Source of the DNA: Richelia intracellularis
Lineage (GTDB): Bacteria > Cyanobacteriota > Cyanobacteriia > Cyanobacteriales > Nostocaceae
Assembly: GCA_000613065.1 (NCBI GenBank)
Contig: CBZS010000468.1
Span: 1 to 32,884, forward strand
DNA: 32,884 bases
Direction: 5' to 3'
Shown here: piece by piece, positions 1 through 32,884 of the stretch
How the letters are laid out: the number at the start of each line of letters is the position of its first letter
How positions within the stretch are numbered: the stretch's first letter is position 1
Translations under genes and position numbers: made by a program
Notes under the pieces: generated by a model
Databases searched by the model: none
What the model was told of the DNA's origin: nothing
The model's input: the letters and a program-made list of their open reading frames with translations, nothing else

Positions 1-327
1 TCCCCATTAAACAAATTGCTCCAGGGCGACTTTATACTCAAAAATACTGTCCGCGAGGCAACGCCGGAAAATTATCTCAAAGAACAAAAATTAGATTTAC
101 AAAGTGATAGAACAAGTACACATACATTTGAGGGGAACCAATTACGTTTATGGTTTACAGCTATTGCCTACATTTTACTGAATAACCTGGGAGAAAAGTG
201 CTTAGTAAATACAGAATTAAAAAATGCAACAATTGGAACTATACGCACAAAATTATTAAAGCTAGGGGCTGTGATTCCAATTTGCAAACAACGAGTTTTA
301 ATTGCAATTAGTAGTGCTTGCCCTTAG
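1..327 (+). pseudogene. IS1380-type transposase, C-terminal fragment
   Basis: The frame is open from the window edge to a TAG at 325-327. It carries the C-terminal block typical of IS1380-family DDE transposases: KEQKLDLQSDRTSTHT, then GNQLRLWF, and a final AISSACP. The expected motif just upstream (YCPRGN) reads in a different frame (about 30-70), so a one-base frameshift separates it from the KEQKLDL block. The catalytic core lies outside the window. The copy is probably inactive. Family assignment rests on remembered consensus, not a search. Confidence 0.7.
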
Positions 328-791
328 AAGGAAGGACAAGCAATGATTTCTGAGCGTTTATCTCGACTACCTTGCCCTGGTTAATAAGATGATTGGATTA
401 ATAATTAATAGCGTTCTCTGATTTGAAATAACTGTCCTGCTGGGTTAATTTACTTGATTTAACCCAACTAGTTGGTGTGTCAATTTTTATCACTATTTTG
501 TTCTGATTTAAGTATATTTCAAGTTTAATGTATTTTATATATCTTTTGTATACTCTGTTTTTACTTTGTAGTCCTTGTCATCTGCAAGGAATTTGACAAT
601 GTGCCAATTAATTTATCCTAAATCTGGCTCATCCAAGTGTTTTTTTCTCACTTGTGAGAAATCCGGGTTTAGTCTAGAACCAGTAATTACTGTAACAGTC
701 TGTAATAAAAAAGCTGCTAACAAGCAGTGTAAAACTGCTTGATGTAACAATTAATCAGACTCATAGAACGATGTAGAGAATATCCAATTTC
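328..791. other. Non-coding gap
   Basis: No credible gene is visible. The stretch is AT-rich. It holds a short hairpin at 645-660 (TTCTCAC and GTGAGAA arms) and the terminator-like hairpin described separately at 721-741. Confidence 0.6.
708..741 (-). terminator. Candidate Rho-independent terminator of the antiporter remnant
   Basis: On the minus strand CAAGCAGT and ACTGCTTG form an 8-bp stem with a 5-nt loop (741 to 721). It is followed within about 8 nt by a T-run (CTTTTTTATT). It lies about 50 bp beyond the stop of the decayed antiporter gene, in the right orientation. Confidence 0.5.
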
Positions 792-2214
792 TCAATGTTC
801 ACTACCCAACACATCTTGTAAGAGGGGCGCAAGCTCTTGATTCAAGCGCCCAGAACGGACAAATTCTGCATAGGTATCTGCTTCTACCGCTAGTAACTCA
901 CTTCGCAGTTGCTCCACAGTAAATTATCGTAGATTAGGGTAGTTATTTTGTAACTTATCAATTTTTTCTTCAATATTCTTCAATTCTCCTTTTATTAAGC
1001 TCTGTTGATAGCGGCAGAATTCCTCATCGATTCCAGGGCGCTCATCCACGGGATTTAGGTATTGTAATACACACACGTTATAGTGCAGATTGACGTGCGA
1101 CTAATTGTAAATACTCTTTACGTAGAGGCTGATCCCCCAACAGATTAAAATTTTCCAGTAAGGGTTTAGTAGTTAATCCCTGTACTAATAATGTCAATAA
1201 AACTACTCCGAATACAGTGGCTATGAGTTCTTCCCTCTCCCCTAAAATATTGGGAACACTTAAAGCTAAGGCAATAGAAACAGAACCACGCAAGCCACCC
1301 CACCACAGTATCGTTTGTTCGGGCAAACCGATTTCGGAATTAGCGAGTTTATTTGTTATAAATCCCAAACCATATACAGAAACCACCCTAGCTAATACCA
1401 TTCCCGCAATGGTTACGGCAATAATGACTAAATTATCTGCCAAAATGGGAAAGCGTACTTGGTCACCAATCAGCAAGAAAACGATAGAGTTGACAAAGAA
1501 AGCAATAAACTCCCAAAACTCACTTACAATTACCCTGGTACGTGGATTCATCCCAATCCGGGAACCAAAATTGCCCAGAATTAAACCAGTTGTTACTACT
1601 CCAATTACTCCATAACTTCCCAAATCTTCAGCAATTATCTAGGTTCCGTAGGCTGATACCAGGGTTAAGGACTGTTCTACCAGTGGTAAATCAAATCTTT
1701 GGGTAAGGTCGGAAATACCAAAACCAATTAATCCCCCTACTGCTACACCAATACCAACGACGGTAAAGAGTTGGATAATTACCGGTTGAAAACCTAGTGT
1801 TGCTGTTCCTAAAGGTAACCCCACCAGTAGTGCAGTAGTTAAGGGAACTGCGGCAAATTGGTTGAGTCCAATTGTTACCCCAATAATGGGAATTAAGACT
1901 CCTAGCACTGCGTATAGGCAAATAGGAACCATATCCCGCTTTAGGTTTGCCCATTTTAAATTCCATGCAGCTTCAAACAATAATGGAGGCAGAAAAATTG
2001 CCAGGATTAGTTCTGGTGATAGGTTCACCAAGCGCACATCTACCAAAGCCAATCCCAAACCAGCAATCACTAAAAGTAAGGTATAGGGAATTTGGCGAAA
2101 CCAGCTGAATACCTGGGGTAATGTTCCTACACTCAGAGACACTGAGAGTACTAGTAGAAATTGCTTGAAATTTTCTTCAATAGCTACTTCTGTAACCGCA
2201 GATTCTATTGCCAT
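792..2214 (-). pseudogene. Na+/H+ antiporter (CPA1/NhaP type), nonsense-disrupted
   Basis: The translation is a typical cation/proton antiporter: an N-terminus after MAIESAVTEV, many hydrophobic segments, FLPPLLFEAAW, then GLRGSVSIALALSVP, the conserved region of CPA1 exchangers. An intact protein would exchange Na+ (or K+) for H+ across the membrane. The frame is broken by a TAG between SAYGT and IIAEDLG (about 1637-1639), by a frameshift with TAA at about 1078-1080, and by a TAA at 924-926 inside the soluble C-terminal region (NLR*FTVEQL). The final natural stop is at 792-794. The first 191 codons and the following 181 are in the same frame, so the first lesion is a point mutation. A short in-frame peptide could still be made, but not a functional exchanger. 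Confidence 0.85.
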
Positions 2215-2416
2215 AGAAATATTTCTCAGATTGAATATTAGACTTCATCGCCATTAGTTTAACTCTCTTAGTATCAAAGCTTTATCTGTTTATAGTAATA
2301 TAGCTATTCAATGAATAAAAATTATTGCTTCTGGATAAAAATCTGATGGATACACTGAAGTCTATGAATATATCAGCAAGATTATGATTGGAATGGGAGC
2401 ATCCCACTTTTTTGGT

Positions 2417-2510
2417 TGTCATTGCGAGCACAACGAAAAAAACGAGTTTACGCGATTGCTTCTTCGGTTCCTCGACTCTTCGGGAACGTCTTCGACGAAC
2501 GCAATGAGAG
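2417..2510. repeat. Dispersed palindromic intergenic repeat (degenerate)
   Basis: Starts GTCATTGCGAGCACAACG and ends in CGAACGCAATGAGAG, an imperfect inverted repeat of the ATTGCGAGC...GCAAT type seen between genes of many bacteria. A smaller stem (GTTCC/GGAAC) sits inside. It is intergenic, between the antiporter promoter side and the small ORF at 2607. The family assignment is from memory. Confidence 0.5.
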
Positions 2511-2606
2511 ATTATTTATTGTTTGGATAATAAAAACTGGGATGCACTTGATTGAAAGTAACTAGATATCAGAATTTATTCATACTATCATTATTGTTGA
2601 AAATAC

Positions 2607-2843
2607 ATGTTTAATGATAAGTTTTTGAGTCAATTTACACATGATTTCAAACAGATTCAAAAAGATGTGAATTATATTCATCAAACATTTCAGAATATTA
2701 GAAAGGAGCTGAATCAAGTTGATTATTATGCAGATAAAAGAATAGAAGGTATAAAAATTGATATTCATCACGAGTTAAAAAATATATTTTTAAAAATCAT
2801 CAATAATCAAATCCAGAGGGAAGCAATTGCAGAATTTTTTTAG
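2607..2843 (+). CDS. Small helical hypothetical protein (78 aa)
   Basis: ATG to TAG frame encoding a charged, Ile/Asn-rich, probably helical or coiled-coil peptide (FKQIQKDVNYIHQTFQNIRK). There is no clear Shine-Dalgarno sequence, no recognisable domain and no membrane segment. Base composition is very AT-rich, like the surrounding non-coding DNA. It could be a genuine orphan gene, the remnant of a larger one, or a chance ORF. No function can be assigned. Confidence 0.3.
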   Translation: MFNDKFLSQFTHDFKQIQKDVNYIHQTFQNIRKELNQVDYYADKRIEGIKIDIHHELKNIFLKIINNQIQREAIAEFF

Positions 2844-2910
2844 CTGGTTACTTTGTTGCCCCATCCTCTGGAAAGCAAGCTACGCAACGCCCATAAATCC
2901 TTTTGTTCAT

Positions 2911-3003
2911 CTACTGACAAAACCATGGCCGGATTAACTCTACCTGGAAGCGATATCCATCCCCTACTTCTTCAATCAATCCGCGTTGCAATAACTGTTA
3001 AAA
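2911..3003 (-). pseudogene. Remnant of an AAA-type ATPase C-terminal region
   Basis: One minus-strand frame reads QLLQRGLIEEVGDGYRFQ then VELIRPWF before a TAG at 2911-2913. This resembles the winged-helix segment that ends the ATPase module in many cyanobacterial AAA/NACHT-like proteins (LIEEVGDGYRFQVELIRRWF in memory). No P-loop or other part survives nearby, so it is a short gene fossil. It is too short for certainty. Confidence 0.4.
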
Positions 3004-3225
3004 AAATCCGGCAATTACAGCAATGCATCAGATGTTGAGGAAGTGCATCAATGGAGTACTGATGCACAGGTGATGCACCGGAGTTATGCGTGTATAAATA
3101 ACATAGCCTACCATTTCTATTTGGGGATGAGGGGCAACCTATTAAAGGGGTAAGTTACTTGTGGGGTTATGTATATGCGGGGCCACACACTTTAAGGGTT
3201 GAACATATGTTATATAATTCTCAGC
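3004..3225. other. Non-coding gap before MITE copy 1
   Basis: No gene seen. GTGCATCA / TGATGCAC inverted and repeated copies occur at about 3046-3078. Otherwise the sequence is featureless. Confidence 0.5.
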
Positions 3226-3316
3226 GCCGTTGCATAAGTGCGGGATGAATTAGCGTTTGAAACCGTTGATAAATCGTTGAAAATTTAGTGAAATCATCCC
3301 CTGATTCAGCAACGCC
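3226..3316. repeat. 91-bp palindromic MITE-like element, copy 1 (arms A/B)
   Basis: Left end GCCGTTGCATAAGTGCGGGA is type A with one mismatch in the tip. The right end, read inward, is GGCGTTGCTGAATCAGGGGA, type B. Length is exactly 91 bp as in all other copies. No target duplication is evident (left flank ttctcagc, right flank ggcaacag). Confidence 0.9.
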
Positions 3317-3511
3317 GGCAACAGACTAACATCTACCCAAAGATATAATCAATCTCTCTGGAGAAGAGGAGAGAAGGAGAGGGTGTAAGAAAAGTAAGTA
3401 AAATATTGTTTCAAACTGTGGTTCAGAAAAAAGCTAAAATCTTCCTTGTATCCTGATTATGACTAATTCACATTAGTCATTGCTAATATCAATTACATCC
3501 CCATTATCCCC
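3317..3511. other. Non-coding gap
   Basis: Intergenic AT-rich DNA with a purine-rich run (ggagaagaggagagaaggag) at about 3360-3379. No gene recognised. Confidence 0.5.
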
Positions 3512-3682
3512 CTAAGAGAAGGCGATCGCCTGGCCGGGAAAACTGACAGAGGGAAATTGTAGTACAACCCGCAAACTAGGAATTACTTCTTGTAAAGAAA
3601 AGGCTATGCCCACGCCAATTACCCCAAAAACCCCGGTAAACTGACGAAGGCGATCGCTAAATAACAAATATACTGGCTGCAA
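3512..3682 (-). pseudogene. Mechanosensitive channel (MscS-like) fragment
   Basis: A 56-codon minus frame reads LQPVYLLFSDRLRQF, then TGVFGVIGVGIAFSLQEVIP, and ends at a TAG (3512-3514). The GVIGVGIAFSLQEVI stretch matches the pore-lining helix region of MscS-family channels in cyanobacteria. The sequence after PSLR no longer fits the family, and neither the N-terminal helices nor the beta domain is present. It is a gene fossil with no expected function. Two HIP1-like octamers fall within it. Confidence 0.5.
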
Positions 3683-3758
3683 ATCAAATCATCACAATGT
3701 AGCCAATGAAACTCATCGTTGTGCGAAAATGATAACGAGCATCAGAGTATTGTGATAT

Positions 3759-3853
3759 CATGTCCCCTTGAACACTTACGATAAAAGTAACGCTGAGATT
3801 TTTAAATATCAACACTCTAGCAATTTCATATCGTAACTAATTACCCGGACATG
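3759..3853. repeat. 95-bp palindromic element with two-step inverted termini
   Basis: The outer arms CATGTCC (3759-3765) and GGACATG (3847-3853) are perfect complements. Exactly 10 nt further in on both sides lie TTACGATA (3776-3783) and TATCGTAA (3829-3836), again perfect. The equal 10-nt spacers differ in sequence. The layout of conserved tip, divergent spacer and conserved inner block suggests a MITE-like or IS-end-derived element. No target duplication was seen. It lies in the gap between the MscS fossil and mnmE. Confidence 0.5.
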
Positions 3854-4041
3854 AGATGAAAGAATGAAACACCAGATGTTAATCCTAAACCCTGCAAATC
3901 TATCAAAATATAATGCTGAAACTTAATAAACTAATTCTTTTTCAATCCTAAGCAATAGAAAAAAAGGAATGCTGCTGGCAAAACATAACTTCATGTTTTA
4001 CAATACAACTTTTAATAAAAAGCAATCGCAAACTCCTCTAA
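3854..4041. other. Non-coding gap downstream of mnmE
   Basis: AT-rich intergenic sequence with no ORF and no clear terminator. Confidence 0.5.
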
Positions 4042-5436
4042 TTATTTGCCAATACAGAATCTACTAAATATGCGATCTAATACAGATTCTGTTACTTCTT
4101 CACCTGTAATTTCACTTAGGGCATGAATTGCACCCCGTAGGTCAATAGTCCAGAAATCGAAGGGTAATTGCTCAATAATAGTTGTCTGCACTTGTTCTAA
4201 AGATGTCTTCGCTCGAACTAGTGCAGCTTGCTGTCTTTGGTTAATAGCTAAATCCATATCTGCAGCTTGGGCTTTCCCTGCGTTAACAACTTGTAAAATT
4301 GCGGTTTCTAAAGTATCAATACGGTGATTTTGGGCTGCAGCTGTGAAAATTTGTGGTTGGATATTATTTGTTTGCGATCGCAGATGGTCTATTGTACTTT
4401 CATTTACTAAGTCAATTTTATTAACTACCAAGATTAACGGACGATGTTTTACTTGAGTGTAAATTTTATCATCTGCGGGTGTCCATCCGTGGGAAGCATC
4501 AATGGTAAATAAAACCAAATCCGCAGCAGTAGCAGCCTTCTGGGAACGCTCTACACCAATTTTTTCTACTTGGTCTTCTGTTTCCCTGATCCCGGCAGTA
4601 TCTAGAACTTGAATGGGAATCCCCCCCACCACTAATTGCGATTCCACCACATCACGGGTAGTTCCCGGTAAATTCGTAACAATCGCGCGGTCGCTGCGAC
4701 TCCAAGCATTTAATAAGCTGGATTTACCTACATTCGGTCTCCCGACAATAGCGACTTTTAATCCCGTGCGTAACAATTCACCCCGGTCTGCTGTCACCAA
4801 AAGTTGACTAATTTCTGCGGCAATTGCTGCAATTTGTGATATTATCCTTTCATAGTCTAACAAGGGTAAGTCCTCTTCGAAATCAATTCGTGCTTCAATT
4901 TCGGCAAGAATATCTAGACATTGAGCCCGTAAATTGCGGATAGGATGGGCAAGTTTACCCTGCAAACCAGCTAGAGCAAATTGAGCAGCTTGGGAAGATT
5001 TCGCACCGACTAAATCAGAAATACTTTCGGCTTGGGTTAAGTCTAGTCTACCGTTGAGAAAAGCTCGCAGGGTAAATTCTCCTGGTTGAGCAAGTCTGGA
5101 ACCATTCTCCAGGCATAGTTGCAAAACCTGCTGTACTGCTATAATTCCCCCATGACAGTGGAACTCAACCACATCTTCCCTAGTGTAGGAACGGGGTGCT
5201 TGCATGATCAAGAGCAAAGCTTCATCTATGACTTTTGTGGTTTGGGGATGGCGGATATACCCGTAGAGAATGCGGTGGGATTCCCAAGACTGTTCCCCTG
5301 GGGTGTAGAAAAGGGTCCGGGCGATATGCATGGCGGAAGAACCAGATACCCGCACAATACCTACACTACCCTGTTGGGGGACAATGGCAGTTGCGATCGC
5401 AGCTATGGTTCCTGTTGTAGCAAAAATTTCTGACAT
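4042..5436 (-). CDS. mnmE: tRNA modification GTPase MnmE
   Basis: MnmE works with MnmG (GidA) to build the carboxymethylaminomethyl group on the wobble uridine U34 of certain tRNAs. The protein (464 aa from the chosen ATG) has the family order: an N-terminal tetrahydrofolate-binding domain ([20 protein letters not shown]), a helical domain, an inserted G domain with [12 protein letters not shown] (about residue 230), GTTRD, DTAG and NKID, and the invariant C-terminal CIGK. The longer reading frame starts at 5499, but homologues start at [16 protein letters not shown], so 5436 is preferred. No strong Shine-Dalgarno sequence precedes either start. It is intact and full length, and stands alone with mobile-element debris on both sides. 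Confidence 0.96.
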
Positions 5437-5701
5437 GGAATTTGGGATGGTTATCAGGCGAAATTGAGGTATGTATTTGGGATTTTGCCCTGATTGCAAC
5501 CTAAGGAAGTATAGCAGGGGTAGAATGCAAACAAGGGATTACAAAATATGTTAATTAATCTGTAGTTTTTTTTCTTATGTTTCAGAGTTTTAGATTGTAA
5601 TCAAGATTTGACACACTTTATTTTGAGTCAAACTTGGACAGATTTTCCTACCTCCAGTAAGTAACAATGCAAATGATATTAAGATTTAACTAGGTAGACA
5701 A
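5437..5701. other. Non-coding gap upstream of mnmE
   Basis: AT-rich DNA expected to hold the mnmE promoter. No clear -35/-10 pair or other feature is visible. Confidence 0.4.
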
Positions 5702-5709
5702 CAATATTT

Positions 5710-5800
5710 GGCGGTGCATAACTGCGGGATGAATTAGCGTTTGAAACCATTGAAAAATCGTTGAAAATTTAGTTAAATCATCCCCTGATTCAGCAACGCC
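5710..5800. repeat. 91-bp palindromic MITE-like element, copy 2 (arms A/B) with 8-bp target duplication
   Basis: The left end GGCGGTGCATAACTGCGGGA is type A with two mismatches. The right end is type B. Both flanks carry the octamer CAATATTT (5702-5709 and 5801-5808), a perfect direct repeat as expected for a target-site duplication. This is one of the two best proofs that the element moves by transposition. Confidence 0.93.
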
Positions 5801-5871
5801 CAATATTTTTGCCTAGCAGCCGGTGTAATCTGCTGTTTTCCTGAAGAGATACCTGAAAGAAGGAGGTTTAC

Positions 5872-6078
5872 ATGGAGGAGAACATCAAAATAAATTGTAA
5901 AGAAGCCTGTATTAACGGCTGCGTTTTGGGAGATAAATGTCCGAATATTGAGTATAGAGAAGCTACATCTGAGTTTATCCAAGATACTCCTTTAGAGAAG
6001 ATGCTAGAAATGGCGGAAGCCGCTAGACTCAAGAAAATGATGGAGCCACCAAAGTGGGTATTCCCAGAAGATAATTAA
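5872..6078 (+). CDS. Cysteine-containing small protein of unknown function (68 aa)
   Basis: A strong ribosome-binding site (GAAGGAGG) sits 8 nt before the ATG, so translation is likely. The N-terminal half has four cysteines (CKEACINGCVLGDKCPNIEY), which could bind a metal or form disulfides. The C-terminal half (TPLEKMLEMAEAARLKKMME) looks helical and ends with PPKWVFPEDN. There is no signal peptide and no membrane segment. I recall similar short proteins in cyanobacteria but no function. It is probably a single-gene unit about 70 bp from MITE copy 2. Confidence 0.75.
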   Translation: MEENIKINCKEACINGCVLGDKCPNIEYREATSEFIQDTPLEKMLEMAEAARLKKMMEPPKWVFPEDN

Positions 6079-6174
6079 TTTTATTTTACGTAGGCAGAGA
6101 CACGAGAATTAAGCAATATTGGTTTATTGATTTTCTTCTTTTTGTGTTCTCTGCTGACTTGCTTCTATGGTGAT

Positions 6175-7896
6175 ATGATACCTGGTCTAATTACTGAAGA
6201 TAATTCTAGATAAGATGTTGCCGATTTTTTACGGGGGTTGACAGCATCACTTTTTACAGGATATTATAGGATTTATAGGATAAAGTAAAATTAATTTTGC
6301 CATAGGTTAATTGGTTATACTGATAATATTATTTATCAAATATTACCCCAAGCGTTAGTATTTTAGGGCACAACTGCTGATTTGCAGTGTTTGTTAGATT
6401 TAGCTGCTAAACCAGAGTTTACAAGGATTACTTTTGCCCCCAAGGGACGAGGTACGGGGACAAATGGTCAATCTCTTTCTCAATAAATTGTGATTGATTG
6501 CCCTAACTATATGAACCATATTTTGGAGTTTAATCTGGAAGCTGGTTGGGTGAGGGTACAACCAGGGCTAGTTTTAGACCAATTAAATGTCTATTTAAAG
6601 CCATATGGGGTGTTTTTTGCACCGACTGTCGCACCCACCAACCGCGCTACCATTGGGGGAATGATTAATACATATGGGTGTGGAAAGGGTTCAATAATTT
6701 ACGGGCGTACCAGCAATCATATTATTGAGTTGGAGTGGGTGTTAGCTGATCGTACTGTGACGGATTCACAATCTATAAATCAAGCTACTTTATCCCAATA
6801 CAAGCAAGATTCTGGCAGTTTGGGATAAATATACCGTCAGGTGGATGAAATTATCTCCCACAAGCAAGATTTAATTGCCGATGTTTTCCCGAAGATCACT
6901 CTGTTTATGACGGGTTACAACTTAGCAAAGGTATATTCTCAACCGGAAAATAGCTTTAATCTGAATTAGATTTTGGCTGGCTCTGAGGGAAGTTTAGGGG
7001 TAGTTACGGAAGCGAAGCTAAAATTAACAAAAATCCCCCAATTTAAAAGATTACTCGCATTACATTACCACTGTTTTGAACATGCCCTACAAGCTGCATC
7101 CAATCTTCTTGAATCAGAACCAACTGCGATCTAAACTATTGATGAGAAGATTTTAGGTTTGGCAAAGCAGGACGAAATTTACTACCATGTGAAAGATTTT
7201 CTGGGAGATGCTAAGGCTATAAATTTAGTGGAGTTTGTTGGTGAGACTCTAGAATAAATAGACAATAAAATTAATCAGGTGTGCGAACAATTAGTACCTG
7301 CAACTGGTTACTATTTAGCCTCCAAGGACACAGAAATTTCCCGGTTGTGGGAGTTGCGCAAAAAAGGTGCAGGTTTATTAGGAAATCAAGCAGGAAGACG
7401 CAAACCTATTACTTTCATTGAAGATACAACGGTTACCCCTCCTTGTTTAGCTAGCTATATCCAAGAATTACAAGCCTTACTTACAACATATCACCTTGAT
7501 TATGCTATGTACGTTCATATGGATGTGGGTTGCCTCCACCTTCCTCCAGCTTTAGATATGAAAGTGCTGGAGGATGAAGCGCTGATTCGAGATTTATCAG
7601 ACAAAGTGGTAGCTCTGGTACGCAAATATGGAGGTCTGATATGGGGAGAGCATGGAAAAGGCTTTCGCAGCGAATATACTCCCATGTTCTTTGGTGAAGA
7701 GTTATATCAAGACTTGCGTCGCATCAAGGCAGCTTTTGATCCTAAAAATAAGTTAAATCCGGGCAAAATTGTTACACCGTTCAATAGTCAAACAGAAGTC
7801 TTACCATTAGAATCGCCTTTACGGGGACAGGCGTTGCTGAATCAGGGGATGATTTCACTAAATTTTCAACGATTTCTCAGTGGTTGCAAACCCTAA
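6175..7896 (+). pseudogene. YdiJ-like FAD-binding dehydrogenase, multiply nonsense-mutated and 3'-truncated
   Basis: From ATG at 6175 (MIPGLITEDNS) the sequence follows FAD-linked oxidases of the YdiJ/D-2-hydroxyglutarate dehydrogenase type: AAKPEFTRITFAPKGRGTGT, NGQSLSQ*IVIDCPNYMN, LDQLNVYLKPYGVFFAPT, LAGSEGSLGVVTEAKL, then YVHMDVGCLHL, GEHGKGFRSEY and DPKNKLNPGKIVTPF. The later part is one frame from about 6400 to the end but is cut by stops after SLSQ, after SGSLG, after FNLN, after PTAI and after GETLE. The first 200 nt also contain lesions. Family members are about 1000 aa, with an Fe-S/CCG half after the FAD half. Here the gene stops dead at PLRGQ, where MITE copy 3 begins (7830), and finishes at a TAA inside it. 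An open 205-codon stretch (7279-7893) remains but cannot form an enzyme. Confidence 0.88.
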
Positions 7897-7920
7897 TTCA
7901 TCCCGCACTTATGCAACGCC
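7830..7920. repeat. 91-bp palindromic MITE-like element, copy 3 (arms B/A)
   Basis: Reads from a type B end (GGCGTTGCTGAATCAGGGGA) to a type A end (CCCGCACTTATGCAACGCC). It abuts the truncated FAD dehydrogenase, and its TAA (7894-7896) ends that frame. No target duplication (left CGGGGACA, right CAAAATAC), and no remainder of the dehydrogenase follows. This indicates a deletion after, or together with, insertion. Confidence 0.92.
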
Positions 7921-7992
7921 CAAAATACTTATTTCACTTTTTCCCTTTTCCCCTTAACCTTTATCCTATTTAAAATCACATATGTCAATAAA

Positions 7993-8720
7993 ATGAGTAA
8001 TAAATACTTCTATCCTCAATGCCAACTAGTGCTTTTTTCACTGGTGCTAACTCTCACTGCTTGCAATCAACCAAGCACAAATAATACAGGGGAAACATCC
8101 CCCTCCCCTACAACTACCAGTACAAGCACACCAGGAGAAACATCACCTTCACCCACCAAAAGTCCAGTATCCACCGCACCAACCACCACCGTAGAAGCAG
8201 ACAAACTTATCTCTCCCCAAGGAATTCGTGACTTGCGCTTAGGCATGACTTATGGTGAACTCAAACAAAAATTGGGTTCTAATACCACCTTTGAAGTAAA
8301 ATCACCATTCATGGTCGATTCTGATGCGATCGCAGTCAATAAAGAAGGTAAAATCTTGTATCATATCCTTTACCCCACAGGAACTACTTTCTCCAATTCC
8401 AGCATAATCACCACAGTGTTAACCGAAAGCCCAGAGTTTCGCACCGATAAAGGAGTGGGAGCAGGAACAAAATAAAGGATGCGGAAGCTGCTTATGGTAA
8501 AGAAACCCTATGCTATAACACTTCCACTGAGTCGCGGGAGTCTGTAAGATTTGCTGACTATAAACCTCGTAATGTATAATTCCGTCCCGCTGCAAATGCC
8601 CAACCCTTTGCAGGGGTTTATAGCTCTGCCCCCCAGGAATTCAATAAAACGAATCAATTCCATGACGATGCTGTCATTAAATCAGTACAAATTATATCTC
8701 CAGCTGGAGCTTGTCAGTAA
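7993..8720 (+). pseudogene. Secreted lipoprotein, frameshifted
   Basis: The N-terminus has a lipoprotein signal with lipobox LTAC (Cys24), then a Thr/Ser/Pro linker containing two GETSPSPT repeats, and then a folded region (ISPQGIRDLRLGMTYGELKQ). At about 8472 one A seems to be missing, and the apparent stop follows GAGTK. In the next frame the protein continues convincingly (IKDAEAAYGKETLCYNTSTE) to a TAA after KPRNV (about 8575) and on to SPAGACQ and the natural stop at 8718-8720. So there are two lesions, a frameshift and a nonsense codon. The family is unknown to me; the intact ancestor was about 240 aa and membrane-anchored at the periplasmic side. Confidence 0.75.
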
Positions 8721-8770
8721 AAGGTAGGGGAGGAATATATATAGCTTACTTTCTCACAGGGTTATGAAGT

Positions 8771-9657
8771 TATCCCACTCATATAGTTTTGTTAATCCAA
8801 ATATGGATTGTTACAAGAGACAAAAAAGCATCAAAACAAGCTGAAATTCTTTCCCATCTGACAACAAGACGACGATATTTTTTTTTTAACCATGGGAAAC
8901 AACGTTCTTGTTGAAAACCTGGGACGGAAATTTTAATGGGTCTGCCCTTGTTCTTCTTTGTCTTCCAAAGCCGCTTGGGCCATTGCGGCCTAATACCACG
9001 TCTACTTAAAGCAGCGCGCTTATCCTTAGAATCGTAGCCTTTGTCAGCAGCAAGCACTTTCAGGGGTTTAGGGGGTCTACCGCGTTTGTTGGTCTTAACC
9101 TTTACATTGTCTAGAAGTGGTATCACCTGATCTCTTTCACTACCGTTGGCAGGTGTGGTGCGATTGGATAAAGGCATTCCTGAGCCTTCAGTAAGAGTGT
9201 GTATTAAAATACCCTTTCCTTTTCCACCCACCGTAAGCAACACCATCACCACCGCTCTTTCCAGGGGGAAGAAGACCCGTCCACCGCGCCATAACTCCAG
9301 TTGATTAACCCTTTCTCTTGTCCAATTTCCAATATTCGTCCTTGTAAAGCCTCTAAGGTCCCGTCCAACTGCCAACGTTTGAGCCATCGATGTGCAGAGC
9401 TCTTTGATGCCCATATTTCTCCTTTTGGAACGTCACACCAACGACACCCTGTTATCAATATATACAGTAAGGTATTGAGTACATAACGAAATGAAGAATG
9501 TGGCATTCCTCGTTCGCGTTTCTCTGGCGGTTTCGGAAAAATATCCTCAAACAAAGACCACTCCAAATTACTCAGTCCTTCAAAACCTCCAGCCATCAGA
9601 TGATATAACCTCTCTTACTCAACAGGCATATTATCACCTTATGATATTAGTGGGATA
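8771..9657 (-). mobile_element. IS5-family insertion sequence (887 bp)
   Basis: The element is bounded by near-perfect inverted ends, TATCCCACTCATAT (8771-8784) and ATATTAGTGGGATA (9644-9657), 13 of 14 complementary. It contains one transposase reading region on the minus strand. No target duplication is obvious beside these ends, so the exact termini may be off by a few bases. Length is normal for the family. Confidence 0.7.
8779..9596 (-). pseudogene. IS5-family transposase in two overlapping frames
   Basis: The upstream frame (9596 to 9246) has LSNLEWSLFEDIFPKPPEKR, LITGCRWCDVPKGEIWASKS and INWSYGAVDGSSSPWKE. The second frame (within 9414 to 8779) continues with GGKGKGILIHTLTEG, PLLDNVK, KVLAADKGYDS, RPQWPKRLWKTKKNKGRPIK and RRLVVRWER. 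Together they give a full-length DDE transposase. The catalytic DG lies in the first frame, the second D (ADKGYDS) in the other. The switch is near 9250-9270. Programmed frameshifting is known in parts of this family, but no classic slippery heptamer with a stimulatory structure was seen, so a decayed copy is as likely. Confidence 0.8.
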
Positions 9658-9770
9658 GATTCATATAAGAATATCCTTTTCCTTTGCGGTTGATTCAGAG
9701 AACATGAATTAATACTAAAAAAATGCGCTGATTATGACGAACAGAAAAAGCTCATCTCCCTAGTTATATT

Positions 9771-10103
9771 ATGGTTTTTGGGGTTTTTGCTGTGATTTCG
9801 GACATGAACTTGGGAATTATTGAATCTTATGATGGTGGTGATGGTGGATTTTTAGAAGTCATCCCTGAAGGTGATGGTAGTGACTACTGGTTGATTGCAG
9901 GTGTGCACATTAATGGAGAAGCATATCGTCCTAGTGCTAGACTATTCCGTAGTGAGCGATCAGCTTTTACTAAAGCACAAAAAATTTATGATTGGATTGC
10001 TAACCACGAAAATCAAGTGCAAGGTTGGGGATGTTGGTGTGCTGACTTGAAAATTACTCTTTGGCATCAATCAAAGGAATACCCCAGTTGTTCTTTGTCT
10101 TAG
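9771..10103 (+). CDS. Hypothetical protein (110 aa, or 99 aa from Met12)
   Basis: The open frame encodes an acidic N-terminal half with a Gly/Asp-rich stretch (SYDGGDGGFLEVIPEGDGSD), then YWLIAGVHINGEAYRPSARL and KAQKIYDWIANHEN, ending in QGWGCWCADLKITLW. It looks like a compact soluble domain. Neither ATG has a good ribosome-binding site. The second (9804, MNLGIIES) gives a more usual soluble start. No family is recognised. It sits between an IS5 element and an EamA fragment, so it may be a survivor or a lightly damaged gene. Confidence 0.55.
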   Translation: MVFGVFAVISDMNLGIIESYDGGDGGFLEVIPEGDGSDYWLIAGVHINGEAYRPSARLFRSERSAFTKAQKIYDWIANHENQVQGWGCWCADLKITLWHQSKEYPSCSLS

Positions 10104-10343
10104 AATATAGGGTTAGGTTTTAGGGGTTAGAGTGCTGATTCAGGAACCGAAAGTAATAAGTAATTTCCATGGTTGGTAGTTGACGGTTATCAGTTATCAA
10201 TTATTCAATTCCCCTGCTCCCTCTCTCTCTGCCATTCCATCTTAATCTGTCTAAACATTTTGGCACTAGTTTAAGAGAGCTTATCACTGTTGTTATGTTG
10301 TGAGTATCCTCTAAATACCCTTAAAACCAACCTCATTAGACAT

Positions 10344-10649
10344 TTATTCTGTTGATATTTTTTCTGTAGTACTTGTTTTTACATGAGATTTTCGCAAATT
10401 ACCGACTTGACTTAAAAATATTCCTAATATTACGATCGCACCACCAATATACTGAGCCGTAGTAGGAATTTCCCCTAAAAGCAAATATGCAAATAATATC
10501 CCTGCAATGGAAGTAAAAGAGTTGGCTAATGATATTTCTGCAGCAGAAGAAGTCTTTAAAGCACTAAACCAACATAATTGACCAAACACCACAATTAAGC
10601 CACTATAGACTAACATCCATTGCCATAGGAAAGGGGAAGCAACATCAAT
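10344..10649 (-). pseudogene. EamA/DMT-family transporter, C-terminal fragment
   Basis: The frame reads SPFLWQWMLVYSG, VVFGQLCWFSALKTSSAAE, LANSFTSIAGILFAYLLLGE, QYIGGAIVILGIFLSQVG. This is the second EamA domain of a drug/metabolite transporter, including the helix pair around the LLGE motif. The N-terminal five helices are absent: MITE copy 4 begins 40 bp upstream, and beyond it lies the DM13 gene. An apparent ATG at 10616 could start a 90-aa peptide but not a working transporter. Confidence 0.75.
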
Positions 10650-10689
10650 AAAGTGTTTAAAACATTAGAGATAGACTGCAAAAAAAAAT

Positions 10690-10780
10690 GGCGTTGCTGA
10701 ATCCGGGGATGAATTAGCGTTTGAAACCATTGATAAATCCTTGAAAATTTAGTGAAATCATCCCCGGATTCAGCAACGCC
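10690..10780. repeat. 91-bp palindromic MITE-like element, copy 4 (arms B/B)
   Basis: Both outer arms are the type B variant GGCGTTGCTGAATCCGGGGA and its exact complement, so the ends can pair perfectly. Relative to other type B arms (TGAATCAG) both arms carry the same change (TGAATCCG), a paired change on both sides of the stem. No clear target duplication. It lies immediately upstream of the EamA fragment and 67 bp before the DM13 gene. Confidence 0.92.
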
Positions 10781-10827
10781 GGCTATACTAATGTTAATAG
10801 AGCAATCGAGTCTTAGACTAGACTTGT

Positions 10828-10833
10828 TATAAT
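10828..10833 (+). promoter_or_regulatory. Candidate -10 element for the DM13 lipoprotein gene
   Basis: A perfect TATAAT lies 13 nt before the ATG at 10847. A -35 match is not apparent. If used, the transcript leader would be only a few bases long, which fits the lack of a Shine-Dalgarno sequence. Confidence 0.35.
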
Positions 10834-10846
10834 TCAAGTCTTATAT

Positions 10847-11296
10847 ATGCGATTAGCTTACATCACACTTACTAGTCTTACAGCCTTACTCACAGTAAGT
10901 TGTTCTCCTAGCAGTATTTCTCCACAATCTGATACCACAGCAGTTACATCAAAACCAAGAGCTACCAAGACTTATCAGCCTGGTGTATTTCAAACTGCAG
11001 AGCACACAACCAGGGGAAATGTAAAAGTAATCACAGAAAATGGTAAAAAGTTTATCGAATTTGATAAGAACTTTAAAACAGACAGCGGTCCAGATTTATT
11101 GGTAATTCTTCATAAGGATAAAACATTACCAAACTCTGGTATAAAAGAAAGAGACTACATCAGTGTTGCACCCTTAACCGAGACAAGCGGAACTCAAAGA
11201 TATACAATTCCTGAGAAAGTAGATTTGCAAAAATTTCAATCAGTGGCTATTTTGTGTCGCCAATTTAACGCCACTTTCGGCTATGCCCCCTTATAA
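10847..11296 (+). CDS. DM13-domain lipoprotein
   Basis: 149 aa with a lipoprotein signal: hydrophobic N-terminus, lipobox TVSC with Cys19, then a Ser/Thr-rich linker. The rest matches a DM13 domain (GVFQTAEHTTRGNVKVITEN, FKTDSGPDLLVILHK, YTIPEKVDLQKFQSVAILCR, FNATFGYAPL). DM13 domains are proposed to act in redox or electron-transfer reactions outside the cell membrane, and the Cys in AILCRQFN is the conserved one. The mature protein should be tethered to a membrane facing the periplasm. The downstream DUF4079 (b561-like) gene was probably its membrane redox partner, now dead. Intact; only the leader is unusual. Confidence 0.88.
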   Translation: MRLAYITLTSLTALLTVSCSPSSISPQSDTTAVTSKPRATKTYQPGVFQTAEHTTRGNVKVITENGKKFIEFDKNFKTDSGPDLLVILHKDKTLPNSGIKERDYISVAPLTETSGTQRYTIPEKVDLQKFQSVAILCRQFNATFGYAPL

Positions 11297-11347
11297 ACTG
11301 ATGCAAAATATATTGCATTTACAACAGGTTGTATTTACAGATATTTT

Positions 11348-12064
11348 ATGGTTATTACAGATCTTCTCAGATTGATTCATCCAGCACTCGCGGTAATTAT
11401 CGTATTTCCCCTAATTGGGACTGCAGTTAATTTAGCATCGCAGTCAAGACAAAGACGTTTGCAAACTGCTAACAAAGGTAAGAGTAAAATTCCTCCAGTA
11501 GCAGGTCCAGAGCATCGATGTTTAGGAGAACTACTTACAGGTGCAGTTGTAGGTTTAACTTTGTTAGGATTAGCTTACCCAATTGCCAAGAATATCATTA
11601 AAAAACAATTGTGTTTTTCTCCTACCACTGTTTTTATTATCTTGATGTTTATAGCTACAGTTGCATCTTTGGCATTTCTTTTCAAAGCAAAAAAGAAACT
11701 ATGGCGAGGAACTTTTGCAACTTTAACTGGTATGGGTTTATTAGTTATTGGTGCTCAATATGGGGTATATCATCGTAATAATGAGTGGTATTGGTCTCAC
11801 TACTACTATGGTATTATAGCCGCCTTGCTGATGATTTTATCCCTAGCAATTATCCCATAAATTTATAAATATAGATCCCATCGCTGGCGCATTATTCATA
11901 CGATATTAAATTGTATCGCTCTCCTATTATTCATTGGTCAAGGTTTCACTGGAACTAGAGATTTACTATAACTACCTTTAAGTTGGCAGGAATATTATGT
12001 CTATCAGTGCAATTTGAAAAAGAAAACTTGTCCTCCCCTACCTAATCCTAAACTATTAAAGTGA
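11348..12064 (+). pseudogene. DUF4079 (cytochrome b561-like) membrane protein, two nonsense codons
   Basis: The reading frame has several membrane helices (LIHPALAVIIVFPLIG, LLTGAVVGLTLLGLAYPIAK, the segment ending AFLFKAKKK, GLLVIGAQYGVYHRN), then the expected C-terminal part YRSHRWRIIHTILN, LLFIGQGFTGTRDLL and LPLSWQEYYVYQC. TAA codons stand at 11858-11860 (LAIIP*IYKY) and 11969-11971 (RDLL*LPLSW). At both places homologues, as I recall them, have Glu, so each looks like GAA to TAA. There is no frameshift. The stop at 12062-12064 overlaps the start of the next remnant (GTGA). Conserved histidines typical of haem ligands are visible, but the protein would lose its last helices. Confidence 0.8.
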
Positions 12065-12690
12065 AACAGATAAGAAATACTTTAAATAAATTAGGCCCTA
12101 ATTCTTTAAGAGTTAGTTTAGCTATTGGCATTGCTGGATTTTCCGCCGTTGAACTGGGTAGTCTAGCATTTTTGACTACCTGGAAAATACAGCATATTTT
12201 AATTGATAGTCATAAGCAAAATCTATAACAATTAGTAAATCGCTTACCTCAACATGTAGAGCTTTACAGTGAAATTTTACCTTTACAAACATCACTGTAA
12301 AAAACAGTTAAAGTTTTAACAAATAACAATAAATTATTGTGTTTAAAATACCAGGAGAACAAAATATGAGTGAAGTCTAGCTCTTTCCAAACAGTATCTG
12401 TACCTATCCAGAACAAATTATTTTCTCTCACCCAGATGCCTATTAAGCCACAAATAAATCAAGTAAATCAAAGGTATTTTGTGGTATGCAGTAGTCCTCT
12501 GAAAATTAAAGATAAATTCGTTGGTGAATTATCAGTAGCTCATGATATTAGCCGTGAACAAACCATGTTTTTAGCAATGGTACAGAGGGCACCTCGATTA
12601 ATCAAGTGTTAGGTAATGTGAGGGGGTTCGAAGAACTACAAGAAAGTGAAGTTGGGCAAAAAATAGCTCAACCGGAACGATTTCTAGTTG
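12061..12690 (+). pseudogene. Membrane-anchored sensor (probably histidine kinase), N-terminal remnant
   Basis: Begins GTGAAACAG overlapping the DUF4079 stop. The frame gives MKQIRNTLNKLGPNSLRVSL, then a transmembrane helix (AIGIAGFSAVELGSLAFLTT) and an extracytoplasmic region with nonsense codons after SHKQNL and LQTSL and further damage near 12370. Later, RYFVVCSSPLKIKDKFVGEL and SVAHDISREQTMFLAMVQ look like the end of a sensor domain before the second membrane segment. No kinase core (H, N, G boxes) is present: the sequence runs into an IS5-type transposase at about 12.7 kb. The kinase call is inference from this layout. Confidence 0.45.
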
Positions 12691-12735
12691 AATTCTGGCT
12701 CAAGAGAGCCAATTTAGACGCAATTATCCCACAGC

Positions 12736-13774
12736 TTATGGATTTTGATTCTCCCAAAATCCATAAGGTTTGAAGTTGTAGACTAAATTCTTCACTCCAA
12801 TAGTCGCCTTGACTGACTGCTTACCAATGGAACCCATTAACTTGCCTCCCATTTCATTAACCCAATGACCAAAAACGTGTTCGACCTTAGCTCTGACTTG
12901 AGAACGCTCTGGATTATCTTCTTTGTGTTTTGCAGTCAATGGATGATTGGGGTAGGCTCGTTCATGAATGTGACTGAAGAATTGTAAAATCTGTAGAATC
13001 CATTCAATAGATTCACTACCATAGGCACTATCTGCCCAAACCTCTTCCCCCTGGTTTTGCTCATCCAACAGTGCCCCTAACACTTGGGAATCATGCACTG
13101 AGTGAGGTATCCGTGACTTGATAGCGACGAATAAAACCGTACTCCACATCAGTATCGATGTGGTTTTTATAACCAAAGTAACTCTGACCATTCTTTTTTG
13201 TCCAGGGAGCATCGGTATCCTTGTGGGACAAGGGATGAGGCTTTTGCTGCCAACTTTCGGTAATTTATCCTTGGGCAAGTTATTGCTTCTCTTCCTTAGT
13301 ATTATGTTGCTTGGGAACTGGAATCAGTGTGGCATCTACTATTTGACCCCCCTTAGCTTGGTAGCCTTGGTCTCTCAGGTCGCGATCAAATTAATTGCTC
13401 AAACAGTTCTTCAATAAGACCCTGCTGCTTCAACTGCTGCCGAAATAACCAAACTGTAGTTGCATCTGGTACAGGTTCTGCTAGTCCCAAGCCCAAAAAT
13501 CTCATGAACGATAGTCGGTCATTGACCTGGTATTCCAGTTCTTCATCACTGATGTTATGTTGTACAGTTGTTGCAGCACAAGCATTTTTAACATGACTAT
13601 TGCATCTATGGGCTTTCGCCCAGCATTCTTTTTTCTGGGCTTGTCATGCACTTGTTCTAAAATCGGACGAAATTATGACCACGGCACCGTCTCGTCTAAC
13701 TTCATCAACAGGGTCTTCTTGCTTTCTAACTTCTGGTATCGCTGTTCAAGTTCCCCGACTTTTTTTTCTTCCAT
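12736..13774 (-). pseudogene. IS5-family transposase, multiply disrupted
   Basis: Pieces in order on the minus strand: VGELEQRYQKLESKKTLL (start 13774), LEQVHDKPRKKNAGRKPIDA, SDEELEYQVNDRLSFMRFLG, DATTVWLFRQQLKQQGL, KGGQIVDATLIPVP, SYFGYKNHIDTDVEYGFIRR, VWADSAYGSE, SQVRAKVEHVFGHWVNEMGG and KNLVYNFKPYGFWENQ. This is the full plan of an IS5-group enzyme, with DAT, ADSAYGS and the RAKVEHVFG helix visible. A TGA-type stop after VPWS and several frameshifts break it; only the last 180 codons (13278-12736) are continuous. It has truncated the IS4-type gene beside it. Confidence 0.8.
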
Positions 13775-13802
13775 GGCGATTCAACCCCAGCTTCTGCTCT
13801 CC

Positions 13803-14393
13803 CTATACTCTCATCTCGCGAGCTACTTGCTCAATTTTTCGAGGTGCCCGAATACGAATACAAAAAGGAATAGATTTCTGAACTAAGTAACTCAACCAGT
13901 CTTTCTCAATAAATTCTCTGTCTGCGGTTACATAAGCAATGTTCTGGTTTGGGAAGATACGTTGAAAGCGGTGTAACAATGCTTTGCGTTGATGGGCGTA
14001 ACTATTTGAGCGATTTGCTAGAAATGTCCACAATAATGGAACCGCAACTCCTTTATAGGCAATACTCAACATTAAAAAGTTGTGCATTTGATTGCCAAAT
14101 TCACACTGTGTTCTATCTAGTATCACTACCCAATCTTTCTCTACTTCTATCCAAGTAGTAATGTTACGTGCAAATTCGACATAATCAATACGAAACTCCC
14201 GAAAAAACCTTTGTAACCGCTTCTAATTTGATGCCGCAAGTGTCTTACCCACGAAGGCTGTTGACAGTTGAGATAAATTAACACTGCGTACTCTTATCAC
14301 TGCTACTAAAAATTGTGCCAAAAGTGTTAATCGTGCACCATGCCACTGAAAGTGCTTTCCTAGAATTAGGCGTAATCTATTAAACTCGGACAT
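13803..14393 (-). pseudogene. IS4-family transposase, N-terminal half
   Basis: From ATG at 14393: MSEFNRLRLILGKHFQWHGA, FLVAVIRVRSVNLSQLSTAF, then a TAG at codon 57 (14223-14225), KRLQRFFREF, WVVILDRTQCEFGN (first catalytic Asp region) and AYVTADREFIEKDWL (second Asp), up to RIRAPRKIEQVAREMRV. The final catalytic Glu region is missing because the neighbouring IS5-type sequence begins just past 13803. It is therefore both nonsense-mutated and truncated, and inactive. Confidence 0.75.
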
Positions 14394-14445
14394 AGGGTTT
14401 CGTTTTCATTTTTATACCAATTTAAAATGAAACCCTTTTCCTGGC

Positions 14446-15217
14446 TTGTTTACACCTTTTTTGTCCTGTACCGAGGCAGGCACAGACTCAGTAAACAGAA
14501 CACACAAGAAAAAATTGTCGCGGGAATTGACCACATTATTTGGCACAGTAATCGCCAATCGAATCGGTTATGGAGGAAGAAAGATAAATACCCTATTTCC
14601 TTTGGATGGGGAGTTTAATCTACCAGCACAGCAATATTCTCATGGACTAAGACAGGGATATTATCCATGTGATTGAGTATTTGTGGAAAGCTGCATTTGT
14701 CTTTTATTCTCACACTTCAACACAGGCAGAACCTTGGGAGAGCAAACGTTTACAGCTTATCCTTGAAGGTAAATCAAGTTCAGTTGCCCCAGGTATGGGC
14801 CCCAGTGCCACTTTACCCAAACTCACCCCCCAAGAACGTAAACCCGTGGATACCTGTGCTAGATATTTACTTAACAATGCCAAATACCTCAAATATGACG
14901 ATTACTTAAAAGCTGGATTCCCCATGGCCACGGGGGTGATTGAGGGTGGTTGTCGCCACCTGATTAAAGACAGGATGGATATCACTGGGGCTAGATGGAC
15001 CATGAGGGGTGCTGAGGCTGTTTTACCCCTGGGTTCTTTATACATCAGTGGCGATTGGGATGAGTATTGGCAGTTTCATCCACAACAAGAACATAAACCC
15101 AATCACCTGGCTTTGTACTCTAGTGGTATTCCTTTGATTAAGCAAGTTCTCAAAGCTCGTTGTTCTACTACCCCTCCACCTCTTCCAATACCTGTCTAAG
15201 TTCCACTCCCCCTCTTA
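14446..15217 (+). pseudogene. ISKra4-family transposase with internal deletion
   Basis: The first piece gives RELTTLFGTVIANRIGYGG and FPLDGEFNLPAQQYSHGLR. The next in-frame family motif is DIIHVIEYLWKAAFVFYSH, at about 14660, in a different frame. About 150-200 residues holding most of the catalytic core are missing at this junction. The C-terminal 170 residues are then intact (YLKAGFPMATGVIEGGCRHL, RMDITGARWTMRGAEAVL, GDWDEYWQFH) to the stop at 15197-15199. A related copy at the right window edge shares sequence to about CTCCC-TCTTA, which marks the probable right end near 15217. Not autonomous. Confidence 0.8.
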
Positions 15218-15234
15218 GCACCCAAATTAATTTT

Positions 15235-15325
15235 GGCGTTGCATAAGTGCGGGATGAATTAGGGTTTGAAACCATTCATAAATCGTTGAAAATTTAGTAA
15301 AATCATCCCCTTATTCAGCAACGCC
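15235..15325. repeat. 91-bp palindromic MITE-like element, copy 5 (arms A/B)
   Basis: Left end GGCGTTGCATAAGTGCGGGA (A); the right end, read inward, is GGCGTTGCTGAATAAGGGGA (B variant). Flanking octamers TTAATTTT and TTTCTTTT agree at only 6 of 8 positions, so a target duplication is doubtful. It lies between the ISKra4 remnant and the 3' end of rnc. Confidence 0.92.
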
Positions 15326-15379
15326 TTTCTTTTTTTCATTGACTGCCAAAGCTAACTACATCATAATTCTCATCTGTTA

Positions 15380-16099
15380 TCATGACTTTTGCGGATGATT
15401 AATTGATAAAAATGCTACTTTTGCTGCTGCTTGTTCCGCAGCTTTAATGGAACGCCCCTTGCCATTACCTAACTTTTTCCCATTGAGCCACACCTCAGCT
15501 ATGAACCGTTCTTTATTCTGTGTAGGGGAGGGTGTTTCTACCACTCTGTATTCTGGTAAAACTTTAAATTGGGCTTGAGTCCATTCTTGTAAAGCCGCTT
15601 TATAGTTGAGTCTAGCAGGATCGCGTCGGATCTCGGCGGCGAGTTTACAAAAGTGACTGTCTAACCAGGGGCGAATTAAATCTAAATTGTTGGTGCTGAG
15701 ATACAATGCACCAAGAACAGCTTCAAAAGCATCGGCCAATCGGGATTGTTGCCCCATGCGATCGCCACTAGCACTACCTGCTACTAGTAAGTATAATTGC
15801 AAACCATATTCCTTCGCCAACTTCGACAAAATGCGATCGCTTACCAATACAGAACGAATGGCAGCAAAATCTCCCACGGGAAAATCAGGGTAATTCTCCC
15901 ACAAAACTACAGCTGCCACTAAACGTACTACTGCATCCCCGACAAACTCCAATTGTTCATAATTTTCGGAATCTGAAACAGAAGGATGGGTAAGTGCCAA
16001 GTCAAGTAAATCCCACTTTATTGGTTCTTCTTGTGACAAGCCTAATTTTCTAACTAGAGTTTCGAGTTGGCGTTGACGACGTGGATAAGCAAGTTTCAT
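15380..16099 (-). CDS. rnc: Ribonuclease III
   Basis: 239 aa. RNase III cleaves double-stranded RNA, including rRNA precursors, as a homodimer in the cytoplasm. The catalytic domain carries the signature NYEQLEFVGDAVVRL (residues 46-60) with the acidic residues that bind Mg2+, and the second acidic cluster DAFEAVLGALYL. The double-stranded RNA-binding domain occupies about residues 155-235 (NYKAALQEWTQAQFKVLPEY, GKGRSIKAAEQAAAKVAF). Length and domain order are normal. It lies downstream of rnpB on the same strand with about 300 bp between, an arrangement that groups two RNA-processing genes. MITE copy 5 is 54 bp beyond its stop. Confidence 0.95.
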   Translation of the reverse strand: MKLAYPRRQRQLETLVRKLGLSQEEPIKWDLLDLALTHPSVSDSENYEQLEFVGDAVVRLVAAVVLWENYPDFPVGDFAAIRSVLVSDRILSKLAKEYGLQLYLLVAGSASGDRMGQQSRLADAFEAVLGALYLSTNNLDLIRPWLDSHFCKLAAEIRRDPARLNYKAALQEWTQAQFKVLPEYRVVETPSPTQNKERFIAEVWLNGKKLGNGKGRSIKAAEQAAAKVAFLSINHPQKS

Positions 16100-16402
16100 T
16101 AAAGCATTTTTGAGAATTTAAGACGATTTATTTACTGATGGATGGGAGTTAAAGCTCATACAATATCAGCTTTAAGGACAGATGACTTAAAATTTGATTT
16201 TGAGGTTTAAGGTGTCAACCAAAAGATAAGTTCCCTGATAGATGTAATTTGGGCTTTAATACCGCACCGATAACTGCCAAAAGCTATATTGAAAACAAAT
16301 TAAAGGGTTTGTAGTAAACACTTTAATTGTTATATGAGCAATTTATCGCTCACTGCGAACCTGATAATCTTTATTTACTAGCTTACCGAAAATTCTGGGG
16401 AA
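16100..16402. other. Non-coding gap between rnpB and rnc
   Basis: Intergenic DNA that should contain the rnpB 3' flank and the rnc promoter. No further gene or strong hairpin identified. Confidence 0.5.
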
Positions 16403-16841
16403 GGAGAGAGTTGGTAGTAAGCCGGGTTCTGTTCTCATCAGTCTATTAACTCATGAGGGCGGTTATCTATCTGGGATGTTTGTTACCAAACACCTCTAGC
16501 GGCTCTAGTTTAACGGAGTAGGGAAAAGACCAACCGTAACTCCTTTTACCTTGCTTCCAACCGGGGTTTACCGAGCCAACGCCTCTCGACGTTGCTGGTG
16601 CGCTCTTACCGCACCTTTGCACCCTTACCTGATTTAGTTATCAACTCCTAGTTATCAGCTCATCACGGTTCACTGATAACTATTGACTGATAACTGAAAT
16701 AAGGCGGTATTTTTCTGTGGCACTATCCTCACGATCGCTCGCACTGGGCGTTACCCAGCAAGTCTGGTCTTTCGGAAGCCCGGACTTTCCTCAAACCGGT
16801 AATTTCTACCGATCTGTAACCGCCTACGCCTACTCTCCCCC
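16403..16841 (-). ncRNA. rnpB: RNase P RNA
   Basis: The catalytic RNA of RNase P, which removes 5' leaders from tRNA precursors. On the minus strand it starts near GGGGGAGAGTAGGCG, contains the conserved GAGGAAAGTCCGGGC block near the 5' end (paired region P4) and ends with AGAACCCGGCTTAC and ACTCTCTCC, which pairs with the 5' end as P1. At about 440 nt it is long for a cyanobacterial rnpB. The extra length is a stretch at about 16635-16705 with repeated TGATAAC/GTTATCA heptamers, the kind of short tandem repeat known from helix P12 of heterocystous cyanobacteria. Ends are estimated from pairing and may be a few bases off. Confidence 0.95.
16635..16705 (-). repeat. STRR-like heptamer insertion in rnpB
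   Basis: Two GTTATCA copies on the + strand side and two TGATAAC copies on the other side form inverted heptamer repeats that would extend one helix of the RNA. Heterocystous cyanobacteria are known for short tandemly repeated repetitive sequences here. Confidence 0.6.
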
Positions 16842-16848
16842 ATTATTC

Positions 16849-16854
16849 AGTGTA
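16849..16854 (-). promoter_or_regulatory. Candidate -10 element of rnpB
   Basis: On the minus strand TACACT stands 7 nt before the expected 5' end of the RNA. No convincing -35 box was found. Confidence 0.4.
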
Positions 16855-16926
16855 GTCTTTTTGTGACATATGGGGAAAGACTTGTCAGTTATTCGATCTC
16901 ACCGCGTCACCGCGTCTCCCTACACT

Positions 16927-17631
16927 CTACTTCTTCTTATTCCAGGGAAGGGCATAAGTCCAGGGAAGTTTTTTAATTATAAAAGGGCAATTAATAATGC
17001 AAACTGGGGGTACATTTGTTCCTTGAGCAATACCATAGGCAGCATTTGCTGTTCGGAAAACTAAATCTAAGGAAAATTCCAAATCGAGCTTTCCACTCAT
17101 AAAATTGCTGTACATTTTTTTCTGGGGTTTTCCTCCCTTTTGTAAGCCAGGAATATTTGCGATGGGGTTACCTGGGGAGTATATACCGGTTTCTTTATCA
17201 CGTTTAAATACATCTTCGGCAGTCACTGATTCTTTGAGGGTTTTACCAGGAACAATTAAGCTAGGGATCTGGGGTACAGCTAAATCCCTGATTAAGTCTG
17301 GTGATTTCCGAATGACTCTCCGTGATCGTTGTTCGATACCTACAATAGAACTATTATCCCAATCAACATAAACTGCTAAATCCTCAGATTTATTTTTAAT
17401 ACTAATGGATAAACTATCCGGCTCATCTATAGGATACATCCCTTTTAAAGAAAAGGATATATCCAATTTTTCTTCCAAATTTTGTTTTTTTAGTTGTTCA
17501 GCAATAGTTTTTTTTGGATCGAACTCTACCTTCATGCGATCGGCAATAGAGTCAACCATACGATTAAAAGTATAGGTGATGCCGATAATATACAGCGTAA
17601 ATACAACTAAATCTAAATCGCCATTATTCAT
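16927..17631 (-). CDS. Hypothetical membrane-anchored protein (234 aa)
   Basis: The N-terminus has one hydrophobic segment (LDLVVFTLYIIGITYTF, about residues 6-22) that may anchor the protein. A charged linker follows (RMKVEFDPKKTIAEQLKK), then a long beta-rich domain (LDISFSLKGMYPIDEPDSLS, LAVYVDWDNSSIVGIEQRSR). The C-terminal region has KLDLEFSLDLVFRTANAAYG and VCIINCPFIIKKLPWTYALP. No known domain is recognised, and no catalytic motif is seen. I believe similar proteins are confined to cyanobacteria. The reading frame is intact, divergent in nothing obvious from neighbours, and separated from rnpB by about 85 bp. Function unknown. Confidence 0.7.
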   Translation of the reverse strand: MNNGDLDLVVFTLYIIGITYTFNRMVDSIADRMKVEFDPKKTIAEQLKKQNLEEKLDISFSLKGMYPIDEPDSLSISIKNKSEDLAVYVDWDNSSIVGIEQRSRRVIRKSPDLIRDLAVPQIPSLIVPGKTLKESVTAEDVFKRDKETGIYSPGNPIANIPGLQKGGKPQKKMYSNFMSGKLDLEFSLDLVFRTANAAYGIAQGTNVPPVCIINCPFIIKKLPWTYALPWNKKK

Positions 17632-17907
17632 AATCTAGAATGTAAAATCCCCCTGTGACTTTGGCAATCCATAGCCAATTTAAACTTATGATTTCATCAT
17701 GGTAAATTAGCACATATTTTTTTTAACTAACCACTTCACCACAAAAAGGATACCAAACCAATGCCGATCACTATCATTGGTAATTAAATACTGATTTTTA
17801 GAGTATGATAGGTAGCGATCGCCAATTCTATCAACGGTGTTACATCGCGCTCGCTTACTTACATCCTCATTTACATCACAATCGAGTTAACGCGTGTAAC
17901 GGAAATT
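17632..17907. other. Non-coding gap
   Basis: AT-rich intergenic sequence with one HIP1 octamer near 17817. No gene seen. Confidence 0.5.
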
Positions 17908-18303
17908 CTACCAACGACTCTTAGCACTAGTATTACCGTTATTATCTATTGCCCACACTCTCCACCTATCTGGTTGAGCTCCAACAAAGTTAAAGTTGTA
18001 GCTGGTGTTAGTAACGTTATCTTGAACCTTCCATGTTCTACCAACATCTGTACACCAACGACCCCTTTGACAGCAATGATAGCAGTCTATCTCGACTCCA
18101 TACTTAGCCAGACCACTTACCGTAGACCATTTTAATATTGTGTTGCGTGGGAAGTTATTAAAAACGGTTCCACTAGCTGGCGATAACTCCCTTGGTGTAG
18201 ATATACTTCGTCGTGTTCGTCTAAAGCTGTATTGAGATGTATAATTATGTCGTATGTCGATTACTACCATCTTTGGCGTTGCATAAGTGCGGGATGATTT
18301 CAC
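17908..18303 (-). pseudogene. Secreted/binding-domain protein fragment, N-terminus lost beside a MITE
   Basis: The conserved part is RELSPASGTVFNNFPRNTIL, KWSTVSGLAKYGVEIDCYHC, WCTDVGRTWKVQDNVTNTSY and FVGAQPDRWRVWAIDNNG. This looks like an extracellular beta-sandwich of the fibronectin-like type found in cyanobacterial secreted proteins; the CYHCC cysteines are notable. The 5' end of the open frame (KSSRTYATP) is encoded by MITE copy 6, so the native start is missing or lies in another frame. With the element and one target copy removed, this frame is shifted by one base relative to the upstream secreted-protein remnant. The two may be halves of one ancestral gene or separate genes. Confidence 0.5.
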
Positions 18304-18365
18304 TAAAATATCAAGGATTTCTCAATGGTTTCAAACCCTAATCCATCCCGCACTTATGCAACGCC
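18275..18365. repeat. 91-bp palindromic MITE-like element, copy 6 (arms A/A) with 8-bp target duplication
   Basis: Both arms are type A (GGCGTTGCATAAGTGCGGGA and its exact complement). CCATCTTT flanks both sides (18267-18274 and 18366-18373), a perfect 8-bp duplication. It interrupts a minus-strand gene: before insertion that gene read FKDG-SNRHTT-stop, now FKDG-ALHKCGMD-stop. Confidence 0.95.
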
Positions 18366-18745
18366 CCATCTTTAAAGAGGGTGAAACTTTGCAGCCTAAT
18401 TTGGTTGTGCCCTCTACCATAAAGCCTCAATATTAATAGTGTATTGGCAAAACGTTTACTATATCTAGCAGTTGCAGCTTTATCGCGAACGCTAACATTA
18501 TTGCCATAAGTATTAAGTACTACAGTACCCCAATTACAATCCCTAGGATGGCACTTACCAAAAACTCGAATATTTAATCTATTTCCCCCTCTGGATGAAA
18601 TTACTAAGCGAGTGATACCACGGGTATTAGAATTGGCATTTACCCAATTCCCCACAAAATCTCTGGGTGCAGCAATGGCATAACTGGCTGAACCAGCAGC
18701 TAAAACTACACTCAAACTAGCAATGGCTAATGTTTTTTTTTACAT
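18338..18745 (-). pseudogene. Small secreted protein, stop at codon 2 and MITE-replaced C-terminus
   Basis: A good ribosome-binding site (AAGGAGAA) precedes ATG at 18743-18745, but codon 2 is TAA. Beyond it the frame is a clean signal peptide (KKTLAIASLSVVLAAGSA, ASYAIAAP) and a mature domain of about 100 residues (RDFVGNWVNANSNTRGITRL, VFGKCHPRDCNWGTVVLN, LLILRLYGRGHNQIRLQS). The two cysteines in KCHPRDC could form a disulfide. The last residues (ALHKCGMD) come from MITE copy 6. Initiation at an in-frame TTG (codon for LSVV) would remove most of the signal peptide. So the gene is probably silent. Function unknown. Confidence 0.7.
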
Positions 18746-18823
18746 CTCTATTATTCTCCTTATTAATATGGAGGGAAAGTTTGTTACATAGAGCTTCCAA
18801 ACCTTTTTTGACTGCGGGCAAGC

Positions 18824-18973
18824 TCAACTTTCCACAAAATGTAAAATGGCATGAACGACTGTCAATAAAATATCTGCGATTGCCCTTAATAAAACTCTAT
18901 AGAATGCGTAAAAAGGAATATAAGCCGCCTTCTTAACGGATTGAGGAACCTCAGGATAATTAATGGCAGGCAT
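18824..18973 (-). CDS. 49-aa hydrophobic small protein
   Basis: Too short for normal ORF calling, but preceded by a perfect ribosome-binding site (AAGGAGG) 5 nt before ATG at 18973. It starts MPAINYPEVPQSVKKAAYIP, continues FYAFYRVLLRAIADILLTVV and ends HAILHFVES. The C-terminal two thirds is hydrophobic or amphipathic and could lie in or on a membrane. It runs toward the damaged secreted-protein gene (about 80 bp apart, same strand) and could share its transcript. No family recognised. Confidence 0.55.
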   Translation of the reverse strand: MPAINYPEVPQSVKKAAYIPFYAFYRVLLRAIADILLTVVHAILHFVES

Positions 18974-19626
18974 ATCGACCTCCTTGCTTTGTCTGGGGAC
19001 GCTTAAAGATACTTGCTTCTTTCTTCTATTGTGGCTCTTTACCCAGAGGAAATGGGCTGTAACGAAACAATCTTAATACTGTCAATTAAAAACAATATAA
19101 ATAAAAAACCTAACTCTTTTCTTCCTATTGACTCTCAGTAACTAAATTCTCATTTGCAGTGAAGCCAAAAACGCGATTGCTCGACTGTTAATACTAAGAT
19201 AACTATACACAAGTCTTACAGTTTTGATGTGCAGGAGTGGGTGACTGGAAAGTCACTGTTTCAGACAGTTTAATTGTTGAACTATGATGCAGATATTTAC
19301 AACATAATATTTTTGACACTGCTATGTAGGCTCATGTTTACCTTCTAAAGTACCTTTATATGTAAAAGAAGTAACCCATTATGTTTGTAATTACTAATAT
19401 GAGGAATAAAAAATATTCACAAAAAACTATTATTTCCCATGATATTTTATTAGAAAAACTTTTGCAAAATCCTTATGCAACCTTTAAGAAAAACCTATTT
19501 ATTCTTATCGCAAAAAATCTAAAGTTTTGTTAAGATACAAGTGCCAGTAAATTTTCAGCGAAAATTTAGTTTTCCGTCGCTGGATGAAGTAAATGGTACT
19601 AGCACAATAGAGTTGAGAAGCAAGCG
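18974..19626. other. Non-coding gap between divergent small genes
   Basis: About 650 bp of AT-rich DNA between the minus-strand 49-aa gene and the plus-strand 53-aa gene; promoters for both are expected here. No gene, tRNA or strong hairpin was recognised. Confidence 0.5.
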
Positions 19627-19788
19627 ATGACCACCTATCTCTTTTTCGATGAAGCCCTACGGATGTTTGTCAACGCCTTTCTAATTTCAGTTTTTCTGTT
19701 GATTACAGTCTCCGGTATCGGCTTAGCAGTTGTTGAATCCGTCGAAAAAACCAATACCCGTCATACTTCCCCAAAGCACTTTCGTTAA
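19627..19788 (+). CDS. 53-aa single-helix membrane protein
   Basis: ATG at 19627 to TAA at 19788. The protein begins MTTYLFFDEALRMFVNAFLI, with one clear membrane helix (about residues 14-36: the stretch from FVNAFLI to GIGLAVV), then a polar tail SVEKTNTRHTSPKHFR. The size and layout resemble small accessory subunits of photosynthetic or NDH-1 complexes, but I do not recognise it as any named one. The ribosome-binding site is weak. It lies 170 bp upstream of the TerB-family gene on the same strand. Confidence 0.6.
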   Translation: MTTYLFFDEALRMFVNAFLISVFLLITVSGIGLAVVESVEKTNTRHTSPKHFR

Positions 19789-19959
19789 AATATAGTAAAA
19801 GAAATAACCTAGCATATAAAACCCTTTAACTCCTGTGTTACCTAAAGCATAATCCTGGGAACACTAAAGTACATCAGCCTTCTTAGGCTATATTTTTTAC
19901 ATCAAACACGTGTTTGTACGTAAAAAGAGAAGAGGTATTATTGAATGGAGTAAATGACA

Positions 19960-20412
19960 ATGGGTTTATTTGATAAGAATGTATTAGACTCTCAGAGTCA
20001 AGTTAAAGATCTTCTCAGTCCTGCAGAAGCTGTTGTTGCTATCATTTTAGCTGCGATCGCTTCGGATGGTTATATGTCCCAAGAAGAAGTGCATCGTGTC
20101 TCGGCGATTTTGTCTAGGATGAAGTTGTTTCAGCCATATGCTAATGATGAAATCCTGGGGATGTTTGATAAACTTCTTAATATGTTACGCACCGAAGATA
20201 TAGACTCTTTATTTAGAGCAGCGCAAGCTTCTTTACCAGAAAATTTAAAAGAGCCAGCCTTTGCGTTAGCGACAGATATGGTACTGGCAGATGGGGTCGT
20301 GACAAGAGAAGAACAAGGTTTCTTAAACGATCTCTACTACTGTTTGGGTATTGCTAGTGATGTAGCCAATCAGATTGTGCAAGTTATGTTGATCCCACAT
20401 TCCGCAGGTTAG
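19960..20412 (+). CDS. TerB-family protein with IS-encoded C-terminus
   Basis: 150 aa from ATG 19960 (MGLFDKNVLD), chosen because GGAG lies about 9 nt upstream. An in-frame ATG two codons earlier (19954) would be only 3 nt from it. The TerB fold is visible as two repeats: LSPAEAVVAIILAAIASDGY with MSQEEVHRVSAILSRM, and FALATDMVLADGVVTREEQG. The acidic DG residues may bind metal. TerB proteins are linked to tellurite resistance and stress, but the cyanobacterial role is unknown. The last five codons (PHSAG) and the stop come from the inverted end of the IS1634-type element inserted at 20394. The original ending, LIKNRG then TAA, is still readable at 21944-21964. The core domain is complete, so function may be kept. 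Confidence 0.88.
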   Translation: MGLFDKNVLDSQSQVKDLLSPAEAVVAIILAAIASDGYMSQEEVHRVSAILSRMKLFQPYANDEILGMFDKLLNMLRTEDIDSLFRAAQASLPENLKEPAFALATDMVLADGVVTREEQGFLNDLYYCLGIASDVANQIVQVMLIPHSAG

Positions 20413-20705
20413 TTAGCAAAGAAGATAATATTTACGACAGACAGCACCAAAAAACTGTAGGATCCAGCACCGCTCCTCACTGAGGTTGGAAATCTGTTTC
20501 AAAGAAGCGAACGTTAATAAATGAATTGACATGAAACATTGAAACACCCAACGTAAAGTAGGAGTGGCAGTTGGTTTACTTAACTGATTTTGAATTGTTT
20601 GGGATGCTCGTTTTAGAGACAGGGTAAGCGCATCTAATTTTGTAGTGAAAATCACAGATTGTTGTACAGAATTGTGAGGTATGTCTTGATTGTCAAGTGC
20701 GAACA
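20413..20705 (-). pseudogene. IS1634-family transposase, C-terminal piece
   Basis: Reads LTLSLKRASQTIQNQLSKPT, ATPTLRWVFQCFMSIHLL, LSEERCWILQFFGAVCRK and ends YYLLC. This is the typical C-terminus of cyanobacterial IS1634 transposases (QNQLxKPTATPTLRWVFQCF). The upstream boundary near 20700 is uncertain. Confidence 0.75.
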
Positions 20706-20711
20706 CCAACG

Positions 20712-20921
20712 ACGGGCACTTCGTGCCTAAGCGCAGGCTACGCCAACCCCCTTTGGGGGGGAACTGGAGGGGCATCGCCAAAAAAAAATTTGACGCAACT
20801 GGGGAACGCTTCCCTAGATTCGGTGGAGCCAGGTAGGGGCATCAACACCTTGAGTAAGCCCAATAAACACTCATACCCCCACCTGGCACTCCCCTACGCC
20901 ACCCAATCTTCCCCAGTTGCA
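20712..20921. repeat. Hairpin-rich insert with a 128-nt stem-loop
   Basis: Starts with short hairpins (GGGCACTTCGTGCC; CCCCCTTTGGGGG). Then GCAACTGGGGAA (20794-20805) pairs with TTCCCCAGTTGC (20910-20921). Inside it GATTCGGTGG pairs with CCACCCAATC, and GTAGGGG with CCCCTAC, giving a long bulged stem. No protein is recognised. It lies between the broken IS1634 C-terminal piece and the ISAs1 fragment. It could be a MITE, an RNA element, or IS-derived. Confidence 0.45.
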
Positions 20922-21152
20922 GGAACACTCGTGGGGCAAAAAAATGGAGATTTAAGTATTAAAGAAGTTAAGTCGTATGCTAAGGACGCAAAGGGTCTAT
21001 CTTAACTGAACGGGTTAGTCTAATGGTATCTCTGACAAAAAGGCTTGCGCCTATGGGTTTCAAATCTTCAAAACCAAAGATTAAAAGCTCAAAAAATTTG
21101 AGTATAGCCAATGCCACTGCATTGACAGAAAAAATGTCATTTTTGGTGTGTT

Positions 21153-21591
21153 CCTATTTCTCAACTGCAAACTTTGCATAACCAAGACAATTGGGTTGGT
21201 CTTAAATGGGTTGTCATGGTTGTGCGGGTACCACATCTTTGGAATAAAACAACCCGTGCGTGAAGTTTAGTTTTATCTAACTAGTTTAAATTGTGATGCT
21301 CGTAACTTAGCACAAGTGATTCGTCTTCATTGGGGTGTGGAAAATGGGTTGCATTGAACTTTAGATGTCACTTTTTCTGAAGATGGTTGTCGTGTCCGTA
21401 CTGGTCATGCTGCACAAAACTTCGCACTTCTGCGGCGAATAGCTCTTAATGCTTTAAACCTAGAGCAATCTTTGAAACGTAGTAATCGCCAAAAATCTAA
21501 TGGAGCCGCTATGGATCATAATTATATGCTGACTGTTCTTACTGCTTGTTTATCCCAACATGATGAGACCTCTCAACCCGCTTGTCAATAG
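21153..21591 (+). pseudogene. ISAs1-family transposase, C-terminal fragment
   Basis: Pieces: LQTLHNQDNWVGLKWVVMVV, then after stops and a frameshift LNCDARNLAQVIRLHWGVEN, GLH*TLDVTFSEDGCRVRTG, HAAQNFALLRRIALNALNLE and MLTVLTACLSQ, ending TAG at 21589-21591. HWGVENGLHWTLDVTF is the hallmark of ISAs1 (H-repeat) transposases; here the Trp is TGA. It abuts the N-terminal piece of the IS1634 transposase. Confidence 0.8.
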
Positions 21592-21898
21592 AATTTGAGA
21601 TAGGCTTACCCTGCAAGCGATCATCGTTCAAATGTTCTGGTTGTATTCCCTCTCCCAATAAATGTTTCGTTGCAATCCCTTCAAAGAACTTCTCAAATAA
21701 ATATAGTGGTGCACTAATAAAGCTTAAGCCATTGAGAATCATAGCTTTGACCACTTGGCCTGCGCTGATTATTTATTGGGGATGAGTTCCAAGCAGTTGG
21801 TTGAACAAATCAACCAAACTCATTTCATCAATAATCCCTGCCACTATGCCTAAGTGATCGATATCTTGTACTTTGATTTGTGATTCTGAAAAACTCAT
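21592..21898 (-). pseudogene. IS1634-family transposase, N-terminal piece
   Basis: From ATG at 21898: MSFSESQIKVQDIDHLGIVA, GIIDEMSLVDLFNQLLGTHP, Q, TAA at codon 42 (21773-21775), IISAGQVVKAMILNGLSFIS, APLYLFEKFFEGIATKHLLG and EGIQPEHLNDDRLQG. This is the IS1634 N-terminus, cut where the ISAs1 fragment begins. So it has both a nonsense mutation and loss of the catalytic middle. Confidence 0.8.
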
Positions 21899-21964
21899 AT
21901 TTCAAAAATACAACATTTTGCGATCGCACCTGCGGAATGTGGGTTGATTAAAAACCGAGGATAA

Positions 21965-22379
21965 TTAGTTGTGGGTAATGGAAATTCCTTCCGAAAGAAA
22001 ACGAAGTAAAAATAAGGAAGAAGACCAATGGTTACCTCCTTCCTTGCTTTGTAATTATGTCAATATTTAATAGTTAGGCCCGGATTTAGCTAATCTCGCT
22101 TAGTTCCCCATGAATTACCTGTGCCGAAGAAGTATTAATTTATTTGGCACTTTTTATTATGAATATATGGTTGATATTTTACTTAATTTTGTAGCAATGT
22201 TTGTATTGCTAGTTTATTTTGTCCAGAAAAAAATCATTGATTTAGAACTATTTGGCCTCGATTCCCTTGTTGTATATTAAGGTGTTTGTCCTCATAAATA
22301 AAATGATTGGCTAGAGTGCCAAATGGTTTTAACCCAAGAGCTTTAATATATTAAAATCCGCAAAAATACTGGAATCATC
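21965..22379. other. Intergenic region upstream of murF
   Basis: No firm gene. A short open frame (22167-22280, 37 codons, MVDILLNFVAMFVLLVYFV...) would encode one membrane helix, but it lacks a ribosome-binding site and is doubtful. The murF promoter should lie here; no strong box was identified. Confidence 0.4.
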
Positions 22380-23747
22380 ATGGCTTGCTCTGCAACTTTG
22401 AATCAATTCATCGATGTCCTCAACGCTAAAGCTGTCAATTTATCGGCAGATGCTTTGACACAAATCAGTACAGGAATACAAACAGATACCCGGATTATCA
22501 AACCAGGTGAGGTGTTTGTAGCTTTACGGGGAGACAAGTTTGATGGCCATGACTTTATACCTATGGCGATCGCAAAGGGGGCAATTGCTGCCATAGTTGA
22601 TTTTAAATATCAAGACGCAGATGTTCCGGTATTACAAGTTGGGGATACTTTAGCAGCATATCAGCAGATTGCTAGATGGTGGCGCGATTGTTTTTCCATA
22701 CCAGTAATTGGGGTAACTGGTTCTGTGGGTAAAACTACGACCAAGGAGTTAATTGCTGGTGTTTTAGCTACCAGGGGTAAGTTGCATAAGACCCATGCCA
22801 ACTTTAACAATGATATTGGTGTGCCGAAAACTTTATTGGAGTTGGATGCAGACCATGATTATGCTGTAATTGAAATGGCAATGCGGGGTGCGGGACAAAT
22901 TGCGGAGTTGACGGATATTGTTAATCCCACCATTGGGGTGATTACCAATGTGGGTACAGCACATATTGAGTTACTGGGTTCAGAAACAGCGATCGCTGCC
23001 GCGAAATGTGAGTTATTAGCGCGAATGCCCCAGGATAGCGTGGCAATCCTCAATTATGATAATCGTCTGCTCATGGCAGCAGCAGCACAGGTATGGCAAG
23101 GCAAAGTAATTACCTTTGGTTTTACTGGGGGAAATATTCAAGGTGATTTTATTGATTTACATACCCTAGAAATTGACGGAATGCGGTTTAATTTACCCAT
23201 GCCTGGTCGACATATTGCTGCTAATTACATGGCTGCTTTAGCCGTAGCCCAAGTTTTAGGCATTGATTGGAGTGATTTACAAGCTGGTGTGAAGGTGGAT
23301 ATGCCTGGGGGGCGCTCGCAACGTTTTGTTTTACCTAACGATGTAGTAATATTAGACGAAAGTTATAATGCTTCACCAGAAGCAATGATTGCCTCCTTGA
23401 ATTTATTGGCACAGACACCAGGCAACAGAAGAATAGCCGTATTGGGTGCAATGAAAGAATTGGGAGAGCGATCGCAACAACTACATCAGGAAGTGGGCAA
23501 AACGGTACAAGAGTTACATTTGGACGGTCTATTAGTGTTAGTTTCTTGTGAAGATGCTAAGGAAATTGTGAGCCATGCAGTTGGTGTGCCTAGCCAAAGT
23601 TTTAGTAGTCATGCAAAATTATTAGCGGGATTGAAAGCATATATTCAACCAGGCGATCGGATTTTGTTTAAAGCCGCCCATTCTGTAGGTTTGGCTCGGG
23701 TGGTTAGTCAGTTGCGAGATGATTTCTGCCTCAATGCCAGTTATTAA
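22380..23747 (+). CDS. murF: UDP-N-acetylmuramoyl-tripeptide--D-alanyl-D-alanine ligase
   Basis: 455 aa, normal for MurF. The enzyme adds D-Ala-D-Ala to the UDP-MurNAc tripeptide with ATP, the last cytoplasmic step of peptidoglycan precursor synthesis. The N-terminal domain has the TDTR motif (about residues 36-39) that contacts the substrate. The ATP loop is GVTGSVGKTTTKE (111-123). The central domain continues with HANFNNDIGVPKTLLELD and VIEMAMRGAGQIAELT. The C-terminal Mur ligase domain carries ILDESYNASPEAM and AVLGAMKELGE. All key motifs are present. It appears to be a single gene; MITE copy 7 starts 14 bp after the stop, followed by a transposase remnant. Confidence 0.96.
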   Translation: MACSATLNQFIDVLNAKAVNLSADALTQISTGIQTDTRIIKPGEVFVALRGDKFDGHDFIPMAIAKGAIAAIVDFKYQDADVPVLQVGDTLAAYQQIARWWRDCFSIPVIGVTGSVGKTTTKELIAGVLATRGKLHKTHANFNNDIGVPKTLLELDADHDYAVIEMAMRGAGQIAELTDIVNPTIGVITNVGTAHIELLGSETAIAAAKCELLARMPQDSVAILNYDNRLLMAAAAQVWQGKVITFGFTGGNIQGDFIDLHTLEIDGMRFNLPMPGRHIAANYMAALAVAQVLGIDWSDLQAGVKVDMPGGRSQRFVLPNDVVILDESYNASPEAMIASLNLLAQTPGNRRIAVLGAMKELGERSQQLHQEVGKTVQELHLDGLLVLVSCEDAKEIVSHAVGVPSQSFSSHAKLLAGLKAYIQPGDRILFKAAHSVGLARVVSQLRDDFCLNASY

Positions 23748-23761
23748 GGCTATTACTTTCT

Positions 23762-23852
23762 GGCGTTGCATAAGTGCGGGATGATTTCACTAAATTTTCA
23801 ACGATTTATCAATGGTTTCAAACGCTAATTCATCCCGCACTTATGCAACGCC
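23762..23852. repeat. 91-bp palindromic MITE-like element, copy 7 (arms A/A)
   Basis: Both outer arms are type A (GGCGTTGCATAAGTGCGGGA and complement), while the inner part of one arm keeps the type B sequence (GATTTCACTAAATTTTCAAC). No clean target duplication (left TACTTTCT, right GTTTCTAA). It borders the 5'-truncated IS5-type gene, whose open frame starts inside the element (MVSNANSSRTYATP). Confidence 0.93.
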
Positions 23853-24559
23853 GTTTCTAATGAGAATCATTAGAAAAATAACTGTTTTATACCTACTGTG
23901 TCAAGGATCTACATGGCGGGCATTACCAGGAGATTTACCACCTTGGTCTACAGTCTATGGCTATTTCAGAAGATGGGGCAAAGACCTTACTTGGCTTCAG
24001 GTTCATGACAAACTATATCAATGGGTTCGGGTAGGAGCCAGTGGAAAACCAAGTCCATGGGAAGCAGCCTTTGATAGCCAATCAGTTGAAACCGCAACCA
24101 TGATTTGTACGGATGTTGGTTTCGACCCAGGAAAACAAATACATGGACGTAAGCGATTTATTACGGTTGACTTGTTAGGGCTAGTTTTGCGAGTCTTGGT
24201 TACTTCTGCAAGTGTGCCAGAACGTGCAGGCGCTAAACTAAACGTGCACGTTCTGGCAGGTTTATCACATGAAAGATAAAGTTAAAAGACTGCACACTAT
24301 CTGGATGCATGGAGGATATCGGGGGGAAGATTTTGCCCACTGGATAATCGATGTTTTTCGTTGGATTGTGGAAGTGGTTTTCAGACCCTTAGAAAAGAAG
24401 GGTTTTACCCTTTTACCAAAACCTTGGGTTGTACAACGAACTTTCGGGTGGCTCAATTGGTGTAGAAGATTAAGTAAGGACTATGAAAGGCTAGCTGAAA
24501 CTTCTGAGACTTTAATTTATATTGCAATGATACGTATCATGGTCAGGGGACTTGCATGA
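23853..24559 (+). pseudogene. IS5-family transposase, 5'-truncated and frameshifted
   Basis: The first frame has LLCQGSTWRALPGDLPPWST, VYGYFRRWGKDLTWLQVHDK, FDSQSVETATM (first catalytic Asp, DSQSV) and HGRKRFITVDLLGLVLRVLV up to ERAGAKLNV. The second frame (24269 on) has VKRLHTIWMHGGYRG, WVVQRTFGWLNWCRRLSKDY and ERLAETSETLIYIAMIRIM. The N-terminal 40-50 residues are missing where MITE copy 7 stands. The frame break coincides with a perfect 14-bp inverted repeat, TGCCAGAACGTGCA (24215-24228) and its complement (24245-24258). A 10-bp hairpin (TTTCTAATGA) also follows the MITE. Inactive. Confidence 0.82.
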
Positions 24560-24561
24560 TT

Positions 24562-24715
24562 TGTAACTCACTTCGACTTTTAAAACATCCTCTAAAGTAT
24601 CGCCAGGTAATTTATTGGTTATCATTACTTTGGCGACAGATAAATTACCACCATCAGGATCACTAATAGTTAGATTCGGAGCGATAATTTCCTCCGTATT
24701 GCCTATTTTTTAATT
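24562..24715 (-). pseudogene. Fragment of a large repeat protein (cadherin/VCBS-like domain)
   Basis: One minus frame reads GNTEEIIAPNLTISDPDGGN and LSVAKVMITNKLPGDTLEDV before running into the IS5 remnant. The pattern (APNLTISDPDGGNLSxAxVxI) is that of repeated beta domains in large secreted cyanobacterial proteins. A TAA lies just upstream. This is a fossil truncated by the neighbouring IS. Confidence 0.4.
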
Positions 24716-25392
24716 TGTATCATCTGATACGCTCAACTTCTGTTTCTTCGCCATGAATTAATACTCTCCGAATATCCAAAAATATCTGCAAAATTATTTG
24801 TTGTTGTGATTCTGCGAACTTGCTGATACATCTGAGCTTAATTAACCTCCATCGAGATTAAACAGCAGTAGCTTCAAACTAAGTTGTTAACCGGAATTAA
24901 ACTCAGTAATTTGGTATCTTTTGCTAGTAAATAAATTTAAATTCATGATTTAATACAAGCGACACACAACATGGAACAACCTTTGGCAATATAGTTGCAA
25001 AAATTACTGCCAAACAAATACTTCTTGCGCCCAAAAAAAAACAAAATTATTATTGCTAAACCTAGTATTTACGAAAACTTAATATTAGAGAAAATTGCTT
25101 ATTGAGTATAAAATTATTAACATCCGTAGGTTGGGTAATAAATTATGCTGCATCACAATAATTCTTTAATGGCAAGATGGCTAAAAGCCCTTATATATAA
25201 GTAAAGCAAAATTTATTATATTTTTATTTGTTTTTTATTCACACCTGTTCTCCTAAGTAAACTTAGCTACAAAAAAAATGCGGATGATACATAGGGACGG
25301 TCTTTGCTATTAAACCATAGCTTGGAAGAAAAAATACATTACTCATTAAGACTTTGCGATTGCTTTAATTTTTCAACTATTGTGCAACAATA
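24716..25392. other. Non-coding gap
   Basis: About 680 bp of strongly AT-rich DNA without credible ORFs on either strand. It is probably the residue of the gene fossil at 24562-24715 plus the pgi 3' flank. Confidence 0.5.
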
Positions 25393-25420
25393 ATGGATAC
25401 TCTCCGAGGAGAATATCCAT
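25393..25420 (-). terminator. Candidate terminator hairpin downstream of pgi
   Basis: ATGGATACTCTCC and GGAGAATATCCAT form a 13-bp stem (one G-U pair) with a 2-nt loop, 33 bp past the pgi stop. The T-run after it on the minus strand is weak. Confidence 0.5.
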
Positions 25421-25452
25421 TGTGAATTCTAGTATGTGGTTAAAGGGCAAAC

Positions 25453-27042
25453 TTAGGAGTTTACAGCCACTTTTAAACTAGCAGGTTGTCCGAGCTTGCC
25501 TTCTAGTATAAGTCCACGTTGATTGGCATGAAGATGGCGAATAATTATATATATGGATTCAATTTTTTCTGGTGTCCCAACTTTTTGGGCTAATGTTTCT
25601 AGGGAAATAGGAGCTTTCTCTTTCTTTAGCACTTCCATTATTTGTGTCTGTAATTCTAAGATGGCTGCGGCTGCTTTCTTCCCTGCTTCTACCCCTGGTT
25701 GGTGATAAGCATTAATATTTACAAAGCTAGCATAGAAACCCACGGCGCGGTCATATAAGGCTATTAAAGCCCCCACAGTCCGAGGATTTACCTGAGGAAT
25801 GGTGACTGTAATGGAATCGCGATGATTTTCGTACAATGCTTGTCTGGTTCCTTGGAGGAAACCCGAAAGATAATCTCCGGAAGTAACTCCTGGTTCAATT
25901 TCTAGAGACTTGCCAGAACGGTCTTCTAGAACTTCAATAAAAGTCGCAAAGAAGTTGGGTACGCCTTCCCGTAGTTGCTGTACATAGGCATGTTGGTCTG
26001 TAGATCCTTTGTTACCATAAACGGCAATACCCTGATACACAGTGTTGCCATCTAAGTCTTTTTCCTTACCTAAGGATTCCATTACCAACTGTTGTAAATA
26101 ACGGCTGAATAAGAGTAGGCTGTCTTTGTAAGGTAGGACAACCATATCTTTTTCACCCTTGCCATTACCTGCATAGTACCAAGATAAAGCTAATAAAGCG
26201 GCAGGATTATTACGTAAATCAGCTACACGAGTAGCGTTATCCATCTCCTTTGCCCCCTGGAGCATGGCACTAATATCAATCCCCTGTAAAGCTGCGGGAA
26301 CTAAACCCACAGTTGATAATTCTGAAGTTCGTCCGCCCACCCAGTCATACATGGGAAATTTTGCCAGCCAACCTTCTGTATTAGCAATGTTATCTAACTT
26401 GCTGCCAGCCATAGTAATAGCGATCGCATTTTTGGCAAAGTCTAAACCTTTGTCAGTAAATGCTTTTTTTACTTCCACCATGCCATTACGAGGTTCGGGA
26501 GTTCCCCCAGATTTTGAAATCACCAATACTAATGTAGTATACAAGCGTTCGCTCAAATTTTCGAGGATTTTATCTATACCTGTGGGATCAGTATTATCAA
26601 TGAAGTGAATCCTTAATGGTGGTTGATTGGGGGCTAAAGCTTCAGCCACAAATTGGGGACCTAGGGCTGAACCTCCAATACCGATGGAGAGAATATCTGT
26701 GAAACGAGGTGCTTTAGGTGGATGAATTCCACCAGTGTGGACTTTTTCGGCGAATGCTTCAATTTGCTCAATGCTATTGGCAATTTCTTGGGTAAGTTCG
26801 GGAGTTGGTGCTAAGTCGGGGTTCCGTAACCAGTAGTGCCCCACCATGCGGTTTTCATCCGGGTTAGTGATCGCTCCCTTCTCCAATTCTACCATCTGGG
26901 CAAAAGCCCGCTTGAATTTTGGGCTACACGCCTCCACAAAGGCATCATCAAAGCACATCCGGCTTACATCCAAGTACAAACCTAATCCTTCGTGGAAATA
27001 TAACCATTGCTGGTATCTTTGCCAAAGTGCCGTAGGGTCCAT
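25453..27042 (-). CDS. pgi: Glucose-6-phosphate isomerase
   Basis: 529 aa, the usual cyanobacterial length. It interconverts glucose 6-phosphate and fructose 6-phosphate in the cytoplasm, linking glycolysis, the Calvin cycle and the oxidative pentose phosphate pathway, which supplies reductant for nitrogen fixation in heterocysts of such organisms. Visible motifs: [20 protein letters not shown] and [13 protein letters not shown] (sugar-phosphate binding), [35 protein letters not shown] (active-site region) and [19 protein letters not shown] (PGI signature). The start at 27042 ([13 protein letters not shown]) matches the family. The gene is intact and 203 bp from the regulator upstream. Confidence 0.96.
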
Positions 27043-27245
27043 AAGGAAATATCAAGTAAAGTGATTTTCACCAATAAGTTTAAGCTAAGTACAGCTTTAT
27101 CCCCTGTCCCTCAGATACAGTTTTCTATAATTGATTCACTTCTCACCCAATAATTTGGGAAATTTAAGAATTTAATTAGGATTAGCGGAATAAGCTTACA
27201 AACCTTAGTTTATGGGATTTCCCATTTCCTATTCCTCACTTATAA

Positions 27246-27932
27246 CTAAGAATCTCTCAAAACGTACCCCACACCACGCACGGTTTGAATTAAACGTTTT
27301 TGTCCTTCATCTTCGATTTTTAGGCGTAAATAACGAATATAAACTTCAATAACGTTAGATTCTCCCATAAAATCATAGCCCCAAACATTTTCTAATATTT
27401 GCTCCCTTGTCAATACTTCACGGGGATGTTTCATCAAGTATTTGAGCAATTCAAACTCCTTCATCGTCAAATCTATAGCCCGCTCATGGAGGATAGCGCG
27501 TCGTGTGCTAATGTCCAGTGCCAAATCACCAAAGCGTAATTGTTCAGAAGTATCTGTACTAGGTTTTAAATATAATTTAACTAATTTTAAGAAATCTTCA
27601 GAGCGGTAAGGCTTAAGAAAATAATCGTCAGCACCAGCTTCTAAACAAGCCACCCTATCTTCAACTGTCTCCCTTGCCATTAACATCAGTAGAGGAGATG
27701 TATTACCTTGATGACGAATATTTTTGCATACAGAAATTCCTGACTTTCCTGCTAGTAAGCGATCAATAACGATTAAAGCTGGCTGATACTCTTGAGTATA
27801 TTCCAGTCCAATCGTGGCATCATGAGCTTCTATTGGGTAATAACCAGCCTCTTTCAAATCAAAAGTTAATTTATGTGCTAGGTTCTCATCACTTTCAATC
27901 ACCAGAACGCAAGGAATTTGAGCAAAGGTCAT
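27246..27932 (-). CDS. nblR: OmpR-type response regulator, NblR-like
   Basis: 228 aa. The receiver domain (1-120) has the phospho-acceptor Asp57 (ALIVIDRLLAGKSG), the LMARETVEDRVACLEAGADD stretch and Lys107 (DYFLKPYR). The winged-helix DNA-binding domain (about 130-228) has LTMKEFELLKYLMKHPREVL, VWGYDFMGESNVIEVYIRYL and IQTVRGVGYVLRDS. The LMAR-TVEDRVACLEAGADDYF run is what I remember of NblR, the regulator of phycobilisome breakdown and stress survival in cyanobacteria. The family is certain; the specific name is inference. A perfect tandem 22-bp repeat lies 18 bp before the start codon, in its leader or promoter. Confidence 0.85.
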   Translation of the reverse strand: MTFAQIPCVLVIESDENLAHKLTFDLKEAGYYPIEAHDATIGLEYTQEYQPALIVIDRLLAGKSGISVCKNIRHQGNTSPLLMLMARETVEDRVACLEAGADDYFLKPYRSEDFLKLVKLYLKPSTDTSEQLRFGDLALDISTRRAILHERAIDLTMKEFELLKYLMKHPREVLTREQILENVWGYDFMGESNVIEVYIRYLRLKIEDEGQKRLIQTVRGVGYVLRDS

Positions 27933-27949
27933 ATTAATTTTTGACTTTC

Positions 27950-27993
27950 AATGACAGGATATTGACGGACTAATGACAGGATATTGACGGACT
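27950..27993. repeat. Tandem 22-bp duplication upstream of the NblR-like gene
   Basis: AATGACAGGATATTGACGGA plus CT occurs twice, back to back without mismatch (27950-27971 and 27972-27993). It may duplicate a binding site or a promoter element, or be a recent replication slip. Confidence 0.9.
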
Positions 27994-28127
27994 ATAGTTA
28001 TTAAACTAATAAGCTCCCCATATGCATAATATCCGGACATTAGGTAAATGAGTGAGAGACTAAGCAGTGTTTTAAGGCGACAAGGAGAGGCTTGTACAAC
28101 TAACAACTGACAACCATCAACTAAAAA

Positions 28128-29051
28128 TTAAGGTAACTCCACAGATGTTGGCTTGGCAATATGTGGTAAGCCCCAACCTAATTTTTCCCGTAAGATACGG
28201 AAGAACTCCGGTGATTGCAGACGAATGAAACGCGTGACATATTGCGATCGCTCTAAATATACCCGAACTGTAGGCAGCACGTAACATCCTCCATTGCCAT
28301 CCACTGTCATCAGTAATCTCGGTGTATTTACAGGATAAACATTCACAGGTTCGTTATCTGGAAATACCAATGCCCTAGAAGCCAGAGAATGGGGACAAAT
28401 GGGAATTAACTGTAGTGCAGATACACCAGGGGTTAATACCGGTCCCCCCGCACTGAGAGAATAAGCTGTGGAACCAGTAGGTGTACAAATAATTACACCA
28501 TCCGCAGCAATATCAACCGGCGCGTGATTACCCACAGCAATTTCAAAATGACACATTGAAGTTAACGGTTCTCGATGCAATACCATTTCGTTTAAGCAAA
28601 GAGCTTCCCACATGACAGTTTCTTCCCGAAATACTTGCACAGTGAGCATTGCCCGCTCTTCAATCTCGTATTCCCCAGCCAATAACTTTTCAATTGCATG
28701 GGGTAACTGATTCACATATGCTTCCGTCAAGAAACCCATATGACCGGTATTGACTGTCAAAATAGGGATACCACAAGGGGCCACTTGGCGGGATGCAGCC
28801 AAAACTGTTCCATCTCCCCCTAGTACTATGGCGAATCGCATATCCACATCAAATCCAGGGGGTATTAATCCTCTAATTGGAGTATGGCACACAGGACTTT
28901 CTGGAAGAGAATAGCCCAGTATACCGCCTATCCCATTAGAGAGATATACATCCCAAGCAAGGGCGCGGAATTTCTCTTGAAGTTCCATAGCGATGCGCAT
29001 CGCTATGGGTTTTACGTCATTGTAAATAATGCCTACTTTCGGCACACTCAA
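28128..29051 (-). CDS. nadK: NAD kinase
   Basis: 307 aa. It phosphorylates NAD+ to NADP+ with ATP or polyphosphate, which in a cyanobacterium feeds photosynthetic NADPH. Motifs: [15 protein letters not shown] (GGDG at 78-81, catalytic), [22 protein letters not shown] (NE/D motif) and [20 protein letters not shown]. The [12 protein letters not shown]-terminus and [17 protein letters not shown]-terminus match the cyanobacterial type that is one of two paralogues. Intact. It precedes the NblR-like gene by 195 bp on the same strand. The 5' coding part contains a perfect 24-bp palindrome. Confidence 0.95.
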
Positions 29052-29180
29052 ATATCCAAATTATCTAGGCGATACTCTGTATTATGTTATCCTGACACGT
29101 TTTGGACAATCTAGATACAAGTCCAAAGTTAATAATTCTTGTACTTCTAACCTAATAATAGGGGAAAGGAGAATCCCTAA

Positions 29181-30170
29181 TTACTGGTTATTGACATTTT
29201 TAAAAGGAGATCTTTTTGGTTTTTTACCCTTACCTTTGGTTTTCTGATAATCCAATTCCTTCAGCTTTTTCATAATTCGGTTAAAGTATTCTTGCAAATA
29301 ACCTTCTAAGGTGGTGGTTTCACTCACATCCAAGGCAAATACCTGATAAACTTCGTCCATAGAAGCATCCAGAGGTTTACCACTAGCAATCACTTCCGTA
29401 AAAGCTAATCTATCCGCCACATTCCAACTCCACTGGAAAAAACGTAAACTACTACGCACAGCCCGCAATAAGCCGATTGGCATCCGAGTAATCTTTGCGT
29501 CTTTCCCTGATAACCGCTCACAAACCCCAATAATTTCCTCTGCGCTCCAAGCACGAGTCCCCACTATAGGGAATGCCTTATTTTTGGTTTCTTCTACAGA
29601 CAAAGCCCGAATTACAAACTTGGCAATATCCTGTGTATCCATGTACGCAATGGGAGAAGATTCTCCTGTTACCCATACTGGCTGTCCTTCCAAAATCGGA
29701 ATTCCATATTGACCAATTAAACCCTGCATAAAACCAGCTAAACGCAGAATAGTATAATTTAAGCCTGATTCCGCTAAAAATAGCTCTGTACACCGCTTAA
29801 TTTCCATTAAAGGTACTTCGGGGTACATCTCGGCATTTAAGATGGACAAGAAGATAAATTGCCCTACATTTGCAGCTTTGGCTGCATTAAGTAAGGCAAC
29901 TTTCCCTTCCCAATCTACTTTTTTAATACTTAAGGAATCGGTGGGACGCGCTGTGGCAGCATCTATGACTGCGGTTACACCTTCTAAAGCCGGAGGTAGG
30001 GTTTCTTCTCGACACAAATCTCCCCGCACCAATTCTGCGCCCCATTCCTTCAGAAAAGCTGCTTTTTTTAAGTTCCGGACTAGACAGCGTACCTTGTGCC
30101 CTTCATCAATAGCATGACGAGCCACTTGTCTTCCCAAGGTGCCAGTAGCACCGACGATTAATATTGTCAT
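29181..30170 (-). CDS. ycf39: Ycf39-like NAD(P)-binding protein (atypical SDR, NmrA type)
   Basis: 329 aa. A Rossmann fold starts at residue 2 (ILIVGATGTLGRQVARHAID), followed by GHKVRCLVRNLKKAAFLKEW, AVIDAATARPTD, FIFLSILNAEMYPEVPLMEI and LNYTILRLAGFMQGLIGQYG. It lacks the YxxxK of classical dehydrogenases, as expected for this atypical group. Ycf39 (HCF244 in plants) helps assemble photosystem II by delivering chlorophyll to newly made D1. The C-terminal tail (QKTKGKGKKPKRSPFK) is very basic. It lies 155 bp downstream of petM on the same strand. A paralogous NmrA protein is the alternative, but the petM linkage favours Ycf39. Confidence 0.85.
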   Translation of the reverse strand: MTILIVGATGTLGRQVARHAIDEGHKVRCLVRNLKKAAFLKEWGAELVRGDLCREETLPPALEGVTAVIDAATARPTDSLSIKKVDWEGKVALLNAAKAANVGQFIFLSILNAEMYPEVPLMEIKRCTELFLAESGLNYTILRLAGFMQGLIGQYGIPILEGQPVWVTGESSPIAYMDTQDIAKFVIRALSVEETKNKAFPIVGTRAWSAEEIIGVCERLSGKDAKITRMPIGLLRAVRSSLRFFQWSWNVADRLAFTEVIASGKPLDASMDEVYQVFALDVSETTTLEGYLQEYFNRIMKKLKELDYQKTKGKGKKPKRSPFKNVNNQ

Positions 30171-30210
30171 GGGGCTTCGTAACGATTAGTAAACTTTTAT
30201 TAAGAATATT

Positions 30211-30262
30211 ATCAGGTATATTATATTTTTAAATAAATGTTTACAAATATAATATACCTGAT
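30211..30262. repeat. Perfect 18-bp inverted repeat between petM and ycf39-like gene
   Basis: ATCAGGTATATTATATTT (30211-30228) and its exact complement (30245-30262) with a 16-nt AT-only-rich loop. It is AT-rich, so not a classic terminator. It could be an operator, an mRNA processing hairpin or a small mobile repeat. Confidence 0.85.
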
Positions 30263-30287
30263 GTGGTAAATAAAAAATTGAATATCC

Positions 30288-30310
30288 AGCCCACCTCTGT
30301 TGAGTGGGCT
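30288..30310 (-). terminator. Candidate terminator hairpin after petM
   Basis: AGCCCAC and GTGGGCT form a 7-bp GC-rich stem 15 bp past the petM stop. On the minus strand it is followed about 12 nt later by a T-rich run (CAATTTTTTATTTACC). Confidence 0.55.
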
Positions 30311-30324
30311 ATCTATAGGAGTTT

Positions 30325-30429
30325 CTATTCTTTTACGCCTTGAATTTTGAGCAATAGTGTGCCAACAGCCCAACCAACGAAGATTAAACTAAAGGCTAGT
30401 ATTCCTGCGTTAAACATTTCACCGCCCAT
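30325..30429 (-). CDS. petM: Cytochrome b6f complex subunit 7 (PetM)
   Basis: 34 aa, typical for PetM. The sequence starts MGGEMFNAGILAFSLIFVGW and ends AVGTLLLKIQGVKE. It is one membrane helix with the LIFVGWA and LLLKIQG signature that I recall for the Nostoc protein. PetM is a small peripheral subunit of the thylakoid and plasma-membrane cytochrome b6f complex, which passes electrons from plastoquinol to plastocyanin or cytochrome c6. A good ribosome-binding site (AAAGGAGA) lies 9 nt before the ATG. A terminator-like hairpin follows it, and a strong hairpin lies about 110 bp upstream. Confidence 0.93.
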   Translation of the reverse strand: MGGEMFNAGILAFSLIFVGWAVGTLLLKIQGVKE

Positions 30430-30834
30430 GGGTGTGAGTCTCCTTTATGAATTGTGTCACTGAATTTGTAGATTTGGGATTTTCCTAGAAGGTATAAGGG
30501 TACTAGGAACAGAAATTAGTTCGGCTCATTAGGGGTCCTTCGCAGCTGATTATGTCAGCCCGAAGGTATGAGACCAGTGTAAAGTATTTTAAACTAGTTT
30601 GGCAGCCTATCTGGTAGACCTTAAAATCTATCCTAGTAGTTATGATTGGCGAAAAAAATATTCATTTGGTTACAAGTACAAAATGAAAAATCAAGATTTT
30701 CCGGCATATGTGAATTGAAAATGTAGGCATTTTTGGATCAGTGGGATAAGTTTTACTGTTGTGCTGCCTTGTGGTTTCTTGCTCAAAATTATAGTAAACA
30801 CACAGTCTAGGGAATGCCTTTGCTACCTTGTCCT
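30430..30834. other. petM upstream region with stem-loops
   Basis: No protein gene seen. It contains a hairpin with TCCTAG/CTAGGA arms (30483-30508) and the strong CCTTCG stem-loop at 30537-30566. The petM promoter should lie here. Confidence 0.5.
30537..30566 (-). promoter_or_regulatory. Strong stem-loop upstream of petM
   Basis: On the minus strand CCTTCGGGCTGA pairs with TCAGCTGCGAAGG around a 5-nt loop (one bulged or mismatched position). It is GC-rich against an AT-rich background. There is no T-run, so it may be part of the petM leader or a small RNA rather than a terminator. Confidence 0.4.
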
Positions 30835-32085
30835 CTACTCCCTTTCTCCCATGGCTAATCCAGCTAAATAAGCTGTTGTCCAGGCACTTTGAAAATTAAA
30901 ACCACCAGTAACCCCATCAATATCTAATATTTCCCCAGCAAAATAAACTCCGGGGGCAATTCGACTCTCCATGGTTTTAAAACTGACTTGTTTGAGACAA
31001 ACTCCCCCACAGGTGACAAATTCATCTTTGAATACCCCTTTCCCTTGAATGAAGTACTCTCCTTGGGAAATTTCTCGGATTAATTGACTTAAAGTATCTT
31101 TTGATACGTATGCCCATTTGGTATCTGGAGGAATCTGGACACGATTTACAAGAAATTGCCAGAGACGATGGGGTAAATTGACACCACGGTGTAATGCGAC
31201 CGCTCTTTTTCCCCATTCATTTTTGACGGCTAAAAGGTGTTCTCTTAGTTGGTCTTGATGGTATTCTGGCGACCAATTAATAATCAATGTGGCACGATAG
31301 TTACTTTCATATAAGCCTCTTGCACCCCAGGCAGATAATTTTAGTACCCCAGGACCACTCACACCCCAATGGGTAACTAGTAAGGCTCCAGTTTGTTCTA
31401 GACGTATTTTTTCTGATACTTGCAAACGCACCTTTGCCGTATTTACACTAACGCCAGCTAACTTTGTTAAATTATGTTCGGGGATATTAAAGGTAAACAG
31501 GGAAGGAACTGGGGGTTCGATATCATGACCTAAATCTTGGGCAATTTTATAACCTATGGGGTTACTACCTGTTGCTAATAATAAGCGCTCGCAGTTCAGG
31601 CTTTCCCCAGATTTGAGGGTAACAGTAAAATGGGAACTGCTTGATTTAACTGCCATCACAGGTATACCTATCTGTAGCTTGACACCCAGATTATTTGCAG
31701 TTTCTAGTAAGCAATCGGCAATGGTTTGGGAGCTGTTAGTAACAGGAAACATTCGACCATCAGCCTCAGTTTTCAGCTTGACTCCTGCCTTTTTGAACCA
31801 GGCAATGGTATCTTTGGGTTGAAAGCGACTGAATGCACCCCTCAGTGCTTTTCCTCCCCGGGGGTAATTTTGTACCAGTAAAGCTGGATCGAAACAAGCA
31901 TGGGTAACATTACACCGTCCACCACCGGAAATTAATACCTTTGCCAAGGGTTTACGACTAGCCTCAATTAAGGTAATTTGGGCAGAGGGATTGACTCTAG
32001 CAGCTGCGATAGCACCAAAAAATCCAGCTGCACCACCCCCAATAACAATAATGTTCTGAGTTTGCAAAGAAGATACATTCCCCAA
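30835..32085 (-). CDS. HI0933/BaiN-type NAD(P)/FAD-dependent oxidoreductase
   Basis: 416 aa flavoprotein. The FAD-binding Rossmann motif is at residues 12-24 (IIVIGGGAAGFFG). Family features follow: EASRKPLAKVLISGGGRCNV with THACFDPALL, LKTEADGRMFPVTNSSQTIA, LLLATGSNPIGYKIAQDLGH, and the C-terminal FAD-contact segment GVYFAGEILDIDGVTGGFNF plus QSAWTTAYLAG. The substrate of these enzymes is mostly unknown; some reduce bile-acid intermediates, and others have suggested roles in RNA or thiol metabolism. Length and order are normal, and the frame is intact. It stands upstream of petM by 400 bp on the same strand but probably as its own unit. Confidence 0.9.
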   Translation of the reverse strand: MGNVSSLQTQNIIVIGGGAAGFFGAIAAARVNPSAQITLIEASRKPLAKVLISGGGRCNVTHACFDPALLVQNYPRGGKALRGAFSRFQPKDTIAWFKKAGVKLKTEADGRMFPVTNSSQTIADCLLETANNLGVKLQIGIPVMAVKSSSSHFTVTLKSGESLNCERLLLATGSNPIGYKIAQDLGHDIEPPVPSLFTFNIPEHNLTKLAGVSVNTAKVRLQVSEKIRLEQTGALLVTHWGVSGPGVLKLSAWGARGLYESNYRATLIINWSPEYHQDQLREHLLAVKNEWGKRAVALHRGVNLPHRLWQFLVNRVQIPPDTKWAYVSKDTLSQLIREISQGEYFIQGKGVFKDEFVTCGGVCLKQVSFKTMESRIAPGVYFAGEILDIDGVTGGFNFQSAWTTAYLAGLAMGERE

Positions 32086-32214
32086 ATCAAATTAGTTTTG
32101 TTTTAATATCCAGACTATCGGTTTTATCGATTATTTACAAAAGTTTATGTAGATCTTATTTACCAAAGTCTTATCTGTATATTACCTACTAGAGAATAAA
32201 TTTTCCCTTCCATT

Positions 32215-32409
32215 TTAAAATCGCCACCAACTTGTTTGGGCATAACTCAGTAAACCGAAAAAAAGTGCCAATAAAAATAATAAGCCAATCACTCCACCTG
32301 GGATAAAAGTTAAAATTGCCAAACCTCGCAAAACGTAAACTGCGATCGCAACTCCTAAGAAGATTCCAAACCCTTGAGTGAATCTACGATTTAATTTAGA
32401 TTGACTCAC
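32215..32409 (-). CDS. Small two-helix membrane protein (64 aa)
   Basis: The protein starts with a basic polar N-terminus (MSQSKLNRRFTQGFG), then two hydrophobic helices (IFLGVAIAVYVLRGLAILTF and GGVIGLLFLLALFFGLLSYA) joined by a Pro-Gly turn, and ends QTSWWRF. It is a likely integral membrane protein with both ends on the same side. No named family is recognised, though similar small proteins are common in cyanobacteria. It is encoded 130 bp upstream of the HI0933-type gene on the same strand. An HIP1 octamer lies inside. Confidence 0.65.
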   Translation of the reverse strand: MSQSKLNRRFTQGFGIFLGVAIAVYVLRGLAILTFIPGGVIGLLFLLALFFGLLSYAQTSWWRF

Positions 32410-32513
32410 TATAATTTCCCCCTATAATTGGCAAGCATATAACTATATTAAATCTTATATTTTGCTAATGCCTAAGTTTGCGAGCACAATCAAAATGACT
32501 GCGACTCTTTTAG

Positions 32514-32884
32514 TAAGACGGGGAGTGGAACTTAGACAGGTATTGGAAGAGGTGGAGGGGTAGTAGAACAAAGAGCTTTGAGAACTTGCTTGATCAAAGG
32601 AATACCACTAGAGTACAAAGGCAGGTGATTGGGTTTATGTTCTTGTTGTAGATGAAACTGCCAATACTCATCCCAATCGCCACTGATGTATAAAGAACCC
32701 AGGGGAAAAAGAGCCTCAGCACCCCTCATGGTCCATCTAGCCCCAGTGATATCCATCCTGTTTGTCTTTAATCAGGTGGCGACAACCACCCTCAACCACC
32801 CCCGTGGCCATGGGGAATCCAGCTTTTAAGAATCGTCATATTTGAGGTATTTGGCATTGTTAAGTAAATATCTAGCACAGGTAT
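32514..32884 (-). pseudogene. ISKra4-family transposase, second copy (C-terminal part, runs off the window)
   Basis: The last 371 bp are almost identical, on the opposite strand, to 14850-15217. It carries RMDITGA equivalents (MDITGARWTMRGAEALFPLG), GDWDEYWQFHLQQEHKPNHL and the same C-terminus (TTPPPLPIPV). Two indels separate it from the first copy: 4 extra bases in GACAAACAGGATG (32756-32768), and one base missing in GACGATTCTTAAAAG (about 32830). So this copy is frameshifted at least twice. Its right end is near 32514. Confidence 0.85.

What the first reader, a model, noticed from the sequence alone, without database searches (positions are those of the whole stretch)
10690..23852. The two arms of the 91-bp element are being converted to match each other
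Between the constant tip GGCGTTGC and the constant inner GGGATGA lie 8 variable bases, type A (ATAAGTGC) or type B (TGAATCAG). Copies 1, 2, 3 and 5 are A/B; copies 6 and 7 are A/A; copy 4 is B/B with the same private change (TGAATCCG) in both arms. In A/A copies the inner sequence of the second arm remains B-like, so only the outer block was swapped. Paired changes suggest repair through a hairpin (snap-back conversion) or selection for a perfect stem, as in REPIN-like or RNA-forming elements.
Basis: partly seen in the sequence, partly recalled or inferred. Interest (0 to 1): 0.65.

Follow-up and report, generated by a model that had tools for sequence, protein, structure and literature searches.

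The report
Mobile hairpin copying its own arms
A 91-base mobile element present in hundreds of copies in one cyanobacterial genome has, in about a third of its copies, had one hairpin arm overwritten with a copy of the other, which makes the copies a natural record of a known copying error of DNA.

Summary
The seven 91-bp copies in the window, and about 490 in the whole genome (G000), are a miniature transposon with 8-bp target duplications and ends like those of an IS1-type insertion sequence. Its arms carry different 8-base blocks, B left and A right. In 70 related genomes the 140 copies found are all B/A; searches for A/A and B/B found none there, but G000 has 318 B/A, 110 A/A and 65 B/B. 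So B/A is ancestral and A/A and B/B are derived here. They are not separate lineages by inner sequence. The decisive test: private changes shared by both arms of one copy occur at 10 sites in 114 homotypic copies read (0.5 expected; none of 5000 shuffles as high), but near chance in B/A copies (2 against 1.4) and relatives (3 against 1.9). Hence the arms copy each other within one element, most likely by template switching at the hairpin; whether at rest or during transposition is open. General selection for pairing, an RNA function and REPIN membership are not supported. The process is known; its scale and restriction to one genome are unusual. No single insertion was caught before and after conversion.

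The parts
3226..3316 (-). copy 1, B/A (right tip GCCGTTGC)
5710..5800 (-). copy 2, B/A with A block ATAACTGC and right tip GGCGGTGC; exact 8-bp target duplication AAATATTG
7830..7920 (+). copy 3, B/A
10690..10780 (-). copy 4, B/B, the same private change (TGAATCCG) in both arms; blocks at 10698-10705 and 10765-10772; no recognisable target duplication
15235..15325 (-). copy 5, B/A with B block TGAATAAG; beside the RNase III gene
18275..18365 (+). copy 6, A/A; exact 8-bp target duplication CCATCTTT; blocks at 18283-18290 and 18350-18357
23762..23852 (+). copy 7, A/A, 14 bases after murF; blocks at 23770-23777 and 23837-23844; no recognisable target duplication
32514..32884 (+). copy of a dispersed repeat with an empty insertion site: the 8 bases at 32629-32636 (TTGGGTTT) correspond, with one base changed, to TTGCGTTT that is duplicated around the element in C736:13106 (C82:7344 has one base changed in one half)

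Best explanation
The element is a non-autonomous miniature transposon (MITE) whose ends resemble those of an IS1-family insertion sequence. It inherited two unlike arms, B on the left and A on the right, that pair mainly through an 8-bp outer and a 7-bp inner stem with a mostly mismatched 8-base block between. When the arms meet as a hairpin in single-stranded DNA, one arm is used as template to rewrite the other across the paired stretch (template switching or repair of the hairpin mismatch). This turns B/A into A/A or B/B in one step and carries along any private change of the donor arm. Shown: the polarity, the derived nature of A/A and B/B, and the within-element coupling. Inferred: the hairpin intermediate, the enzyme, and whether it happens at rest or during transposition.
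For: (1) Polarity: B/A in 71 of 217 family genomes (G000 318 copies; 70 others 140 copies, summed by me from the table); A/A and B/B in 1 of 217, G000 only, 110 and 65 copies. The exact A/A pattern has no match in genome contigs, where G000 may be left out. 20 of 20 fetched relatives, best hits of a B/A query, are B/A by eye. (2) Coupling: matched private changes at 10 stem sites (9 elements) in 114 homotypic copies, 0.51 expected, maximum 4 in 5000 shuffles; 153 B/A copies 2 against 1.36 (p 0.40); 20 relatives, tip and inner positions only, 3 against 1.86 (p 0.28). It holds for the 69 homotypic copies with target duplication intact to one mismatch: 5 against 0.42, maximum 4 in 5000. Three of the five matched block types are also found in the donor arm alone of B/A copies: ATAACTGC (2), TGAATTAG (5), TGAATCCG (2). 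(3) Deficit of the swapped type A-left/B-right: 2 of 269 classified against 12.1 expected (p 7e-5); with duplication intact to 1 mismatch, 1 of 163 against 7.2 (p 0.002). Homogenisation within one element does not make this type; free exchange between elements would. (4) Inner haplotypes shared by the types. (5) The block moves as a unit: one arm of 540 (C146:10068) mixes at least two A and two B diagnostic bases (listing). (6) Long-spacer comparison: 11 of 11 IS copies 749-759 bp long keep unlike ends. (7) RNA-parameter folding: B/A -25.8, A/A -44.7, B/B -45.6 kcal/mol.
Against: No insertion was found in both states by proven descent: the one same-site pair of unlike type and same orientation (C82:7344 B/A, C736:13106 A/A) shares only alleles common among empty sites, so it may be two insertions at a preferred site. 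Of the 9 elements with matched changes, 4 have a target duplication intact to one mismatch (one exactly), 1 has two mismatches and 4 have five or six. Two of the 9 share the same change (position 8), so the events may number 8; in B/B copies the matches are in the block only (2; none of tip or inner). Homotypic copies are not older: their share falls from 0.48 to 0.24 with inner divergence (p 0.036), which speaks against slow accumulation in place. The same hairpin geometry in 70 relatives gives no homotypic copy beside 140 B/A ones, so geometry alone is not enough. No clear link of type to orientation against GC skew or the nearest long ORF (counts; no formal test). Amplification artefacts could not be tested on reads.
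Confidence: 0.83

Rival explanations
1. A/A and B/B are separate subfamilies, each founded once and spread by transposition.
For: Homotypic copies have 8-bp duplications intact to 1 mismatch as often as B/A copies (AA 43 of 71, BB 25 of 40, BA 92 of 149), so they either transpose or were converted in place. They are slightly younger.
Against: The four commonest inner haplotypes each contain B/A, A/A and B/B; type is not associated with inner sequence (p 0.22; between-minus-within distance has the opposite sign). Nine homotypic elements carry their own matched private changes. Two common inner sites look freely combined, so exchange between copies could blur lineages; this weakens the haplotype argument but not the matched changes.
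Confidence: 0.08
2. Selection keeps or restores a perfect stem because the hairpin acts as an RNA or as a DNA signal.
For: Homotypic copies have fewer unmatched arm changes (0.65 in A/A and 0.40 in B/B per element against 1.22 in B/A) than their lower inner divergence alone explains (1.15 and 1.05 against 1.53); conversion predicts this too. REPINs show compensatory changes (PMC3116915, passages).
Against: The ancestral and still commonest type has the poorly paired block; B/A copies and relatives show no significant excess of matched changes; a whole 8-base block is exchanged at once; no Rfam match at the gathering threshold.
Confidence: 0.05
3. The homotypic copies are artefacts of genome amplification or of assembly across 91-bp repeats.
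For: The assembly is in 857 contigs; amplification chimeras are often inverted (recalled; how this genome was amplified, if at all, is not known to me). 92 of 270 copies have 3 or more mismatches between flanking 8-mers and some join unlike flanks, which could be recombination or misassembly.
Against: Each block lies within 16 bases of flank, and true pairing of flanks is shown by the target duplication: with at most 1 mismatch 43 A/A and 25 B/B remain, with matched changes still in excess. No element of 270 has a right flank that is a fold-back copy of its left flank. Two A/A insertions occur twice with identical flanks (C160 and C281), though that may be one locus assembled twice.
Confidence: 0.07
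4. Blocks are exchanged between different elements (ectopic conversion).
For: Inner sites 47 and 63 occur in all four combinations at similar numbers among the commonest haplotypes (20, 20, 19, 16 copies), as if copies exchange sequence.
Against: The swapped type is 2 against 12.1 expected and private changes match the other arm of the same element.
Confidence: 0.07

Closest known systems
Quasipalindrome correction by replication template switching
   Same: Unlike arms of an inverted repeat become identical in one multi-base step; spacer inversion is a by-product (PMC8604942, abstract and introduction; PMC7202029 and PMC6357072, passages; PMC8794818, abstract). The two swapped copies here could be spacer inversions.
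   Different: Here in about 175 of 493 copies of one mobile family, in both directions, with 45 bases between the arms, and in one genome of 217 searched.
Miniature inverted-repeat transposable elements with IS1-type ends in Nostocales
   Same: 91 bp, inverted ends, 8-bp duplications, hundreds of copies; IS copies of about 755 bp with the same tip and inner motif, one ORF piece of which matches an IS1 transposase domain.
   Different: The outer blocks of the IS (ATATTTGC, ATAATAGA) are not those of the MITE (TGAATCAG, ATAAGTGC), so this IS need not be the parent; a third of the copies are homotypic.
REPINs
   Same: Two inverted arms and a spacer that fold into a hairpin, hundreds of copies, compensatory changes (PMC3116915, passages).
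   Different: 8-bp target duplications, IS1-like ends, matched changes in excess only in homotypic copies; no RAYT gene was looked for.
Type II MITEs of Anabaena sp. 90
   Same: Cyanobacterial MITEs, 147 complete or partial, 77-541 bp (PMC3542288, passages).
   Different: Stated there to lack evident similarity to the IS ends of their genome; no arm conversion in the passages seen.

Membership tests
MITE (transposase-moved miniature element) | target-site duplication of constant length | tested here: met
   8 bp: exact in 118 of 274, at most 1 mismatch in 166 of 274, against 1 of 274 in one shuffle of the flanks; empty paralogous sites give an overlap of 8 (92 junctions at -8, overlapping loci not removed). 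In the window itself 2 of 7 are exact, one has 2 mismatches, four have 6 or 7
MITE (transposase-moved miniature element) | terminal inverted repeats, short, no transposase | tested here: met
   23-bp ends with variable block, 91 bp in 269 of 274; too short to hold a transposase
IS1-family MITE | ends shared with an IS1-family element in the same genome | tested here: inconclusive
   11 IS copies of 749-759 bp share the tip and inner motifs but not the 8-base blocks; of three ORF pieces searched one matches PF03400 DDE_Tnp_IS1, E 2e-20, two match nothing
IS1-family MITE | mobilised by an IS1 transposase | not testable with these tools
   needs a transposition assay
template-switch arm homogenisation | one arm becomes a copy of the other, donor's private changes included | tested here: met
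   10 matched sites against 0.51 expected in 114 homotypic copies
template-switch arm homogenisation | tract limited to the complementary stretch | tested here: met
   the base just inside GGGATGA keeps its side-specific T (left) and A (right) in 110 of 114 homotypic copies; 3 of 114 (and 2 of 153 B/A) have the same base on both sides
template-switch arm homogenisation | spacer inversion as by-product | tested here: inconclusive
   2 swapped copies, one with exact duplication (C17:2277) and one without (C27:374)
template-switch arm homogenisation | strand bias relative to the replication fork | tested here: inconclusive
   no clear link to GC-skew sign (AA 29 same/29 opposite, BB 22/12, BA 62/70); fork direction is not known for the contigs
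REPIN | no target duplication (recalled) | tested here: not met
   8-bp duplications are present
REPIN | associated RAYT transposase | not tested
   no search for a RAYT gene was made
structured RNA family | covariation kept across members, match to a known family | tested here: not met
   no significant excess of matched changes in B/A copies or relatives; the only Rfam match in the window at the gathering threshold is RNase P

The most novel reading that the evidence does not exclude
This genome has a lineage-specific, highly active arm-to-arm copying process. About 175 of 493 hairpin elements are homogenised here and none was found beside 140 B/A copies in 70 relatives, perhaps because repair is impaired (the exonuclease VII large subunit gene was not found here or in the other held member of the genus) or because conversion happens during a recent burst of transposition through a hairpin intermediate.
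Probability: 0.35. Interest if true: 0.65.

Novelty: new variant of a known kind. Interest (0 to 1): 0.52.

Why it matters
Arm homogenisation of imperfect palindromes is often studied with engineered reporters (as in PMC7202029 and PMC6357072, passages). Here one genome holds hundreds of near-identical imperfect hairpins with two distinguishable outcomes, a known ancestral state from relatives, and private changes that label the donor arm. That makes direction, tract length and rate countable in nature. It also warns that paired changes in a repeated hairpin need not mean selection on an RNA.

Tried and rejected
Conversion in place seen at one site in two states: searched among paralogous flanks. 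The C82/C736 pair looked decisive at first but shares only common alleles with empty sites; C380 (A/A) and C787 (B/A) hold the element at one site in opposite orientations, so sites are reused; C107 and C193 are both B/B. Not counted as proof.

Loss of hairpin nuclease SbcD as cause: a match over the cut-off is present in G000 (207 of 208 genomes). Rejected; whether the gene is intact was not looked at.

Loss of exonuclease VII (XseA) as cause: no match in G000 or its genus mate; a match in 27 of 35 genomes that I chose. But the six other genomes without it (G025, G064, G178, G180, G186, G187) hold 8 B/A copies and no homotypic one. A lead only; that ExoVII restrains such events in E. coli is recalled, and a paper search for the two terms found none.

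Orientation against GC skew and nearest long ORF: no clear signal. Viral contigs: both exact 23-base arms absent. Papers holding the end sequences: none; Richelia with transposases or transposons: nothing useful in the listings. The linkage table at the end failed with an error; the numbers used were printed before it.

Organism: not named by the tools. The nearest named matches of the window's glucose-6-phosphate isomerase are Calothrix sp. MO_167.B12 (90%) and Richelia intracellularis HH01 (84%). Genome size and a 3.2-Mb genus mate fit the diatom symbiont Richelia RC01; that is recall, not shown.

Full report
What is there. The window holds seven copies of a 91-bp element with 23-base ends: tip GGCGTTGC, an 8-base block, GGGATGA. 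The exact arm pattern occurs 725 times in the whole genome G000, reversed control 0.

What it is. In the 1.66 Mb that I read (30% of the genome, contigs chosen because they hold elements, A/A and B/B ones included, so their share is enriched) there are 274 elements, 269 of them exactly 91 bp: 155 B/A, 74 A/A, 42 B/B, 2 swapped, 1 unclear. Flanking 8-mers are identical in 118 of 274 and differ by at most one base in 166 of 274, against 1 of 274 in one shuffle of the flanks; after dropping 4 copies with identical flanks, 92 of 270 have three or more mismatches, and in the window only 2 of 7 are exact. In one dispersed repeat family, the flanks of a filled site meet in other copies with an overlap of 8 bases: 92 junctions at -8 and 2 filled at 91 before removing overlaps between loci; of 94 such rows 68 were alignable without gaps and 58 distinct, 2 of them filled. 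The window's own right end (32514-32884) is such an empty copy. So this is a mobile element with an 8-bp target duplication. IS copies of 749-759 bp with the same tip and inner motif stand in the same genome, 11 in what I read. None of eight that I translated gave one uninterrupted transposase frame (longest stop-free piece 147 aa); IS1 transposases can use a programmed frameshift (recalled), so this does not prove them dead. Of three ORF pieces searched, one matches the IS1 transposase domain (PF03400, E 2e-20) and two match nothing. Their outer blocks differ from those of the small element, so that exact IS need not be its parent.

Which state is old. Among 217 genomes of the family, with up to 3 mismatches and a spacer of exactly 45 bases, B/A is found in 71 (318 copies in G000, 140 in 70 others, summed by me from the table), A/A only in G000 (110), B/B only in G000 (65). 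The B/A count of G000 includes any swapped copies, and at least seven of the 140 copies (G115, G124, G146) have a different inner sequence between the same ends. The exact A/A pattern has no match in a second collection, from which G000 itself may be left out. The 20 relatives that I fetched, best hits of a B/A query, are B/A by eye. B/A is therefore ancestral, and about 175 of 493 copies in G000 are derived.

Are the derived types lineages? Not by inner sequence. The four commonest inner haplotypes each hold B/A, A/A and B/B, 15 of 22 multi-copy haplotypes are mixed, and nearest neighbours agree in type no more than shuffled labels (0.438 against 0.422, p 0.22) (264 elements of 91 bp and clear type, of 270 after dropping 4 with identical flanks; the 2 swapped were left out of the neighbour test). 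A caution: two common inner sites occur in all four combinations at similar numbers, so copies may exchange inner sequence, which would also blur lineages.

Is the copying within one element? Yes, on three grounds. First, private changes shared by both arms: 10 sites in 114 homotypic copies, in 9 elements, against 0.51 expected and at most 4 in 5000 shuffles; in 153 B/A copies 2 against 1.36 (p 0.40); in 20 relatives, tip and inner positions only, 3 against 1.86 (p 0.28). They include tip changes (positions 3, 4, 8) in A/A copies as well as block changes; B/B copies have matches in the block only, and two A/A elements share the same change. The excess holds in homotypic copies with the target duplication intact to one mismatch (5 against 0.42, 69 copies) and in those with three or more mismatches (4 against 0.22, 39 copies); B/A copies give 2 against 0.70 (p 0.15) and 0 against 0.49 in the same groups. 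For three of five matched block types, B/A copies carry the same change in the presumed donor arm only. Second, the swapped type, A left and B right, is 2 where 12.1 are expected from the margins (p 7e-5), and 1 against 7.2 among copies with a good target duplication. Homogenisation within one element does not make it, while free exchange between elements would. One of the two has an exact duplication and could be a spacer inversion. Third, the replaced stretch ends at the complementary GGGATGA: the next base keeps its side in 110 of 114 homotypic copies. IS copies with about 710 bases between their arms keep unlike ends in 11 of 11; at the rate of the small element (175 of 493) no conversion among 11 would be expected in about 0.8% of cases (my arithmetic), although their end sequences are not the same.

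How it works. The B/A strand folds with a mostly unpaired block between two stems (-25.8 kcal/mol), A/A and B/B into a perfect 23-bp stem (-44.7, -45.6; RNA parameters). Copying one arm from the other in such a hairpin gives exactly the two products seen. This is the known correction of quasipalindromes by template switching (PMC8604942, abstract and introduction; PMC7202029 and PMC6357072, passages; PMC8794818, abstract). I cannot separate replication template switching from mismatch repair of a hairpin, nor say when it happens. Homotypic copies are somewhat younger by inner divergence (homotypic share 0.48, 0.47, 0.38, 0.24 for 0, 1, 2-3, 4+ changes; p 0.036) but show no trend with decay of the duplication (0.44, 0.38, 0.33, 0.44 for 0, 1, 2, 3+ mismatches). 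This fits conversion in active copies better than slow change at rest, but it is weak. A/A outnumber B/B 110 to 65, unexplained.

Why only here? Not loss of SbcD, of which a match is present. The XseA family (exonuclease VII) has no match in G000 or its genus mate but is found in 27 of 35 genomes that I chose; six other genomes without it hold 8 copies, all B/A. So it is at most part of the cause, and G000 is only 95.8% complete by the tool's estimate.

Limits. No insertion was shown in both states by descent. The C82/C736 pair has unlike types at one site, but shares only common alleles with empty sites; a second site (C380, C787) holds the element in opposite orientations, so sites are reused. 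Amplification artefacts cannot be tested without reads, though each block lies within 16 bases of flank, 68 homotypic 91-bp copies have duplications intact to one mismatch, and no element of 270 has fold-back flanks. Literature was searched only in open-licence papers; I saw no report of this element or of arm conversion in a bacterial MITE in those listings and passages, which does not show that none exists.

Verdict. The mechanism is known, the scale and one-genome restriction are unusual.

Noticed in passing
G000 contigs C82:7344 and C736:13106; C380:698 and C787:4217; C107:933 and C193:3110: The element reuses insertion sites inside dispersed repeats: three pairs with different flanking copies sit at the same base, one pair in opposite orientations.
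   Followed up: partly
G000 C28:18669, C451:5081, C99:37109: Some copies carry one half of a target duplication known from another copy on one side and unrelated flank on the other, as after recombination between copies or misassembly.
   Followed up: partly
window 14850-15217 and 32514-32884; G000: A dispersed repeat with at least 58 distinct junctions read and 223 first-look candidates in the genome; the ORF 14669-15199 that overlaps it matches no Pfam family.
   Followed up: no
G000 C45:3872, C611:5405, C667:13974, C96:2283, C99:32023, C171:14080, C794:27145, C114:18367: None of eight IS1-like copies translated gave one uninterrupted transposase frame, so the element's transposase source in this genome may be dead, frameshifted or elsewhere.
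   Followed up: partly
inner positions 47 and 63 of the element: Position 47 is 45% A and 45% C, position 63 is 63% G and 34% C, at similar frequencies in the three types, and they combine freely over 16 bases, as if copies exchange inner sequence.
   Followed up: no
G115, G124, G146: A different miniature element with B/A-like ends but an unrelated inner sequence (CACGCAAAGGCG...) in relatives.
   Followed up: no
window 16402-16837 (-): RNase P RNA of class A, 436 bases against a model of 367.
   Followed up: no
window 8779-9414 (-) and 23812-24279 (+): Pieces of transposases with DDE_Tnp_1 and DUF4096 matches; the listed ORF of the second starts inside copy 7 of the element.
   Followed up: no
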